From the NCBI RefSeq assembly GCF_030540775.2, contig NZ_CP141266.1:1723001-1787000 (forward strand): 64,000 bases of DNA, read 5' to 3'. The translations under genes and the position numbers were made by a program. The notes beneath the pieces were generated by a model. That model was not told the origin of the DNA, made no database searches, and saw only the letters and a list, made by a program, of their open reading frames with translations. How positions within the stretch are numbered: position 1 is the stretch's first letter; each line of letters starts with the position of its first letter. Source of the stretch: Flavivirga abyssicola (lineage in GTDB: Bacteria; Bacteroidota; Bacteroidia; Flavobacteriales; Flavobacteriaceae). This document shows positions 1 through 64,000 of this stretch, piece by piece.

Positions 1-549
1 TTCTTTAGCAACATTATAAATAGACGGAAATTGAATTGTTAATCCCAATTTTTCTTTAACTGAAGTAAACTTGTGTGGCGATTTACTCATTTGACGCTGT
101 CTTTCGGCTATCTCTTCGTTCCTAAAAGTTGTTATTATCTTCACTTCATTTTGAGTAATCAAATCAATAACCTCTTGTTTGGTTTTACCAGAAACCACTA
201 TAACCTTTTGGGGTTTGGCATATACATCCTTTAAAACCTTAAGACCAGCATCTTTATTCATTTCTATTTTTAAAACGGTTCTGTTTTTAGTTACAAAACC
301 AGAAAAAACAGCTGGTGGTATTTGACTAATAGTAAATGTGGGTTCATCTTGTGGTAAACCATAAATTGGTTTGGTTAGCACTGTTCTTATTGTTTCCCCA
401 ATATTACCATTCCATAGCTCATTATCGACAACTACAGAAACATTGTTTATGCTCCCCGAAGAATCTAAAAGAAATTTTTCATTCGAAGATTTTTTATCTC
501 CACAAGAAAAAAAGAATAATAGCGATGCAAAAAAAAGAATATGTTTCAT
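1..549 (-). CDS. DUF4837 family lipoprotein, partial
   Basis: The reading frame is open from the ATG at 549 down to base 1 (183 codons), so the C-terminus lies outside the window. The N-terminus is a lipoprotein signal peptide (a run of Leu/Phe ending in FFFSC, lipid cysteine about residue 16), followed by GDKKSS. The rest (NVSVVVDNELWNG, later FRNEEIAERQRQMSK and LGLTIQFPS) matches my memory of DUF4837, a Bacteroidota-specific lipoprotein of unknown function. It lies 115 bp downstream of mltD on the same strand and is probably co-transcribed with it. The family call is from pattern recognition; no biochemical role can be given. Confidence 0.8.
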   Translation of the reverse strand, partial: MKHILFFASLLFFFSCGDKKSSNEKFLLDSSGSINNVSVVVDNELWNGNIGETIRTVLTKPIYGLPQDEPTFTISQIPPAVFSGFVTKNRTVLKIEMNKDAGLKVLKDVYAKPQKVIVVSGKTKQEVIDLITQNEVKIITTFRNEEIAERQRQMSKSPHKFTSVKEKLGLTIQFPSIYNVAKE

Positions 550-664
550 CTGTTTAAATTTTTATTGTTTTTATAGGTCAGATGTAATTCGCCAATAATC
601 ATTTCGGTTGGTGTCAACTTATTTATTATGGCTCATTTCATGATGGCTTTCATTTTTATTGGAA

Positions 665-2218
665 TTAACCTTTTGATATCTTAAGTTTCATTCCTGGTTT
701 TAATTTATTACTGCTAATACCGTTCCAATCTTTAATGTTTTGGACAGAAACCCCAGGAAATTTTTGTGAGATCGTCCATAATGAATCGCCATCTTCTACA
801 ACATAGGTTATTACATCGCCAGAAATAGGTGTAACTTTTACTGGTTTTTTTACTGCTATTGGTGGAGCAACGTATGGTTTCCTCGGATAAATAGTTAAGC
901 GCTGTCCTATTTTTAAATTATTACTTCTTAAGCCATTCCATTTTTTAATATCACTAACCCTAACACCATATCTTCTGGAGATTTTCCCTAAATAATCACC
1001 AGACCTTACTTTATATCGTACTCTATCGGTCGCATTGAAAAACTGAGGTAATGGTTTTTCTCGTGCATCAAATTCGGCCTTGGCAAACGCATAAATTTTT
1101 TCTTCATTATTTACAAAATCACCTATAACATCAATAGGTAGCCTTAAAACATAATTTTCTCCTTTAATAATTGGAATGATATCCAATTTATATGATGGAT
1201 TTAAAAATTGAAGTTCTTCAATAGGCGTGCCAGTAACTTCGGACACCTGATCTAAAGTAATCATATGTTTTACTCTAATGGTATCTGTTTCAAAATAGGC
1301 TACTTCTGGTTTAGGTTGTTTAAATCCGTGTTCTTTTGCATATTCAAAAATATACATATTGGCTAAAAATGCAGGTAAGTATCCTGCTGTTTCGCGAGGT
1401 AAATTATGTCTTATATTCCAATAATTCTGATAACCCCCAGAGCGCCTAATTGCTTTGGTAACATTTCCAGGTCCCGAATTATATGCCGCTAAAGCTAAAT
1501 CCCAATCACCAAAAATCTCATAAAGTTTTGATAAATATTTTGCTGCTGCTTCTGTCGATTTTATAGGATCGCTACGCTCATCGACATAACTACTTACATC
1601 TAACTCATACATTTTTCCTGTACTAAACATAAATTGCCATAATCCTGTGGCACCAACTCTAGATTTGGCTCTGGGTTTAAGAGCAGATTCTACAATGGCC
1701 AAATACTTTATTTCTAGAGGGATATCATGATTATCCATTTCCCGCTCAAACATAGGGAAGTAAAAAGCACTCAATGTAATTAGTTTTTGAATGGACTTTC
1801 TTCTATGTTTTAAATATGATTTAATAACACTTTCTAATGCAGGATTATATGCTACATTAAAAGGTGTTCTGGCATCCAATTCTTTTAAGCGTGCCTTAAG
1901 TGTATCGGTATGTAGTTCTGGGTAATCAACTTCATCAAAAGTTAATTCTGTAACAGATTTATATATGGTATCGAACAATGTGTTATTATACAACTCTTCA
2001 AACCATTTTTCATCAAATTTTGCGGCAAGCTCATGGTCTTCAAGTGCTTTTATTGAAGTACTATCTACAATTACTTTAATGGGGTTAATAGTGCGCGATT
2101 TCCCATCAATCAAAGAGTCTTTAATTTGCTCTTTTTGTGAGGAAACAGAATCTTTAACTTGAGCAAAACAAGTTCCAATATTTAGGAGTATAATAACTAT
2201 AAAAAAACGAAAAGCCAT
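665..2218 (-). CDS. mltD: membrane-bound lytic murein transglycosylase D
   Basis: This 517-aa periplasmic enzyme cleaves the MurNAc-GlcNAc bond of peptidoglycan with 1,6-anhydro product formation. An N-terminal signal peptide ends about residue 20 (GTCFAQ). The SLT-type catalytic domain covers roughly residues 120-290; the IVESALKP motif gives the catalytic Glu at about 177, followed by GATGLWQFM and AAYNSGPGNV, both classic for the fold. Two LysM peptidoglycan-binding domains close the protein (YKVRSGDYLGKISRRYG at about 405, and a second at about 470). This is the usual MltD architecture and length in Bacteroidota. It lies between pgk and the DUF4837 gene on the same strand, 80 bp after pgk. 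Confidence 0.95.
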   Translation of the reverse strand: MAFRFFIVIILLNIGTCFAQVKDSVSSQKEQIKDSLIDGKSRTINPIKVIVDSTSIKALEDHELAAKFDEKWFEELYNNTLFDTIYKSVTELTFDEVDYPELHTDTLKARLKELDARTPFNVAYNPALESVIKSYLKHRRKSIQKLITLSAFYFPMFEREMDNHDIPLEIKYLAIVESALKPRAKSRVGATGLWQFMFSTGKMYELDVSSYVDERSDPIKSTEAAAKYLSKLYEIFGDWDLALAAYNSGPGNVTKAIRRSGGYQNYWNIRHNLPRETAGYLPAFLANMYIFEYAKEHGFKQPKPEVAYFETDTIRVKHMITLDQVSEVTGTPIEELQFLNPSYKLDIIPIIKGENYVLRLPIDVIGDFVNNEEKIYAFAKAEFDAREKPLPQFFNATDRVRYKVRSGDYLGKISRRYGVRVSDIKKWNGLRSNNLKIGQRLTIYPRKPYVAPPIAVKKPVKVTPISGDVITYVVEDGDSLWTISQKFPGVSVQNIKDWNGISSNKLKPGMKLKISKG

Positions 2219-2298
2219 AAAATCTATTCAGGTAATTATTGAACGATACTATGGCTAAAATCGTATTTTTTAAGCTAATCTGAAAGCTTAATTGAATA

Positions 2299-3486
2299 TT
2301 ATTCTAAAATGGCAGCTATTCCTGGTAATGTTTTACCTTCTAAGCTTTCAAGCATGGCACCACCACCAGTGCTAACATAACTTACTTTGTTTTCGAATCC
2401 AAATTGTTTTACAGCAGCAACAGAGTCACCTCCTCCAACTAAAGAAAATGCACCATTTTTAGTAGCCTCTGCAATAGAATTTCCTAATTCTATTGTTCCT
2501 CCGGCAAAGCTTTCCATTTCAAAAACGCCTAATGGACCATTCCATAGTATGGTTTTAGATTGCATTACAATATCATGAAATTGTGCTCTCGATTTTGGCC
2601 CCGCATCAACACCTTCCCAACCGTCAGGAATATTGTCTATGTCTAAAGTTTGTGTATTGGCATCGTTACTAAAATCATCGGCAGCAATCACATCTACAGG
2701 AATGTGTACCTGTACATTTTTCTCTTTTGCTTGTTTCAAGATCTCTAAAGCCAATGGCATTTTATCATCTTCGCAAATAGAGTTACCTATTTTTCCTCCT
2801 TGTGCTTTAACAAAGGTAAACGACATACCACCTCCAATAATTAAATGGTCTACTTTATCTAAAATATTCTCTATAATCGTGATTTTAGAGGATACTTTAG
2901 CACCTCCTAGTATTGCTAAAACTGGTTTTTCTCCAGTTTTCATAACTTTTTCAATACTTTCTATTTCTTGTGCTAATAGGCTTCCAAAACATTTATGCTC
3001 TGGAAAAAACTCTGCAACAATAGTTGTAGATGCATGAGCTCTATGGGCTGTACCAAAAGCATCATTTACATATATGTCTCCTAATTTAGACAGTTTCTCT
3101 GCAAAGTCTTTATCTCCGGCTGTTTCTTCTTTATAAAAACGTAGGTTTTCTAATAGTAAAATCTGTCCAGGTTCTAAACTAGCAGCAGCAGCTTCAACCT
3201 CAGCTCCAACACAATCTTTCACAAACTTTACTTCTACACCTAAAATGTCTTCAACTTTTTCTGCAATATGACCTAATGAAAAGGCATCTTGAAACCCTTT
3301 TGGACGTCCTAAATGAGACATTAAAATACAGCTTCCGCCGTCTTCTAAAATTTTAACAATAGTTGGTTTAGCAGATACAATTCTTGTAGCATCTGTTACT
3401 TCAAAGTTTTCATTTAAAGGCACATTAAAATCTACGCGAATTAGTGCTTTTTTGTTTTCAAAATTAAAATCGTTAAGCGTTTTCAT
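2299..3486 (-). CDS. pgk: phosphoglycerate kinase
   Basis: At 395 aa it has the standard length for the glycolytic enzyme that converts 1,3-bisphosphoglycerate and ADP to 3-phosphoglycerate and ATP in the cytoplasm. Family motifs are present in order: RVDFNVPLN near residue 17, SHLGRPKG near 58, ENLRFYKEE near 115, [11 protein letters not shown] near 195, [11 protein letters not shown] near 315 and [10 protein letters not shown] near 355 (nucleotide-binding glycines). The start is the ATG at 3486. It is probably the first gene of a pgk-mltD-DUF4837 run on the minus strand. Confidence 0.98.
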
Positions 3487-3770
3487 TGGTTCGTATTTTA
3501 TTATTTTTTATTATCGAATGTCATATTTACGTCAAGTCTATTTAAGTACCGAACATAAACATTTCATTCATGTTTATTTTATGCTTTTCAACTATTTAAC
3601 ACACAAATGTAACTAATTAAAAACAGCTATAAAACCTGTTTTTTCACGAAAACGATATAGCTTGCGAAGATTATTAATAAATTGATTTATTATACCTATT
3701 TAACTTTGAAATAGCACATATAAATCGTTTCTTTTTTGTCTACTCTTCGTTAAAAAATAATAGGTATCCT

Positions 3771-4826
3771 TTACTTTTTTGTTGAAAAGCCAGAGTCTAT
3801 GAGGTGAGTAAGCTCTTTAATATTTTCCAGAATAATTTTCTTTATATTTTTTTTCATAAGCCATTTCATAAAAATTCCGAAAGGTTTAAAATCTGCAAAA
3901 ACTTCAACTCGAAGCTTTGTATAACCCTCTTCTGTTTCCTCCAGAATAAAATAGTTATTCATACGCTTGGTAAATGGTACATTGGTTGTAGATTCACCAT
4001 AGACTAATTGGTTTTTGTTTACTGTTTTCTTAACGGTAGTTTGCTCTATTTGCTCGTTTTTATTTACTAAACATTTATGTTTTTGACCCGCACGATTCAC
4101 TTTATTTTTCTCATATTCTAGTTTATTAACACCCTTTGTCCAAAGCAGTCTATAATCAAAATTACTAATCACTTCATAAAGTTCTAAAGCAGGGATTTTT
4201 ACCAATTGAGTTTCATCAAATAATTTATGCTTAGGAACATTATTGGGAATGGGTTCAATTTCCGGAAGTTTCTCTTTTAAATGCGATAACGGATTGTAAG
4301 TAAAAGTTATAGAACCAAAATCATACGCTGCAATTAGCTTATTCTTTTCATTTACAGGGCGAACACTTTCAGTAAAAATGGCATATTCTTTTAATGGCAC
4401 GTCATTTTTAAGCAGACGATGGATTTGTATCACATGGCTTCCATATGGTTTTTTAGAGTCTTTAACTTCTATAAATTCAATTTCGCCATAGTGAACAACA
4501 AACTTGATTTTTAAATTATACGCAGAAGAACAGGCGCCACAATGACAAATACGTTGGTATTCGTACCGTTTAATATGCGCATGAAACGCTAAATACATAG
4601 CTTCAATTTGCTTTTCAAGAGCTGAAACATCAACCTGACTATCAAGTTTATACATAAATAAGGCATCACCTTCAATTTCAGCCAACTCCAAGCCCATTGT
4701 ATTCGTGTCAATCAACAATTCTAATAGCTCGGAAACTATGTGCCTGCTATGACTAATATCTGTATGATGCACAAATTCTGTAAATCCAGAAATATCAGGA
4801 ATAAAAAGAATAGCGTTTTGAGTCAT
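3771..4826 (-). CDS. DUF2652 family protein (cyclase-like N-terminus, SRPBCC-like C-terminus)
   Basis: A 351-aa cytoplasmic protein with no signal peptide or membrane segment. The N-terminal part (ILFIPDISGFTEFV and later EIEGDALFMYK) resembles the class III nucleotide-cyclase fold as found in DUF2652. A cysteine cluster (CHCGACSSAYN, about residue 94) is followed by a VVHYGEIEFI strand. The C-terminal 150 residues (LELYEVISNFDYRLLW...) look like an SRPBCC/START-like ligand pocket. Whether it has cyclase activity cannot be told; I do not see a full pair of metal-binding aspartates. It is monocistronic, with about 200 bp separating it from the divergent holB. Confidence 0.75.
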   Translation of the reverse strand: MTQNAILFIPDISGFTEFVHHTDISHSRHIVSELLELLIDTNTMGLELAEIEGDALFMYKLDSQVDVSALEKQIEAMYLAFHAHIKRYEYQRICHCGACSSAYNLKIKFVVHYGEIEFIEVKDSKKPYGSHVIQIHRLLKNDVPLKEYAIFTESVRPVNEKNKLIAAYDFGSITFTYNPLSHLKEKLPEIEPIPNNVPKHKLFDETQLVKIPALELYEVISNFDYRLLWTKGVNKLEYEKNKVNRAGQKHKCLVNKNEQIEQTTVKKTVNKNQLVYGESTTNVPFTKRMNNYFILEETEEGYTKLRVEVFADFKPFGIFMKWLMKKNIKKIILENIKELTHLIDSGFSTKK

Positions 4827-5023
4827 TTTTATAATCTAAGTTTAAAGCACTTCATTGAATATATAAAAATAAGTCGATTTATTTTGTGTTTATTACAACA
4901 TTATGTTAAATACAGAAAAGTATTCTTGTCACAAAAAATCATTTATAAAAATAGATAAGACTATTCACTTTACTTATCGTTTCTGTGCTTTAACATCTAA
5001 TAAAAAATGTGTAGGTTTGTTTT

Positions 5024-6178
5024 ATGCTTTTTGAGGATGTTTTAGGTCAGGATCATATTAAAAATCATTTAACACAAAGTGTTGATAATGGTAGAATTCC
5101 GCATGCCCAATTATTTGTTGGAAATGAAGGTAGTGGCACACTACCAATGGCATTGGCTTATGCCCAGTATATTTTATGTTCGAATACTGGTGGAAAAAAC
5201 ACAACAGGAAACGACGCTTGTAATTTAAAGTTTAAAAATTTATCGCATCCCGATTTACATTTTGCTTTTCCGGTAACTACCAGCGACAAGGCAAAAAGTC
5301 ATCCGGTTTCCAGTATTTATCTAGAAGAGTGGCGTCAGTTATTAAAAGAACAACCTTACGGAAACCTGTTTGATTGGTATAAATTGCTTGGTGTAGACAA
5401 TAAGCAAGGACAAATAGGTGTAGACGAAGCCCACAAAATTGTAAAATCTCTAACTTTAAAATCTTACGAAGGTGGTTATAAAGTCATGCTTATATGGATG
5501 GCAGAAAAGATGAATACGGCTTGTGCCAACAAACTTTTAAAACTTATAGAAGAGCCTCCAAATAAAACCATTTTTATTCTTATTGCAGAAGATGAAGAGC
5601 AAATAATTAATACGATTAGGTCTCGTTGTCAAATTTTACATTTTCCGCCATTGGCAGAAGATGTAATAAAAGAAGCTTTAGTTAAAAATTATGGCTTAGA
5701 CATGTCTGTTGCAACCAAAATTGCACATCAATCCAATGGAAATTACAATAAAGCCTGTGATTTAGTTTATCAGGATTCTGAAGATTTACAATTTGAAGAA
5801 TGGTTTATTTTCTGGATTAGAAGTGCCTTTAAAGCCAAAGGGAATAAAGCAGCCATACACGATCTTATTTCTTGGAGCGAAGACATAGCCAAAACAGGAA
5901 GGGAAACACAAAAGCAGTTTTTACATTTTTGCTTAGATTTTTTTAGACAGGCATTACTGCTAAATTATAATGCTACAGACCTGGTTTTTTTAGAACCTAA
6001 AACTCCAAAATTTAAGTTAGAAAATTTTGCGCCTTTTGTACATGGTAATAATGTTTTAGATATTAGCGATGAGCTTCAAGACGCTATTTACCATATTGAA
6101 CGTAATGGTAATTCTAAAATTATCTTAACAGATTTATCTATTAAACTTACCCGATTACTTCATAAAAAGCCTTCTTAA
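5024..6178 (+). CDS. holB: DNA polymerase III subunit delta prime
   Basis: A 384-aa AAA+ clamp-loader subunit that helps open and load the beta sliding clamp. It begins MLFEDVLGQDHIKNHL, the typical delta-prime/gamma start. The P-loop is degenerate (VGNEGSGTLPMALAYA, with no GKT), as expected for delta prime, which does not hydrolyse ATP. LLKLIEEPP is the conserved segment ahead of sensor 1, and RSRCQILHFPPL carries the SRC arginine-finger motif. The length is normal. The gene forms the left edge of an accessory island; its stop lies just 31 bp before a duplicated regulator-gene fragment. Confidence 0.95.
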   Translation: MLFEDVLGQDHIKNHLTQSVDNGRIPHAQLFVGNEGSGTLPMALAYAQYILCSNTGGKNTTGNDACNLKFKNLSHPDLHFAFPVTTSDKAKSHPVSSIYLEEWRQLLKEQPYGNLFDWYKLLGVDNKQGQIGVDEAHKIVKSLTLKSYEGGYKVMLIWMAEKMNTACANKLLKLIEEPPNKTIFILIAEDEEQIINTIRSRCQILHFPPLAEDVIKEALVKNYGLDMSVATKIAHQSNGNYNKACDLVYQDSEDLQFEEWFIFWIRSAFKAKGNKAAIHDLISWSEDIAKTGRETQKQFLHFCLDFFRQALLLNYNATDLVFLEPKTPKFKLENFAPFVHGNNVLDISDELQDAIYHIERNGNSKIILTDLSIKLTRLLHKKPS

Positions 6179-6208
6179 CAACATGTTAAGTATTCTAAAA
6201 ACAATGCG

Positions 6209-6295
6209 GTTACATATCAATAATTTCCAAACGCGTGTAGATTAACCTGATTATTCCATATCATAATCAAACTCAACCTCAAAACTAAATAATTC
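6209..6295 (-). pseudogene. orphan 3' fragment of an XRE-type regulator gene
   Basis: These 87 bp match 9709-9795 with three mismatches. That second site is the last 14 or so codons plus the 3' flank of the XRE gene at 9751-10005. Here only the 3' tail survives, on the same strand, with no body of the gene. It shows that a paralogous copy, or part of one, once lay directly beside holB or was duplicated there during island rearrangement. Confidence 0.8.
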
Positions 6296-6303
6296 CCCGC
6301 TAA

Positions 6304-6410
6304 CGCTAGTTTAAAAACTAGTGGCGGTAAAGACTAATAGGTAGGAGTAAGAAAAAAATAAGTAATATGGTTATTTGTTTCGTGCCACCAGTTGCAAACT
6401 GGCGGGAGCG
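6304..6410. repeat. 107-bp direct repeat, left copy
   Basis: It is identical over all 107 bp to 8968-9074 (offset 2664). It contains two hairpins: GCTAGTTT with AAACTAGT near the left end (extending into a CCGC/GCGG-type stem), and CCACCAGTT with AACTGGCGGG at the right end. This resembles a REP/BIME-type unit. The two copies flank a three-gene cassette and could recombine to delete it. Confidence 0.9.
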
Positions 6411-6487
6411 TAGGAATAAATACTCTTTTTACGAAGTAATGACAAGAAGTTTATATTATGTGATTTTTAATGATATATGAGAGTAAG

Positions 6488-7430
6488 CTATTCCTCTCTA
6501 AGAGTTGTGTCATTGTTAGAAAGTATCAATCTAAACCTAGGATTAAACCTATTTTTCGAATTTTGGGTCTTGGATTGTTCTATAGGAGCTGACTTCTTAG
6601 TATATATAAGGTTCGCATTTTCTGCTATATCTTTAATAGGTTCGCTTTTTAAATTATTATTATTAGGGGTTAAGTCCACCCAATCATCATCATTCAACAG
6701 CTCATCCTCACTAAATGTAGCTAAGTCATAATCTACCGATGGAAATTGAAAAAACATATCTATTATTTCATCAGTAAATAACTTGTTCTGATATGAACTA
6801 GAAAAGTATTGAAATGGTTTTGCGAATTCAGGATGAAGGTCATGGAAAGAAGGTATATGCCATATCGATTCGCCTTTACTATTCTTTAGTTTTTTTTGGA
6901 ATTCTCTCTTGATATAAATAGCACTAGTAAATGAAACCCCATACATTTCGGGGTTGTAAGAAGTATTATTTGTTATTTTTTCTATTGCCTTTTGAGAGGT
7001 TAAACTATTATACAGAAAGTAAAGAGGGTACCCCTTCTTACCATGAGCATAGTCCACTAATCGGTCTATTTGATCAATGTTATCTCGTCGGTGTGATATC
7101 TGTGCAGGAGCTACCAGAATACATAAGTTTTGCCTGAATTGGAAAAAATAAAAATCCTCCATTCACTTTTATATAACATTCAATGTCATTACCGTTTGCT
7201 TTTTCTGATTTAGCTTCAAATAATTTCATACCGTGATTTGAAATATCTGAAGCCAAGGCTAGATGATGAAGAATATCTTGAGTAATAGTTGTTTCATATA
7301 TCTTAAATCCTTTCCTGCTTCTTGCAAATGCAATACGATTCCAAACATTAATGGAAATCATACTAAGGATTTTTGATATATCCTTGCCTGCATATAATTT
7401 CTGGATTTCCTCTGTTATTGCATTGTTCAT
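6488..7430 (-). pseudogene. frameshifted PD-(D/E)XK nuclease-like protein (DUF6615-like)
   Basis: Two minus-strand frames make one protein of about 310 aa. The first (7430 to 7080, 116 aa) ends at a stop just after FFPIQAKLMYSG. The second frame is open from 7162 to 6488 and continues the sequence as RRDNIDQIDRLVDYAHGKKG then YPLYFLYN. The join is near 7085-7100. KANGNDIECYI and FPIQAK place D, E and QxK as in PD-(D/E)XK folds, and QID...A...G.PLYFLYN is a pattern I associate with DUF6615-like proteins. So a single indel appears to have broken the gene. An alternative is a sequencing error or a programmed frameshift, though no slippery heptamer is obvious. It lies in the repeat-flanked cassette, divergent from dinD. 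Confidence 0.65.
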
Positions 7431-7503
7431 TTCAATTTTATTGATGTTATCAACGAAGATAAAATGATCTCTAAAATATGATAAAAATTCGTATTTTCAC
7501 GAT

Positions 7504-8304
7504 ATGAAATCAGAAATAATTAAATCGCTTTCAAATAATTTTGAAGATCACTCTCAAACAACCGAAAACGGAATAGAATTTTGGTTTGCTAGAGATATTC
7601 AACATCTTTTAGGATATTCTGAATGGAGAAATTTCCAAAAAGTTATAATAAAAGCAAAAACTTCCTGCGAAGCAACTGGGAATAATGTTTTAAACCATTT
7701 TGTTAACGTCAACAAAATGGTTAAACTTGGTTCAGGTAGCGAACGAGAGATTGATGATATAATGCTTACAAGATACGCTTGTTATTTAATTGCTCAAAAT
7801 GGTGACCCAAGAAAAGAACAAATTGCATTTGCACAGAATTATTTTGCTGTTCAAACTAGAAAACTAGAAGTAATTGAAAAGCGAATTAAAGATTGGGAAA
7901 GATTACAGGCTCGGCAAAAACTTACTCTTTCTGAAAAAGAATTGTCTGAACTTATTTATGAGCAAACAGGAAATGATAGAAATTTTGGAATAATTAGAAG
8001 CAAAGGAGACCAAGCATTATTTGGAAAAACTACCCAACAAATGAAAAATAAATTAGGTGTCCCTAAAGGTCGTGCATTAGCTGATTTTTTACCAACAATT
8101 ACTATAAAAGCAAAAGATTTTGCAACAGAAATTACTGTTTTTAACACAAAAGACAAAGGATTAAAAACTGAAAGACAAATTTCAGCTGAACATATAACAA
8201 ATAACCGTGGAGTTAGAGGTATATTGCTAAAAAGGGGAATCAAACCTGAAGAACTACCACCTGAAGAAGATATTAAAAAAACTGGAAAGAAGAGTGAATT
8301 CTGA
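7504..8304 (+). CDS. dinD: DNA damage-inducible protein D
   Basis: 266 aa, close to the length of E. coli DinD, a protein reported to disassemble RecA filaments. The N-terminal half is BRO-N-like (ENGIEFWFARDIQHLLGY, then LTRYACYLIAQNGDPRKEQIAFAQ). The C-terminal half carries NDRNFGIIRSKGDQALFGK and ITNNRGVRGILLKRGI, both characteristic of DinD. The start ATG at 7504 follows the divergent nuclease-like pseudogene by 73 bp. It lies within the cassette bounded by 107-bp repeats; dinD homologues are commonly spread on mobile islands. I did not see an SOS operator that I could defend. Confidence 0.92.
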   Translation: MKSEIIKSLSNNFEDHSQTTENGIEFWFARDIQHLLGYSEWRNFQKVIIKAKTSCEATGNNVLNHFVNVNKMVKLGSGSEREIDDIMLTRYACYLIAQNGDPRKEQIAFAQNYFAVQTRKLEVIEKRIKDWERLQARQKLTLSEKELSELIYEQTGNDRNFGIIRSKGDQALFGKTTQQMKNKLGVPKGRALADFLPTITIKAKDFATEITVFNTKDKGLKTERQISAEHITNNRGVRGILLKRGIKPEELPPEEDIKKTGKKSEF

Positions 8305-8516
8305 AACAAAAAAGCTCGGTAAAAGCCCAGATAAGCTGAAATAAAAAACACTACACACAAAAATGCTATAAGCAATTGCTTGTTATCCCCCGATTTCATC
8401 GGCTGATTTTCATACTGAAAATCAATCTCACAAAATCGCAATTATTCACAGGAAACCATTGTGCGTAATTTAACGCAACCTAATTCGAATTTAAGCATCT
8501 ATTAAAAAATAGAATT

Positions 8517-8948
8517 ATGAAAAAACTGATTTATCTTTTCATTCTGACTTTAGGGATAATTTCTTGTAGTTCTGACGATAAAACAGAAATTGACAATTCC
8601 AATATTATTGGGAAATGGAATTGGACAAATACTGACGGTGGAATTGCATTTCACATTCACGAAACACCAGAATCGTTAGGAGTAACTCTTTATTTGATTT
8701 TAAATAGAAACTACAGTTATTCTATTTTAGAAAATGGAACTGAAATATCAAATGGAACTTATCAGTTAATACAAAAAGAATCAAATTTGACAAATGAATT
8801 GGAAACATTTATAACTTATTCTGGTAACTTTCAGCAACCTCAAGGAATTATTTTGTCAGGAATGATTAATTCTTATGATAATAATAAACTTGGAATATCT
8901 CAAGATTTTCCAGACGGAATTGGAAGTGGATTTGAAAAAACTGATTAA
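8517..8948 (+). CDS. small lipocalin-like lipoprotein
   Basis: 143 aa. The signal peptide ends in a lipobox (LGIISC, Cys 17), followed by SSDDK, typical of Bacteroidota lipoproteins. The mature part starts IIGKWNWTN and then shows alternating beta strands (YSYSILENGTEISNGTYQL), like the lipocalin-like/DUF4923-type small lipoproteins. The ending SQDFPDGIGSGFEK is a common close for such proteins. No enzymatic function is suggested. It is the last gene of the repeat-flanked cassette and ends 20 bp before the right 107-bp repeat. Confidence 0.7.
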   Translation: MKKLIYLFILTLGIISCSSDDKTEIDNSNIIGKWNWTNTDGGIAFHIHETPESLGVTLYLILNRNYSYSILENGTEISNGTYQLIQKESNLTNELETFITYSGNFQQPQGIILSGMINSYDNNKLGISQDFPDGIGSGFEKTD

Positions 8949-8967
8949 AAAACTACACCTCCACTAC

Positions 8968-9074
8968 CGCTAGTTTAAAAACTAGTGGCGGTAAAGACTA
9001 ATAGGTAGGAGTAAGAAAAAAATAAGTAATATGGTTATTTGTTTCGTGCCACCAGTTGCAAACTGGCGGGAGCG
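8968..9074. repeat. 107-bp direct repeat, right copy
   Basis: Perfect copy of 6304-6410 in the same orientation. The bases flanking the identity differ on both sides, so the ends are sharp. Together the copies bound a 2,664-bp period containing the nuclease-like pseudogene, dinD and the lipoprotein gene. Confidence 0.9.
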
Positions 9075-9140
9075 GGGTCATAATCAAACAACTGAATAGA
9101 TCAATAATCAACATCGCTCTTCGAAGTTTAGTATGATAAT

Positions 9141-9512
9141 TTAGCTCTTTTTCTTTAGCAAATCATATTTGTTCGAGATCGTTGTTTTCAAAAAAGTATA
9201 ATAGTCTCTTTTGTCTTGAGTAAGCTTACTTTCGAGCTTTAAAGATTCTTCTACTATAGATAATAAATCATCTTTACTTTTTAAAATGAATAAGCTACTA
9301 AAATCAACATCTAATTGTTGGCTTATAAAATATATCTTATCCCAACCACTAATGTTTTCAAATCTTTCAACTCTTCCCACCATAGTTGGGTTTGAGCCTA
9401 ACATTAAAGAAAGATTATGCTGAGATAGGCCTTTCTTCAATCTTGCCAGCCTTAGAACACATCCTATTTGAATATTTAAAAGATGTAATTCTATTTCACC
9501 GTACTTTCTCAT
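9141..9512 (-). CDS. XRE-family transcriptional regulator
   Basis: 123 aa. A Cro/C1-type helix-turn-helix occupies residues 12-72 (GCVLRLARLKKGLSQHNLSLML, then NPTMVGRVERFENI). The remaining 50 residues are a Lys/Glu-rich helix (SKDDLLSIVEESLKLESKL). There is no membrane segment. It lies between the right 107-bp repeat and a truncated structured element. It is one of three small XRE proteins in this 1.4-kb stretch, all on the minus strand. The target is unknown; regulation of the island is the simplest guess. Confidence 0.8.
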   Translation of the reverse strand: MRKYGEIELHLLNIQIGCVLRLARLKKGLSQHNLSLMLGSNPTMVGRVERFENISGWDKIYFISQQLDVDFSSLFILKSKDDLLSIVEESLKLESKLTQDKRDYYTFLKTTISNKYDLLKKKS

Positions 9513-9595
9513 ATTGTAAAATTTGAAAAAATAGCTTAGTTTATTCGATACAAATTTGTAATGAATAAACTAAGCTATATTGTCATCAATTATGT

Positions 9596-9709
9596 AATTT
9601 TGCGATTCTTCAAATAAAATATATGAAGCATTCGCTTTGAATCTCGCGCTAGAAAACTGGTAATTTTACAGGAACGAGAAGATAAGTAAGATGCTCACGT
9701 CCTTGGGCG
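9596..9709 (+). ncRNA. truncated copy of a structured RNA-like element
   Basis: This region aligns with the 5' half of the element at 10565-10745. It shares the TAnnTTTG box running into GCGATTCTTC, the GCGA..CTTC / GAAG..TCGC hairpin with a changed loop, AACTGGTAATTTT, GATAAG and GCTCACGT. It then breaks inside the apical hairpin at 9709, where homology to the regulator 3' flank begins. All partner strands of the long stem are missing, so this copy cannot form the complete fold. It is probably a relic of a rearrangement. Confidence 0.55.
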
Positions 9710-9750
9710 TTACATATCAATAATTTCCAAACACATGTAGATTAACCTGA

Positions 9751-10005
9751 TTATTCCATATCATAATCAAACTCAACCTCAAAACTGAATAATTCTTTAG
9801 GGTGTACATTTAAGCCTTTAGACAATTCCAGCAATGAAGATAATTGGATATTTCTTTTCCCTTTTTCAATTTTACTAATATCACTATAATCTATATTGCA
9901 ACGAGTAGCTAATTGTCTAAAAATTAAACTTTTAGAGTCTCTAATTCTTTTTAAGTTTTTTCCGAATAAGATTTTAAAATTATCCTTTTCTGTTTCACTG
10001 CTCAT
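9751..10005 (-). CDS. small XRE-family regulator
   Basis: 84 aa, essentially a single Cro/C1-type HTH: GKNLKRIRDSKSLIFRQLA, then CNIDYSDISKIEKGKRNIQL and LLELSKGLNVHPKELFSF. The short acidic tail is FEVEFDYDME. Its 3' end and flank are duplicated at 6209-6295 beside holB. It lies 27 bp after the 152-codon XRE frame on the same strand, so the two are likely co-transcribed. Confidence 0.85.
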   Translation of the reverse strand: MSSETEKDNFKILFGKNLKRIRDSKSLIFRQLATRCNIDYSDISKIEKGKRNIQLSSLLELSKGLNVHPKELFSFEVEFDYDME

Positions 10006-10032
10006 GATGTAGATTTCATAGCGGTTTTTCTG

Positions 10033-10464
10033 CTATTTTTCTATAACAGTCATATATTTTAATTCGCCTTCTTTCCATTGTTCAATTTCATCTTCATTTA
10101 ACGGTGTAATAGATATGGGACTATATCTCCTAAGTATCTTACCATTTTTATCAAGTTTATGTTTACTTGAATATGATTTAGATTCTTCATAAACAACTCG
10201 TACTAAATCATTTTCATAAACTTTGTCTGGAAATAAATCTCTATAGGATTTTAACCCAAGAGCTATTGCTACTCTACCTAACATCCGAATATTATATTTG
10301 GCATGATCTTTAGGGTTCTCAATTTTACCCATGTAACCTTCAGATACTCCAATTTTGTGAGCTAAAGCTACTTGACCTACATATGGCTTTGATTTTGCCC
10401 TTAATTCAATCACTCTTTCAATTATATGATAATCTAAATATGATATTATGATTTCAAAACGCAT
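10033..10464 (-). CDS. XRE-family regulator
   Basis: 143 aa from the ATG at 10464, chosen because the nine residues upstream of it (from 10491) are hydrophobic and run into intergenic DNA; the longer start remains possible. An HTH lies at about residues 12-75 (YVGQVALAHKIGVSEGYMGKIENP, then MLGRVAIALGLKSYRDLFPD). The C-terminal third (RRYSPISITPLNEDEIEQW) is unlike usual effector domains and I do not recognise it. It is upstream of the 84-aa XRE gene with 27 bp between. It is divergent from the structured element that starts near 10565. Confidence 0.78.
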   Translation of the reverse strand: MRFEIIISYLDYHIIERVIELRAKSKPYVGQVALAHKIGVSEGYMGKIENPKDHAKYNIRMLGRVAIALGLKSYRDLFPDKVYENDLVRVVYEESKSYSSKHKLDKNGKILRRYSPISITPLNEDEIEQWKEGELKYMTVIEK

Positions 10465-10564
10465 TCTTAAGTATAATATATAAGCAATCACGTGCTTTTA
10501 TTAAGGATTTGCACATACATATATGGTTGTGTTATTTTTTTTAATATATTTGTGTCAAATAATA

Positions 10565-10745
10565 TATATTTGCGATTCTTCGTATAGAAAATATTTGAAG
10601 CTGTCGCTTAGAGTCTCTGAATTGAAAACTGGTAATTTTTGCAAAGAGATGATAAGTAGATTTGCTCACGTACCCGGGCGTGGGCTCTCTTATCTTTGCA
10701 AGGTATACCAGTACCCCAATTCAGGTAAGTTGAGTTCCACGCCCT
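10565..10745 (+). ncRNA. candidate structured cis-regulatory RNA, full copy
   Basis: A promoter-like TATATTTG (10565-10572) leads into a hairpin (GCGA..CTTC with GAAG..TCGC, 10572-10608). A long nested stem follows: GAATTG 10619-10624 with CAATTC 10717-10722, ACTGGTA 10628-10634 with TACCAGT 10706-10712, TTGCAAA 10639-10645 with TTTGCAA 10695-10701, GATAAG 10651-10656 with CTTATC 10689-10694, and apical CTCACG 10665-10670 with CGTGGG 10679-10684. The apical strand GGGCGTGG (10676-10683) can instead pair with CCACGCCC (10737-10744), which is followed by five T. That is the layout of a terminator/antiterminator switch or a pseudoknot. A truncated relative lies at 9596-9709. I cannot name a known RNA family. 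The strand is inferred from the T run and the downstream ORF. Confidence 0.6.
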
Positions 10746-10769
10746 TTTTGTTTCCATACATCATAGGCT

Positions 10770-10792
10770 ATGGTGAGGTCTTTACCTCATCC
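10770..10792 (+). other. hairpin ahead of the 110-aa ORF
   Basis: GGTGAGGT and ACCTCATC pair around a CTTT loop, directly after the structured element and about 55 bp before the ATG at 10848. No T run follows, so it is not an obvious terminator. Confidence 0.4.
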
Positions 10793-10847
10793 TTAAGGCA
10801 ACTAAACTTTAAATTTTATTAACCAATAAAAAAGTAACATTATTGTT

Positions 10848-11180
10848 ATGGAAAAAACAGTAGCCGATTTATTACCAGATACTTTTGTAATGCCGCCCTA
10901 TGCTGTTATAGTCACGCTTATTTCATTGTTGAACAGCTCTGGCTTATCAGATAGCGTTGTAAAACATTGTATAACGGGGCTAAAGATTATCACCATTATG
11001 CACCTGTGCAAAAACCACGATATAGAAATCGATATTCTAGAGAAGAAGCATTTCGATGCGTTCTTTGAGAAACTTCCACAAACATATTATAACAACAGGG
11101 AACTGATTACAGAAATTATGATTATTGAAAATATTGACCAATGCGTTAAGGCCAATAAAATACTAAGTGTTGATAGCTAG
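10848..11180 (+). CDS. hypothetical 110-aa protein downstream of structured RNA
   Basis: I do not recognise this protein. It is 110 aa, without a signal peptide or membrane segment, starting MEKTVADLLPDTFVMPPYAV. It looks mostly alpha-helical, with segments such as VTLISLLNSSGLSDSVVKHC and FDAFFEKLPQTYYNNRELI. It follows the structured RNA-like element and is closed by a strong intrinsic terminator overlapping its last base, so element, ORF and terminator form one compact unit. The terminator and a consistent frame argue that it is real. Confidence 0.6.
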   Translation: MEKTVADLLPDTFVMPPYAVIVTLISLLNSSGLSDSVVKHCITGLKIITIMHLCKNHDIEIDILEKKHFDAFFEKLPQTYYNNRELITEIMIIENIDQCVKANKILSVDS

Positions 11181-11220
11181 AGCCAAACAACACCGCTTCT
11201 CAGGTGTTTTTGGCTCTTTT
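11180..11220 (+). terminator. intrinsic terminator of the 110-aa ORF
   Basis: A near-perfect stem pairs GAGCCAAACAACACC (11180-11194) with GGTGTTTTTGGCTC (11203-11216), with one bulge, around an 8-nt loop. It is followed by TTTT. Confidence 0.9.
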
Positions 11221-11221
11221 C

Positions 11222-11264
11222 ATTCCTGCGATTTATGCTGAACTTGTTTCAGTAAGGCAGGAAT
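11222..11264. repeat. palindromic repeat, ATTCCTGC/GCAGGAAT type
   Basis: ATTCCTGC (11222-11229) and GCAGGAAT (11257-11264) are inverted arms around a 27-bp centre. The same arms occur inside rnr at 12658-12675. Palindromes of this type are scattered in many bacterial genomes. Confidence 0.7.
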
Positions 11265-11474
11265 CTCATAAATGGAACTTGTAATTAAGAGAAAAGCACA
11301 CTATTTTAACGCTCTAGAAACCTTTTCTTTTTTATTGCATAACGTAGAAAAAATACGGTTAAATATTTTAAATGTAACTTTGCACAAAACTTAATGCAAA
11401 TCTTCACCACTCAATTAAGTTTAAAACAACTAACTCCTATTACTTTATGGGAACGATTATGAATTAAATTATAA

Positions 11475-13718
11475 ATGACAAGAAAGAAAAAAAGGAAATC
11501 GAAAAAAGGAATTTCCAACCTAACAAATACCATTCTAAGTATTTTAAAAAAAGATAGAAACCAATCATTCAACTATAAACAAATTGCTGCAAAACTTGGT
11601 GTTAACGATGCCAGTAGCAGAAATCAAATTATAAAGACCTTAGCCAAACTTGCTGCCAAACAAGAGATTATACAGGTAGATCGAGGAAAATTTAAAGCAG
11701 TTATTAATACAGAGTACCATACAGGTATTTTAGATTTATCTGCCAAAGGGTCTGGCTATGTTATCTGTGATGCGTTTGATGACGATATTTTTATAGCATC
11801 CAATAATATTAATAAAGCATTAAATGGCGATGAAGTAGAGTTCTATGTATATAAACGTAGAAAAAGAGGGAAATTTGAAGGCGAGATAACCAATATTATA
11901 AAACGCGATAAAAGTGAGTATGTTGGCGTAATTCAGATCCATAGCAACTATGCTTTTGTAATTGCCGATAGTACAAAAATGTATAAAGATATTTTTGTGC
12001 CAATTAACAAAACCTTTAAAGCCGAAGATGGCGACAAAGTATTGGTAAAACTTGAAGATTGGCCAGAAAACGCCGACTCCCCTTACGGAAAAGTAATTCA
12101 AGTACTTGGTAAACCCGGAGATCATAATACAGAAATCCATTCCATTTTAGCAGAATACGGATTACCACATGAATTTCCGGAAGAAGTAGAAGCTTTTGCT
12201 AATAAATTAGATACCTCTATTACTGCCGAAGAAATCTCTAAACGTAGAGACATGCGTAAAGACTTAACCTTTACAATTGATCCTAAAGATGCAAAAGATT
12301 TTGATGATGCACTATCTTTTGAAATCTTAGATAATGGATTGTATGAAATAGGTATTCATATTGCAGATGTATCTCACTATTTACAAGAAGGCACTGTTTT
12401 AGATGATGAAGCTTATGAACGTGCTACCTCTGTTTATTTAGTAGACAGGGTTGTGCCTATGCTTCCCGAAGTATTATCGAACAAAGCATGTTCATTACGC
12501 CCACATGAAGAGAAATACACTTTTTCTGCAGTATTTCAAATGAATGACAAATGCGAAATTAAAAACGAATGGTTTGGTCGTACAGTAACTTACAGTGATG
12601 CCCGTTATGCTTATGAAGAAGCACAAGCTATTATAGAAAATAATATAGGACTTGCCGTTCCTGCCAAAGCAGGAATCCACAACATTAACGAAATTAACAA
12701 TACCATACCAAAAGAAGTATCACTTACGGGAAAAGAATATCAAACCCCTAAAGAAATAGCACAAGCTATTTTAAAAATGGACAAACTGGCAAAAACTATG
12801 CGTCAAAAACGTATGAGTTCTGGCGCTATTTCTTTTGATAAAGTAGAAGTTAAATTCAACTTAGACCAACAAAGTAACCCAGTAGGTGTATTTTTTAAAA
12901 CCAGTAAAGATGCCAATAAACTTATAGAAGAGTTTATGTTATTGGCAAACCGAAAAGTATCAGAATTTATTGGAAAAAAAGACCCTAAAAAAACGTTTGT
13001 CTATCGTGTACACGACGAGCCAGACGACAGTAAATTAGCCAATTTGCAGGGTATAGTATCTAAATTTGGTTACAAACTTAATTTTAAAGATCGAAAAACA
13101 ACATCAGCATCACTTAATAATTTGCTCAAAGAAATTAATGGTAAAAAGGAACAAAACCTTGTTGATACTTTAGCAATACGAAGTATGAGCAAAGCTGAAT
13201 ATACCACACACAACGTTGGGCATTACGGTTTGGCATTCGATTATTACAGCCATTTTACATCGCCAATCCGTAGGTATCCAGATGTGATGGCACACCGTTT
13301 ATTACAGCATTATTTAGATGGTGGTAAATCTGTAAGCGAAGAAACCTACGAAGATAAATGTAACCATTCGAGTGCAATGGAAAACCTCGCTACTAAAGCA
13401 GAACGGGATTCTATAAAATACATGCAAATTAAATTTATGCAAGACCATAAGGATGATGAATTTGTAGGTGTTATTTCTGGTGTGACCGATTGGGGAATTT
13501 ATGTAGAAATTATCTCTAATAAATGTGAAGGCATGGTAAGTGTTCGAGATATGAAAGACGATCATTACGCATTTGACCAAGACCAGTACGCCATGGTTGG
13601 CAGAAACACCAAAATAATGTATCAACTTGGAGATGAGGTTATTGTTAAAGTTAAAAACACAGATTTAGTTAAAAAACATCTTGATTTTAATTTAGTAGGT
13701 AAAAACGAAGCAGAATAA
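11475..13718 (+). CDS. rnr: ribonuclease R
   Basis: 747-aa processive 3'-5' exoribonuclease that degrades structured RNA. A Lys/Arg-rich start is followed by a winged-helix part (residues 15-75), cold-shock OB domains (about 75-230), the RNB catalytic domain with TIDPKDAKDFDDALS (Mg-binding aspartates near 268-280) and HIADVSHYL, and a C-terminal S1 domain (GVISGVTDWGIYVEI, about 660-740). Compared with relatives I recall, an extra segment of about 16 residues containing AVPAKAGIHN lies near residues 392-407. It is encoded by a palindromic repeat (see repeat at 12658) and keeps the frame open. It is the right edge of the accessory island. Confidence 0.97.
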   Translation: MTRKKKRKSKKGISNLTNTILSILKKDRNQSFNYKQIAAKLGVNDASSRNQIIKTLAKLAAKQEIIQVDRGKFKAVINTEYHTGILDLSAKGSGYVICDAFDDDIFIASNNINKALNGDEVEFYVYKRRKRGKFEGEITNIIKRDKSEYVGVIQIHSNYAFVIADSTKMYKDIFVPINKTFKAEDGDKVLVKLEDWPENADSPYGKVIQVLGKPGDHNTEIHSILAEYGLPHEFPEEVEAFANKLDTSITAEEISKRRDMRKDLTFTIDPKDAKDFDDALSFEILDNGLYEIGIHIADVSHYLQEGTVLDDEAYERATSVYLVDRVVPMLPEVLSNKACSLRPHEEKYTFSAVFQMNDKCEIKNEWFGRTVTYSDARYAYEEAQAIIENNIGLAVPAKAGIHNINEINNTIPKEVSLTGKEYQTPKEIAQAILKMDKLAKTMRQKRMSSGAISFDKVEVKFNLDQQSNPVGVFFKTSKDANKLIEEFMLLANRKVSEFIGKKDPKKTFVYRVHDEPDDSKLANLQGIVSKFGYKLNFKDRKTTSASLNNLLKEINGKKEQNLVDTLAIRSMSKAEYTTHNVGHYGLAFDYYSHFTSPIRRYPDVMAHRLLQHYLDGGKSVSEETYEDKCNHSSAMENLATKAERDSIKYMQIKFMQDHKDDEFVGVISGVTDWGIYVEIISNKCEGMVSVRDMKDDHYAFDQDQYAMVGRNTKIMYQLGDEVIVKVKNTDLVKKHLDFNLVGKNEAE
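12658..12675. repeat. palindromic repeat inserted in frame within rnr
   Basis: TTCCTGC (12658-12664) and GCAGGAA (12669-12675) flank a 4-nt loop and are translated as VPAKAGI. The arms match the intergenic copy at 11222-11264. The encoded segment replaces a short loop in the RNB domain. Confidence 0.75.
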
Positions 13719-13865
13719 TTAAATACATTCTTTTGTAACAATTATTATAACCTTTAAACTAATAATAAAATACCTCGGAGCAAGCTCATGGGGCATTCAA
13801 TAGATACTGCAGTAAAAATTATTTAATCGAAAAGAACCTTGACTTTTGCCTTCGAAGGAAAAAAT

Positions 13866-13908
13866 GAAACGAGCGAAACAACTCTCTGCCTCTAGAGTAG
13901 TTCGTTTC
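13866..13908. repeat. inverted-repeat element between rnr and the GIN gene
   Basis: GAAACGA (13866-13872) pairs with TCGTTTC (13902-13908), and ACTCT pairs with AGAGT inside. The right 25 bp (13884-13908) recur as a reverse complement with one mismatch at 46037-46061. This is an interspersed repeat family; the remaining 13719-13986 shows nothing coding. Confidence 0.65.
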
Positions 13909-13986
13909 AAAAATTCTTTTATTTTTTAAAAAAGGAATAATTATTGATAACTTTACGTTTAAATCAAAAAACTTAAAAATTCATAC

Positions 13987-14661
13987 ATGAAACGTCTAGT
14001 AGTAATATTAACAATTTTAGTTTCTACAATAGCAGTAGCGCAAAAACCAATAGAAAAGTCAATTGGAGAATTTACACATCTAAAAGTATATGATTTAATA
14101 GACCTTGAACTCATTAAATCTGATAGTGATAGAATCGTTATTACAGGAAAAAACAATAAAGATGTTCTTGTAAATAATAAAAACGGAACACTAAAAATTA
14201 AAATGAAACTCGAAGAAGCATTCGACGGTAATAAAACAAAAGTACAACTATACTATACGGCAATAGATGTTATTGATGTTAATGAAGGTGCAAAAGTGTC
14301 TTCTAAAGAGACTATCGAACAATTTGAAATAGATTTGAACGCACAAGAAGGCGGAAAAATAGTAGTAAATTTGGATGTAAAATATGCTAACATTAGATCG
14401 GTTACAGGCGCTACTATTGAAACTACAGGAACTGCAAAACACCAGGATATATCCATTTACACAGGAGGTATTTATGATGGTGAAGATCTTAAAACAGAAT
14501 TTACCGATGTTTCTATAAGAATTGCAGGGAAAGCATATGTTCGTGCAAAAACCTTAGTAAACGCTAAGATAAGAGCAGGAGGAGATATCTTTATCTATGG
14601 AAACCCAGAACGCGTCGATGAAAGTAGAGTACTAGGTGGTAGAATAAAGCGCATGAAATAA
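13987..14661 (+). CDS. GIN domain (DUF2807) exported protein
   Basis: 224 aa. A signal peptide covers residues 1-18 (ILVSTIAVAQ). The mature part starts KSIGEFTHLKVYDLIDLELIK, the typical opening of the head GIN/DUF2807 beta-helix, in which VNEGAKVSS and QEGGKIVVNL strands alternate and short repeats such as GATIETTG follow. It ends in IYGNPERVDESRVLGG, also usual for the family. The function of these auto-adhesin-like exported proteins is unknown. It has its own terminator at 14683-14711 and is not part of the downstream glucan locus. Confidence 0.88.
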   Translation: MKRLVVILTILVSTIAVAQKPIEKSIGEFTHLKVYDLIDLELIKSDSDRIVITGKNNKDVLVNNKNGTLKIKMKLEEAFDGNKTKVQLYYTAIDVIDVNEGAKVSSKETIEQFEIDLNAQEGGKIVVNLDVKYANIRSVTGATIETTGTAKHQDISIYTGGIYDGEDLKTEFTDVSIRIAGKAYVRAKTLVNAKIRAGGDIFIYGNPERVDESRVLGGRIKRMK

Positions 14662-14682
14662 ATGTCTTTCTTTTTTTAAAAT

Positions 14683-14711
14683 AAGAAACCCGCTCCTGTA
14701 GCGGGTTTCTT
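14683..14711. terminator. intrinsic terminator after GIN gene
   Basis: AAGAAACCCGCT (14683-14694) pairs perfectly with AGCGGGTTTCTT (14700-14711) around CCTGT. It separates the GIN gene from the glucan-locus regulator. Confidence 0.9.
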
Positions 14712-14805
14712 GTTAAAAAACATTTTGCCCACCCATACAAAAACCATACAATAACTCTTACAAGTGTTATTTTTAGTATCTTAGCAATACAACAAATGGC
14801 ATTTT

Positions 14806-17610
14806 TTGAGACGACTCGGTTTTTTGTTTTTCAGTATCCCTCTTTGGGTATGTAGTTTTCTACACTCACAAGAACACCCTCCTATTGAAATTTTTTCACC
14901 AAAAGATTATGGTGCCGAAACTCAAAATTGGTCCATTTCTCAATCTAAAGAAAATTACATTTACGTAGCTAATAATAAAGGGCTCCTTGAATTTAATGGG
15001 GCAAATTGGCAATTATATCTATCGCCTAACGAAACCATAATAAGATCCGTTAATGTTATAGAAAATTTAATATATACAGGCAGTAATAGAGAATTTGGAT
15101 ATTGGCAACGAAATGAATTTGGACTATTATACTATACTTCATTATCAAAAAAATTAAAGATAGATTTTTTAGAAGACGAAGAATTCTGGAATATTATAAG
15201 TATAGACGATTATATATTATTTCAATCTTTAAAAAGAATCTATATTTATAACAAAACCGATACTTCCTATAGTATTATAGATTCTGAAACTATTATCTAC
15301 AAAATATTTAAAGTTGATGAAACTATTTATTACCAGAAAACCAAAGATGGTATATACAAAATCGAAAATGGCGAATCAAAATTAGTTTCAAATCACATAA
15401 TCCTTAAAGAAAATAGACTAGTAAATGTTTTTATTAAAGACGATAAACTTTTAATAGAAACAGAAAATAATGGTTTTTATATCCTAAATAATGGAATCCT
15501 TTCTAAATGGGATATCTCTGCAAACAAAAAACTATCAGAGGTTAGTGTATTCCGTAGCATTCAGTTAAAAGACAATAGTTTTATATTAGGAACCAGATCT
15601 AATGGTATTTTACATCTAACTCCAGACGGTAGCATTGATTATAATATAAACACATTTCATGGACTAAGTAATAATACCGTGCATGGGGTTTTTGAAGACG
15701 TAGAAAACAATATCTGGTTAGCCTTAGAAAATGGCATTAATTGTATAAACATTAAGTCTCCATTTAGAATTTATCCCGATGAAAAAGGGAAAATAGGAAC
15801 TATATATACGACTTCCGTTTTTAACGGTAATTTATATTTAGGAACCAATCAGGGATTATTTTATAAGCCTTTGGAGACACAAGAAAATTTCAAAGGGGTT
15901 GAAGGGGTTCAAGAAGCTGTTTGGAGTTTAACTATAATAGATAATACATTGTTTTGTGGGCACGACACAGGAACCTCTGTTATAAATAACAACATAGCTG
16001 AAAAAATTAAAGGTATACAACAAGGTACTTGGGACATAAAATCAATTAACAAAACAGATTTACTATTACAAGGTAATTATGACGGTTTATACATCCTTCA
16101 GAAAATTAATAACAAATGGGTGTTTAGAAATAAGATAGACGGTTTTGACCTATCAAGTAAATTCTTTGAGCTTTACAATAATCAAATTTTTGTAAGCCAC
16201 GAATATAAAGGTGTTTTTAAAATTGATGTAGACAAAAATTTCACAAAAGCTCTAAGCATTATAAAAGATCCAGATCTTGGAAAAGAACTAAACTCCAGCA
16301 TTACTAAATACAATAATAAACTATTATACATTTATAAAGAAGGTGTTTTAGAGTATCATACAGAAATTAATAAATTTTTAAAAGACACTGTTTTAAGTAC
16401 ACTTTTCTCAAAAGAAGATTATACTTCAGGGAGGCTAGAATTTAACAAAGAAACTAATACTTTATGGAGCTTTTCTAGAAGTAATCTTAATTATATCTCT
16501 CCAAGCAAATTAAGTAATGCCCTAAAGGTTAACAGGATCCCTTTTTCCAAATCATTGCCGCGAGGTTTAACAGGTTACGAAAACATATCCTTTCTATATA
16601 ACCAGAAGTATTTAATAGGAACCTCAACAGGTTTTGTTGTTTTAGACCTAGACAAAATATCTAATATGCCTTATGAGATTTCAATTAATTCAATCACCAA
16701 ACACAGCATCTCCAATACTTGGGAAACCGTAAATAAAAATATTAATGGAAATTTTAAAAATAAGGACAACAATATAGAGTTCTCCTTTAGTGTTGCAGAA
16801 TTTGATAAATATCTCGATACAGAGTATCAATATCAGTTAGAAGGGATGTACCCAAACTGGAGTAATTGGTCCTCCAAACCTAAGACATTATTCGAAAATT
16901 TACCTTTTGGCGATTATACATTTAATGTAAGAGCAAAGGTAGGTAATGCCCTTACTAAAAATGTAGCTTCCTATCGTTTCAATATAGAAAGACCATGGTA
17001 TCTTTCTAATATCATGATAGCAGCATATGTTATTTTTGTTTTATTGTTTTCATTAATGATGCACCATATTTACAAACGTTATTACAGAAAACAAAGAGAA
17101 GCATTACTACAAAAAACCAAACGAGAACTAGAATTAAAGGAGCTTGCAAATAGGCAACAACTCATGAGTTTTAACAATGAAAAATTAAGACAAGATATAG
17201 ACAACAAAAATCGTGAACTGGGTATTTCAACAATGAGCCTAATTAAAAAGAATGAGTTCTTGAATAGTTTAAAAAAGGAATTACAAAATGTTAATGACGT
17301 TAAAAATGTAAAACATGTTATTAAAATAATTGACAGAAATTTAAATAATACAGATGATTGGCATGTTTTTGAAGAAGCATTTAATAATGCAGATAAAGAT
17401 TTTCTAAAAAAGATCAAACAGGAGCACCCTTCGCTTACTTCTAACGATTTAAGATTATGCACATATCTTAGGTTAAACTTATCCTCAAAAGAAATCGCTC
17501 CGTTACTCAATATTTCGCCAAGAAGCGTTGAAGTAAAACGATATAGATTACGAAAAAAGATGAATCTGCAACATGAATCTAGCTTAACAGACTATATTCT
17601 AGAAATTTAA
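14806..17610 (+). CDS. propeller/Y_Y_Y/LuxR-type membrane regulator of the glucan locus
   Basis: 934 aa from a TTG start (LRRLGFLFF read as M). A signal peptide ends about residue 21. A periplasmic beta-propeller of two-component-regulator type follows (repeats such as IIRSVNVIENLIYTGSNREF and NNTVHGVFEDVENNIWLALENGI), then a Y_Y_Y domain (about 640-725), one membrane helix near 732-758 (IMIAAYVIFVLLFSLMM), a cytoplasmic coiled coil (760-860) and a C-terminal LuxR-like HTH (NLSSKEIAPLLNISPRSVEVKRYRLRKKMNL split over about 885-920). There is no kinase or receiver domain. This is a one-component transmembrane sensor, and its place 299 bp upstream of the glucan operon suggests it senses beta-glucan oligosaccharides. 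An ATG at 14796 is one base out of frame across a T6 run. Confidence 0.85.
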   Translation: MRRLGFLFFSIPLWVCSFLHSQEHPPIEIFSPKDYGAETQNWSISQSKENYIYVANNKGLLEFNGANWQLYLSPNETIIRSVNVIENLIYTGSNREFGYWQRNEFGLLYYTSLSKKLKIDFLEDEEFWNIISIDDYILFQSLKRIYIYNKTDTSYSIIDSETIIYKIFKVDETIYYQKTKDGIYKIENGESKLVSNHIILKENRLVNVFIKDDKLLIETENNGFYILNNGILSKWDISANKKLSEVSVFRSIQLKDNSFILGTRSNGILHLTPDGSIDYNINTFHGLSNNTVHGVFEDVENNIWLALENGINCINIKSPFRIYPDEKGKIGTIYTTSVFNGNLYLGTNQGLFYKPLETQENFKGVEGVQEAVWSLTIIDNTLFCGHDTGTSVINNNIAEKIKGIQQGTWDIKSINKTDLLLQGNYDGLYILQKINNKWVFRNKIDGFDLSSKFFELYNNQIFVSHEYKGVFKIDVDKNFTKALSIIKDPDLGKELNSSITKYNNKLLYIYKEGVLEYHTEINKFLKDTVLSTLFSKEDYTSGRLEFNKETNTLWSFSRSNLNYISPSKLSNALKVNRIPFSKSLPRGLTGYENISFLYNQKYLIGTSTGFVVLDLDKISNMPYEISINSITKHSISNTWETVNKNINGNFKNKDNNIEFSFSVAEFDKYLDTEYQYQLEGMYPNWSNWSSKPKTLFENLPFGDYTFNVRAKVGNALTKNVASYRFNIERPWYLSNIMIAAYVIFVLLFSLMMHHIYKRYYRKQREALLQKTKRELELKELANRQQLMSFNNEKLRQDIDNKNRELGISTMSLIKKNEFLNSLKKELQNVNDVKNVKHVIKIIDRNLNNTDDWHVFEEAFNNADKDFLKKIKQEHPSLTSNDLRLCTYLRLNLSSKEIAPLLNISPRSVEVKRYRLRKKMNLQHESSLTDYILEI

Positions 17611-17909
17611 AAACACAACACGCACCTTTTTCACCTATACAACACCACAACATTGGGGTTTTTTCTTACTTTTTATGATTTATTTTCTAGAAAGAATTTC
17701 TTAAAAAAACCTAATAAATACTGAGGTTTTAATAAAAAAACGATGTTTTTTTTATCATGTATGTTTTTTGTAGAGGTGTTTTTTGACAAGCTCGCAATTA
17801 AATAGAGTAATTTTAAAAAGCTAGAAAGTCCCTTTCAGTTCATTTACAAAATCTCCCAGTAAATGTCTCTGAATAAAAAATGACTAACTCAAATAATTTA
17901 AACGAAACT

Positions 17910-20900
17910 ATGAAAAACAATTTTCTAAGATTAGTATTCTTCTTATTTACGGTAACTGCATTTGCACAGTCAGATAAAGTATCCGTTGTAAGTAATGATG
18001 AAGGCATGAAATTAGTTGTCAACGGAAAAGATTTCATGATTAATGGTATGAATTGGGATTACTTTCCAATTGGTACTAATTACTCCTATAGTTTGTGGAA
18101 GCAATCCGATGCTGTTATTAAAGCAGCATTAGATGCCGAAATGGGCCTATTAAAAAACATGGGGGTTAATGTAATAAGACAATACACAGGTGTTCAGCCT
18201 AAATGGATTCAATATATCTATGAAAACTATGGTATTTATACCATGCTTAATCATTCATTTGGTAGATATGGGTTAACAATCAACGGTGCTTGGGTAGCTG
18301 TGACCGATTATAGAGACCCTGCAACACAGAAGCTACTCATGTCTGAAGTTTCTCAGATGGCTGAAACATACAAAAATACTCCAGGGTTACTCCTTTTCTT
18401 ATTAGGAAATGAAAATAATTACGGACTGTTTTGGGCTGGAGCCGAGACCGAAGATTTTCCAGATGAAGAAGATAAAAAAAGAGAAGTAGGTGAAAAGCGG
18501 GGAAGACCTATGTATAAATTAATGAATGATGCCGTGCTTAAAATGAAGGCAATTGATGCTTCACATCCAGTGGCCATTTGTAACGGAGATTTATTGTTTG
18601 CTGATATCGTAGCAGAAGAATGTAAAGACGTGGATATTTATGGCGTAAATATGTATCGTGGTAAATCGTTTGGAGATGCTTTTGAACGCGTTAAAAACGA
18701 ATTGAATAAGCCTATCATGTTTACAGAGTTTGGTTCTGATGCCTTTAATGCCATTACAAATAAAGAGGACCAAAAGATGCAAGCCTTTTTTATGGTAGAA
18801 AACTGGAAGGAAATCTACCAAAATGCTGCCGGCTTAGGAAAAGCAGGAAATTCCATAGGAGGTTTTACATTTCAATTTAGTGATGGCTGGTGGAAGTTCG
18901 GGCAAACAAAAAACCTAGATATTCATGACACTAACGCATCCTGGGCCAATGGAGGCTATTACCTCGATTTAGAGCCAGGACAAAACAATATGAATGAGGA
19001 ATGGTTTGGAATTTGTGCAAAAGGACCAACTAACGAAAGAGGTTTATACGACTTATATCCACGTGCAGCATATTACGCTTTAAAGGAAGCACACAGTTTA
19101 GATCCTTATGCTAAAGATGTCACTTCAGACTTTGTTGATAATTATTTCAACAATATAGAGCTAATGGATGCGGTACTTAGAGCCAGAGGTGATAAAGCTG
19201 CGCTAGGAGCGAACAGTGCAGGAAAAATAAGATTAAGCAATTTACGTGCGGAATTTACCACATTCAGTACAGGAGGTACTTTATTAACAACCCCAGAGAC
19301 TGCAAATCCAGATGAAGAAGCATTTCCTAATCAGCTTGGTTTTGACCACATGCAATCTTATTATGTTGGTGTTGAAGGGAATCCAACCTCAAACATGAGA
19401 GCTGAAGTTAACTTCAATATTCTTGGTAATGTAGCACAAAACCCTATTAATGAGATATTTTACGAGAACGTAGGTAGGCCAATTAAAGTTACCAATACAA
19501 ACGGCGAAGAAGTTATTATTACAGATAACAACAGAGTGAGGGTGTACAATGCTAAGTTTGAATGGAACTCTAAAGTGGCAGATGTAAGAGGGTTTTACAG
19601 AACCGGCCACTACCATTGGGGGTACGAAGGCGATTTCTTTGGGTTATATCCAGAAGCTAACTACGGACCAAACTTAGATATTTACAATGGTGAGATTCTG
19701 GGAATGGAGATTGATGGAAAAGGGTCTTTAAAAGGCCTTAAAGCCGCTTTTGGACCACAATTATGGTGGGGAGCAAATCCAACGGTATTATTAAAATACA
19801 GAACTCATTTTAAGCATTGGGATATTACTGGTATTTATCATAGAGATTTAGACACTAGCCTAGAATTTGATGACAATGGACTACGATTTTTAAATGCTAA
19901 TCAGGTACAAAGTGGTGTTATTCCACCTTGGCCCACAGAACGTGCTACCGTAGTTTTAGAAAGAGACTTTGGAGCCTTTGGTATTTCATTAGGAGGTATC
20001 TGGGGAGGAAGTCCTCTTAACGGTAGTACATTTCAAGATGTAACAGGTGGTCCAGGGAGCTATGTAGTATATCAAGATAAAATAAACTCAGATGATAACT
20101 GGGGTGGAAAAGCCAAAATAACCTATGAAAAAGGACGGTTTAATTTCTATGCGCAAGCGGCATATATGGGATTGGTTGCCAATGGAGGCGCAGATGCTAC
20201 AAGAACATTTACAGGTTGGAAACTTAAAGATTCTGGAAGTGGTAACCAAACCAATATACTTTCTGGTTTCACATACAGCATTGGAGATTGGCAAATAGCA
20301 CCAAACTTCCTTTGGCAAAAACCTCTAGTAGATCCAATGCCTAATGATGTAACCGCACCAGGAAGATTAAGAAACTTTATAGACGACCCATTCGCTGTAA
20401 GAGGTAATAGAGAAACCACAGCAGGAGAATTACTCTTAACCTTCGATCCAACACCTGGATCCTGGTTTTATGAGTGGGACAATGATCGAGCGGAAGATGC
20501 AAAATTTGCTTTTAACTTAGGTTTTGTATTTAGACATCAGCCAACATCACAAGATGCGCATATTGGGTTTTTAGCAAATCGTACATTTTTTGCTTTTCCA
20601 CAGGCTGCGCCAGCACAAGACCTCTGGGAATTAAGTTCTCGTGTTGTTTCTAAAGCAAGCCCAGAATTGGGCATTATTGGAAATTTTTATGGAGGTAACG
20701 CTCAGGCTAATGGTGATAGTGACAGAACCATAGAACGCTTTGGAGGGGACATCAAAATGATATACAAAAAGTGGAAGGTAGAATATGGTTTCAAGGTTAA
20801 TGACTGGGGTCCTTTCGATTACCATCGTGATTTCAACTTGACATTCCCAATTCAAAATATGATTGATATTTCTACATCCATAGGTAAGCCTGATTGGTTT

Positions 20901-21089
20901 ATCCTTCCGGATACTAAGATTGGTATCCGTGGTACTTGGCGTTCCTTAAATGAAAATTCGCCAAGATATTCGCCTACAGCTGTTCCAGCAAATACGTTTC
21001 CGGCTATACCACCAATAAGCCCTGTTGGATTTGATGATGGAAATGAATGGGAGATTAGAACATATGTACACATCAATATTGGTAAATAA
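17910..21089 (+). CDS. clan GH-A TIM-barrel hydrolase fused to predicted outer-membrane beta-barrel
   Basis: 1059 aa from the ATG at 17910, which gives a clean signal peptide (residues 1-20, ending TVTAFAQ); an upstream ATG at 17880 would add ten polar residues. Residues 25-420 form a GH2/GH5-like barrel: LLFLLGNENN puts an acid/base Glu at 168 and IMFTEFGSD a nucleophile Glu at 273. From about 425 to the end there are many amphipathic, aromatic-rich strands (RVYNAKFEWNSKVADVRGFY, FNFYAQAAYMGLV, KVEYGFKVNDWG) ending EIRTYVHINIGK, which looks like an outer-membrane barrel. It is the first gene of the operon, 13 bp before a binding lipoprotein. It probably acts on beta-glucan at the outer membrane and might be the porin in a locus lacking SusC/D. 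The specific GH family is not certain. Confidence 0.75.
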   Translation: MKNNFLRLVFFLFTVTAFAQSDKVSVVSNDEGMKLVVNGKDFMINGMNWDYFPIGTNYSYSLWKQSDAVIKAALDAEMGLLKNMGVNVIRQYTGVQPKWIQYIYENYGIYTMLNHSFGRYGLTINGAWVAVTDYRDPATQKLLMSEVSQMAETYKNTPGLLLFLLGNENNYGLFWAGAETEDFPDEEDKKREVGEKRGRPMYKLMNDAVLKMKAIDASHPVAICNGDLLFADIVAEECKDVDIYGVNMYRGKSFGDAFERVKNELNKPIMFTEFGSDAFNAITNKEDQKMQAFFMVENWKEIYQNAAGLGKAGNSIGGFTFQFSDGWWKFGQTKNLDIHDTNASWANGGYYLDLEPGQNNMNEEWFGICAKGPTNERGLYDLYPRAAYYALKEAHSLDPYAKDVTSDFVDNYFNNIELMDAVLRARGDKAALGANSAGKIRLSNLRAEFTTFSTGGTLLTTPETANPDEEAFPNQLGFDHMQSYYVGVEGNPTSNMRAEVNFNILGNVAQNPINEIFYENVGRPIKVTNTNGEEVIITDNNRVRVYNAKFEWNSKVADVRGFYRTGHYHWGYEGDFFGLYPEANYGPNLDIYNGEILGMEIDGKGSLKGLKAAFGPQLWWGANPTVLLKYRTHFKHWDITGIYHRDLDTSLEFDDNGLRFLNANQVQSGVIPPWPTERATVVLERDFGAFGISLGGIWGGSPLNGSTFQDVTGGPGSYVVYQDKINSDDNWGGKAKITYEKGRFNFYAQAAYMGLVANGGADATRTFTGWKLKDSGSGNQTNILSGFTYSIGDWQIAPNFLWQKPLVDPMPNDVTAPGRLRNFIDDPFAVRGNRETTAGELLLTFDPTPGSWFYEWDNDRAEDAKFAFNLGFVFRHQPTSQDAHIGFLANRTFFAFPQAAPAQDLWELSSRVVSKASPELGIIGNFYGGNAQANGDSDRTIERFGGDIKMIYKKWKVEYGFKVNDWGPFDYHRDFNLTFPIQNMIDISTSIGKPDWFILPDTKIGIRGTWRSLNENSPRYSPTAVPANTFPAIPPISPVGFDDGNEWEIRTYVHINIGK

Positions 21090-21102
21090 AATAAGATTTA
21101 AG

Positions 21103-22578
21103 ATGAAAAATATAACATTTACATATACAAAGATCATATGCCTTTTAGGGTTCATGTTTACAATCGTAGTAAGTTGTGAAAGAGAGTTATCTGATGAAGC
21201 CGTATTTGCAACATTCCCAAATACAGCAGAAGTTTTTACGGACGCCCCTGTTGGTTTAGGTACTAATTTTTATTTTCCTTATATCGGATCAAAAGCCACA
21301 GCCTGGACTGTAGATGATGATGTAAGTTATGAAGGTACGGCATCCATGCGTTTTGATGTCCCAAATGCTAACGATCCTGATGGAAACTTCGCAGGAGCCA
21401 TCTTTAGAATAGATGGAGATGGGTCTGGTAGAGATTTGTCAGGTTTTGATGCCCTAACATTTTGGGCAAAGGCTTCTCAAGCAGTCACGATAGGAGAATT
21501 TGGTTTTGGAGAAGACTTTGGTGAAAATAAATACGTGACCACTAGAACAAATATAGACTTAACAACAAATTGGGTGAAATATGTTGTTCCTATCCCAGAT
21601 CCGTCCAAACTCATTCAAGAACGTGGTCTGTTAAGATACTCAGCAGGAGGTATAGGTCCTGTAGGTAGTGAAGTAGGCTATACCTTTTGGATAGATGAAG
21701 TTAAGTTTGAAAAACTTGGAACAGTTGCACAGCCACAACCTGTTATTTTAAGCGGTCAGGATGTAGAACAACAATCTTTTAACGGCAGTCAAATAGACTT
21801 GGCAGCAAGTGGCCTTACACAAACGTTTAATGCAAATGGAAGGAATGTAACAGTAAACACAGCACCTGCCTATTTCACGTTTACGTCATCAGAGCCAAGT
21901 GTTGCCAGTGTAGATGAAAAAGGCTTGGTCACAGTTAACAGTCAAGGTACGGCAAGCATAACCGCAGTTTTGGCGGGTGTTGAAGCTAAGGGATCGTTAA
22001 AAGTAACATCCAATGGTGGTTTACAACCAGCTCCAACACCAACACTACCAGAATCCAATGTGATATCGATTTTTAGTGATGCCTATACAAATATCCCGGT
22101 TGATTTTTATAACGGAAATTTTCAGGGTCAGGGCACCACAGGTGGTGTAGCTAGTTTAGGGAATGACAATATTCTCTTATATAATAATTTCGATCAAGAT
22201 TTTGGTTTTGTAACCACACAATTTGTAAACCCAACGGTAAACCTAACCAGTCAGAATAGAATACATTTTGATTTATATATCCAAGAATCAATCGACTCGG
22301 GTGATCAATTAACGGTGGAACTAGTTAATGCTGGAAGTGACGGTGTCATAGAACCTTTTGTTGATAATGGTGGTGGACTTAGTATACCTTCAAGCGAATT
22401 AACAAGTGGAACATGGATGAGCTTCGATCTATCATTGGACAATTTTACAAACCCAACAGGTGGTAATAATTTTAGCGGTGGTATTGCCAATAGAGCTCAT
22501 ATGGGTTCAATAACATTTGTCTCTGGACTTACACTTTCATCCATTATTGTCGATAACATATACTTCTACACAGAATAA
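21103..22578 (+). CDS. surface glycan-binding lipoprotein with Big_2 domain
   Basis: 491 aa from the ATG at 21103; upstream in-frame Met codons lie inside the previous gene. Lipobox FTIVVSC gives lipid Cys 25, followed by acidic ERELSDE, consistent with surface export in Bacteroidota. It has three parts: an N-terminal CBM-like beta-sandwich (about 30-215; ASMRFDVPN, FWAKASQAV, FWIDEVKFEKL), a Big_2 Ig-like domain (about 225-325; PSVASVDEKGLVTVNSQGTASITAV), and a C-terminal CBM-like module (about 335-491; ISIFSDAYTNIPVDF, ending IIVDNIYFYTE). The last module is related to the three repeats of the PKD protein three genes on. No catalytic residues are evident, so it probably binds glucan at the surface. 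Confidence 0.8.
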   Translation: MKNITFTYTKIICLLGFMFTIVVSCERELSDEAVFATFPNTAEVFTDAPVGLGTNFYFPYIGSKATAWTVDDDVSYEGTASMRFDVPNANDPDGNFAGAIFRIDGDGSGRDLSGFDALTFWAKASQAVTIGEFGFGEDFGENKYVTTRTNIDLTTNWVKYVVPIPDPSKLIQERGLLRYSAGGIGPVGSEVGYTFWIDEVKFEKLGTVAQPQPVILSGQDVEQQSFNGSQIDLAASGLTQTFNANGRNVTVNTAPAYFTFTSSEPSVASVDEKGLVTVNSQGTASITAVLAGVEAKGSLKVTSNGGLQPAPTPTLPESNVISIFSDAYTNIPVDFYNGNFQGQGTTGGVASLGNDNILLYNNFDQDFGFVTTQFVNPTVNLTSQNRIHFDLYIQESIDSGDQLTVELVNAGSDGVIEPFVDNGGGLSIPSSELTSGTWMSFDLSLDNFTNPTGGNNFSGGIANRAHMGSITFVSGLTLSSIIVDNIYFYTE

Positions 22579-22611
22579 GCTAGATACTATAAATTTTAAA
22601 AAGAAATTAAG

Positions 22612-23454
22612 ATGACTAAAAAACATACATATAAAATAAAAGAGCTATTCATTTCAGTGCTCTTGATGGTTTCCTTTTTTGTGATATCTAGCTGTGAAAC
22701 TGATGAAACACAAACTGTAGCTACGTTTACAGAACTGGTTATGGCGGATGAGTTTGACACAGATGGAGCGCCTAATTCAACCATTTGGGGGTTTGACATA
22801 GGAACAGGAGAAAACGGTTGGGGTAATAATGAATTACAATATTACACAAACCGTACAGAAAATGTTACAGTACAAAATGGTGTGCTCATTATAACGGCAA
22901 AACAAGAACAGTTTGAACAATCTTCTTATACCTCAGCAAGACTTTTAACTAAAGGAAAGTTTGAACAAACCTATGGACGTTTTGAAGCTCGTATCAGGTT
23001 GCCATATGGACAAGGTATCTGGCCTGCATTTTGGTTATTGGGAGACGATTCTAACGGTACAGAAGTTTGGCCACAAATAGGTGAAATAGATATTATGGAA
23101 TATTTAGGAAATGAACCGTCCAAGATATTTGGTACCGTTCACGGTCCTGGGTATTCTGGTGGTGAATCTATAAGTAAACCATACATATTAAACAACGATA
23201 GATTCGATACAGGTTTTCACATATTCGGTATAGAATGGGGACCTGATTATATTAATTACTACGTTGATGATGTATTATATAATCAAATAACACCCGACGA
23301 CGTTCCCGGAGAATGGGTGTTTAATCAAGGCCCTTTCTACATCATATTAAATGTAGCTGTTGGAGGCCAATTACCAGGTTCACCAAACGCAGAAACCGTA
23401 TTCCCTCAAACCATGCTTGTAGATTATGTACGTGTTTATAATAGAAGCAACTAA
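22612..23454 (+). CDS. GH16 endo-beta-1,3-glucanase (laminarinase) lipoprotein
   Basis: 280 aa. The lipobox FFVISSC (Cys 28) anchors it in a membrane, probably the outer-membrane surface. The GH16 jelly roll starts at about 40 with ELVMADEFDTDG. The catalytic motif GEIDIME puts the nucleophile at Glu158, the helper at Asp160 and the acid/base at Glu163. The extra Met between Asp and Glu is the beta-bulge form seen in laminarinases. WGNNELQYYT and HIFGIEWGPDYINYYVDD are also typical. It would cut long beta-1,3-glucan at internal sites. It lies between two glycan-binding lipoproteins in the operon. Confidence 0.95.
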   Translation: MTKKHTYKIKELFISVLLMVSFFVISSCETDETQTVATFTELVMADEFDTDGAPNSTIWGFDIGTGENGWGNNELQYYTNRTENVTVQNGVLIITAKQEQFEQSSYTSARLLTKGKFEQTYGRFEARIRLPYGQGIWPAFWLLGDDSNGTEVWPQIGEIDIMEYLGNEPSKIFGTVHGPGYSGGESISKPYILNNDRFDTGFHIFGIEWGPDYINYYVDDVLYNQITPDDVPGEWVFNQGPFYIILNVAVGGQLPGSPNAETVFPQTMLVDYVRVYNRSN

Positions 23455-23470
23455 CTCAAAATAAAAAACA

Positions 23471-26400
23471 ATGAAAACTATAACAAAAACATTTAAATAT
23501 ATATCCATTTTGATATTGGCATTATCCTTCAATGCATGTGAAGATGATGATGCCGTATTACCAAGAGTTGAAGCTGGTTTTAGTTATACCGTTGATATGA
23601 ATACGGGAACCGTAACCTTTATCAATATATCAGAAAACGCAAATACCTATGAATGGAATTTTGGAGATGATGACACATCTACTCTTATTAATCCAGTAAA
23701 AGTTTATACCAATGGTACTTATACTATTACACTTAAGTCTGTAAATGTTGCAGGAGCATCTGATACGTTTGAAGACGACATCGAAATAGCAATTCCGGAA
23801 GCTGTTGCATTCCCTATCTCATTCGATTCTGATGATGTGAATTATGGAGGTGATCCTTTTAGCGGTGCTTCTTTTGCAATAGTAGATAACCCAGATCCTG
23901 CAGGGTCAAATACTGATGCTTCCAAAGTTGGAGCATTAACCAATAGCGGAGCCACTTTTGAAGGTGTTGCTTTCGAGTTAGGAACTTCAATAGACCTATC
24001 TACAGAAAAAACCATAAAAATGGATTTTTGGTCAGACACTCCAATTAGCATACTACTTAAACTTGAGGTTTCAGAAAATGCTTTTACCGAAGTTACAGTT
24101 AATCATGGCGGTACAGGATGGGAAGAACTCTCTTTTAATTTTTCCGATTCAGGAACTTATCCTAAACTGGTGATTTTTGTAGATGGTCCTGGCACAACTT
24201 CAGGTACTTTTTACTTCGACAATTTAGAGCAAGTTGAAACAGATACTACTGGGGGAGCATGCACAGATACGCCTGTTGCAGCAACTGTATTCCCTGTAGA
24301 TTTTGAAGCTTGTGAATCTTTTATAGATTCATTTGCAAACGATGGAAGTATTACAACAGAGCTTTCGGGCAACCCGGATAAAACAGGTGTGAATACCTCA
24401 GATAATGTTTTAAAAGTAATCAAAGCTAACGGAACTAATAGATGGGCTGGATTTCAAAACGCATTTCCTGAAAATTTTGATGCTACAAAAACACTTAAGG
24501 TTAAAGTATACTCATCTAAAGCCAATGCTGTTATGAAATTTGAGGTAAATAGCAACCCTCAACCTGCTGGTTCTGGAAACCCCGGACCTCAATATGCAAC
24601 TATAACAGATGCTAACACGTGGACTGAAGTAGAAGTAATATTTACGGGAATACCTGGTAATAACACAGGTCTTAATCAGTTGGTTATAAAACCAGATAAT
24701 CCAGATGGTACAGACGGTACCTTAACAGATGCTGAAGAAACTTATTATTTTGATGATATTTCCTTTGGTGATGGAGGTGGTACATCTACAGAGCCAACAA
24801 CTGCAGCACCAACACCAACTCAGGATGCTGCAAATGTTAAATCAGTATTTAGTGATACCTATACAGACATAGCGGGCACTAATCTAGATACCAACTGGCA
24901 AGGCGATTTAGTTTCCGAAACGGTGGCTATTCAAGGTAATGATGCCATAAAGTATAGCAATGTGAAATTCATTGGAATGCAATTGGCTGGAGATACCGAT
25001 TTCTCTGATATGGAATTTTTACACGTCGATATTTGGACACCTGATGCTACCGTGTTAGAAATAACGCCGATAAGCCCTCCAAACGAATTACTAGTAGGCT
25101 TAGCGGGTCTAACCCAAGGTGAATGGAAAAGTTATGATATTCCTGTAACTGATTTTACAGGGGTAGATTTTACTAAAATATTACAGTTCAAAATTGATGC
25201 ACAAAAAGGTGTGAATCCAGCTGTAGTTTATATGGACAACCTGTATTTCTATAAATCAGGATCAACAGGTGGATCAGAACCAACAATGGCAGCTCCAACA
25301 CCAACTCAGGACGCTGCGAATGTTAAATCAGTATTTAGTGATACATATACCGATATAGCAGGTACTAATCTGGACACCAACTGGCAAGGCGACCTTGTTT
25401 CAGAAACGGTGGCTATTCAAGGTAACGATGCCATAAAATATAGCAATGTGAAATTCATAGGGATGCAATTGGCTGGAGATACCGATTTCTCTGATATGGA
25501 ATTTTTACATGTCGATGTTTGGACGCCTGATCTTACGGTGTTAGAAATAACTCCGATAAGCCCTCCAAACGAATTATTAGTGGGCTTACCAAATTTAACA
25601 CAAGGTGAATGGAAGAGTTATGACATTCCTGTAACCGATTTTACAGGGGTTGATTTTACTAAAATATTGCAGTTCAAAATTGATGCGCAAAAAGGTGTGA
25701 ATCCAGGTGTTGTTTATATGGATAACCTGTATTTCTATAAATCAGGAGCTGCACCTACAGAACCAACCATGGCGGCACCAACACCAACTCAGGATGCTGC
25801 AAATGTTAAATCAGTATTTAGTGATACCTATACAGACATAGCGGGCACTAATCTAGATACCAACTGGCAAGGCGATTTAGTTTCCGAAACGGTGGCTATT
25901 CAAGGTAATGATGCCATAAAGTATAGCAATGTGAAATTCATAGGAATGCAATTGGCTGGAGATACCGATTTCTCTGATATGGAATTTTTACATGTCGATA
26001 TTTGGACACCTGATGCTACCGTGTTAGAAATAACTCCGATAAGCCCTCCAAACGAATTACTAGTAGGCTTAGCAGGTCTAACCCAAGGTGAATGGAAAAG
26101 TTATGATATTCCTGTAACTGATTTTACAGGGGTAGATTTTACTAAAATATTACAGTTCAAAATTGATGCACAAAAAGGTGTGAATCCAGCTGTAGTTTTC
26201 ATGGACAATCTGTATTTCTATAAATCAGGTTCAACAGGTGGTACCGGTTGTTCTGGTTCGGCAATAGCTGCAACAGCATTTCCAGTAAATTTTGAAAGCT
26301 GTGAATCTTTCATTAGCACCTTTGCTAATGATGGAAGTATTACGACAGAGCTTTCGGCTAACCCTGCAAAAGGAGGCATAAACACTACAGACAATGTGTT

Positions 26401-26761
26401 GAAAGTCGTTAAAGCCAACGGAACGAATAGATGGGCTGGTTTCCAAAACCCTTTCCCTAGTAATTTTGATGCTACCAAAACATTTAAGTTCAAAGTGTAT
26501 TCAACAAAAGCAAATGTTGTTATGAAGTTTGAAGTGAATAGTGATCCCCAACCTCCTGGTTCTGGAAACCCAGGACCACAGTATAGAACGATAACACAGG
26601 CTAATACTTGGACTGAGGTGGAAGTTGTATTTACGGGCATCCCTGGTAATAATACCGGACTTAATCAATTGGTTGTAAAACCAGATAACCCAGACGGTAC
26701 AGATGGTACGCTTACAGATTCAGAAGAAACCTATTATTTTGATGATATAAGACTTGAATAA
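23471..26761 (+). CDS. giant PKD multi-module glycan-binding lipoprotein
   Basis: 1096 aa. Lipobox SFNAC gives Cys 23, followed by EDDD, a surface-export-like acidic run. Order: PKD domain (about 35-115, NTYEWNFGDD); CBM-like module (118-255); module A (about 261-437, CTDTPVAATVFPVDF to ETYYFDDISFG); three near-identical C modules starting at residues 441, 603 and 764 (each EPT.AAPTPTQDAANVK... to NLYFYKSG, about 161 residues); then module A' (about 924-1096), which repeats A. The symmetric A-C-C-C-A' order, with no catalytic motif, points to multivalent glucan capture at the cell surface. Its stop is followed by a terminator-like hairpin. Confidence 0.85.
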   Translation: MKTITKTFKYISILILALSFNACEDDDAVLPRVEAGFSYTVDMNTGTVTFINISENANTYEWNFGDDDTSTLINPVKVYTNGTYTITLKSVNVAGASDTFEDDIEIAIPEAVAFPISFDSDDVNYGGDPFSGASFAIVDNPDPAGSNTDASKVGALTNSGATFEGVAFELGTSIDLSTEKTIKMDFWSDTPISILLKLEVSENAFTEVTVNHGGTGWEELSFNFSDSGTYPKLVIFVDGPGTTSGTFYFDNLEQVETDTTGGACTDTPVAATVFPVDFEACESFIDSFANDGSITTELSGNPDKTGVNTSDNVLKVIKANGTNRWAGFQNAFPENFDATKTLKVKVYSSKANAVMKFEVNSNPQPAGSGNPGPQYATITDANTWTEVEVIFTGIPGNNTGLNQLVIKPDNPDGTDGTLTDAEETYYFDDISFGDGGGTSTEPTTAAPTPTQDAANVKSVFSDTYTDIAGTNLDTNWQGDLVSETVAIQGNDAIKYSNVKFIGMQLAGDTDFSDMEFLHVDIWTPDATVLEITPISPPNELLVGLAGLTQGEWKSYDIPVTDFTGVDFTKILQFKIDAQKGVNPAVVYMDNLYFYKSGSTGGSEPTMAAPTPTQDAANVKSVFSDTYTDIAGTNLDTNWQGDLVSETVAIQGNDAIKYSNVKFIGMQLAGDTDFSDMEFLHVDVWTPDLTVLEITPISPPNELLVGLPNLTQGEWKSYDIPVTDFTGVDFTKILQFKIDAQKGVNPGVVYMDNLYFYKSGAAPTEPTMAAPTPTQDAANVKSVFSDTYTDIAGTNLDTNWQGDLVSETVAIQGNDAIKYSNVKFIGMQLAGDTDFSDMEFLHVDIWTPDATVLEITPISPPNELLVGLAGLTQGEWKSYDIPVTDFTGVDFTKILQFKIDAQKGVNPAVVFMDNLYFYKSGSTGGTGCSGSAIAATAFPVNFESCESFISTFANDGSITTELSANPAKGGINTTDNVLKVVKANGTNRWAGFQNPFPSNFDATKTFKFKVYSTKANVVMKFEVNSDPQPPGSGNPGPQYRTITQANTWTEVEVVFTGIPGNNTGLNQLVVKPDNPDGTDGTLTDSEETYYFDDIRLE
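24791..26242 (+). repeat. three tandem 483-486-bp coding repeats
   Basis: Units start at 24791, 25277 and 25760 (periods 486 and 483 bp). Units 1 and 3 are almost identical in DNA over most of their length, including synonymous sites, while unit 2 differs at many third positions. This pattern suggests recent gene conversion or duplication between units 1 and 3. Confidence 0.9.
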
Positions 26762-26803
26762 GGTTAATTCAAGAATAATAAATAAACATAATGTAGACAA
26801 AGA

Positions 26804-26841
26804 AAGGCTAGCACAAATGTAATCCACTAGCTAGCCTTTTT
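26804..26841 (+). terminator. hairpin with T run inside the glucan operon
   Basis: AAGGCTAGC (26804-26812) pairs with GCTAGCCTT (26830-26838), and T residues follow to 26841. It lies in the only gap above 100 bp in the operon and could cut expression of the downstream genes relative to the surface genes. Confidence 0.75.
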
Positions 26842-26867
26842 ATTAAAATAAACTTTAAAAAAGTTAA

Positions 26868-29800
26868 ATGAATAGTACAGTTTTTATAGACGAACCTAAA
26901 ATTTCAAATCATATGAGTACTATAAAAGGGGACTTTGTGAGCTTTGAAAATGAAACCTATTATAAAATTTCTAATAGCGATGCGATGCGCGCTTTCTTTA
27001 TGAGCATAGTCAGCGATTCTAATCACTGGATGTTTATTTCAAGTAATGGAGGTTTAACCGCCGGAAGAAAAAATGCAGAGTTTTCATTATTTCCTTATTA
27101 TACAGATGATAAAATAACCGAATCATCTGAAATTACGGGAAGTAAGGCTATTTTTCAGATCCATAAAAATGGAAAGCTACACATTTGGGAACCATTTTCT
27201 ATACGCCAAATGGGTATTTACAAGACCCAAACAAATCTGTATAAAAATATATATGGGAATAAAATTGTTTTTGAAGAGAATAACCTTGATTTAGGCTTAA
27301 CATACAGATATCATTGGAACACTAGCAATGAATTTGGGTTTGTAAAAAAATCAACATTAATAAATAATTCTGATTTTAAAATTAATGTTAATGTTTTAGA
27401 TGGATTACAAAATATTTTACCCGCAAGCGTAACCGCCGATACACAAAGCGGTAGAAGTAATTTAGTAGATGCCTATAAAAAGAGTGAATTGCAAACAGAA
27501 GTTGGCTTAGGCATTTATGCCTTAAGTGCGGTTATTGTAGATAAGGCAGAACCAAGTGAAGCCTTAAAGGCTAATATTGTATGGTCATCTGGGCTTAAAA
27601 AACCTACTCACTTATTGTCCTCACAACAATTAGACAATTTTAGGAAGCATCAAGACATTCATCAGGAAGTTGATGTGAAAGCAGAGAAAGGAGCCTATTT
27701 TATATCAGCCGAAATAACATTAGAAGCAGGAACAGAAAAAAACTGGATGTTTGTAGCGAATGTTAATCAGTCCATTTCAGATATTGTTAAGGTTTCAAAA
27801 ATCATTGAAAATGAAAAAGATATTGCTAATCTTATTCAAAAAGATATTGATGCTGGAACTAAAAACTTAATTCAGTTAACAAGTGCTTCAGACGGATTAC
27901 AATTAACCGCAGATCCTTTAATCAACACCAGGCATTTCTCTAACACACTGTTTAATATCATGCGTGGTGGTATTTTTGATGATGGTTACAATATTGAAAA
28001 AGTTGATTTTATAAAATATATAGCCAAGGCTAATAAAACGTTCTTCAATAAAAAGAACAGTCAGTTAAAAAATTTACCCGAAGCATTCACTCTTAGTTAT
28101 TTAAAAAATCTTGCAGAACAAGATGTAGATGCTATTTTTAAGCGACTTAGTTTTGAATATTTACCATTAAAATTTAGTAGACGGCATGGTGATCCTAGTA
28201 GACCTTGGAATAAATTTTCGATAAATACACATAGCGAAATTGATGGTTCTAAGATATTAGACTACGAAGGCAACTGGCGGGATATTTTTCAAAATTGGGA
28301 AGCACTTGCACATTCATACCCAGAATTTATAGAGAGTATGATTCATAAGTTTTTAAATGCAACCACATTTGAAGGTTATAACCCATACCGTGTGACTAAG
28401 GATGGCTTCGATTGGGAGATTATTGAGGAAAACGATCCATGGTCTTATATTGGATATTGGGGCGATCATCAAATCATTTACTTACTTAAGTTTTTAGAAT
28501 TTATAGAAGACCATTTCCCTGGCAAACTTGAAGCACGCTTTGATCAGGATATCTTTGTATACGCTAATGTGCCTTATAAAATAAAAAGTTATCAGGATAC
28601 ACTCATTAACCCAAAAGACACTATTGCTTTTGACCACAAGCTAGATGCAAAAATTAATGAAGCAAAACAGAAATTAGGAGCAGACGGTGCATTGCTAAGA
28701 GATAAAAAAGATGCTATTTACAAAGTCAATTTAATTGAAAAGCTAATCACTACGGTATTAGCTAAAGTATCTAACTTTATTCCAGAAGGCGGTATTTGGT
28801 TAAACACACAACGACCTGAATGGAATGATGCTAATAATGCCTTAGTGGGCAATGGTGTATCCATGGTAACCCTTTACTATTTATATCGTTTTTTAAATTT
28901 CTTCGAAAAGATTGTTAAAAAGTCCAAAACAAAACAAATTGAAATATCTGAAGCATTAAAAACTTGCTTTGATGAAATTGTGTCAACATTAGAAACAAAT
29001 AAACACACACTTTCAGGAAACGTATCAAATAAAGATAGAAAGACTATTCTGGACGGTTTAGGTTCAGCAGGAAGTAAGTATAGAAATACTATTTATAATG
29101 ATGGATTTACAAGTAACAAATCCATTATAACTCAATCAGCAATTTTAGATTTTATAACAGTATCCAAAAACTATTTACAACATACCATTGATGCCAATAA
29201 GCGTGAAGACAATATGTTCCATGCATATAACTTAATGACGGTTGAAAATGACGAGGAAGTATCCATCTCTTATTTACCAGAAATGCTAGAAGGACAAGTA
29301 GCCGCTTTAAGCTCAGGTTATTTGTCTCCAAAAGAAGCTTTAGACTTATTAGATGGCTTAAAAAAGAGTGCGCTCTTTAGAGATGACCAATACAGTTATA
29401 TTTTATACCCAGACAAAGAATTACCTCGATTTGATAAGAAAAATAACATCCCGCCTGAAAAAGTAGAACAATCTGATTTATTAAAGCGATTAATAAAAGA
29501 CGGGAATAATCATATTATTGAAAAAGATGTCTTAGGTGGGTATCATTTTAATGGTAATTTCAATAATGCCAATAGTCTAAAAGAAGCTTTAGAAAATTTG
29601 TCTAAAGACGAATATAAATACCTTGTAAAAAAAGATACCGGGTTATTATTAGCCATTTTTGAAGCCATTTTTGATCATAAATCATTTACCGGTCGATCAG
29701 GAACATTTTTCGGCTATGAAGGTTTAGGGTCTATTTATTGGCACATGGTCTCCAAATTATTATTAGCTGTTCAGGAAAACTGCTTGTTAGCTGTAAATAC

Positions 29801-30326
29801 CAATAAAAGCGAGAAACTTATTGGGAAACTTCTAGATCATTACTATGAAATAAACGCGGGCATAGGCGTACATAAATCGCCAGAACTTTATGGGGCATTT
29901 CCAACCGACCCTTACTCGCATACACCAGCTACCAAAGGTGCACAACAACCAGGAATGACAGGTCAGGTTAAAGAAGATATTCTAAGTAGGATTGGTGAAT
30001 TAGGTGTTTTTGTGAAAGATGGTTGTATCACATTCAATCCATGTTTACTACGTAAAGAAGAATTTTTAAAAACGCCTAAAATTTTCAGCTATACAGATGT
30101 TATAAAAGAGGAATGGGAAATGATATTAGACCCAGACACGCTTTGCTTTATGTACTGCCAAGTCCCTATTACCTATAAGCTTTCAAACAAAGATAGCCTA
30201 CAAGTAGTTTTTAATAATAACAGACAATTGAACTTTGATAATTTAAGTCTTGATTCACAAATTTCCGAGTCAATATTTCAAAGAAAAGGACAGGTAAATC
30301 AAATAAATGTATTGCTAAAAAGATAA
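26868..30326 (+). CDS. GH149-type beta-1,3-oligoglucan phosphorylase
   Basis: 1152 aa with no signal peptide, so cytoplasmic. Length and layout fit GH149, the large relatives of GH94 phosphorylases that split beta-1,3-gluco-oligosaccharides with phosphate to glucose-1-phosphate. Landmarks: an N-terminal beta-sandwich with YYKISNSDAMRAFFMSIVSD (about 25-300), then an (alpha/alpha)6-like domain with SYIGYWGDHQIIYLLKFL (about 525), GGIWLNTQRPEWNDANNALVG (about 645) and GRSGTFFGYEGLGSIYWHM (about 945). PELYGAFPTDPYSHTPATKGAQQPGMTGQ near 1005 (here in part) is typical of the active-site loop region. The assignment is from memory; I cannot name the catalytic Asp with certainty. It starts the second, intracellular/periplasmic half of the operon. 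Confidence 0.85.
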   Translation: MNSTVFIDEPKISNHMSTIKGDFVSFENETYYKISNSDAMRAFFMSIVSDSNHWMFISSNGGLTAGRKNAEFSLFPYYTDDKITESSEITGSKAIFQIHKNGKLHIWEPFSIRQMGIYKTQTNLYKNIYGNKIVFEENNLDLGLTYRYHWNTSNEFGFVKKSTLINNSDFKINVNVLDGLQNILPASVTADTQSGRSNLVDAYKKSELQTEVGLGIYALSAVIVDKAEPSEALKANIVWSSGLKKPTHLLSSQQLDNFRKHQDIHQEVDVKAEKGAYFISAEITLEAGTEKNWMFVANVNQSISDIVKVSKIIENEKDIANLIQKDIDAGTKNLIQLTSASDGLQLTADPLINTRHFSNTLFNIMRGGIFDDGYNIEKVDFIKYIAKANKTFFNKKNSQLKNLPEAFTLSYLKNLAEQDVDAIFKRLSFEYLPLKFSRRHGDPSRPWNKFSINTHSEIDGSKILDYEGNWRDIFQNWEALAHSYPEFIESMIHKFLNATTFEGYNPYRVTKDGFDWEIIEENDPWSYIGYWGDHQIIYLLKFLEFIEDHFPGKLEARFDQDIFVYANVPYKIKSYQDTLINPKDTIAFDHKLDAKINEAKQKLGADGALLRDKKDAIYKVNLIEKLITTVLAKVSNFIPEGGIWLNTQRPEWNDANNALVGNGVSMVTLYYLYRFLNFFEKIVKKSKTKQIEISEALKTCFDEIVSTLETNKHTLSGNVSNKDRKTILDGLGSAGSKYRNTIYNDGFTSNKSIITQSAILDFITVSKNYLQHTIDANKREDNMFHAYNLMTVENDEEVSISYLPEMLEGQVAALSSGYLSPKEALDLLDGLKKSALFRDDQYSYILYPDKELPRFDKKNNIPPEKVEQSDLLKRLIKDGNNHIIEKDVLGGYHFNGNFNNANSLKEALENLSKDEYKYLVKKDTGLLLAIFEAIFDHKSFTGRSGTFFGYEGLGSIYWHMVSKLLLAVQENCLLAVNTNKSEKLIGKLLDHYYEINAGIGVHKSPELYGAFPTDPYSHTPATKGAQQPGMTGQVKEDILSRIGELGVFVKDGCITFNPCLLRKEEFLKTPKIFSYTDVIKEEWEMILDPDTLCFMYCQVPITYKLSNKDSLQVVFNNNRQLNFDNLSLDSQISESIFQRKGQVNQINVLLKR

Positions 30327-30336
30327 AGGCAAACCA

Positions 30337-31626
30337 ATGAAAACCAATTTAAAAAGACTCTTATTACTAACCATTTTAATTGCCACAACAGGATGTGCAA
30401 ATAAGTCTAAAAAAGCAATAAAAAAAGTGACTGAAGAAAAATATATAACTGCAGCAGATATTTTAGGAAACCCGAAATATTTAGCCATTTCATATGGAGG
30501 TTACAGACAAATATCTCGAGATATTCAACCAACTATACCTCAGCTAAAAGAAGACATGAAAATTTTAGCAGCTATGGGAATTAAAATATTACGTACTTAC
30601 AATGTACAACTGCAACAAGCCCCGAACATATTAAAAGCGATAAGAGAATTAAAAAGCGACGACCCAACTTTTGAAATGTACGTGATGTTAGGTGCCTGGA
30701 TTGATTGCCAAAATGCATGGACAGACAAAGCACCCAATCACGACATTGAAAGCGAAAACAATGCAGCCGAAATTAAAAGAGCAGTCGCCTTGGCTAAAAT
30801 ATATCCAGATATTGTAAAGATTATTGCGGTCGGAAACGAAGCTATGGTAAATTGGGCAACAAGTTACTTTGTCCGCCCCAATGTCATTTTAAAGTGGGTA
30901 ACCCATCTACAAGAATTAAAGAAATTAGGAGAGCTTCCGGAGTCTTTATGGATAACCAGTTCAGATGATTTTTCTTCTTGGGGCGGCGGCGATGCAAGCT
31001 ATCATACTAAAGACTTGGAAAAACTAATCAAGGCAGTCGATTATATTTCCATGCATACATACCCAATGCACAATACCCATTATAATCCTGAATTTTGGTT
31101 AGCTCCTGAGAGCGAATCCGGCCTTTCAGATCACGAAAAAATTGAATCGGCGATGCAACGTGCACTTAATTTTTCCAAAGCACAATACGACAGTGTTTCA
31201 AACTATGTAAAAAGTTTGGGTGTAAACAAACCCATTCATATTGGAGAAACAGGATGGGCAACCGTCTCAAATGGACACTATAGCAAAAACGGATCTAGGG
31301 CTACAGACGAATATAAATCCGGTCGTTATCATGAATTGATGAGGGATTGGACCAACAAATCCAACATCTCCTGCTTCTATTTTGAAGCTTTTGATGAACA
31401 ATGGAAAGATGCCGCTCACAAATTAGGGTCGGAAAACCACTTTGGACTCATCAATTTAAAAGGGCAAGCTAAATATGCCTTATGGGATATGGTTGATAGA
31501 GGCGTGTTCGATGGATTAACCAGAGATGGAAACCCAATAACTAAAACCTACAATGGAAACAAAGAAGCTTTAATGCAAGAGGTTTTAGTGCCTCCGACCC
31601 ATGCAGAATTTAGTGTCACACATTAA
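30337..31626 (+). CDS. GH17 beta-1,3-glucanase lipoprotein
   Basis: 429 aa. Lipobox ATTGC with Cys 20, then basic residues (ANKSKKAIKK) rather than an acidic run, so it may stay in the periplasm-facing leaflet. The GH17 TIM barrel spans about 45-390: LAISYGGYR at the first strand, VGNEAMVNW with acid/base Glu168, and HIGETGW with nucleophile Glu304. DYISMHTYPMHN and CFYFEAFDEQWKD are usual GH17 strands. It should cut or transfer beta-1,3-gluco-oligosaccharides. It lies 10 bp after the phosphorylase gene and 12 bp before the GH30 gene. Confidence 0.92.
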   Translation: MKTNLKRLLLLTILIATTGCANKSKKAIKKVTEEKYITAADILGNPKYLAISYGGYRQISRDIQPTIPQLKEDMKILAAMGIKILRTYNVQLQQAPNILKAIRELKSDDPTFEMYVMLGAWIDCQNAWTDKAPNHDIESENNAAEIKRAVALAKIYPDIVKIIAVGNEAMVNWATSYFVRPNVILKWVTHLQELKKLGELPESLWITSSDDFSSWGGGDASYHTKDLEKLIKAVDYISMHTYPMHNTHYNPEFWLAPESESGLSDHEKIESAMQRALNFSKAQYDSVSNYVKSLGVNKPIHIGETGWATVSNGHYSKNGSRATDEYKSGRYHELMRDWTNKSNISCFYFEAFDEQWKDAAHKLGSENHFGLINLKGQAKYALWDMVDRGVFDGLTRDGNPITKTYNGNKEALMQEVLVPPTHAEFSVTH

Positions 31627-31638
31627 AATATATAGTAA

Positions 31639-33132
31639 ATGATTATGAAACCTTTAAAATATTATGTCTACGGTCTTTTATTTATAATGATGAGTTGTAC
31701 GGAATCAGAAAACAAATTGCAGGCTGAGGTTTTTGAAACTTCAGCTAAAGGAAATCAACTGACTAAAATTAATGCGTTTCAAAAGTCAGATATTGAAGTG
31801 ACTATACGCTTGAAACCAGACCAAACCTTTCAAACCATTACAGGTTTTGGAGGGGCTTTTACAGAGTCTTCGGCTTATCTGCTAAACAAGTTAAGTAAAG
31901 AAAATCGTGATACTATTTTAAGAGCTTACTTTGCTAAAGAAGGCGCTAGATATTCGCTTACCAGAACACACATGAATTCTTGTGATTTTTCACTAACCAA
32001 TTATTCATATTCACCAGTAGAAGGCGACAAAAATTTAGACCATTTTACCATAGAAGAAGATATGGACGATTTAATCCCTATGATAAAAGATGCCATAGCG
32101 ATTTCTGAAGATGGGTTTAAAATATTTGCGTCTCCATGGTCAGCCGCTCCATGGATGAAGGACAATAACAGTTGGGTAGGTGGTAAACTACGCCCTGAAT
32201 ATTACGACACCTGGGCACTCTTCTTCTCTAAATACCTAGATGCCTATAAAGCTGAAGGTATTAATATTTGGGGATTCACTGTTGAAAATGAACCTCACGG
32301 AAATGGCAATAATTGGGAGAGTATGCATTTTTCTCCCAAAGAGATGACCGATTTTGTTCAGTTTCACTTAGGGCCAAAATTAGAACATGACGGATATGGT
32401 GATAAAATTATTTTAGGGTACGATCAAAACCGAGCAGGACTGAAAGAATGGGTAGATGAAATGTACAGAGATGAAGCCTCCTCAAAATACTTTGATGGAA
32501 CGGCCATACATTGGTATGAAAGTACTTATGACTATTTCCCGGAAGCCTTGCAATATGCTCATAATAAAGCTCCCGATAAATTCTTAATAGAAACTGAAGG
32601 CTGTGTGGATTCTGAAGTGCCTAAGTGGAAAGATGATGCTTGGTACTGGAGTAAAGAAGCAACAGATTGGGGCTGGGATTGGGCCTCCGAAGCCGAAAAA
32701 TATTTACATCCAAAATATGCTCCTGTAAACCGATATGCGAGAGACATTATCGGGTGTTTGAATAACTGGGTAGATGGATGGGTAGACTGGAATATGGTAT
32801 TAGACAGGCAAGGAGGCCCTAACTGGTTTAAGAATTGGTGTGTAGCTCCTGTGATTGTTGACCCTGATGCCAATGAAGTTTACTTCACGCCTATTTATTA
32901 CACTATGGCTCATTTTAGCAAATATATCAGACCCGGAGCAAAAATTATTGGACTAGAAAATTCAGATGAAAAACTTATGGTTACAGCAGCTCAAAACCCA
33001 GATGGGTCTATCGTCGTTGTGACTTTTAACGAAACCGAAACCCCTAAAAGTATTAACCTGTCGATGCATGGAAAAGTGAAACACTTTACAATAGATGCTA
33101 AAGCCATTCAAACTATTGTAATTTCTAATTAA
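31639..33132 (+). CDS. GH30 beta-glucanase lipoprotein (probable beta-1,6-debranching)
   Basis: 497 aa from MIMKP; a second ATG two codons later is equally possible. Lipobox FIMMSC with Cys 20. The GH30 domain shows GFGGAFTESSAY at about 69, SLTRTHMNSCDFS, FASPWSAAPWMKDN, WGFTVENEPHG with acid/base Glu218, and FLIETEGC with nucleophile Glu320; a C-terminal beta-domain ends near IQTIVISN. In laminarin loci of marine Flavobacteriaceae, GH30 members are exo-beta-1,6-glucanases that remove side-chain glucose. That specificity is inferred here from the context, since sequence alone also allows glucosylceramidase-like activity. Confidence 0.92.
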   Translation: MIMKPLKYYVYGLLFIMMSCTESENKLQAEVFETSAKGNQLTKINAFQKSDIEVTIRLKPDQTFQTITGFGGAFTESSAYLLNKLSKENRDTILRAYFAKEGARYSLTRTHMNSCDFSLTNYSYSPVEGDKNLDHFTIEEDMDDLIPMIKDAIAISEDGFKIFASPWSAAPWMKDNNSWVGGKLRPEYYDTWALFFSKYLDAYKAEGINIWGFTVENEPHGNGNNWESMHFSPKEMTDFVQFHLGPKLEHDGYGDKIILGYDQNRAGLKEWVDEMYRDEASSKYFDGTAIHWYESTYDYFPEALQYAHNKAPDKFLIETEGCVDSEVPKWKDDAWYWSKEATDWGWDWASEAEKYLHPKYAPVNRYARDIIGCLNNWVDGWVDWNMVLDRQGGPNWFKNWCVAPVIVDPDANEVYFTPIYYTMAHFSKYIRPGAKIIGLENSDEKLMVTAAQNPDGSIVVVTFNETETPKSINLSMHGKVKHFTIDAKAIQTIVISN

Positions 33133-33163
33133 ATGAAGTTTAACTAACTAATAGCTATAAGAT

Positions 33164-34726
33164 ATGTCAAATATAAAAACTGCAGCGAAAGATAGAGTCC
33201 CCATAGGGCAAAAAGCCGCTTTTGGAGCTGGTCATTTTGTCCTTAACTTATTACCAGGTGCCTTAGGATTCTTTATGTTCTTTTTACTTACCGCTTTTGG
33301 GATGGATCCGCTTTATGCAGGGATACTAGGAGCACTTCCTAGGCTTTTTGACGCGCTTTCAGATCCTATAATGGGTTTCATTTCTGATAATACAAAATCA
33401 AAATGGGGACGACGAAGACCTTATATATTTGTAGGTGCAATTTTAAGTGGGATATTATTTGCTTTATCATGGCAAATGTCCCCTGAAAATTCTCAAATGT
33501 ATAATTTCTGGTACTTTCTTACACTATCCATACTCTTTTTAGCTGGTAATACGATGTATGCTACGCCGTTAGTTGGTTTGGGCTATGAAATGACATCAGA
33601 TTATAATGAACGTACCAGACTTATGGCTTTTTCAAATACTATGGGTCAAATTGCTTGGATGATTGTGCCTTGGTTTTGGGTAATCATTGCCGATCCTCAA
33701 ATATATGAATCGCAAGCCGTAGGTGTAAGACACCTATCTATAATTGTAGGTTTTGCTTGCGTTATTTTAGGCTTACTACCTGCTATTTTCTGTAGAGGTA
33801 TTGACTCTGCAAATATGGAAAATAGAAAAGAAATTACATTTAAAACACTAGCCTCAAACCTTAAAGATTTATGGGATGGTATTAAACAGGTTTCAAAAAA
33901 CAAACCGTTTATGAAGCTTTGTGGTGCAACATTCTTAGTCTTTAATGGGTTTCAAATGGTCGCGGCTTTTAGTGTATATATCATTGTATTTTATATGTAT
34001 AATGGAAGTTATGCAAATGCCGGTACATGGCCAGCCTGGTTTTCAACAATAACAGCAGTTATAACCGCTTTTATTGTGATTCCCATTATATCTAAAATGG
34101 CAAACAAATGGGGTAAACGAAAAGCCTTTATTATTTCAACAGTTATTTCAATAATTGGCTACATATTAAAGTGGTGGGGATTTGATAATGGACTAAATGA
34201 AAACTTCAACAAAACAGAATTTGGTCAATCTCTAAATAGTGGAGTAGCTTCTTTATTTGAGTCTTTAAATCCATTTTTAGAAAGTGTAGGCATGTCTTGG
34301 TTTAGTATTGATACAAGTCAAGGATCGCCGTGGCTAATTTTTATGCCGATACCATTCATAGCCTTTGGCCTAGGAGGGTTGTTCACTTTAATGATGAGTA
34401 TGACCGCAGATGTATGTGATTTAGATGAATTAGAAAACGGAATGCCTCGTAAAGAAGGAACATTCGGTGCTATTTATTGGTGGATGGTTAAAATTGGACA
34501 GTCTATCGCTTTGTTTTTAGGTGGTCTTGTTTTAAAATTAGTAGGCTTCATTTCTGATGCTGAAACTCAAAGTGCTGAAACCATGCACAGTCTAAGAATT
34601 GCAGATATAATAATACCTTCTGTAACTGCTGGAATAGCCATTTGGATTATGTATAAATATAGTCTAAATGAAAAAAGAGCCAGAGAGATTAAAGCAGAAT
34701 TAGTAAGAAGGAGAGGAGAACTATAA
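33164..34726 (+). CDS. MFS sugar:cation symporter (GPH-like)
   Basis: 520 aa with about twelve membrane segments and no signal peptide, an inner-membrane carrier. DALSDPIMGFISDNTKSKWGRRRPYIF is the loop 2-3 signature of the glycoside-pentoside-hexuronide/MFS group (shown here across residues about 65-90). It also has VGLGYEMTSDYNERTRLMAF and a late MTADVCDLDELENGMPRKEG loop, typical for this group. In the operon it would bring gluco-oligosaccharides released in the periplasm to the cytoplasmic phosphorylase and GH17. Confidence 0.92.
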   Translation: MSNIKTAAKDRVPIGQKAAFGAGHFVLNLLPGALGFFMFFLLTAFGMDPLYAGILGALPRLFDALSDPIMGFISDNTKSKWGRRRPYIFVGAILSGILFALSWQMSPENSQMYNFWYFLTLSILFLAGNTMYATPLVGLGYEMTSDYNERTRLMAFSNTMGQIAWMIVPWFWVIIADPQIYESQAVGVRHLSIIVGFACVILGLLPAIFCRGIDSANMENRKEITFKTLASNLKDLWDGIKQVSKNKPFMKLCGATFLVFNGFQMVAAFSVYIIVFYMYNGSYANAGTWPAWFSTITAVITAFIVIPIISKMANKWGKRKAFIISTVISIIGYILKWWGFDNGLNENFNKTEFGQSLNSGVASLFESLNPFLESVGMSWFSIDTSQGSPWLIFMPIPFIAFGLGGLFTLMMSMTADVCDLDELENGMPRKEGTFGAIYWWMVKIGQSIALFLGGLVLKLVGFISDAETQSAETMHSLRIADIIIPSVTAGIAIWIMYKYSLNEKRAREIKAELVRRRGEL

Positions 34727-34744
34727 ATATAAAATCATCAAACT

Positions 34745-35671
34745 ATGTCGTACAGATCAGATAAAATTATGGCCCTATCTGGCCTTAACCTAGAAAACAA
34801 AACAATAAAAGGGTTACAGAATACATTTAAAAGAGTCCTTAAAAGTGGTATGCATGGATTATGCTTTAGTCCTTATGAAGAAGGACAGTCGCCTGGAGAT
34901 CAAATAAGTGTTGATCAAATTAGGCGCCGGATGGAGATTATAAAACCATATACCAAATGGATCCGATCGTTTTCCTGCACAGACGGCAATGAATTGATTC
35001 CCATTATTGCTAAAGAGTATGGAATTAAAACCTTAGTGGGTGCATGGTTAGGTTATGATGCTGAAATAAATAAAAAGGAAATATCTGGCCTTATTAAACT
35101 GGCTAAGGAAGGCTATGTGGATATTGCAGCAGTTGGAAATGAAGTGATGTACAGGGGTGATTTAAAAGAAGATGAGCTTTTGGGTTTCATTTACCATGTA
35201 AAAAATAAAATTCCTGATACTCCTGTTGGCTACGTAGATGCTTACTACGAATTTACACAACGACCAAAAATAACAGAAGCATGCGATGTCATTTTGGCTA
35301 ATTGTTATCCTTACTGGGAAGGGTGTAACATAGAATATTCATTAATCTATATGAAGGACATGTTTAACCAAGCCGTAAAGGCAGCCAATGGTAAAAAGGT
35401 TATAATATCTGAAACCGGATGGCCTAGTCAGGGTGAAGGCTTAAATGGTGCTTTACCTTCATTTATAAACGCGATAACGTACTTTATTAATACCCAGCAA
35501 TGGTCTAAGCAAGATGACATTGATATTTTCTATTTTTCATCATTTGATGAATCGTGGAAAGTAGGAGATGAAGGAGATGTAGGTGCATTTTGGGGGTTAT
35601 GGGATAAATACGAAAAACCTAAATTCTATTCAACTCCTGTGCTTTTTAATAAAAACAAAACTTCTGTATAG
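34745..35671 (+). CDS. cytoplasmic GH17 enzyme
   Basis: 308 aa with no signal peptide or lipobox, unlike the GH17 lipoprotein upstream. TIM-barrel motifs: HGLCFSPYEEGQSP near residue 37, VGNEVMYRGD with acid/base Glu133, ISETGWPSQG with nucleophile Glu223, and IDIFYFSSFDESWK. The protein probably hydrolyses or rearranges imported beta-1,3-oligosaccharides beside the phosphorylase. It is the last gene of the operon, followed by a strong terminator. Confidence 0.92.
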   Translation: MSYRSDKIMALSGLNLENKTIKGLQNTFKRVLKSGMHGLCFSPYEEGQSPGDQISVDQIRRRMEIIKPYTKWIRSFSCTDGNELIPIIAKEYGIKTLVGAWLGYDAEINKKEISGLIKLAKEGYVDIAAVGNEVMYRGDLKEDELLGFIYHVKNKIPDTPVGYVDAYYEFTQRPKITEACDVILANCYPYWEGCNIEYSLIYMKDMFNQAVKAANGKKVIISETGWPSQGEGLNGALPSFINAITYFINTQQWSKQDDIDIFYFSSFDESWKVGDEGDVGAFWGLWDKYEKPKFYSTPVLFNKNKTSV

Positions 35672-35726
35672 GTATAAACTAAGAAATAGCAGTTTCATAA
35701 GTATTTAGTTTGTTTGATTCGCTAAG

Positions 35727-35757
35727 AAAGGGTGTGATTTTACTATCACACCCTTTT
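35727..35757. terminator. terminator of the glucan operon
   Basis: AAAGGGTGTGA (35727-35737) pairs perfectly with TCACACCCTTT (35746-35756) around an 8-nt loop and runs into T residues. It marks the 3' end of the nine-gene operon; it is bidirectional in form. Confidence 0.92.
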
Positions 35758-35829
35758 GTTATTTGTGACTATCATACTTACATTAGTTACAAAATATTTC
35801 TTTACTTTGTGTAAACCTTCTCTTAAGTT

Positions 35830-36525
35830 ATGTTTGATGATATCTTAACCGCCATTCCTTTTGGAATAATACTAGCCTTTACAATTGGTCCCGTATTTTT
35901 TGTGCTTTTAGAAACAAGTGCCACAAAAGGTTTTAGAAGCGCATTAATTTTCGACCTAGGAGTTGTTCTTGCCGATATTATTTTTATTGTTATCGCTTTT
36001 TATAGTACCAATAACTTAAGGGGGAAAATTAGTAACGATCCGAGTTTTTTAGTTTTTGGAGGTGTTTTATTAATTGTTTATGGTATCATTTCCTTCATAA
36101 AAACATCAAAATCTTTTAGGGCAATCGTTAAAGAATATCACAAGGTTGAAATTCAAAAAGATTATGGCAAGCTTTTTATAAAAGGCTTCTTACTTAATTT
36201 TATAAATATTGGTGTTCTAATTGGTTGGCTAGGTTTTATGGTATTGGGAGATACATTAACCACATCAGAAAACGGCGATATTGTTTTTATTGTTACCATG
36301 ATTGGATCTTATTTTGTTACGGATCTAATTAAAATACTGGTAGCCAAAAGGTTAAAAGCGAAATTAACACCTCGGCTTATTTTTAAAACTAAAAAAGTAA
36401 TTGCCATGGTTATTTTAGGTTTTGGAATTTTGTTATTTGTGCAGGGTTTGTTTCCTGAAGCATATGAAAAAAATAAAGAAAAGTTAGAACAAATAAACCC
36501 CATAAAAGAAAAACGTCCAGAATAG
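35830..36525 (+). CDS. LysE/RhtB-type amino-acid exporter
   Basis: 231 aa with about six membrane segments. The start (ILTAIPFGIILAFTIGPVFFVLLETSATKGFRSALIFDLG) has the PFG...GPVFF...G motif of the LysE superfamily. A hydrophilic cytoplasmic loop (IVKEYHKVEIQKDYG) lies mid-protein and a basic tail closes it. The likely role is export of amino acids or related metabolites through the inner membrane; the substrate cannot be read. It is monocistronic with its own terminator. Confidence 0.88.
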   Translation: MFDDILTAIPFGIILAFTIGPVFFVLLETSATKGFRSALIFDLGVVLADIIFIVIAFYSTNNLRGKISNDPSFLVFGGVLLIVYGIISFIKTSKSFRAIVKEYHKVEIQKDYGKLFIKGFLLNFINIGVLIGWLGFMVLGDTLTTSENGDIVFIVTMIGSYFVTDLIKILVAKRLKAKLTPRLIFKTKKVIAMVILGFGILLFVQGLFPEAYEKNKEKLEQINPIKEKRPE

Positions 36526-36541
36526 TCTGGAAGCTTTTTTT
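36516..36541 (+). terminator. terminator overlapping the end of the LysE gene
   Basis: TCCAGA (36516-36521) pairs with TCTGGA (36526-36531) around ATAG, which contains the stop codon, followed after AGC by a T7 run. Confidence 0.8.
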
Positions 36542-36622
36542 AAGGTGTCTATAAAATTTGAAAAACAAATTCGAATAGAAGGTTTTGCTTCTATTTAATT
36601 AATTTCTCTAAAAACTTATCAT

Positions 36623-36656
36623 AAAAAAACCCTCAAGTAAAACTTGAAGGTTTTTT
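36623..36656 (-). terminator. terminator of tRNA-Cys
   Basis: Inverted arms (AACCCTCAAGT and ACTTGAAGGTT, one mismatch) lie just past the tRNA 3' end on the minus strand, with an A run on the plus strand that reads as a U run in the transcript. Confidence 0.75.
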
Positions 36657-36657
36657 G

Positions 36658-36728
36658 AGGCGTCGAGCGGATTCGAACCGCTGTAGAAGGTTTTGCAGAC
36701 CTCTGCCTAGCCACTCGGCCACGACGCC
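36658..36728 (-). tRNA. tRNA-Cys (GCA)
   Basis: 71 nt. The acceptor stem GGCGTCG pairs with CGACGCC. The D arm is GGCCGAGTGGCTAGGC, the anticodon loop reads CTGCAAA (anticodon GCA) and the T arm is GCGGTTCGAATCCGC. The base after the acceptor stem is U, the cysteine discriminator. CCA is not encoded. Confidence 0.97.
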
Positions 36729-36845
36729 AATTTGAAAAAAGTCTATCAAAAGTATTTTTAATAAACCTTTAAAAACAGTCATTCCCAATGCCTCGGAAAT
36801 CTGGGTACAAAAGTAAAAAAAAATATAACTTATCCTTACTTTAAA

Positions 36846-37208
36846 TTACTTTTTACGCTTATCGGTCATTTTTATCGTTACCCTTTCAACATCGCCCCCA
36901 ATAGGTGGGTTTAATTTACTTACCCAAACCGTTGCTTTTTTCACCAATTTATCTTCATTAAAAATTCTATCAAGTATACGCCTGGCCACTGTTTCTAGCA
37001 AATAAGAAGGAATTTCCATTTCTTCTTTAATAATTCGGTTTAAAAACACATAATCAACTGTATCAGATAATTTATCCGTCTTTGCTGAATTTTGCAAATC
37101 GGCTTTAACCTCCAGATCAACACGATAATCACTGCCTATTTTAGTTTCTTCTTTAAGACAACCATGATAGGCAAATACCCTAATATTTTCAACTTTTATA
37201 ATCCCCAT
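36846..37208 (-). CDS. folB: dihydroneopterin aldolase
   Basis: 120 aa, the normal size for FolB, which cleaves dihydroneopterin to 6-hydroxymethyl-dihydropterin in folate synthesis. IIKVENIRVFAYHGCLKEETKIG opens the fold with the usual YHG...E motif; SYLLETVARRILDRIF and ATVWVSKLNPPIGGDVERV follow. It overlaps the end of the upstream zinc-ribbon gene by one base, so the two are translationally linked. Confidence 0.93.
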   Translation of the reverse strand: MGIIKVENIRVFAYHGCLKEETKIGSDYRVDLEVKADLQNSAKTDKLSDTVDYVFLNRIIKEEMEIPSYLLETVARRILDRIFNEDKLVKKATVWVSKLNPPIGGDVERVTIKMTDKRKK

Positions 37209-37417
37209 TAATTTGTAAAGAAATCAAAAACGTTGCTTAATGCACTCGTTTTGGTTTTGTAAAATTCTGTATAGGTGCAACGTTCGCATGTAACGGAAGT
37301 GAATTTCTGATTTTGTATATCAAAAATCTTAGAAAATGTTCCTCCTGTTGCCCTCATTTGACCTATTTTATAAGTTTTGTTATGACATTTTGGACACTCA
37401 TAATTTAAATTTTGCAT
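37208..37417 (-). CDS. small zinc-ribbon protein
   Basis: 69 aa. CPKC near residue 9 and CERC near 44 form a four-Cys zinc ribbon, followed by TYTEFYKTK and a short tail. The family is common in Bacteroidota and often annotated as a nucleic-acid-binding zinc ribbon; its role is unknown. The stop of this gene shares a base with the start of folB. Confidence 0.8.
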   Translation of the reverse strand: MQNLNYECPKCHNKTYKIGQMRATGGTFSKIFDIQNQKFTSVTCERCTYTEFYKTKTSALSNVFDFFTN

Positions 37418-37529
37418 CGGTTAAATATTTAAGAAGTTAATACTATACACCCTATAAGTCTGTATAATTAAAAGTTTGTTACGTTTCTTAAATATGTTAT
37501 CCCAAATATATTTTCAAATGTTCTTAGTG

Positions 37530-37563
37530 TTGGGCTAAAATAACTCGAATTTCCGTAATTTTG
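37530..37563 (+). promoter_or_regulatory. Bacteroidota-type promoter of glnS
   Basis: TTG (37530-37532), a 23-bp spacer and TAATTTTG (37556-37563) fit the TTG-N17-23-TAnnTTTG pattern of Flavobacteriaceae. It lies 31 bp upstream of the glnS start. Confidence 0.6.
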
Positions 37564-37594
37564 GGGTTTATTTAGCTGAAATAAATTAGAAAAA

Positions 37595-39619
37595 ATGTCT
37601 GAAGAAAGAAAACCACTCAATTTTATTGAGCAAATTATAGAAGAAGATTTATCTAATGGCATATCAAAAGACGAGTTGCGTTTTAGATTTCCTCCAGAAC
37701 CTAATGGTTACTTACATATTGGTCACACAAAAGCCATTGGTATTAGTTTTGGTCTAGGTGAAAAATATAACGCACCTGTTAACCTTCGTTTTGATGACAC
37801 AAACCCAGCAAAAGAAGAGCAGGAATATGTAGATGCTATTAAAGAAGATGTTGCTTGGTTAGGCTACAAATGGGATAAAGAATTATTTTCTTCAGATTAC
37901 TTTCAACAACTTTATGATTGGGCCATTGTTCTTATAAAAGAAGGTAAAGCCTATATAGATTCACAATCTAGTGAAGCCATGGCAGAACAAAAAGGAACAC
38001 CAACTCAGCCAGGGGTTGATGGGCCTTTTAGAAATAGAAGTGTTGCTGAAAATTTAGATTTATTTGAGCGCATGAAAAACGGTGAATTCGAAGAAGGTTC
38101 ACATATCCTTCGTGCTAAAATAGATATGCAGCATCCTAACATGCTCATGCGTGATCCGATTATGTATCGTATTTTAAAAAAACATCATCATAGAACAGCA
38201 AACGATTGGTGTATTTACCCTATGTATGATTGGACTCATGGTGAAAGTGATTATATAGAACAAATATCACATTCGCTATGTTCTTTGGAGTTTAAGCCTC
38301 ACAGAGAGCTTTACGATTGGTTTTTAGACCAGGTTGTAGACACATCGCTTATAAGACCTAAACAACGTGAATTTGCACGTTTAAACTTAAGTTACACGAT
38401 TATGAGTAAGCGTAAGCTGCTTCAATTAGTTAATGATGGTGTTGTAAATGGATGGGACGACCCGCGCATGCCTACTATTTCTGGTTTACGTCGTCGCGGC
38501 TATACTCCAAATGCTATTAGAAAATTTGTAGAAACTGTTGGTGTTGCAAAACGAGATAATGTTATTGATGTGTCTCTTTTAGAATTCTGTATTCGAGAAG
38601 ATTTAAATAAAACAGCACCACGAGTAATGGCTGTTCTAGATCCCGTAAAGTTGGTAATTACTAACTATCCTGAAGGTAAAGAAGAATGGTTAGAGGCTGA
38701 AAATAATCAAGAAGATGATAGTGCCGGGTTTAGGAAAGTACCTTTCTCTCGCGAGCTATATATTGAAAAAGATGATTTTAAAGAAGCAGCTGGTAATAAA
38801 TTTTTTAGACTGAAATTAGGCGGTGAGGTTCGTCTTAAAAACGCCTATATAATTAAAGCTGAAAGTGTTAAAAAAGATGTTGATGGAAACATTATTGAAA
38901 TACACTGTACCTATTCCGAAGACACTTCTAGAAAAGTAAAAGGAACATTACATTGGGTGTCCATTAAACACGCTATAAAAGTTGAGGTTAGAGAATACGA
39001 TCGTTTATTCATGGACGAAGCTCCAGATAGTCATCAAGATAAAGACTTTATGGATTTTATAAACCCAAACTCTTTAAAAGTTATTCCAGCTTTTGCTGAG
39101 CCAAGTTTAAAAGAAGCTAAAATAGGCGATAGATTTCAATTTCAACGTTTGGGGTATTTTAATGTGGATAACGATACTGCCTCAGAAAGAATTATATTTA
39201 ACAAAACTGTTGGATTACGTGATTCTTGGGCTAAACAAACCCGTGCTGAGCATAGTCGAAGCAAACCAGCTCAAAATAGTTCTAATCAAAAACAACAAAA
39301 CAACAAATCGCAGCAACCAAAACGAAAAGCGATTGATGTTATTCAACAGTTAGGAAAAAAGTACACAAACTTACCAGAAATAAAACAGCAAAAAATAAAA
39401 GCTGAGATTCAGGAACTTTCTAAAAAGGTAACTTACGAAGAGCTGGAACCTTTGTTTAATACCGCAGCTAAAAAGGTAGGAACCAGAATCGCGGTAGTGC
39501 TTACTTTGGGCGTGTTATTAGAAAACGGACAAGTGAAAAATGACGCTATAAATAATTTTATTGCTAAAGCTCTAGAAGACAAAAACCCATTGTTAGTAGC
39601 TGAGTCTGAGGCCATTTAA
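37595..39619 (+). CDS. glnS: glutaminyl-tRNA synthetase fused to YqeY domain
   Basis: 674 aa. The class I synthetase part (1 to about 560) has PPEPNGYLHIGHTKA (HIGH motif), DWTHGESDYIEQISHSLC and TIMSKRKL (KMSKS-like). It charges tRNA-Gln in the cytoplasm. A Gln/Asn/Lys-rich linker (about 560-585) joins a C-terminal YqeY/GatB-tail domain (AIDVIQQLGKKYTNLPEIKQQ to FIAKALEDKNPLLVAESEAI) that probably improves tRNA binding. This fusion is known in Bacteroidota. It has a good promoter 31 bp upstream. Confidence 0.96.
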   Translation: MSEERKPLNFIEQIIEEDLSNGISKDELRFRFPPEPNGYLHIGHTKAIGISFGLGEKYNAPVNLRFDDTNPAKEEQEYVDAIKEDVAWLGYKWDKELFSSDYFQQLYDWAIVLIKEGKAYIDSQSSEAMAEQKGTPTQPGVDGPFRNRSVAENLDLFERMKNGEFEEGSHILRAKIDMQHPNMLMRDPIMYRILKKHHHRTANDWCIYPMYDWTHGESDYIEQISHSLCSLEFKPHRELYDWFLDQVVDTSLIRPKQREFARLNLSYTIMSKRKLLQLVNDGVVNGWDDPRMPTISGLRRRGYTPNAIRKFVETVGVAKRDNVIDVSLLEFCIREDLNKTAPRVMAVLDPVKLVITNYPEGKEEWLEAENNQEDDSAGFRKVPFSRELYIEKDDFKEAAGNKFFRLKLGGEVRLKNAYIIKAESVKKDVDGNIIEIHCTYSEDTSRKVKGTLHWVSIKHAIKVEVREYDRLFMDEAPDSHQDKDFMDFINPNSLKVIPAFAEPSLKEAKIGDRFQFQRLGYFNVDNDTASERIIFNKTVGLRDSWAKQTRAEHSRSKPAQNSSNQKQQNNKSQQPKRKAIDVIQQLGKKYTNLPEIKQQKIKAEIQELSKKVTYEELEPLFNTAAKKVGTRIAVVLTLGVLLENGQVKNDAINNFIAKALEDKNPLLVAESEAI

Positions 39620-39709
39620 AACATAATTTGAAAAACCTATAAATCACTAAAATAATGATTGTGTTATAATTTTATTTATATTTATATTCTAACTATAACT
39701 AAAATTATT

Positions 39710-40195
39710 ATGGAATTCTTAAACTTTCCAGCAATCATAGTTGCTGCAGTTTCGGCATTAGTTGTCGGATTTATTTGGTACAACCCAAAAGTGTTTGGTA
39801 ACGCTTGGATGCAAGCAGCAGGCATGACAGACGAGCAAGTAAAGGGTGGAAATATGGCTAAGATTTTTGGTTTAGCACTCTTATTCGCTTTCTTATTAGC
39901 AACAGCACTTCCTGGTATTGTAATTCATCAAATGGGTGTTTTTAGTTTAATTGGTGGAGACCCTTCTGTTGCGTTACCATCTTATGATGCTATAATGAAT
40001 GATTATGGTGATGCTTTTAGAACGTTTAAACATGGTGCTTTACATGGTGTTCTTACTGGTGTTTTTATTGCGCTTCCTATTATAGGAACAAACGCTTTAT
40101 TTGAACGCAAAGGCGCCAAATATATTTTTATTAATAGTGGTTATTGGATTGTAACCTTAGGCGTCATGGGAGCCATTATTTGTGGTTGGAAATAA
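39710..40195 (+). CDS. DUF1761 family membrane protein
   Basis: 161 aa from the ATG at 39710; a longer frame from 39659 would add 17 residues ending in a hydrophobic run and is less likely. Four membrane segments are visible, the first with VVGFIWYNPKVFGNAWMQAAGMTDEQV, the hallmark of DUF1761. Function unknown. A strong terminator follows. Confidence 0.85.
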   Translation: MEFLNFPAIIVAAVSALVVGFIWYNPKVFGNAWMQAAGMTDEQVKGGNMAKIFGLALLFAFLLATALPGIVIHQMGVFSLIGGDPSVALPSYDAIMNDYGDAFRTFKHGALHGVLTGVFIALPIIGTNALFERKGAKYIFINSGYWIVTLGVMGAIICGWK

Positions 40196-40222
40196 TCATT
40201 TTGTAAAGTTTTAATATATATA

Positions 40223-40254
40223 AAGACTGAAAATTGTAATTTTCAGTCTTTTTT
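40223..40254. terminator. intrinsic terminator
   Basis: AAGACTGAAAAT (40223-40234) pairs perfectly with ATTTTCAGTCTT (40239-40250) around TGTA and continues into TTTT. Confidence 0.9.
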
Positions 40255-40263
40255 ATTTTCCTA

Positions 40264-41424
40264 TTGAATAAAACATCACACATTTATTACTCTGCTAACA
40301 ACCTTCCAGAAGGTTGGGATGCATTTGTAAAGCATGATATCTTTTTACAAGCAAGCTATTTAAAAGCTTTGGAAGAAGCGTCTCCAAATAATATTCAACT
40401 TTTTTACGTTGGCGTTTTTAATGATGGGCTTTTGGTTGGTGTTGCTATTATTCAACGTGTACAACTATACCTAAAAGACATGTTTAGAAAAACAGAAGTG
40501 TCTTGTTTAAAAGAGTTTTTCCAAAATATCATTTCAAAAATCCTTAAAGGAAATATATTAGTTGTTGGAAACTTAACACATACTGGGCAGCACGCTTTGT
40601 TTTTTGATGAAAACAAGATTACACAATCAGATTTTTTCAATGTCATTTTTGAAGGATTAGATACATTAAGACTAAAAATTAAAGAGACTCAAGGAAAAAA
40701 AATAAGAGCACTAATGCTTAAAGATTTTTTTCTTGAAGACCCTATTCATAAAGATAAAACTACTTTTAATGCTCATAAATTGCATGAGGTTTTTGTCCAA
40801 CCCAATATGATTATGTCTACAAGCTCTAACTGGGTGAAAATTGAAGATTATAAAGCAGACTTAAATAAAAAATACAGAGATCGATATAAACGTGCAAAAA
40901 AGAAATTAGGTGCTATAAAATGCATTGAACTTGATCTGGAGTCTATTAAAACCAATTCAAAAAAACTTCACAATTTATATTTAAACGTTTCTAATAATGC
41001 CAAATTTAACACGTTTATTTTACCAGAAAAGCATTTTTGTATTTTAAAACAAAATTTGAAGGAGCACTTTAAGGTGTTTGGCTATTATCTGGATGATACA
41101 TTGGTAGGGTTTTATACATTAATTTTAAATGGTAAAAACTTAGAAACCTATTTTCTAGGTTATGATAAAGAGCTCCAACATTCTAACCAATTGTATTTAA
41201 ACATGCTTTATGATATGGTGAAATTTGGGATTGAAAATAAATTTTCATCTGTCGTATACGCCAGAACTGCAATGGAAATTAAAAGCTCTATAGGAGCAAA
41301 ACCAAAAGCTATGCTGGTATATTTAAAACATACCAATAGATTTATGAATACGATCTTGAAAGGCGTATTTGGACTCATGAACCCTACTAAAGATTGGGAA
41401 GAACGACATCCTTTTAAAAACTAA
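40264..41424 (+). CDS. GNAT-superfamily (FemAB/BioF2-like) acyltransferase
   Basis: 386 aa starting with TTG at 40264; no nearby in-frame ATG lies upstream. The C-terminal half (NLYLNVSNNAKFNTFILPE, then FKVFGYYLDDTLVGFYTLILNG and TYFLGYDKELQHSNQLYLNMLYDMVKFGIE) has the acetyltransferase_6/FemAB-like pattern; the N-terminal half holds a second GNAT-like fold. There is no signal peptide. Such proteins add amino acids or acyl groups to cell-wall or lipid substrates; the substrate here is unknown. Confidence 0.65.
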   Translation: MNKTSHIYYSANNLPEGWDAFVKHDIFLQASYLKALEEASPNNIQLFYVGVFNDGLLVGVAIIQRVQLYLKDMFRKTEVSCLKEFFQNIISKILKGNILVVGNLTHTGQHALFFDENKITQSDFFNVIFEGLDTLRLKIKETQGKKIRALMLKDFFLEDPIHKDKTTFNAHKLHEVFVQPNMIMSTSSNWVKIEDYKADLNKKYRDRYKRAKKKLGAIKCIELDLESIKTNSKKLHNLYLNVSNNAKFNTFILPEKHFCILKQNLKEHFKVFGYYLDDTLVGFYTLILNGKNLETYFLGYDKELQHSNQLYLNMLYDMVKFGIENKFSSVVYARTAMEIKSSIGAKPKAMLVYLKHTNRFMNTILKGVFGLMNPTKDWEERHPFKN

Positions 41425-41486
41425 ATTGGGTTGCTTTTGTTTGGATGCGTTTATTTTTTCGACCTAAACCATACAAAACAAGTATT

Positions 41487-41990
41487 ATGAAAACGCTAAC
41501 ATTGATTTTATTAGTCTTACCTCTCTGCATTTTTTCGCAGGATATGAATAACGAAAAACTTGATACAATTTATACCACCGTTAGTGATTCCATTCAAGGA
41601 AAACCTGGAGCTTGGCAATTTTTTGTTAAAGAAATTCCTCTTATGTCTATTACAGATACAAACCATAATAGAATGCGAATCATATCTCCAATTGCAGATT
41701 CTAGTAGTTTGAGTGATGAATTAATTAAGGCTGCTTTAGTTGCAAATTTCCACACGGCTTTAGACGTTAAATATGCTGTTTCAGATGGTGTTTTATGGTC
41801 TGTATTTATTCATCCATTAAAGGAATTATCTGAGCATCAAGTAAAAGATGCTGTTAGTCAAGTATATTATGCACATATTAATTTTGGGACAACATTTGCG
41901 AGTACTGCTTTAACATTTCCTGGTAGAGTAAGTGATAGTGATAACGATGTTGAGAAAGAGAAAGAGCAACCTAGGTTTAAAAAGTTGTAG
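41487..41990 (+). CDS. exported hypothetical protein
   Basis: 167 aa from the ATG at 41487, which starts a signal peptide (LILLVLPLCIFSQ); an upstream ATG at 41445 would place 14 basic residues ahead of it. The mature part (GAWQFFVKEIPLMSITDTNHNRMRIISPI, LSDELIKAALVANFHTALDVKYAVSDGVLWSVFIHPLKELSE) looks like a small conserved flavobacterial secreted protein with no family I can name. The acidic/basic tail ends KEKEQPRFKKL. Confidence 0.65.
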   Translation: MKTLTLILLVLPLCIFSQDMNNEKLDTIYTTVSDSIQGKPGAWQFFVKEIPLMSITDTNHNRMRIISPIADSSSLSDELIKAALVANFHTALDVKYAVSDGVLWSVFIHPLKELSEHQVKDAVSQVYYAHINFGTTFASTALTFPGRVSDSDNDVEKEKEQPRFKKL

Positions 41991-42031
41991 TGCTAAAAAA
42001 GCAAGAAGGCTGTCTAAAAATAAAAGGTAAA

Positions 42032-42104
42032 TGTCCGGTTGAGCGCAGTCGAAACCTACTTATTTAATGAGGTGTTTTAGTTCTCGACTGCGCTCGAACG
42101 GACA
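42032..42104. repeat. 73-bp MITE-like palindrome
   Basis: The 21-bp arms at 42032-42052 and 42084-42104 are inverted copies with two mismatches (left starts TGTCCGG, both contain GAGCGCAGTCGA). It lies between convergent genes and contains no ORF. Confidence 0.8.
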
Positions 42105-42127
42105 AAAATTAAACTTCTTTTAATACA

Positions 42128-42655
42128 TTAAATTTCTTCAGTTGTCATTTCGTCCTCGGGAATCTTCAGGCTTGTTTTAAAATCAGGAAATACTAAATCC
42201 ATCATAGCTGTATTTTTTAATTGTTTGGCTTCCATGAAATACCAAAATTTTGCTTCACTATTATAAATTCCAAATAAGTAACTTTTAGATTTTATTCGTT
42301 TATCACCCACAATCATCTGATTAAAACCTTCAATATAACAGCGATATTGATCATCTTCAAAAACAACATCTGAAACTCCTAAAATTTCGGCTTTTTCAAA
42401 AACAAAACCATCTTTTTTCATAGAATCAAACGTCGATTTTAACAAATCAATAGCCTTTTCTTTTCCCCCCATAAGTTCCAAAACACTTGGATAAGTATAG
42501 TCTAAAAGTTTATCAAAATCCATTTTGAGGGTTGCTTGAGAAGCAATTTTAGCATCTCTTAAGGCTGACGCTTTTAATTCTTCTGTAGATTGAGCAAAAG
42601 AAATGCTACCACAAAAGAGTAGTAGCATTAAAATAGTTGAAAATGTTTTATTCAT
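42128..42655 (-). CDS. exported hypothetical protein downstream of SPFH gene
   Basis: 175 aa. Signal peptide residues 1-21 (LLLFCGSISFAQ). The mature part begins with helices (TEELKASALRDAKIASQATLKMDFDKLLDYTYPSVLELMGGKEKAIDLLKS) and then strands, like a SnoaL/NTF2-like fold in secreted proteins. It overlaps the SPFH gene by 8 bp, so it is translated from the same message. Function unknown. Confidence 0.75.
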   Translation of the reverse strand: MNKTFSTILMLLLFCGSISFAQSTEELKASALRDAKIASQATLKMDFDKLLDYTYPSVLELMGGKEKAIDLLKSTFDSMKKDGFVFEKAEILGVSDVVFEDDQYRCYIEGFNQMIVGDKRIKSKSYLFGIYNSEAKFWYFMEAKQLKNTAMMDLVFPDFKTSLKIPEDEMTTEEI

Positions 42656-43580
42656 CTTTGTTTTTGTCTTTTTTATTATTTTTCATGGCCTCACCAATTT
42701 GGTTACTAGCTGTAAAACTAGCCACCATATCATTCAACATTTGACTTCCTGCTTGTGGTGAATTAGGCAATAAAATTAAATTACTATTGGTTTCTTGCCC
42801 TATAGCCTGTAGCGTATCATAATGCTGCGTTACTACTATAAGTGCAGATGCTTCTTGTGAGTTAATACCAACTTTGTTAAGTACTTCAACAGATTCCTCT
42901 AAACCACGCGCAATTTCACGACGTTGATCCGCAATACCTTGACCTTGCAAACGCTTGCTTTCTGCTTCTGCTTTTGCTTTTTCAACAATTAAAATACGAG
43001 CGGCATCACCTTCATATTGTGCAGCCGTTTTTTCTCTATCGGCAGCATTAATTCTATTCATGGCTTCTTTTACCTGAGCATCTGGATCAATATCGGTTAC
43101 TAATGTTTTAATAATATCATAACCATAATCCATCATCGCATCATTTAATTCTGCCTTAACCGCTATAGCTATATCATCCTTTTTAACGAATACATCATCT
43201 AACTTCATTTTTGGCACTTCGGCACGAACCACATCGAATACATATGAAGTAATTTGATCATGTGGGTAATCTAACTTATAAAAAGCATCGAATACTTTTT
43301 CTCTTATTACTTTGTATTGTACAGAGACTTTAAGACGCACAAATACATCATCAAGTGTCTTAGTTTCAATTATAACATCTAATTGTTGAATCTTTAAACT
43401 TAATCGACCGGCAACGCGATCAATGAAAGGAACCTTAAATCTTAATCCGGCATGGCGAATAGCCACAAATTTTCCGAATCGCTCAACTATAGCCGCCGTC
43501 TGTTGTTTAACGGTAAAAATAAATGAAAACAAAAGCAACAATCCTACAATTGTTAAAGGAATGATAGTGAAATAGTTCAT
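42648..43580 (-). CDS. SPFH/band 7 (paraslipin-type) membrane protein
   Basis: 310 aa. One N-terminal membrane helix (IIPLTIVGLLLLFSFIF), then the band 7 domain (RFGKFVAIRHAGLRFKVPFIDRVAGRLSLKIQQLDV) and a long Ala/Glu-rich coiled coil (ADREKTAAQYEGDAARILIVEKAKAEAESKRLQGQGIADQRREIARGLEES spread over 180-235). It resembles QmcA/paraslipin, which forms large membrane-anchored oligomers. The usual NfeD partner is absent; an exported 175-aa protein overlaps its end instead. Confidence 0.93.
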   Translation of the reverse strand: MNYFTIIPLTIVGLLLLFSFIFTVKQQTAAIVERFGKFVAIRHAGLRFKVPFIDRVAGRLSLKIQQLDVIIETKTLDDVFVRLKVSVQYKVIREKVFDAFYKLDYPHDQITSYVFDVVRAEVPKMKLDDVFVKKDDIAIAVKAELNDAMMDYGYDIIKTLVTDIDPDAQVKEAMNRINAADREKTAAQYEGDAARILIVEKAKAEAESKRLQGQGIADQRREIARGLEESVEVLNKVGINSQEASALIVVTQHYDTLQAIGQETNSNLILLPNSPQAGSQMLNDMVASFTASNQIGEAMKNNKKDKNKDE

Positions 43581-43660
43581 AATAAATTAATATAAAATTG
43601 TTAGAAAATAACGAGTTACTAATTTAAGTTATATTTGCACACTTATCCCTATAAATAGTT

Positions 43661-44341
43661 ATGAAAAAACAACTTGTCTTATTAGTAGTCATAGCAACAT
43701 GTTTTGTTACAACAAATTTTGCCCAAAAAGGAAATTATCGAATCTCTAATGGCTTTGGTATTAATGGTGGTATTACCAAGTTTGATATTACTACCAATAA
43801 CTTTGTTACCAAACAAGGAGATGGTTTTTTAGGTGGTTTATCAGCTATGGTTGATATTCCTCACATATGGTACAATATAAGCTATGGTATGCAACTATCT
43901 GAAAGTACTATTGAAATTTTAGGACGACCAGATATAGCCAGTACAGAAGATTCTTTTATTGAATATAAAATGTTTGCTGCCCAATTGGTGTTTCTGGGTC
44001 ATATAAAAGTAATTCCTAAGTATTTTACTATAGATTTAGGTCCTATGCTACAATATAACAGTAAATTAGAGTTTAAAAATAAAGACCAAAAAGGTTATTA
44101 TATAAATAACTACACAAATTTATCTGCTGAGGATATTACTAATATTTCTCAATTTAATTTAAATGGTGCCATAGGTGCTTCTGTAGGTATAAAAAATGTA
44201 AAACTTAAAGCACAATACCTTTATGGTTTTACAAATATTCTGAATAAACTTGAAGACCAGGAGCTGGATGCTACAGGTGGTAATGCACGTTTTAAAGGGA
44301 ATCAAACCATGCTAATTTTTGGCGCGATTGTCTCTTTTTAA
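43661..44341 (+). CDS. outer-membrane beta-barrel protein
   Basis: 226 aa. Signal peptide ends at about residue 21 (CFVTTNFAQ). Alternating strands with glycine-rich turns (GFGINGGITKFDI, GFLGGLSAMVDI, NISYGMQLSE) continue to a final strand TMLIFGAIVSF that ends in Phe, the signature of outer-membrane barrels. It resembles PorT/OMP_b-brl families; a specific role is not evident. TATATTTG at 43630-43637 is a possible -7 box. Confidence 0.8.
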   Translation: MKKQLVLLVVIATCFVTTNFAQKGNYRISNGFGINGGITKFDITTNNFVTKQGDGFLGGLSAMVDIPHIWYNISYGMQLSESTIEILGRPDIASTEDSFIEYKMFAAQLVFLGHIKVIPKYFTIDLGPMLQYNSKLEFKNKDQKGYYINNYTNLSAEDITNISQFNLNGAIGASVGIKNVKLKAQYLYGFTNILNKLEDQELDATGGNARFKGNQTMLIFGAIVSF

Positions 44342-44413
44342 TATTTTGCCAATTCAGTACTCAACTCATTATAGCAAAGTACTAAATCCTTTATAAATTT
44401 AACTAAGAAACCC

Positions 44414-45925
44414 CTATAAAGTGGCTATTGCTGCTTCTATACGTTTAATACTTTCTTTTTTGCCAATCATATACATAATATCGAATACATCGGGGCCTTG
44501 CAAAGCACCCACCAGAGCTAATCGTAGTGGCATCATTACTTTACCAAAACCAATGTCATTATCTGTAATCCAGCCTTTAATTTTGGTTTGAAGGTTTTCT
44601 ACAGAAAAATCTTCAACCGTATTAATTATAGAAACCAACTCCAACATAAGGGCTTTTGTACCTTCTTTGAAAGCCTTTTTTGATGCTTTTTCATCATAAC
44701 TTTTCGGAGCAATAAAAAAGAAATGACTTAAATTCCAGAAATCGGAAATAAATGTAGCGCGTTCTTTTATTAAACCAACAACCATAGCAATATAATTGAC
44801 ATCTATCTCACTTAATTCTGAGTAACTTTTTTTAAACAACTCAGCTAAAACATCATTGTTTTGTTCTTGCATATAATGATGGTTAAACCATTTTATTTTA
44901 TCTGGATCAAAACGTGCTCCTGATTTGTTAACACGACTTAAATCAAAAGCTTCAATAAGTTCATCCAAATTAAAAATTTCTTGTTCAGTTCCAGGGTTCC
45001 AGCCTAAAAATGCCAGAAAATTTACCATAGCTTCCGGAAAATATCCATCCTCTTTATAACCTCTTGAAATGTCGTTGCTTTTAGGGTCCGTCCACTCCAA
45101 AGGAAACACAGGAAATCCTAATTTATCACCATCACGCTTACTTAATTTTCCTTTTCCTGTTGGTTTTAAAATTAATGGCAAATGAGCAAATTCTGGAGCT
45201 TCCCAACCAAAAGCTTTGTATAATTGGTAGTGTAATGCTAAAGATGGTAACCATTCTTCGCCACGAATAACATGTGTGATTTCCATTAAATGATCATCCA
45301 CAATATTTGCTAAATGATAGGTTGGCATCCCATCACTTTTAAACAGGACTTTATCGTCTAAAATATTAGTATCTATTTTTATATCACCACGAATACTATC
45401 TGTTAAATGAAGTGTTTCATCTTGTGGGGATTTAAATCGAATCACATAATCATCACCAGCATCCAATTTAGCTTTAACGTCTTCCGCACTAAGCGATAAG
45501 GAATTACTTAATTTTAAACGGTTATGCCAATTATATATAAACGTTTTCCCTTTTGCTTCGTGATCTTTTCTGTGAAAATCTAACGTTTCAGCAGTATCAA
45601 AAGCATAATAAGCATTGCCTGATGCAATTAATTCATCGGCATATTGTTTGTATAAATGTTTCCGTTCGCTTTGTCTGTAAGGTCCAAATGCTTCATTCTT
45701 CCCTGGTCCCTCGTCATAAGCTATCCCACACCAATTAAGCGCATCAACAATATACTTTTCTGCCCCTTCAACATATCTGTTTTGATCGGTATCTTCTATT
45801 CTAAGAACAAAAGTTCCATGATTTTTTTTTGCAAATAAATAGTTGAATAAAGCTGTACGAACACCGCCTATATGTAAAGGTCCTGTTGGGCTTGGTGCAA
45901 AACGCACACGAACATTTTTGGTCAT
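44414..45925 (-). CDS. gltX: glutamyl-tRNA synthetase
   Basis: 503 aa class I synthetase charging tRNA-Glu. FAPSPTGPLHIGGVRTALF carries the HIGH motif and GKGKLSKRDGDKLGFPVFPL the KMSKS motif (about residue 265). IEDTDQNRYVEGAEKY and HLANIVDDHLMEITHVIRGEEWLPS are also diagnostic. The C-terminal anticodon-binding helices end LRLALVGALQGPDVFDIMYMIGK. It is a single gene convergent with the barrel gene; a 1.1-kb gene-free stretch lies upstream of its start. Confidence 0.97.
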   Translation of the reverse strand: MTKNVRVRFAPSPTGPLHIGGVRTALFNYLFAKKNHGTFVLRIEDTDQNRYVEGAEKYIVDALNWCGIAYDEGPGKNEAFGPYRQSERKHLYKQYADELIASGNAYYAFDTAETLDFHRKDHEAKGKTFIYNWHNRLKLSNSLSLSAEDVKAKLDAGDDYVIRFKSPQDETLHLTDSIRGDIKIDTNILDDKVLFKSDGMPTYHLANIVDDHLMEITHVIRGEEWLPSLALHYQLYKAFGWEAPEFAHLPLILKPTGKGKLSKRDGDKLGFPVFPLEWTDPKSNDISRGYKEDGYFPEAMVNFLAFLGWNPGTEQEIFNLDELIEAFDLSRVNKSGARFDPDKIKWFNHHYMQEQNNDVLAELFKKSYSELSEIDVNYIAMVVGLIKERATFISDFWNLSHFFFIAPKSYDEKASKKAFKEGTKALMLELVSIINTVEDFSVENLQTKIKGWITDNDIGFGKVMMPLRLALVGALQGPDVFDIMYMIGKKESIKRIEAAIATL

Positions 45926-46145
45926 GTTTTATAAATTTGTTTGCAAAGATACAGATAAGCTATAATAGAAAAATACCAACGCAGAGATTTTTAGTAATCG
46001 CTCTATTCAAATTCTTAAGCTAATAAAGAATTTCTTGAAACGAACTACTCTCGAGGCAGAGCCGTAAACTGATAGCTACAGTGTATCCACATCTTAAAAA
46101 AATCATTATTTACTTTTCTTTGCCCGTCCAAAGAAAAGTAACAAA

Positions 46146-46165
46146 CCTGCCTGCCGGCAGGCAGG
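46146..46165. repeat. perfect 20-bp palindrome
   Basis: CCTGCCTGCC followed directly by GGCAGGCAGG. GC-rich in an AT-rich setting, so it is likely part of an interspersed repeat. Confidence 0.75.
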
Positions 46166-46737
46166 AGAAAAGACGCCCCTTCGATAGGAATTTCTTCTTT
46201 TGCTAAGCTCAAGAAGAACCAAGCACAAAACTTCGACGTCGCTCAAATGCGTCATCCCATACTATGCTCCTGGATTTCGAAGCTTTTGTCCTTTATTTTT
46301 ACGAAGGGTCTGGGCTTACCTAATGGTCATTTCTTAACGAGCACCTTAGACTCTTTTTTATAATCCTCTATTTAAATGTTCAAAAGTGGGGCTATGTGCC
46401 GCTCTTCTGGAGGTGTTGGGGCTTCTACCTGTATAGATATAACATCATCACGATACAACTTTTTTAATATTATTTATGACTAGTCTAGGCAATATTTTTG
46501 GGTACATAGTAGCTGCCGACAGGCATGTCCACGAGAATGACAACTTCAACGAAAATCCTGAAGCAGAGCCTCGGGGAATTCTTAAACTAATAAATAATAG
46601 CATAAGTTTTTAAGATATAATCTCATTGAATACTTAATTATAGCTTCTTAAGACCTTTTTATTATTATTCATATAAAAACAAAAGACCAAAATAATTGAA
46701 AGCTTATACATTTATAGTGTTGAGAAACAAATTGTAA

Positions 46738-46833
46738 TTATAATAGTTATGGGTTTAATTGAGAGTTATAACTTCATACTTTTATTACATCAAACTCCCT
46801 CATTTAATTATACTTGAGGGGGTTTTATTTTTT
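46738..46833 (+). ncRNA. possible small RNA ending in an orphan terminator
   Basis: CCCTCA (46797-46802) pairs with TGAGGG (46815-46820), and a T-rich run follows to 46833. No plus-strand gene lies upstream for over 2 kb, so the terminator may close a short RNA. TTG 46696-46698 and TAGTGTTG 46725-46732 are an imperfect promoter. Confidence 0.25.
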
Positions 46834-47012
46834 AAGCTTTAAAAAACTTACCTTTTCAATAGTTAACATCTACGCAAGCATTAACAATTAACACTTAATT
46901 ATAAACGCTTTACTAAATAAAATTGTAGTTTAGTAAGTCGTTAAGATAACTTTTCAATATTTTATTTAAAAACCATTGAATTTGTAAGTCCCAGACATCA
47001 GGAATAAAAACC

Positions 47013-50000
47013 ATGAATAGTAACTTTAAGAGCATACAAAACAAATTAGAAGCATTTATTAAGCGCTATTACACTAATGAATTACTAAAAGGTACCATTT
47101 TATTCTTTGCTATAGGCTTATTATATTTTCTATTTACACTGTTTATTGAACATGTTTTATGGTTAAGTACCATAGCCCGAACCGTTTTGTTTTGGCTGTT
47201 TATAGCTGTAGAAGTTGCTTTAATTGTTAAATTCATTGCAGCACCTTTAGCCAAATTATTCAAGCTTCAAAAAGGTATTAATTATGAAGATGCCTCAAGG
47301 ATTATAGGGCAGCATTTTCCAGAGGTAAATGATAAATTGCTAAATGTTCTTCAACTGCACCAAAACAAATCACAGTCCGAATTACTTTTAGCGAGTATTG
47401 AACAGAAATCGCTAGAGCTTACCCCAATTCCATTTAAATTAGCTATTAACCTAAAGAAGAACTTACACTATTTAAAGTATGCAGCTATTCCTGTTTTAAT
47501 CTTGTTGCTTACTTTTTTAACAGGTAATTTTAATTGGTTTAGTGAGAGTTACGAACGTGTTGTTCATTATAAAACGGCCTATGAGCCACCAGCGCCATTT
47601 CAATTTTTTGTAGTAAACGATAATTTAAAAGCTATTGAAAATAAAGATTTTAAACTGATAGTAAAAACTGCGGGGGAACTCACACCAGAAAGCGCACAGA
47701 TAACCTATAATAATGAAACTTATTTTTTACAGCAGAAGGGCGTAGGAGAATTTGAATATGTGTTTTCACAACTTAAATCGGATATTCGTTTTGAACTATC
47801 TGCCAATGATGTAAGATCTAAACCTTATGAAATAAAAATTGTTGAGGTCCCTTCTTTATTGAGTTTTGAAATGGTTTTAGATTACCCTACTTACACTAAA
47901 AAGAAAGATGAAACTATTAAAAATACAGGAAATGCTTTAGTTCCTGAAGGCACAAATATTGTCTGGCAATTAAAAACCAAATCTACGGAACAAGTTCATC
48001 TGTATGCTAACGATACTATTAATTTTTCCTCTGACGAATCAGGAACTTTTGAAACCTCTAAACGTGTTTATAATAATTTGGATTATAGTTTAAGCACCAG
48101 CAATAAAAACCTTCAAAATTACGAAAATCTAGCATTTAGTATTGGTGTTGTTAAGGATGAATATCCTGAAATTAATTTAAAAGTAGAAACAGATAGTTTG
48201 GATTTACAATCCTTATATTTTTATGGGCAAGTAAGCGATGATTACGGCTTTAGTAAGTTACAACTTGTGTACTATCCGTCAGATGATGATAAAAACAAAC
48301 ACTATGAAAAGATTCCAATATCTAATTCTAATATTGCTGATTTTGTAAGTGCTTTCCCTAATAATTTAAATATTGAAGCAGGTAAATCTTATGAATTATA
48401 TTTTCAAGTATCTGATAATGATGTTATTAATAAATACAAAACTGCTAAAAGTCATGTGTTTACTTATAGAAAACGCACAAAAGAGGAAGAATCACAAAAG
48501 AATTTAGAAGAACAAAACAAAACCATTAAAGATTTGAATAAATCTTTAGAAAAATTTGATGAGCAGGATAAAAAATTAGAACAACTCACAAAAACTCAAA
48601 AAGAAAAATCGACTTTAAATTTTAATGATAAAAAGAAATTAGAATCCTTTTTAAAACGTCAGGAACAACAAGACGAAATGATGAAAAATTTCAATAAAAA
48701 ATTGAAAGATAATTTAGAAGAATTTCAAAAGGAAAATCTAAAAGAGGATGTATTTAAAGAAGATTTAAAAAAACGTTTAAAAGAAAATGAAGAGCAGCTT
48801 AAGAAAGATGAAAAAGTATTAGATGAGTTAAAAGAGCTTCTGGAAAAAATCAACAAAGAAGATGTTATCACCAAAAAATTAGAAGAATTAGCAAAACAAA
48901 ATAAAAATAAAAAGCGAAGTTTACAACAGTTGTTGGAATTAACCAAACGTTTTTATGTTGAGAAGAAATTAGAAAAACTAAAGAGTGATTTAGAGAAGCT
49001 TGCGGAAGAACAAGAAAAACAATCTAATAAATCTGAAGAAGAAAATACTAAAGACAAACAAGAAGAGCTTAATAAAAAATTTGAAGAATTTTCTAAACAG
49101 TTAGAAGATTTAAAGAAAGATAGTAAGGCTTTAAAAAAACCAATTGATATTCCTCAGGATAAATTAGAGGAAAATGATATTAAAAAAGAACAAGAAAAAG
49201 CATCAGATGCATTAGAGAAAAAAGAAGAGGAGCAAGCTGGTGAAAAACAAAATGAAGACCAACAACAAGAAGAAGAAAAGCAAGAAAAACAGGAAAATCA
49301 AAATTTAAAGAACGCTCAAAAAAGCCAGAAGAAAGCGGCTCAAAAAATGAAAAAAATGAGTCAGCAAATGCAAAGCGCTATGCAAGGTGGCGGCGGAGAA
49401 CAAATGCAAGAAGATGTAGATATGCTTCGTCAAATTTTAGATAACCTTGTGCTATTTTCTTTTGATCAGGAAAGTGTCATGAATCAATTTAAAAGTATAG
49501 ATGCTAATCATAACAAATTTGCTTCTTACTTACGAAAACAAAACAACTTAAAAGAACATTTTGAACATATAGACGATAGTTTATTTTCTCTATCGCTTCG
49601 TCAACCAAAACTTTCTGAAAAAGTCAATAAGGAAATAACCGATGTGTATTACAACATTGATAAAGCTTTAAGTTTACTAGCAGAAAATCAATTATATCAA
49701 GGTGTCTCTAATCAGCAGTTTGCTGTAACAGCAGCAAATAATTTAGCTAATTTTTTAAGTGATGTTTTAGATAATATGCAAGAAAATCTGAGTATGTCTC
49801 CCGGTAAAGGTGGACAGGGAGATATGCAATTGCCAGATATTATTATGAGTCAGGAAGAACTCAACAAGAAGATGGAAGAAGGTATGAAGAAAGGCGAAAA
49901 AGGAAGCCCTAAAGACCAAGAAGGGGAAGGTAAAAAAGAAGGTAAAGGAGAAAAAGATGGCAAGACAGGCAATGATGGAGAAAAAAATAAAGATGGTGAA

Positions 50001-50477
50001 AAAGGAAAAAAAGGAGATAAGCAAGGGGAAGGCAATGACGGAGAAGGAGGTAATGAAGATATGAATGGTTTATTGTATCAAATATACCAACAGCAACAGC
50101 AATTACGTAAAGCTTTAGAAGAAAGATTGGCTAAAGAAGGTAAGGGAAAAGGAGGCAATGGAGACAGATTATTAAGAAGCATGGAAGACATTGAATTGGA
50201 TTTATTGAACAAAGGATTTACAAATCAAACGCTTCAAAAAATGATGCAATTAAAGCATCAATTATTAAAATTAGAGAACGCTACGTTTCAACAAGGAGAG
50301 GACAATAAAAGAGAATCTGAAACGAATAAAAACAATTTCAATAATAATACAAACAGTCAAATACCTACTGCAAAACAATATTTTAAAACCACCGAAATAT
50401 TAAACAGACAAGCTTTACCTTTGCAACAAGTTTATAAAAAGAAAGTGCAAGAATATTTTAAGCAGAATAATGATTAA
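47013..50477 (+). CDS. DUF4175 family membrane protein with long charged coiled coil
   Basis: 1154 aa. Two membrane helices lie at 25-70 (GTILFFAIGLLYFLFTLFI; TVLFWLFIAVEVALIVKFIAAPLA) and a third near 155-172 (YAAIPVLILLLTFL). A periplasmic Ig-like part (180-485) follows, then a Glu/Lys/Gln-rich coiled coil (485-790) and a Gly/Lys/Glu low-complexity tract (about 950-1015). YEDASRIIGQHFPEVNDKLLNVLQL is typical of DUF4175. The function is unknown; it is conserved ahead of ybeY in this group and overlaps it by 8 bp. Confidence 0.88.
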   Translation: MNSNFKSIQNKLEAFIKRYYTNELLKGTILFFAIGLLYFLFTLFIEHVLWLSTIARTVLFWLFIAVEVALIVKFIAAPLAKLFKLQKGINYEDASRIIGQHFPEVNDKLLNVLQLHQNKSQSELLLASIEQKSLELTPIPFKLAINLKKNLHYLKYAAIPVLILLLTFLTGNFNWFSESYERVVHYKTAYEPPAPFQFFVVNDNLKAIENKDFKLIVKTAGELTPESAQITYNNETYFLQQKGVGEFEYVFSQLKSDIRFELSANDVRSKPYEIKIVEVPSLLSFEMVLDYPTYTKKKDETIKNTGNALVPEGTNIVWQLKTKSTEQVHLYANDTINFSSDESGTFETSKRVYNNLDYSLSTSNKNLQNYENLAFSIGVVKDEYPEINLKVETDSLDLQSLYFYGQVSDDYGFSKLQLVYYPSDDDKNKHYEKIPISNSNIADFVSAFPNNLNIEAGKSYELYFQVSDNDVINKYKTAKSHVFTYRKRTKEEESQKNLEEQNKTIKDLNKSLEKFDEQDKKLEQLTKTQKEKSTLNFNDKKKLESFLKRQEQQDEMMKNFNKKLKDNLEEFQKENLKEDVFKEDLKKRLKENEEQLKKDEKVLDELKELLEKINKEDVITKKLEELAKQNKNKKRSLQQLLELTKRFYVEKKLEKLKSDLEKLAEEQEKQSNKSEEENTKDKQEELNKKFEEFSKQLEDLKKDSKALKKPIDIPQDKLEENDIKKEQEKASDALEKKEEEQAGEKQNEDQQQEEEKQEKQENQNLKNAQKSQKKAAQKMKKMSQQMQSAMQGGGGEQMQEDVDMLRQILDNLVLFSFDQESVMNQFKSIDANHNKFASYLRKQNNLKEHFEHIDDSLFSLSLRQPKLSEKVNKEITDVYYNIDKALSLLAENQLYQGVSNQQFAVTAANNLANFLSDVLDNMQENLSMSPGKGGQGDMQLPDIIMSQEELNKKMEEGMKKGEKGSPKDQEGEGKKEGKGEKDGKTGNDGEKNKDGEKGKKGDKQGEGNDGEGGNEDMNGLLYQIYQQQQQLRKALEERLAKEGKGKGGNGDRLLRSMEDIELDLLNKGFTNQTLQKMMQLKHQLLKLENATFQQGEDNKRESETNKNNFNNNTNSQIPTAKQYFKTTEILNRQALPLQQVYKKKVQEYFKQNND

Positions 50478-50880
50478 CTTCAATTACGAAACCGATTTTT
50501 CCTTAAAGAATGAAGACCAAATTTCAAACTGGATTTTAAACACAATTTCTAAAGAAACCTACAAATTAGAGGAGATTAATTATGTGTTTTGTGATGACGA
50601 ATATCTTCATAAACTAAACGTAGAATTTTTAAATCATGATACATTAACAGATATTATTAGCTTTGATTATTCTATGGGTAAATTAATACAGGGAGATATT
50701 TTTATTTCTATAGAAAGAGTGGAAGATAATGCTAAAGATTTCTCTGTTTCTTTTGTAGATGAACTGCATCGTGTTATCATTCACGGTATACTTCATTATT
50801 GTGGTTATAAAGATAAAACGGATGCTGATGCAAAAGTAATGCGAAAAAAAGAAAACTATTATTTAAAACAATTAGCTTAG
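50470..50880 (+). CDS. ybeY: endoribonuclease YbeY (16S rRNA maturation)
   Basis: 136 aa. The zinc motif HRVIIHGILHYCGYKDKT (H-x3-H-x5 with the third ligand supplied by a residue further on, as in this group) is the family signature, and LTDIISFDYS is the usual strand ahead of it. It acts in 16S rRNA 3'-end processing and ribosome quality control. It overlaps the DUF4175 gene by 8 bp. Confidence 0.95.
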   Translation: MINFNYETDFSLKNEDQISNWILNTISKETYKLEEINYVFCDDEYLHKLNVEFLNHDTLTDIISFDYSMGKLIQGDIFISIERVEDNAKDFSVSFVDELHRVIIHGILHYCGYKDKTDADAKVMRKKENYYLKQLA

Positions 50881-50884
50881 TATA

Positions 50885-50914
50885 AACGTTTCAAAGTAAT
50901 ATTTTTGAAACGTT
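50885..50914. terminator. hairpin after ybeY
   Basis: AACGTTTCAAA (50885-50895) pairs perfectly with TTTGAAACGTT (50904-50914); the following sequence is AT-rich but has no pure T run. Confidence 0.6.
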
Positions 50915-51024
50915 ATATAAAATATCTTTCTCGTTAAATCATAAATTCTCAAAACACATGTTTTTAATCTATTAAAACTATAGGTGAAATAGAGGTTTAA
51001 AATAAGTGTTTTAAAGAAACGCCG

Positions 51025-51032
51025 TATATTTG
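51025..51032 (+). promoter_or_regulatory. probable -7 box of mnmG
   Basis: TATATTTG fits the TAnnTTTG consensus 60 bp upstream of the mnmG ATG; no clear TTG box lies at the right distance. Confidence 0.4.
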
Positions 51033-51050
51033 CAAACTTAAAATTATTAA

Positions 51051-51070
51051 TATGTTCCACGTGGAACATA
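51051..51070. other. parS-like centromere site 1
   Basis: A perfect 20-bp palindrome, TATGTTCCAC followed by GTGGAACATA. The core TGTTCCACGTGGAACA differs from the consensus parS (TGTTTCACGTGAAACA) only by a symmetric base change. It lies between the promoter and the ATG of mnmG. Confidence 0.75.
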
Positions 51071-51092
51071 GGTCTATTTAAAACCAAAAAAT

Positions 51093-52964
51093 ATGTTTAA
51101 CGAAGTGTATGATGTTGTTGTTGTAGGAGCTGGACATGCAGGTAGTGAAGCTGCAGCTGCAGCTGCGAATATGGGTAGCAAAACATTACTAGTTACTATG
51201 AATCTTCAAAACATTGCTCAAATGTCTTGTAATCCTGCCATGGGTGGTATTGCTAAAGGACAAATTGTAAGAGAGATTGATGCACTTGGAGGTTATAGTG
51301 GTATAGTGTCTGATACATCCGCTATACAATTTAAAATGCTTAACAAATCTAAAGGACCAGCCATGTGGAGTCCGAGGGTGCAAAGCGACCGTATGCGATT
51401 TGCAGAAGACTGGCGTTTACTTTTAGAAGGTACGCCTAATTTAGATTTTTATCAGGAAATGGTATCTGGTTTAATCGTTGAGAAAGGAAAAATTACTGGT
51501 GTAAAAACATCCTTAGGAATAGAAATAAAAGCCAAGTCTGTTGTCCTAACTAATGGTACTTTTTTAAATGGATTAATACATATAGGAGATAAAAATTTTG
51601 GTGGTGGTAGAGCAGGGGAAAAAGCTGCTACCGGAATTACAGAACAGTTAGTAGATTTAGGTTTCGAATCTGGAAGAATGAAAACAGGAACGCCACCAAG
51701 AGTAGACGGACGAAGTTTAGATTATACTAAAATGGTTGAACAACCCGGAGATGATAATCCAGAGAAATTCTCTTATTTGGATATAACAAAACCATTAGAA
51801 AAACAACGGTCTTGTTACATGACTTATACTAGCTCTGAAGTACATGATTTACTTCGAGAAGGGTTTGATAGATCTCCAATGTTTAATGGTAGAATTAAAA
51901 GTTTAGGACCTCGTTATTGTCCATCAATTGAAGATAAAATAAACCGATTTGCAGATAAAGATAAACATCAATTATTTATAGAACCGGAAGGATGGAATAC
52001 CTGCGAAGTTTATGTAAATGGCTTCTCAACATCACTACCGGAAGATGTCCAATTTAAAGCATTACGATCTGTAGTTGGTTTTGAAAACGTGAAATTTTTT
52101 AGACCAGGATATGCCATTGAATATGATTATTTTCCACCTACACAATTAAAGCACACTTTAGAAACTAAGCTTGTAGATGGTCTATATTTTGCAGGTCAGA
52201 TTAATGGAACAACTGGATATGAAGAAGCCGCATCTCAAGGATTAATGGCAGGTATAAATGCCAGTCTAAAGGTTCAAGAAAAAGATGCTTTTACTTTAAA
52301 AAGAGACGAAGCCTACATTGGTGTTTTAATAGATGATCTAATTACAAAAGGCACAGAAGAGCCCTATAGAATGTTTACATCTAGAGCAGAATATAGAACT
52401 TTATTGCGTCAGGATAATGCAGATTTAAGATTAACACCTAAGGGTTTTGAGCTTGGTTTAGCAAGTGAAAAACGCTTAAAAAGAATGGAGCAAAAACATA
52501 ATGATGCAGAAAAGTTTGTAGCCTTCTTTTCTAAAACAAGTGTAAAACCAGAAGAAGCAAATCCAGTTTTAGAGTCTAAAGGATCTGCTTTAGTAAAACA
52601 ATCTGATAAGATGTTTAAGATCTTTTCCAGACCAAATATTACCATTGATGATGTTCGAAAATTTAAAGCTGTAGAACAATATATTCAGGATAATAATTTA
52701 GATAATGAGGTTATAGAACAAACAGAAATTCAGGTAAAATATTCTGGCTATATAGCTAAGGAAAAAAATAATGCCGATAAATTAAGTAGACTGGAGTATG
52801 TAAAAATACCAGAGAATTTTGACTATTCTCAAATCAAATCTATGAGTTTTGAAGCACGCGAAAAACTAAAAAAAATACAACCAACAACTGTATCACAAGC
52901 ATCAAGAATTAGTGGTGTTTCACCTAATGATATTTCTGTATTATTAGTTTATATGGGTAGATGA
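51093..52964 (+). CDS. mnmG: tRNA uridine-5-carboxymethylaminomethyl modification enzyme MnmG
   Basis: 623 aa, the full length for the FAD protein that, with MnmE, makes the cmnm5 group on wobble U34 of several tRNAs. VVVGAGHAGSEAAAAAANMG binds FAD. SCNPAMGGIAKGQIVREIDALGG, GGRAGEKAATGITEQL and MKTGTPPRVDGRSLDY are diagnostic, and the C-terminal helical domain (RISGVSPNDISVLLVYMG) contacts MnmE. Two parS-like sites flank the gene, as expected if it lies near the replication origin. Confidence 0.98.
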   Translation: MFNEVYDVVVVGAGHAGSEAAAAAANMGSKTLLVTMNLQNIAQMSCNPAMGGIAKGQIVREIDALGGYSGIVSDTSAIQFKMLNKSKGPAMWSPRVQSDRMRFAEDWRLLLEGTPNLDFYQEMVSGLIVEKGKITGVKTSLGIEIKAKSVVLTNGTFLNGLIHIGDKNFGGGRAGEKAATGITEQLVDLGFESGRMKTGTPPRVDGRSLDYTKMVEQPGDDNPEKFSYLDITKPLEKQRSCYMTYTSSEVHDLLREGFDRSPMFNGRIKSLGPRYCPSIEDKINRFADKDKHQLFIEPEGWNTCEVYVNGFSTSLPEDVQFKALRSVVGFENVKFFRPGYAIEYDYFPPTQLKHTLETKLVDGLYFAGQINGTTGYEEAASQGLMAGINASLKVQEKDAFTLKRDEAYIGVLIDDLITKGTEEPYRMFTSRAEYRTLLRQDNADLRLTPKGFELGLASEKRLKRMEQKHNDAEKFVAFFSKTSVKPEEANPVLESKGSALVKQSDKMFKIFSRPNITIDDVRKFKAVEQYIQDNNLDNEVIEQTEIQVKYSGYIAKEKNNADKLSRLEYVKIPENFDYSQIKSMSFEAREKLKKIQPTTVSQASRISGVSPNDISVLLVYMGR

Positions 52965-52973
52965 TTTTTGAGT

Positions 52974-52987
52974 GTTCCACGTGGAAC
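52974..52987. other. parS-like centromere site 2
   Basis: GTTCCACGTGGAAC, a perfect 14-bp palindrome identical in core to site 1, ten bases after the mnmG stop codon. Confidence 0.7.
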
Positions 52988-53043
52988 GTTTTATTAAATT
53001 TTAATTTTTATCATTCTAAAACTTAGTTCGGAATCTATTTCTA

Positions 53044-53895
53044 ATGAAAAATAACCCCTCTTATTTAACTGTAAAAGATCATTCGGTTTCTAATGAAACT
53101 TTTAAATTAATTGAAAATATTGAATATGGTTTTCTTGAAACTATACCTCAACCTTCTTTAGATAAATTACCAGAATATTATAAAAGTGAAGACTATATTT
53201 CACATACAGATACCAAACGAAATTTATTTGAAAAAGTCTATCATATAATAAGAAACCTATCCTTAAAAAAGAAATTGAAATTGATTAATTCTTTTTCTTC
53301 AGAAGAAAAAAATCTTTTAGATATTGGTTGCGGTACAGGTGATTTTTTAAAAACAGCTAAACAAAATAATTGGACAATTACAGGAATAGAACCAAATGAA
53401 CAAGCTCGAAAAATAGCAAATAATAAAACTGAAAATTCTGTTTTTGAAACTGAAGAACTCTTAAAATTTAAGCCTTCAAGTTTTGATGTAATTACACTTT
53501 GGCATGTATTGGAGCATTTACCAAATTTAGAAGAACATATTTCAATTTTTAAAAAATTACTAAAACCTAACGGTACTTTAATAATTGCAGTTCCTAATTA
53601 TAAAAGTTTTGATGCAAAATATTATAAAGAGTTTTGGGCTGCTTATGACGTACCTAGACATCTTTGGCATTTTAATAAAACTTCTATATCTAAATTAGTT
53701 TTAAAAGTTTCTATGAAAACTATAAAAATCAAACCCATGCTCTTTGATGCTTTTTATGTAAGTCTACTTTCTGAAAAATATAAACATGGAAAAATGAATC
53801 CTATTAAAGGTTTTTGGATAGGATTACTTTCTAATTTGAAGGCCATGACATCTAAAGAGGCTTCTTCTTTAATTTATATCATTAAAAATAGCTAA
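53044..53895 (+). CDS. class I SAM-dependent methyltransferase
   Basis: 283 aa. Motif I is NLLDIGCGTGDFLKTA (about residue 95), then GIEPNEQARKIA for the acidic loop and DVITLWHVLEHLPNLEEHI for motif IV, as in Methyltransf_23 proteins of cell-surface pathways. The N-terminal 60 residues (YGFLETIPQPSLDKLPEYYKSEDYISHTD) are common in flavobacterial members. The substrate is unknown. It lies 79 bp after mnmG with a parS-like site in between. Confidence 0.88.
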   Translation: MKNNPSYLTVKDHSVSNETFKLIENIEYGFLETIPQPSLDKLPEYYKSEDYISHTDTKRNLFEKVYHIIRNLSLKKKLKLINSFSSEEKNLLDIGCGTGDFLKTAKQNNWTITGIEPNEQARKIANNKTENSVFETEELLKFKPSSFDVITLWHVLEHLPNLEEHISIFKKLLKPNGTLIIAVPNYKSFDAKYYKEFWAAYDVPRHLWHFNKTSISKLVLKVSMKTIKIKPMLFDAFYVSLLSEKYKHGKMNPIKGFWIGLLSNLKAMTSKEASSLIYIIKNS

Positions 53896-54123
53896 AACTT
53901 AATTATATCAATCAAATTTAAGTTTTACATTGTTAAATAGACAAACACTAGCAAAAATTATTAAAGTCTCTTAAAACGCTTTTAATGAGTTCTTTTTTAA
54001 TAAATTATTATTATTACAACTTATAATAACTATAAGAATTCGTTATAATTTAAATTCAAAATAATTCTGCCTAATTTTAGGCTTTACTTTATTACTTTTG
54101 TTCGAATTTAAAATAACAACAAA

Positions 54124-54639
54124 ATGAAAAATATAATTTATACATTATTAGTGGCTCTAGTTTTTACATCTTGTCAAAAAGAAAAAAAAATAGGATATAT
54201 AGATAATGGCATTGTTATAAATGATTTTCAAGAGAAAATAGATTTAGAAGCAAAATTTCAAACCAAAGAAGAAGCATTTAAAAAGAAAGCTGATAGTATT
54301 GGACAAGCTTTTCAATTAGAAGTTCAACAAACACAAATTACAGCTCAAAAATCATCAAAAAAGAAAGCTCAAGAATTAATGGGTGGTTTGCAACAAAAGC
54401 AACAACTGCTTCAACAACAAATGCAATTTGAGCAACAACAATTAACCCAAGATTTTCAAACTGAAATTGATTCTTTAATCATTAAAGTAAAAGACTTTGT
54501 AAAAGATTATGGAAAAACTAATGGTTATACTTATATCTTAGGAACTAGCGATGCTGCAGCTACAGTGCTTTATGGAATCGATGAAAATGATTTAACAAAA
54601 ACTATTTTAGATGCTTTAAATGAAGCTTATAAAAAGTAA
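54124..54639 (+). CDS. OmpH/Skp-like lipoprotein
   Basis: 171 aa. The signal peptide ends VALVFTSC (Cys 17). IGYIDNGIVINDFQEKIDLEAKFQ is the typical OmpH start, and a Gln/Lys-rich coiled coil (60-130) follows, as in the Skp periplasmic chaperone of outer-membrane proteins. The lipid anchor is unlike classical Skp but frequent in Bacteroidota homologues. A terminator follows at 54665. Confidence 0.85.
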   Translation: MKNIIYTLLVALVFTSCQKEKKIGYIDNGIVINDFQEKIDLEAKFQTKEEAFKKKADSIGQAFQLEVQQTQITAQKSSKKKAQELMGGLQQKQQLLQQQMQFEQQQLTQDFQTEIDSLIIKVKDFVKDYGKTNGYTYILGTSDAAATVLYGIDENDLTKTILDALNEAYKK

Positions 54640-54664
54640 ATAAATCAAAATTAATAAATTTATT

Positions 54665-54692
54665 AAATCCTGGCTTTAGCTGGGATTTTTTA
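54665..54692 (+). terminator. terminator of the OmpH-like gene
   Basis: AAATCC (54665-54670) pairs with GGATTT (from 54682), GCT with AGC inside, then a T run. Confidence 0.75.
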
Positions 54693-54782
54693 TTTTTATA
54701 CTTGAGGTCATAATAAAATAACGTCATATCGACGTAAATAATACTAAAAAACTAAGTTAATTATTTGAAATACAGATATTTG

Positions 54783-54835
54783 TCATGTCTATAGAACGAA
54801 GCATGAGCTTTTCGACTTTAATTTATGCTGAGCAC
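54783..54835 (+). repeat. inverted repeat pair, left copy
   Basis: This segment matches the reverse complement of 55278-55330 with roughly 80% identity (shared GAAGCATGA-type and TTTATGCTGAG blocks). The copies bound about 440 bp of AT-rich DNA. Confidence 0.6.
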
Positions 54836-55277
54836 AGTCGAAGTACTCAAGATAAATTTTCGAGACATCTTATCATAATAAAATTCCAAATTCACTTAAC
54901 ATCAAAAATAAATACTTAAAGTAGGTTTTTTCTTATTTTTAATAAATAATATTTTATATTTAATCTTATTATAAGATCAAAATAGTTAGTACTCATAATA
55001 TATAACACTTAGAGATAAAATAACATCATAGTATTGCTCAATTTAATTTTTAAGTCTCTTAGTATTGCGCAAGTACTATTATAGTAAGAAAACAAGCTAT
55101 AAATAGAATAAATTTCATTTTATAAACAAAACAAACGATACAGAGAGTAAAATATATTTTACCTAAACGTATAGCATAACTATTAAGGAGCAAACATGGA
55201 ATGTCATCCTTATGAGAAATCCTGAAAAGTATACTTTGATGTATTCGGCTATAGTTTATAAACTAAATGCAGTCAAA

Positions 55278-55330
55278 GTACTCAGCATAAACTAAAGTCC
55301 AAAAGTTCATGCTTTGGTCTGTATTCATGA
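55278..55330 (-). repeat. inverted repeat pair, right copy
   Basis: Reverse-complement relative of 54783-54835 (CTCAGCATAAACT...TTCATGCTTTGG). Confidence 0.6.
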
Positions 55331-55403
55331 TAAAATGCTATTCATTTATTAAAATTCACATCCTGTTCTGTTACTTTCAGAAAAAATTTGATTAAAAACA
55401 GAG

Positions 55404-55412
55404 TTATCCACA
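55404..55412 (+). promoter_or_regulatory. DnaA box
   Basis: TTATCCACA, exact match to the bacterial consensus, in AT-rich gene-free DNA. Confidence 0.5.
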
Positions 55413-55687
55413 TTATATATTATAATACTATTTTCTTTTAAAAATTTAAAAAATAAATGATGGTTATTATAGTATGTTAATAGCTAGGATAACTTTTTTA
55501 AGTTTTGTTTTGATAATAATTAATTTACGTTCTATTAATAATTAATTAACAATAGAATTTATTTTAATAGGTTCATTTTTAATGATTTTAAGTTTTATAT
55601 TCACAGTTGTTAACAACTAAAACTAACAACTTTTTCTAATAACTATATTTAATTTTCATGTTCACATCTAATATTTTTAGTCTAATA

Positions 55688-55725
55688 ACATTACCAAAAA
55701 AAATAATTTAAATTTTTGGTAATGT
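55688..55725. repeat. perfect 13-bp inverted repeat
   Basis: ACATTACCAAAAA (55688-55700) and TTTTTGGTAATGT (55713-55725) around a 12-bp AT-only loop. Confidence 0.8.
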
Positions 55726-56049
55726 CATGTTAGTTTTTGATTGAAAAAATAAATGGAATAACAATATTTTTCTTTTAGAAAGTAATGAACACTTATTAAC
55801 AAGTAATGAATAAAATAACGCACATCGTTAATAAGAGTAATTAATATAAATTTTTTGAATGTAGTTCGAAATTCTTTTATTTTAAAGATAAGCTAACTTG
55901 AATGGATAATTAGGTTTGTAAGTTAGCTACATACAAGTCTTTGTTCTCGATTCTAATAACGAAGCAATCTTATTATCTAACAAAAGACATGAATGATTTT
56001 TAATATATAGTTAGTAACTTTATACCTTATAAAACAAGATAATAAAATC

Positions 56050-56484
56050 ATGACAATTTCTATAGGAAACGATCACGCAGGAACGGATTATAAATTTGCT
56101 ATTAAAGACTATTTAGAAGGAAAAGGTTACACTGTTAATAACTACGGAACCGATGCAAATGATAGTGTAGATTATCCAGATTTTGTACATCCGGTAGCTC
56201 AAGATGTTGAGAATAAAAAAGTAGATTTTGGTATTTTAATTTGTGGTAGCGCTAATGGTGTAGCCATGACAGCTAATAAATACCAACAAGTGCGTGCTGG
56301 TTTATGTTGGACTAAAGAAATTGTTGAACTTATAAGACAACATAATAACGCCAATATATTATGTATTCCTGCACGTTATACTGCTATCCCGCAAGCGTTG
56401 CAAATGGTAGAAACATTTTTAAATACGGAATTTGAAGGTGGTAGACATCAAAATAGAATAGATAAAATTCCGCTATCTTGTTAA
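56050..56484 (+). CDS. rpiB: ribose-5-phosphate isomerase B
   Basis: 144 aa, the normal RpiB size; it interconverts ribose-5-phosphate and ribulose-5-phosphate in the pentose-phosphate pathway. IGNDHAGTDYKFAIKDYLEGKG opens the Rossmann-like fold, VDYPDFVHPVAQ carries substrate contacts, and GILICGSANGVAMTANK holds the active-site Cys region; CIPARYTAIPQAL follows. The zinc exporter gene starts 6 bp after its stop, so the two are co-transcribed. Confidence 0.95.
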   Translation: MTISIGNDHAGTDYKFAIKDYLEGKGYTVNNYGTDANDSVDYPDFVHPVAQDVENKKVDFGILICGSANGVAMTANKYQQVRAGLCWTKEIVELIRQHNNANILCIPARYTAIPQALQMVETFLNTEFEGGRHQNRIDKIPLSC

Positions 56485-56490
56485 ATTTAA

Positions 56491-57408
56491 ATGGGTCATT
56501 CACATACTCATAACCACTCTCATTCTCATAACGACCTAAAAGGACGTAATCTTTTTATATCCATTTTATTAAATATACTTATTACTGCTGCGCAAGTAAT
56601 AGGGGGTATAGTTTCTGGTAGTTTAGCATTATTAAGTGATGCCTTACATAATTTTAGTGATGTACTCTCTTTAATTATAAGTTATGTGGCTAATAAATTA
56701 TCGAAAAAAAAAGCCTCTATTCACAGAACATTTGGTTATAAACGAGCAGAAATTTTAGCAGCGTTTATAAATGCAGCTACTTTAATGATTGTTGCTATTT
56801 TATTAATAATTGAGGCTATAAAAAGGTTTCAAAATCCAGAAGAAATAGAATCTAATTTAGTTATTTGGTTATCTCTTTTAGGGATTGTAGCCAATGGTTT
56901 TAGTGTGCTTTTATTAAAAAAAGATTCTAACGCAAATATGAATATGAAAAGCGCTTATCTTCATTTATTAACAGATATGATGGCTAGTGTTGCTGTACTC
57001 ATAGGTGGTTTGTTAATGAAATATTATGAGCTATATTGGGTAGATAGTGTATTAACATTTGCGATAGCTGTCTATTTAATTTGGATGGGTTTTGATTTAT
57101 TAAAAAGATCTACAAAAGTTTTAATGTTATTTACCCCAGATGATATTCCTTTAAAACAAATAGTTGCTGAAATTAATGCTTTTGATAGTATTAAAAATGT
57201 ACATCATGTTCATGTTTGGCAGCTAAATGAAGAAGAAATCCACTTAGAGGCACATATTGATTTTAATAATGATATTACCTTATCTCAATTTGATGTTATT
57301 TTACATGAAATTGAACATTTAGTATTCAATAAATATGATATTAATCACGTGAATATACAGCCGGAATTTGGTAAGGATGATGTTAAAGATGTGATTGTAC
57401 AAGACTAG
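56491..57408 (+). CDS. cation diffusion facilitator (zinc exporter)
   Basis: 305 aa. The His-rich N-terminus (GHSHTHNHSHSHND) is typical of zinc CDF proteins. Six membrane helices follow. LLSDALHNFSDVLSLIISY supplies the HxxxD pair of helix 2 and YLHLLTDMMASVAVLIGG the HxxxD pair of helix 5, the zinc-selective arrangement. A cytoplasmic C-terminal domain (VHHVHVWQLNEEEIHLEAHI) completes the fold. It exports Zn2+ (or Cd/Co) by proton antiport. Confidence 0.94.
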   Translation: MGHSHTHNHSHSHNDLKGRNLFISILLNILITAAQVIGGIVSGSLALLSDALHNFSDVLSLIISYVANKLSKKKASIHRTFGYKRAEILAAFINAATLMIVAILLIIEAIKRFQNPEEIESNLVIWLSLLGIVANGFSVLLLKKDSNANMNMKSAYLHLLTDMMASVAVLIGGLLMKYYELYWVDSVLTFAIAVYLIWMGFDLLKRSTKVLMLFTPDDIPLKQIVAEINAFDSIKNVHHVHVWQLNEEEIHLEAHIDFNNDITLSQFDVILHEIEHLVFNKYDINHVNIQPEFGKDDVKDVIVQD

Positions 57409-57469
57409 TTATTAATGTTATTCAGAAGGCTATCGAGAACAAAATTATCCTTTATTGACCTCATGAAAT

Positions 57470-57913
57470 ATGTTAGAAATACAAGTAAAAACATTTGAAG
57501 AATTAACTAAACTAGAACTGTATAGTTTATTACAATTGCGAAGTGAAGTATTTGTAGTTGAGCAAGATTGTGTGTATCAAGATATTGATGGAAAAGACCA
57601 AAAAGCATTACATGTTTTGGGTTTTAAAAAAGAGAAACTAATAGCCTATACACGTATTTTTAAACCAGGAGATTATTTTAAAGAACCTAGTATTGGCAGA
57701 GTGGTTGTAATTAAAAGCGAACGTGCCTATAAATATGGTTATAACATCGTGGAAGCATCTATTAAAGCTATTTCAGAGCATTTTAATACATCTTTAATAA
57801 AAATATCGGCTCAAGTCTATTTAATAAAATTCTATACAGATTTAGGCTTTAAAACCATAGGTGAGGAGTATTTAGAAGACGATATTCCGCATATAGCTAT
57901 GATTAAAGAGTAA
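57470..57913 (+). CDS. GNAT family N-acetyltransferase, ElaA-like
   Basis: 147 aa. LELYSLLQLRSEVFVVEQDCVYQDIDGKD is the ElaA start; IGRVVVIKSERAYKYGYNIVEASI is the acetyl-CoA site (an R-x-x-G-like pyrophosphate loop) and AQVYLIKFYTDLGFKTIGEEYLEDDIPHIAM the closing strand. The substrate is unknown. It is convergent with the LRR gene, two bases between stops. Confidence 0.9.
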   Translation: MLEIQVKTFEELTKLELYSLLQLRSEVFVVEQDCVYQDIDGKDQKALHVLGFKKEKLIAYTRIFKPGDYFKEPSIGRVVVIKSERAYKYGYNIVEASIKAISEHFNTSLIKISAQVYLIKFYTDLGFKTIGEEYLEDDIPHIAMIKE

Positions 57914-57914
57914 A

Positions 57915-59327
57915 TTAGCGTTTTAAAGCAAAATGCCCCCTGATGACTTCTCCCGAATTTAGGGTGATTACGTACCAATAGTCATCAGTAATTAAAGGGT
58001 GTCCATTAAAAGTACCATTCCAACCCTGGGAATTTGGGGGTAATGATTTTAAAAGTTTTCCATATTTATCAAAAATATGTGTCATTTTTATTGAATTATT
58101 AGTGTCAAAAACTTGCCAAAAATCATGGCTACCATCATTATTTGGTGTGAAGTATTTTGGGATATAATAATCTTGATCGATAATTAGCACACTAAAACTA
58201 GACTCATTATTATCACAAGTCGTTTCGTTATAAATATAAATAGTTTGTGAACTTGTAATAGTATCTCCGGCATTAAGCTGAATACCGTTTCCTCCAGATT
58301 GCATAAAATAATTCCCATTGGTTAGAGCAGGTAAAGTATAAGAAGTACTAGTGACCACATTGTTAAGTGTATCTACATTAACAAAATTACTACAGTCGGT
58401 TTGAGATGCTATGTAATTGGAAAAAGTAGTTGGCAGCCAAGTTGAATGATTACCAGAAGGGTTGTCAACAACAACACAATTTAAATCTGGATTAGCCCTA
58501 AAATCCATTAAAGTAACATTAGTATTATTACCATTTCTAATATTTAATCTACACAAGTTATTATTACTACAATCCAGTTCTGTTAAATTGGAATTATTAG
58601 ATAGATTTAATTCCGTTAATTGATTAGAAGCACAATTTAAGTTTGCGAGTTGGGTATTTGCTGAAAGCTCTAAACGGGTTAGTTGATTATTTTCACAAGT
58701 AAAAGAAGATAAATTTAAGTTATTAGAAACGTCCAAATTTGTTAATAGGTTATTACCACATTGAAATATATTTAATGCACTATTTTGAGAAAGATTCAAG
58801 GATGTTATTTGATTATTTTTGCAAACAAAATCTTTTATATTCGGGTTTTGACTAATGTTTAAATTGGTAAGCATATTATTTCCACAAACCAATGCTCTCA
58901 AGTTTGGGTTTTGAGTAACATCTAAAGTACTTAGTTGATTAGAATCACACCATAAAATTTCTAAACTTGTATTTTGCGTGACATCTAAACCTGTTAATTG
59001 ATTACTATCGCAAAATAGTTGAGATAGCCGTGTATTTAGTGTGACATCTAAACTTGTTAAATTGTTAGATTGACAACTTAAAACTTCTAAAGCTAAAAAG
59101 TCTTGAATACCGGTAAGATCTGAGATACCTCTATTTTCAAGATCTAAATCTATAATACCAGATATATTTGCAGTGGTTACAGAGCCATCCAAAGGACCAG
59201 AATCATGCCCTAAATCTATTAATCTTTGTTCAAAATTATTGTCTGGAATAAGGGTTTGAGAATAAATACTAATACAACTTAGTAAAATAAGTAATAAACT
59301 GTAGAAATATTTTCTATTTACCCACAT
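57915..59327 (-). CDS. leucine-rich-repeat protein with T9SS type B C-terminal domain
   Basis: 470 aa. Signal peptide residues 1-23 (LILLSCISIYSQ). About nine LRR units of 21 residues (L.CDSNQLT.LDVTQNT type) fill residues 85-270. The C-terminal 85 residues (YYIPKYFTPNNDGSHDFWQVFD to DDYWYVITL, ending GHFALKR) are the gliding-motility-associated/T9SS type B sorting domain, so the protein is exported by type IX secretion and kept at or released from the surface. Its start lies 14 bp inside the upstream OmpA-family gene, so the pair is co-translated. Confidence 0.92.
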   Translation of the reverse strand: MWVNRKYFYSLLLILLSCISIYSQTLIPDNNFEQRLIDLGHDSGPLDGSVTTANISGIIDLDLENRGISDLTGIQDFLALEVLSCQSNNLTSLDVTLNTRLSQLFCDSNQLTGLDVTQNTSLEILWCDSNQLSTLDVTQNPNLRALVCGNNMLTNLNISQNPNIKDFVCKNNQITSLNLSQNSALNIFQCGNNLLTNLDVSNNLNLSSFTCENNQLTRLELSANTQLANLNCASNQLTELNLSNNSNLTELDCSNNNLCRLNIRNGNNTNVTLMDFRANPDLNCVVVDNPSGNHSTWLPTTFSNYIASQTDCSNFVNVDTLNNVVTSTSYTLPALTNGNYFMQSGGNGIQLNAGDTITSSQTIYIYNETTCDNNESSFSVLIIDQDYYIPKYFTPNNDGSHDFWQVFDTNNSIKMTHIFDKYGKLLKSLPPNSQGWNGTFNGHPLITDDYWYVITLNSGEVIRGHFALKR

Positions 59328-60168
59328 AGGTTATTAATATTTCAACCCGCCTGTCGTATTTTGGATCACCGCCAAGCGGAAATTTTCGGCGCATCCCTAA
59401 ATGACGCATGCGTTTTTTATCAACCCCCTTTTTTGCAAAATAGTCATAAACATATTTTGCCCGGGCTTCAGACAGGTTCCGTTTTTTGGTCTTTCTATCT
59501 ACGGCATCTCTACTGTATTGTGTACAGCATACATGCCCTTGAATGGTAAAATAAATATCTTCACGTTCTACAAGTGCTTTTGCAATAGATTCCAGTGTTT
59601 TTTTAGACCCATATGTAACTGTGCTATAACCTGTTTTAAATAAAATATTTTCAAAAACTATTTTATCACCAACTTTAAGGTCCCCTTTTATAATCTCGGG
59701 AGTATTTTTCTTTTTAGGAACTTTTGCAACAGGCTTTTTTTCAACAGGTTTAGGCTTTGGTTTTTTTGGTGTTACTATAATTTCTACTTTTCTGTTTAAA
59801 CCTCTTATTTTTATTAGATTTTTTTCTTCTACGATCTTTAATAAGATTTCTCCTTTTCCATCAACATTTGTAATTAATTCATCGCTTATTTCATTACTGG
59901 AAAAAATAGATTTTATAGCATCTGCGCGTTGTTGAGATAGTTTTAAATTATAGGTATCTGCACCAATATCATCACAGAACCCAAATATAGAAATGGCTTC
60001 AATATCTACGTCTGTTAACGTTGAAATAAAAAGAAGTAAACGATTTTTTTCTGTTGGCGGCAGATTGTATTTATCCGTATCAAAATAAACTTCGTGCTTT
60101 AGTTCTTTTTGAGAGAATGCAAATGCAGTATTTAACGTTATTAAAATTAATACTAATAATTTATTCAT
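59314..60168 (-). CDS. OmpA-family protein with two OmpA-like domains
   Basis: 284 aa from the ATG at 60168, which begins a signal peptide (LLVLILITLNTAFAFSQ); the longer frame from 60228 runs through a MITE-like repeat and is rejected. A first OmpA-like domain (about 25-135; YFDTDKYNLPPTEKNRLL, then LSQQRADAIKSIF) is followed by a Pro/Lys-rich linker (KKPKPKPVEKKP) and a second domain (about 165-284; ILFKTGYSTVTYGSKKTLESIAKAL, LSEARAKYVYDYF, DRRVEILI). These bind peptidoglycan and tether the outer membrane. Probable partner of the LRR/T9SS protein it overlaps. Confidence 0.9.
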   Translation of the reverse strand: MNKLLVLILITLNTAFAFSQKELKHEVYFDTDKYNLPPTEKNRLLLFISTLTDVDIEAISIFGFCDDIGADTYNLKLSQQRADAIKSIFSSNEISDELITNVDGKGEILLKIVEEKNLIKIRGLNRKVEIIVTPKKPKPKPVEKKPVAKVPKKKNTPEIIKGDLKVGDKIVFENILFKTGYSTVTYGSKKTLESIAKALVEREDIYFTIQGHVCCTQYSRDAVDRKTKKRNLSEARAKYVYDYFAKKGVDKKRMRHLGMRRKFPLGGDPKYDRRVEILITYVGK

Positions 60169-60220
60169 AGCGGGGAAATAGAACAGGTATAAATATACTA
60201 TTTTTAATTTTTTTGTAAAA

Positions 60221-60380
60221 GAACTCATCTTGACTTTTTGTTTTTAACCGAAAATGAGATAAAATTTGTTCAGATGTGGCATTTTTTGCAAGGCATAGCA
60301 GTGCTAAGCATAAAAAAAGCAACAACATATGGGCGAATTTTAGCCATTTTTTAGGAAATAGAAAAAGTCAAGATGAGTTC
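60221..60380. repeat. 160-bp MITE-like element
   Basis: Terminal inverted repeats of 19 bp are perfect: GAACTCATCTTGACTTTTT (60221-60239) and its complement (60362-60380). The inside holds no ORF. It lies between the S41 protease gene and the OmpA gene, in their common upstream/downstream gap. Confidence 0.85.
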
Positions 60381-60399
60381 AAATAGAAATAAGTAAATA

Positions 60400-62034
60400 T
60401 TACTTTAAGTAATTGAGATATGTAGACGTATTACTAAGTATTTCTGTCGCTTTTTTTATTCTAGGATCGTTTATTTTATAGTATTCATATAACCCTTCTC
60501 TGTAAACATATCTTTTTACTATATCTTCAGTTAATAATTCCAATAAATAATCTTTGTTCTCGTCTATAACACTGGTTTTGGTCAACTTTAAATTAGCAAT
60601 TAAAGTATTAAAGTCCTTTTCAATATTATCGTTTAATTCTTCTTTGGTCGCAGCTTCAAAAGCTTTATAAAGCGCTTTTTCTGTATTTGTGTTAAAAGAA
60701 AACTTGTTAGTTTTTAAATAGTTTTTAAAATTTGAAAAGTCCGTATCCGAAAGCTTTAAACCATTAATGTCCGTTAAATTATTTTTATAATAGTAATCTG
60801 TACCATAGTTAAACACTAAGTCGCTATTTACTATGGCATTTGTGATGGCTGAATTTTTAGAAGCATTAAAAACAACATCTGGAAATACACCACCACCATC
60901 AAATACTTTACGGCCGTTTTTGGTTTTAAACTCGTTGTAGTTTTCTTGTTTTACACGAACTGCTTCCCCTTTTTCATTTCTATTCCAATAATCTAAAGAC
61001 TGAATACACCTACCAGAAGGCGTATAATATCTTGAAATGGTTATTTTAACCTGCGTTCCATAAGTAAGTTGTTTAGGGCGTTGTACTAAACCTTTTCCAA
61101 AACTTCTGGCACCTACAATAACAGCACGATCTAAATCTTGTAAAGAGCCAGATACAATTTCACTTGCAGAAGCACTATTACCATCAATTAAAACGATTAA
61201 GGGTATTTCGGTATCAATAGGCTCACTTTGCGTATAATAGGTTTTATTATATTTTTTAACTTTAGATTTTGTGGTAACCACCAGTTGACCTTTTGGCACA
61301 AAAAGATTTACAATTTTAATAGCTTCATTAAGAAGTCCACCAGGGTTTCCTCTTAAATCCAAAATAATGTGTTCAGCTCCCTGAGCCTTTAAATCACGCA
61401 AAGCATAATTAGTTTCATAATGTGCTTTATTATTAAATCTACTTAAAACAATATAGCCCGTTTTATTGTTAACCATTGAAAAGTGTGGTACGGCCTTAAT
61501 TTCTACTTCAGCCCTTTTTATAGTAGCCGTATGCGTTTTACCCTGGCGTTTATAGGTAACCTCTACAGATGTATCTGAAGCCCCCTTTAATAAATCGCCT
61601 GTATTTTCTTTATAAGTTTCAATAACAATATCGCCAACTTTAATAATTTCGTCACCCGCCTTTAAACCTGCCTTATCTGCCGGATAGTCTTTGTAGGGTT
61701 CTATAATAACCAATTTATCTTTAAATGTTTTAACTCTGGCTCCTATGCCCGTATAATCTCCCGTATTATTAATTCTGGCAGATTCAACATCTTGCTCGTT
61801 CATAAAATTGGTGTACGGATCTAAATCTGCTAACATACTCTTAATAGCAGTATCCATTAAATCACCAGGGTTTGTTTCATCAACATAATTCATGTTGAGC
61901 TCTTTAAAAAGCGTAGTAAAAATTTCTATTTGCTTGGCTATTTCAAAAAAATCATTTTTAAAAGCAGTTCCAGTAAAAAATATGGTAAAAGCCAGTATAG
62001 GTATTATGATTCTCTTTTTTAGTAAATTCTTCAT
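60400..62034 (-). CDS. S41 family C-terminal processing peptidase
   Basis: 544 aa. One N-terminal membrane/signal helix (IIIPILAFTIFFTGTAF) places it in the periplasm. Then come a PDZ domain (about 85-170; GIGARVKTFKDKLVIIEPYKDYPADKAGLKAGDEI) and the S41 fold: GGLLNEAIKIVNLFVP, IDGNSASASEIVSGSLQD with catalytic Ser and GARSFGKGLVQ with catalytic Lys. It cleaves C-termini of exported proteins (Prc/CtpA-like). It lies 17 bp downstream of rnpA on the same strand, a usual arrangement in this family. Confidence 0.95.
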   Translation of the reverse strand: MKNLLKKRIIIPILAFTIFFTGTAFKNDFFEIAKQIEIFTTLFKELNMNYVDETNPGDLMDTAIKSMLADLDPYTNFMNEQDVESARINNTGDYTGIGARVKTFKDKLVIIEPYKDYPADKAGLKAGDEIIKVGDIVIETYKENTGDLLKGASDTSVEVTYKRQGKTHTATIKRAEVEIKAVPHFSMVNNKTGYIVLSRFNNKAHYETNYALRDLKAQGAEHIILDLRGNPGGLLNEAIKIVNLFVPKGQLVVTTKSKVKKYNKTYYTQSEPIDTEIPLIVLIDGNSASASEIVSGSLQDLDRAVIVGARSFGKGLVQRPKQLTYGTQVKITISRYYTPSGRCIQSLDYWNRNEKGEAVRVKQENYNEFKTKNGRKVFDGGGVFPDVVFNASKNSAITNAIVNSDLVFNYGTDYYYKNNLTDINGLKLSDTDFSNFKNYLKTNKFSFNTNTEKALYKAFEAATKEELNDNIEKDFNTLIANLKLTKTSVIDENKDYLLELLTEDIVKRYVYREGLYEYYKINDPRIKKATEILSNTSTYLNYLK

Positions 62035-62050
62035 AATGGAAGGGTATTAT

Positions 62051-62425
62051 TTATTCTGAAACTTTGCTGGAAAATTTTTCAAACACATGTTTCATTTTAG
62101 ACTCTATTTGGGTTAGGGTTGGTTTGTCTTTGCCAATGTACAAAATCATAAACGCATATTGTGTTGTAATGTTGTTAAAATACATGGTTTTGTTCAGCCT
62201 GTAAACTTCTCTTAATAGACGTTTTATGCGATTTCTATCAACGGCAGTTTTAAAATTTCGCTTACTTACAGAGACCCCTGTTTTGGCTATAATATCCTCA
62301 TCAAAAATGGTTTTAAAATAAACTAAACGTAAAGGAAAAGCCGAAACAGATTGTCCTTCGCTAAACAATTGTTCAATAAGCTTTTTGCTTTTAAGTTTTT
62401 CTTTTTTAGGATATGACTTAGACAT
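62051..62425 (-). CDS. rnpA: ribonuclease P protein component
   Basis: 124 aa from the ATG at 62425 (MSKSYPKKEKLKSKKLIEQL), the start that matches known RnpA; a longer frame from 62485 would add a hydrophobic stretch foreign to the family. It is basic, with GVSVSKRNFKTAVDRNRIKRLLREVYR, the RNR signature that binds RNase P RNA. It acts in tRNA 5'-end maturation. The S41 gene follows. Confidence 0.95.
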   Translation of the reverse strand: MSKSYPKKEKLKSKKLIEQLFSEGQSVSAFPLRLVYFKTIFDEDIIAKTGVSVSKRNFKTAVDRNRIKRLLREVYRLNKTMYFNNITTQYAFMILYIGKDKPTLTQIESKMKHVFEKFSSKVSE

Positions 62426-62558
62426 AAATAAAAATATGACTACAAAAATAACAATAACAATTAACACCTCACTAGCAATTGCCATGCATGATAAAAATCA
62501 TATTTAAAATCGTTGAACTTCAGTAATTTAATAGTTTAAAAGATTAAACATTATAACA

Positions 62559-64000
62559 ATGGGTGATTTAAATGTTACAAAGCTAAAGACTAAAAAAGAT
62601 CGTGCTAATTATATCTATCATTTATTAAACGATATTAAAGCGCTTGATTTGATGATTGAAAAAAATCTTATTGAAGAAGGTGTTTTTAGAATAGGTGCCG
62701 AACAAGAGTTTTGTTTAGTTAACAATGAATTTTTACCGGAAAGCAAATCTTTAGAACTTTTAAAAGATATTGATGACGATCATTTTACAACAGAGATCAG
62801 TAATTATAATCTTGAGATAAACCTGGATGCTTTACCATTGGGTGATACTTGTTTTTCACAATTGCACAAGCAGTTAAAGGTGTTAATGGAAAAGGCAAAA
62901 AAAGCCGCGTCAAAAAGAGGCATTAAAATAATACTAACAGGTATTTTGCCATCGCTTTCTATCAATAATGCCAATGAACAGCATATGACTAATGTGGAAC
63001 GCTATTCTGTTTTAAATGATGCTATTAAAGGGATTAGACAACAAAATTTTGATATTCATATTAAAGGATCAGACGAATTAAATTTATTGCACGATTCGGT
63101 TATGTTAGAAGGTTGCAATACCAGTTTTCAAATGCATTTACAATTAAACCCAAAGACTTTTGTAGATAATTATAACTGGGCACAAGCTATTTCCGGGCCT
63201 GTTTTAAGCGCATGTACCAATTCGCCATTACTGTTTGGAAAAGAACTTTGGAGTGAAACCCGAATAGCGCTATTTACACAAAGTATCGATACCAGGGCGA
63301 ATTCTTATTTATTGAATGAAAAACAATCTCGGGTTAGCTTTGGTAACAAATGGCAAACGGGGTCTGTAACAGATATTTTTAAAGACAATATTTCCAGATT
63401 TAGGAGTTTTATCACCACCGATTTTATTAAAGATAGTGTAGATATGCTAAACAACAACGAGATGCCAGGGTTAAGAGCTTTGGGCTTACATAACGGTACT
63501 GTTTATCCGTGGAATCGGGTTTGCTATGGAAAAACAGATGGCAGACCAAACTTGAGAATAGAAAACAGATATATTCCTTCTGGACCAACGCTAACAGATG
63601 AAATTGCAAATATGGTATTTTGGGTGGGAGTTATGTTAGGGAAACCTAAAAAGTATAATAACATCCATAAGCAATGGGATTTTAAAGATGTAAAATCAAA
63701 CTTTTTTAATGCAGCACGCTATGGCATGGCAGCCCAATTTTATTGGAACGGAAGGTATGTTGCCAGCTACAATTTAATATTGAATGAACTTCTACCTATG
63801 GCATATAGAGGGTTATATAGCGTTGGAGTGACACCAAAAGATGCAGAGTATTATTTAAGAGTTATTGAAAACAGAGTGCAGTCCTATAGTGGTTCAGAGT
63901 GGTTAGTTAGAAATTACAGGCGATTATTAAAAAATCATAAACGCTTTAAGGCTATGCAGATCTTAACCTCTAAAATGTATGAAAAGCAAGAGAAAGGATA
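62559..64000 (+). CDS. glutamate-cysteine-ligase-like (GCS2-type) protein, partial
   Basis: The frame is open from the ATG at 62559 to the end of the window (480 codons), so the C-terminus is missing. FRIGAEQEFCLVNNEFLPE carries the GxEqEf signature of the GCS2/GshA-like ATP-dependent ligases. TTEISNYNLEINLDALP, CNTSFQMHLQLNP, GLRALGLHNGTVYPWNRVCYG and RIENRYIPSGPT are further conserved blocks. Flavobacterial members usually carry CBS domains after this part, which I cannot see here. It probably ligates an amino acid to glutamate or a similar substrate; the product is uncertain. Divergent from rnpA. Confidence 0.8.
   Translation, partial: MGDLNVTKLKTKKDRANYIYHLLNDIKALDLMIEKNLIEEGVFRIGAEQEFCLVNNEFLPESKSLELLKDIDDDHFTTEISNYNLEINLDALPLGDTCFSQLHKQLKVLMEKAKKAASKRGIKIILTGILPSLSINNANEQHMTNVERYSVLNDAIKGIRQQNFDIHIKGSDELNLLHDSVMLEGCNTSFQMHLQLNPKTFVDNYNWAQAISGPVLSACTNSPLLFGKELWSETRIALFTQSIDTRANSYLLNEKQSRVSFGNKWQTGSVTDIFKDNISRFRSFITTDFIKDSVDMLNNNEMPGLRALGLHNGTVYPWNRVCYGKTDGRPNLRIENRYIPSGPTLTDEIANMVFWVGVMLGKPKKYNNIHKQWDFKDVKSNFFNAARYGMAAQFYWNGRYVASYNLILNELLPMAYRGLYSVGVTPKDAEYYLRVIENRVQSYSGSEWLVRNYRRLLKNHKRFKAMQILTSKMYEKQEKG

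Follow-up and report, generated by a model that had tools for sequence, protein, structure and literature searches.

Question posed by the locus

How does glucan cross the outer membrane at a Bacteroidota glycan locus that holds no SusC/SusD pair? Glycan uptake in this phylum is interpreted largely via SusC/SusD. In the 64-kb stretch of DNA analyzed here (the window), profiles built from the genome's own SusC and SusD gave no match at E ≤ 1, in agreement with the first-pass annotation, which had reported no SusCD around the operon. With no linked susCD pair in 64 kb, the locus is not a polysaccharide utilization locus in the strict sense. The term "CAZyme cluster", in the usage found in PMC10108472, is applicable to a locus of this kind. 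The genome as a whole has 33 SusCs above cut-off, the nearest of which ends ~71 kb to the left of the locus. Any of these could import laminarin without being linked to the locus, as is reported for Maribacter (PMC11345257). None of the 33 exceeds 36% identity to the SusCs that accompany this operon in other genomes, and the operon-linked SusCs are mostly 47–74% identical to the SusC of locus L036.

A nine-gene beta-1,3-glucan operon

Nine genes run in the same direction from 17910 to 35671 with intergenic gaps of at most 106 bases. The regulator gene upstream and the operon genes are as follows.

14806–17610, + strand: putative transcriptional regulator with a Y_Y_Y sensor and a LuxR-type DNA-binding end (PF07495, PF00196)
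17910–21089, + strand: GH-barrel fusion protein, 1059 aa (open reading frame; homologues collinear over the full length)
21103–22578, + strand: putative surface glycan-binding lipoprotein with a Big_2 domain (PF02368; lipobox VVSC read by eye)
22612–23454, + strand: GH16 lipoprotein, putative surface endo-laminarinase (PF00722; lipobox by eye)
23471–26761, + strand: PKD-domain lipoprotein with near-identical repeat modules seen in translation, putatively glycan-binding (PF18911)
26868–30326, + strand: GH149 beta-1,3-glucan phosphorylase without a visible signal peptide (NF058639 GH149_beta_1_3, 1795.8 bits against a cut-off of 1150)
30337–31626, + strand: GH17 lipoprotein in the position of FbGH17A / MlGH17A (PF00332 at 26.7 bits, below the cut-off of 28.2; lipobox by eye)
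31639–33132, + strand: GH30 lipoprotein of the debranching beta-1,6-glucosidase type (PF02055)
33164–34726, + strand: MFS sugar transporter, inner membrane (PF13347)
34745–35671, + strand: GH17 without an evident signal peptide at its N-terminus, in the position of MlGH17B (PF00332)

The combination of a transporter with GH16, GH17, GH30 and GH149 marks this as a laminarin / beta-1,3-glucan utilization cluster, and the fusion gene does head it, as had been proposed. The regulator gene ends 299 bases upstream of the fusion gene; in 66 of 80 loci the fusion is preceded by a regulator homologue, and 10 of the 80 have little upstream sequence. Among the nine operon products, scans brought up no outer-membrane-barrel candidate other than the fusion.

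Two domains in one chain

On the structure models, the fusion is a glycosidase domain (residues 21–397) joined in one chain to a predicted outer-membrane β-barrel (440–1056). The first-pass annotation had read a hydrolase and a barrel in a single polypeptide, and Pfam, the invariant glutamates, the 24-strand model and the fold matches uphold this; homologues that keep both domains were found and are collinear over their full length. The fusion is distributed across Bacteroidota, with loci inside and outside Flavobacteriaceae.

17910–17969, + strand: N-terminal signal peptide, approximately residues 1–20, no lipobox (read by eye)
17970–19100, + strand: glycoside hydrolase TIM-barrel domain, residues 21–397 (PF02836; Foldseek GH158/GH157/GH72/GH2; weak PDB profile matches)
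18411–18413, + strand: Glu168 (LGNENN), proposed acid/base, right after TIM-barrel strand 4 (invariant in 101/101; aligned with the NE motif of 6xxw)
18726–18728, + strand: Glu273 (TEFGSD), proposed nucleophile, TIM-barrel strand 7 (invariant in 101/101; aligned with SEFGAD of 6xxw)
19101–19226, + strand: helical linker, residues 398–439 (structure models)
19227–21077, + strand: predicted 24-stranded outer-membrane β-barrel, residues 440–1056 (models, topology statistics, Foldseek)
19599–19697, + strand: long loop after strand 5, residues 564–596, a candidate glucan-binding or constriction loop

The only Pfam match above cut-off in the whole protein is the GH2 TIM barrel PF02836 (residues 33–283, E 1.2e-8). 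SusC/SusD importers have the same proposed role, outer-membrane glucan entry in a Bacteroidota glycan locus, but they carry a plug and a receptor profile. Pfam scans found neither a TonB-receptor nor a plug family in the fusion, and it has no SusC-profile match; a SusC or TonB-dependent transporter was thus rejected. A 1084-aa frame at 419 kb of the genome was considered as a paralogue and rejected for its weak TIM-barrel match (E 5e-5); it is probably a large GH2 enzyme. A scan for phage families gave a single match at E 0.09, and a phage link was dropped.

The N-terminal glycosidase domain

Residues 21–397 are, judged by sequence and fold, a (β/α)8 glycosidase domain of GH2/GH158/GH157/GH72-like type. 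Model strands 160–165 and 269–274 are the fourth and seventh of the TIM barrel, and Asn167-Glu168 and Glu273 are identical in 101/101 aligned homologues, which sustains the proposed pair Glu168 and Glu273 as catalytic candidates. The alignment of both residues comes from a weak PDB profile match to a beta-glucuronidase, 6xxw. A TIM barrel with Asn-Glu at strand 4 and Glu at strand 7 places the domain among clan-A retaining glycosidases.

Fold matches are led by endo-beta-1,3-glucanases, first GH158 (6pal, E 4.7e-14) and then GH157, with Gas2 within the first 20 (Foldseek). Although GH158 is best by fold, its profile match is weak (E about 0.003); the GH158 endo-laminarinases 6pal and 9oro are both among the weak profile matches. 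These enzymes stand alone at ~400 residues without a barrel, unlike the fusion. GH2 proper was rejected: the TIM barrel follows directly after the signal peptide with no preceding sandwich domains, and the best GH2 equivalog scores 34 bits against a cut-off of 1284. The similarities suggest beta-1,3-glucanase activity and a corresponding substrate.

The predicted outer-membrane barrel

The models are of middling confidence (pLDDT 72–75, pTM 0.52 and 0.73; 75.1 and 0.73 for the barrel alone), and the modelled number of 24 strands may be off. Inside/outside hydropathy alternation over the 24 strands averages 2.42, against 1.22 ± 0.18 when segments of the same length are drawn from the glycosidase domain (5000 draws, maximum 1.92). 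Twelve loops with a mean of 24.5 residues alternate with 11 turns with a mean of 5.3 (permutation p 9e-5), and six of the 11 turns are two residues long; the exceptions are two long "inside" turns (21 and 11) and three short "outside" loops (7–11). An even strand number, named earlier as a check on the barrel, is what the model gives. The F/W/Y fraction along the modelled strands is 0.12–0.22, with no clear aromatic belts in this middling-confidence model.

Foldseek of the barrel-only model against the PDB returned 308 matches at E ≤ 0.001, at TM-scores to solved barrels of at most 0.38 by query length and 0.41 by target length. All 50 matches listed are outer-membrane barrels, and soluble β-sandwiches for residues 440–1056 were therefore rejected. 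The matches include TonB receptors, chitoporin, AlgE, FimD and LptD. Chitoporin (7vu2) and AlgE, both substrate-specific outer-membrane channels, resemble the C-terminal half at the level of fold, but they have no enzyme domain and no detectable sequence relation to this barrel, and at 16 and 18, respectively, their strands are fewer. No sequence relatives of the barrel were found among PDB chains at E ≤ 10.

Outside Flavobacteriaceae (20 loci), residues 567–586 within the long loop after strand 5 are the best-conserved 20 residues of the protein, with a mean identity of 0.978 compared with 0.957 for the catalytic window 165–184 in the same loci. Because this loop outranks the catalytic window, the barrel appears to be more than a mere anchor. 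Across the 101 homologues, long loops as a class are not more conserved than strands (0.755 vs 0.757). The barrel may conduct glucan.

Both chain ends of the modelled barrel fall on the short-turn side. Judged by strand parity and by the way long loops alternate with short turns, rather than by domain placement in the models, both termini and thus the enzyme domain are probably periplasmic.

Proposed import and cut mechanism

The data are best explained by an "import and cut" device for beta-1,3-glucan (laminarin), a substrate-specific outer-membrane barrel with a glucanase at its periplasmic mouth, a reading that we regard as evenly poised. Surface lipoproteins (GH16, the Big_2 protein and the PKD repeat protein) would catch and pre-cut the glucan. 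Chains would then pass into the 24-stranded barrel, steered by conserved aromatic loops, and the clan-A glycosidase domain below the pore would cut each chain as it emerges. Cut at the periplasmic mouth, the chain would be unable to diffuse back, and in this way cutting may drive uptake. The GH17 and GH30 lipoproteins would trim the pieces, the MFS carrier would import them, and GH149 and the cytoplasmic GH17 would complete the breakdown. A broader claim is more tentative: the fusion may be a one-polypeptide glucan importer with no need of SusC/SusD or TonB, in which hydrolysis instead of a proton gradient makes uptake one-way, and may form a phylum-wide laminarin alternative to SusCD, with SusCD repeatedly added or dropped in Flavobacteriaceae.

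Distribution against SusCD and alternative readings

The comparison with relatives bears on this claim. Outside Flavobacteriaceae, 20/20 loci examined lack SusCD within about 8 kb. In Flavobacteriaceae, 10 of the 80 loci were omitted for insufficient upstream sequence, and 23 of the remaining 70 carry a SusC/SusD pair, in 21 cases between the regulator and the fusion gene. Loci L064 and L108 were scored with SusCD, the regulator standing between SusCD and fusion there, and one of the genome's own SusDs shares 44% identity with that of L064; L076, where no SusD accompanies an opposite-strand SusC-profile match of 203 bits, was scored without. The expectation that the fusion always lies in loci without SusCD therefore fails, and the fusion is no simple or strict SusCD substitute. 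Thirteen loci with a barrel-less form of the enzyme were also examined. Four of them (L245–L248) were dropped as 5-kb stretches or short contigs, the enzyme gene of L248 running into the contig end. Of the nine left, five have SusCD (L235 with SusD alone in its stretch) and four have none nearby, so that the operon can lack both barrel and SusCD; strict complementarity of the two was rejected.

These counts give some weight to the reading that the barrel merely holds the enzyme at the membrane, conducts no glucan, and leaves uptake to some other TonB-dependent transporter, such as an unlinked SusCD. The 33 SusCs of the genome, the 23 Flavobacteriaceae loci with SusCD in or beside the operon and the existence of barrel-less enzymes are all in its favor. 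We nevertheless find it unlikely. The genome's own SusCs are distant from the operon-linked ones, and an anchor would hardly need so large a barrel, with its nearly invariant aromatic loop, where neighboring enzymes are lipid-anchored. In addition, of 10 genomes examined, two that carry the operon outside Flavobacteriaceae lack any SusC scoring above the curated cut-off. These two also have no PF07980 SusD, with weaker TonB-receptor matches remaining; PF07980 is weak proof of SusD absence because it is silent in the SusC-bearing genome G434 too.

The same two genomes, along with the 20 SusCD-free loci outside Flavobacteriaceae, also argue against an auxiliary role, in which the fusion would collect or process branched or long laminarin beyond the reach of SusCD and a SusCD-free operon would be a secondary helper locus. 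The position of SusCD between regulator and fusion in 21 loci fits such a role, as do at least 16 switches of SusCD presence near the operon on each domain tree, yet we judge it improbable.

Comparably doubtful is the form of the import reading put forward in the first-pass annotation, with the enzyme outside the cell, cutting laminarin there, and the barrel importing the product. A signal peptide and a barrel in one chain would allow it, and the nearest fold match, BuGH158, is an enzyme that we take to be a cell-surface glycosidase. Strand parity and short turns instead put the N-terminal enzyme in the periplasm, so that cutting at the cell surface is not borne out by the model, and the lumen should be too narrow to hold or pass a ~380-residue TIM barrel. 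Among the operon's lipoproteins there is already a GH16 whose lipid cysteine is followed by acidic residues, a surface signal. Barrel-less orthologues begin with ordinary signal peptides or lipoboxes and, read by eye, mostly lack such a tag, which we counted for a periplasmic enzyme.

Export of glucan or of the enzyme domain, in the manner of BcsC, AlgE or autotransporters, is very improbable: the barrel's fold matches include AlgE and the usher FimD, and polysaccharide exporters usually carry N-terminal periplasmic domains, but all nine operon products serve degradation, binding or transport and none matches a glycosyltransferase family, and a type Va autotransporter was rejected, such proteins having 12 strands against the roughly 24 modelled here, with no Pfam match to the barrel at E ≤ 5.

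Relation to published laminarin loci and significance

We found no description of a GH-porin fusion or of this barrel in the literature, laminarin-locus papers being the nearest. In the Muricauda lutaonensis laminarin locus, which is conserved across Muricauda, "GH2", GH16 and GH149 lie upstream of GH17A, GH30_1, MFS and GH17B in this order, and many strains have a LuxR-type regulator, all as here (PMC13188888). That paper names a GH2 beta-glycosidase, and the term "outer membrane" is absent from its main text; because of the gene content, this GH2 is probably the fusion. Laminarin PUL 2 of Formosa sp. Hel1_33_131, a strain whose three laminarin loci are most strongly expressed on laminarin, shares GH16, GH17A, GH30 and MFS-GH17B with the operon (PMC6246565). 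The passages of that paper on these loci place them near TBDR and SusD genes and mention no barrel fusion. A metagenome-assembled genome titled Formosa sp. Hel1_33_131 (L083) has the fusion followed by the Big_2 protein, GH16, PKD, GH149 and GH17A, with no SusCD within the stretch covered. The Formosa MFS-GH17 fusion FORMB_24740 likewise joins transport and hydrolysis in one polypeptide of the same pathway, though as an alpha-helical inner-membrane carrier and not a predicted outer-membrane β-barrel (PMC6246565).

Our findings thus point to a protein that is widespread but overlooked: the locus is already published, whereas its barrel half, unmatched by any Pfam model in the five members scanned, has not been noted before as far as we found. 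Expression of SusC/D has been suggested to serve as a proxy for marine bacterial diet (PMC6298971). Should laminarin, an abundant marine sugar, enter through a conserved enzyme-channel fusion without SusCD, some of its uptake would have been overlooked, and the fusion would offer a clean test case for hydrolysis at a pore powering polymer import.

Enzyme and Predicted Barrel Domains of the Fusion

The fusion protein opens with a signal peptide, identified by eye, followed by a glycosidase domain of the TIM-barrel type (residues 21-397). A helical linker connects this domain to a β-strand-rich stretch of about 617 residues.

17910-21089, + strand: fusion ORF, 1059 residues

Pfam matched the first part alone, as a GH2-type TIM barrel (E 1.2e-8); GH2 proper was ruled out (34 bits, where the equivalog cut-off is 1284). 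The nearest folds by Foldseek were endo-laminarinases of GH158 (6pal, E 4.7e-14; 9oro) and GH157 (9g5g), GH2 enzymes, and Gas2, a β-1,3-glucanosyltransferase of GH72. A profile built from 29 of 81 sequences gave weak matches to the same families, led by the glucuronidase 6xxw (E 0.0002) ahead of GH157 (0.0024) and GH158 (0.0027). In the 6xxw alignment, its acid/base NE motif fell on Glu168 and its SEFGAD motif on Glu273, the two residues that the first-pass annotation had picked as plausibly catalytic. Both, together with Asn167, Arg90, Asn247, and Tyr249, were unchanged in all 101 sequences compared (the window, the best 80 of 483 relatives found in genome contigs, and 20 loci from other families). 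Given this motif alignment and invariance, the enzyme domain is very likely an active retaining β-glucanase.

In the five members scanned, Pfam found nothing at E ≤ 5 in the residues after the linker, and a profile search with the second part of the fusion returned no PDB chain at E ≤ 10. AlphaFold2, given an alignment of 81 sequences, modeled the whole fusion with pLDDT 72.4 and pTM 0.52, and residues 398-1059 alone with pLDDT 75.1 and pTM 0.73. The latter model has 24 strands by our own count. Loops after odd strands averaged 24.5 residues versus 5.3 for turns after even strands (permutation p 9e-5), and 6 of 11 turns had two residues; the pattern was broken by two turns of 21 and 11 residues and by three loops of 9, 7, and 11. 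Hydropathy alternation was twice that of GH-domain segments. All 50 fold matches listed were outer-membrane barrels (BtuB, Cir, FepA, PfeA, MOMP, chitoporin, AlgE, FimD, LptD, and others). The β-barrel fold class looks secure in this prediction; its details are not, because TM-scores stayed at or below 0.38 by query length and 0.41 by target length. Of the signs of a closed transmembrane barrel named at first pass, the model has an even strand number; aromatic girdles were not seen in it, at its pLDDT of 75.1.

Across the 20 loci outside the family, residues 567-586 (the loop after strand 5) were the best conserved 20 residues of the whole protein (0.978), and the catalytic stretch 165-184 scored 0.957. 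Among the 101 sequences, 26 F/W/Y/H loop residues were more than 90% conserved, and long loops and strands had equal class means (0.755 and 0.757). Outside the family, loops were slightly more conserved than strands (0.769 versus 0.720). Four barrel loops were variable (0.54-0.69). It is thus certain individual loops that are exceptional, and these may bind substrate or form a constriction.

Known outer-membrane barrels place long loops outside and short turns inside. Since the strand number is even and both chain ends of the modeled barrel lie on the short-turn side, the enzyme domain would face the periplasm, the opposite of the cell-surface cleavage first proposed. The N-termini of barrel-less orthologues (53-76% identical, blastp) are ordinary signal peptides or lipoboxes, and 8 of 10 distant solo relatives (loci L225-L234; ~340 aa, 24-27% identical) carry a lipobox; judged by eye, these N-termini agree with a periplasmic enzyme. 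Nine of the ten sit between GH17 and GH30 genes, and the tenth (L225) adjoins GH17 and MFS. All lie within laminarin-type clusters, with the fusion gene absent from the stretch and SusD matches in 4 of 10 stretches.

The two domains of the fusion look shuffled (17910-21089 compared with L034-L049, with the Flavivirga records L032/L033 set aside). Its enzyme half most resembles L049, L043, and L044 (84-88%; 29 of 81 rows), whereas its barrel half most resembles L034-L041 (84-88%); in this second group the enzyme domains reach only 69-76% identity to that of the window. Identity steps up near residue 440.

Operon and Distribution

The fusion gene lies in a run of nine genes with gaps of at most 106 bases.

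Operon order: regulator (Y_Y_Y, LuxR), fusion, Big_2 lipoprotein, GH16, PKD repeat lipoprotein, GH149, GH17, GH30, MFS, GH17

The GH149 assignment is secure (1795.8 bits against a cut-off of 1150). As described in the relevant passages of PMC13188888 and PMC6246565, this is the Muricauda/Formosa type of laminarin cluster. An enzyme in such clusters is labeled GH2 in a passage of PMC13188888 and GH0 in one of PMC10108472; judging from gene content, both labels would refer to the fusion or to its solo relatives. PMC10108472 also mentions in passing a variant 1 laminarin PUL of the NS4 clade that lacked susCD, and a passage of PMC5827456 places GH149 genes in CAZyme clusters without susCD too. 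The PKD lipoprotein (23471-26761) contains three modules near-identical in translation, as if recently duplicated or homogenized. Elsewhere in the window, a 1154-aa ORF (47013-50477) matched collagen-like adhesin models weakly and nothing else.

Some fusion match at E ≤ 0.001 occurred in 99 of 299 family genomes, 56 of them near full-length by our count of rows. The barrel-only query matched 35 of 395 phylum genomes, 33 of them with ORFs of ≥1028 aa; of the remaining two, one has a disrupted gene and the other matches over 70 residues, and no barrel with another partner was found among these matches. The enzyme-domain query matched 47 of the 395, 8 of them barrel-less at ≥55% identity, a count that excludes genomes G617 (cut by its contig) and G522 (broken). 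Outside the family, where 20 of 30 matching genomes were sampled, the Big_2 protein followed the fusion at 19 of 20 loci (exception, L211), and the stretches held GH16 in 19 and GH149 in 17. At L238 (7679-10827), in one genome, a split near residue 290 leaves the fusion gene as two overlapping ORFs.

Relation to SusC/SusD

The absence of SusC and SusD around the operon, noted at first pass, held for the entire 64-kb window. The genome has 33 SusCs above the cut-off, the nearest ending ~71 kb left of the fusion gene. The 20-kb stretches around them held no close relatives of the operon's glucan enzymes, with a GH16 match of 24% identity alone, and these SusCs were at most 36% identical to those linked to this operon elsewhere. 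Compared with the SusC of L036, 20 of 23 others were 47-74% identical, the outliers being L040 (35%), L076 (39%), and L064 (25%).

No SusC/SusD match lay within ~8 kb of the fusion at any of the 20 outside-family loci, and ten larger unnamed ORFs scanned (five in these loci) gave no TonB-receptor family, two of the ten having no family at all. SusCs above the cut-off were present in 8 of 10 outside-family genomes tested. Genomes G361 and G542 had neither these nor a PF07980 SusD, and weaker TonB-receptor matches remained in both; the PF07980 test is not fully sensitive, because G434 has a SusC yet no PF07980 match.

Within the family, SusCD was found in 23 of the 70 loci with usable upstream sequence, and in 21 cases the pair is placed between the regulator and the fusion gene. 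The fusion is thus not confined to loci without SusCD. On the FastTree of either domain (91 rows of known state), presence or absence of SusCD switched at least 16 times. SusCD also occurs in 5 of 9 barrel-less loci. Some versions of the operon therefore have both the barrel and SusCD and others have neither, which speaks against a simple swap. In the 21 SusCD-bearing loci within the range L036-L105, the inserted block always sits behind the LuxR-type regulator, mainly either as SusC-SusD-PKD, mostly with a ~300-aa ORF, or as SusC-SusD with a ~620-aa ORF. L235 (8378-10435) joins a GH domain 65% identical to that of the window to a GH16-like domain (by eye); the barrel is absent, and SusD is in the locus.

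The gene cluster is already known, and literature searches covering open PubMed Central papers found no description of the barrel fusion. Alongside the fold class, conservation, and context observed or predicted here, we infer enzyme activity, conduction, substrate, and coupling: in the reading we favor, the fusion would be an import-and-cut channel for glucan.
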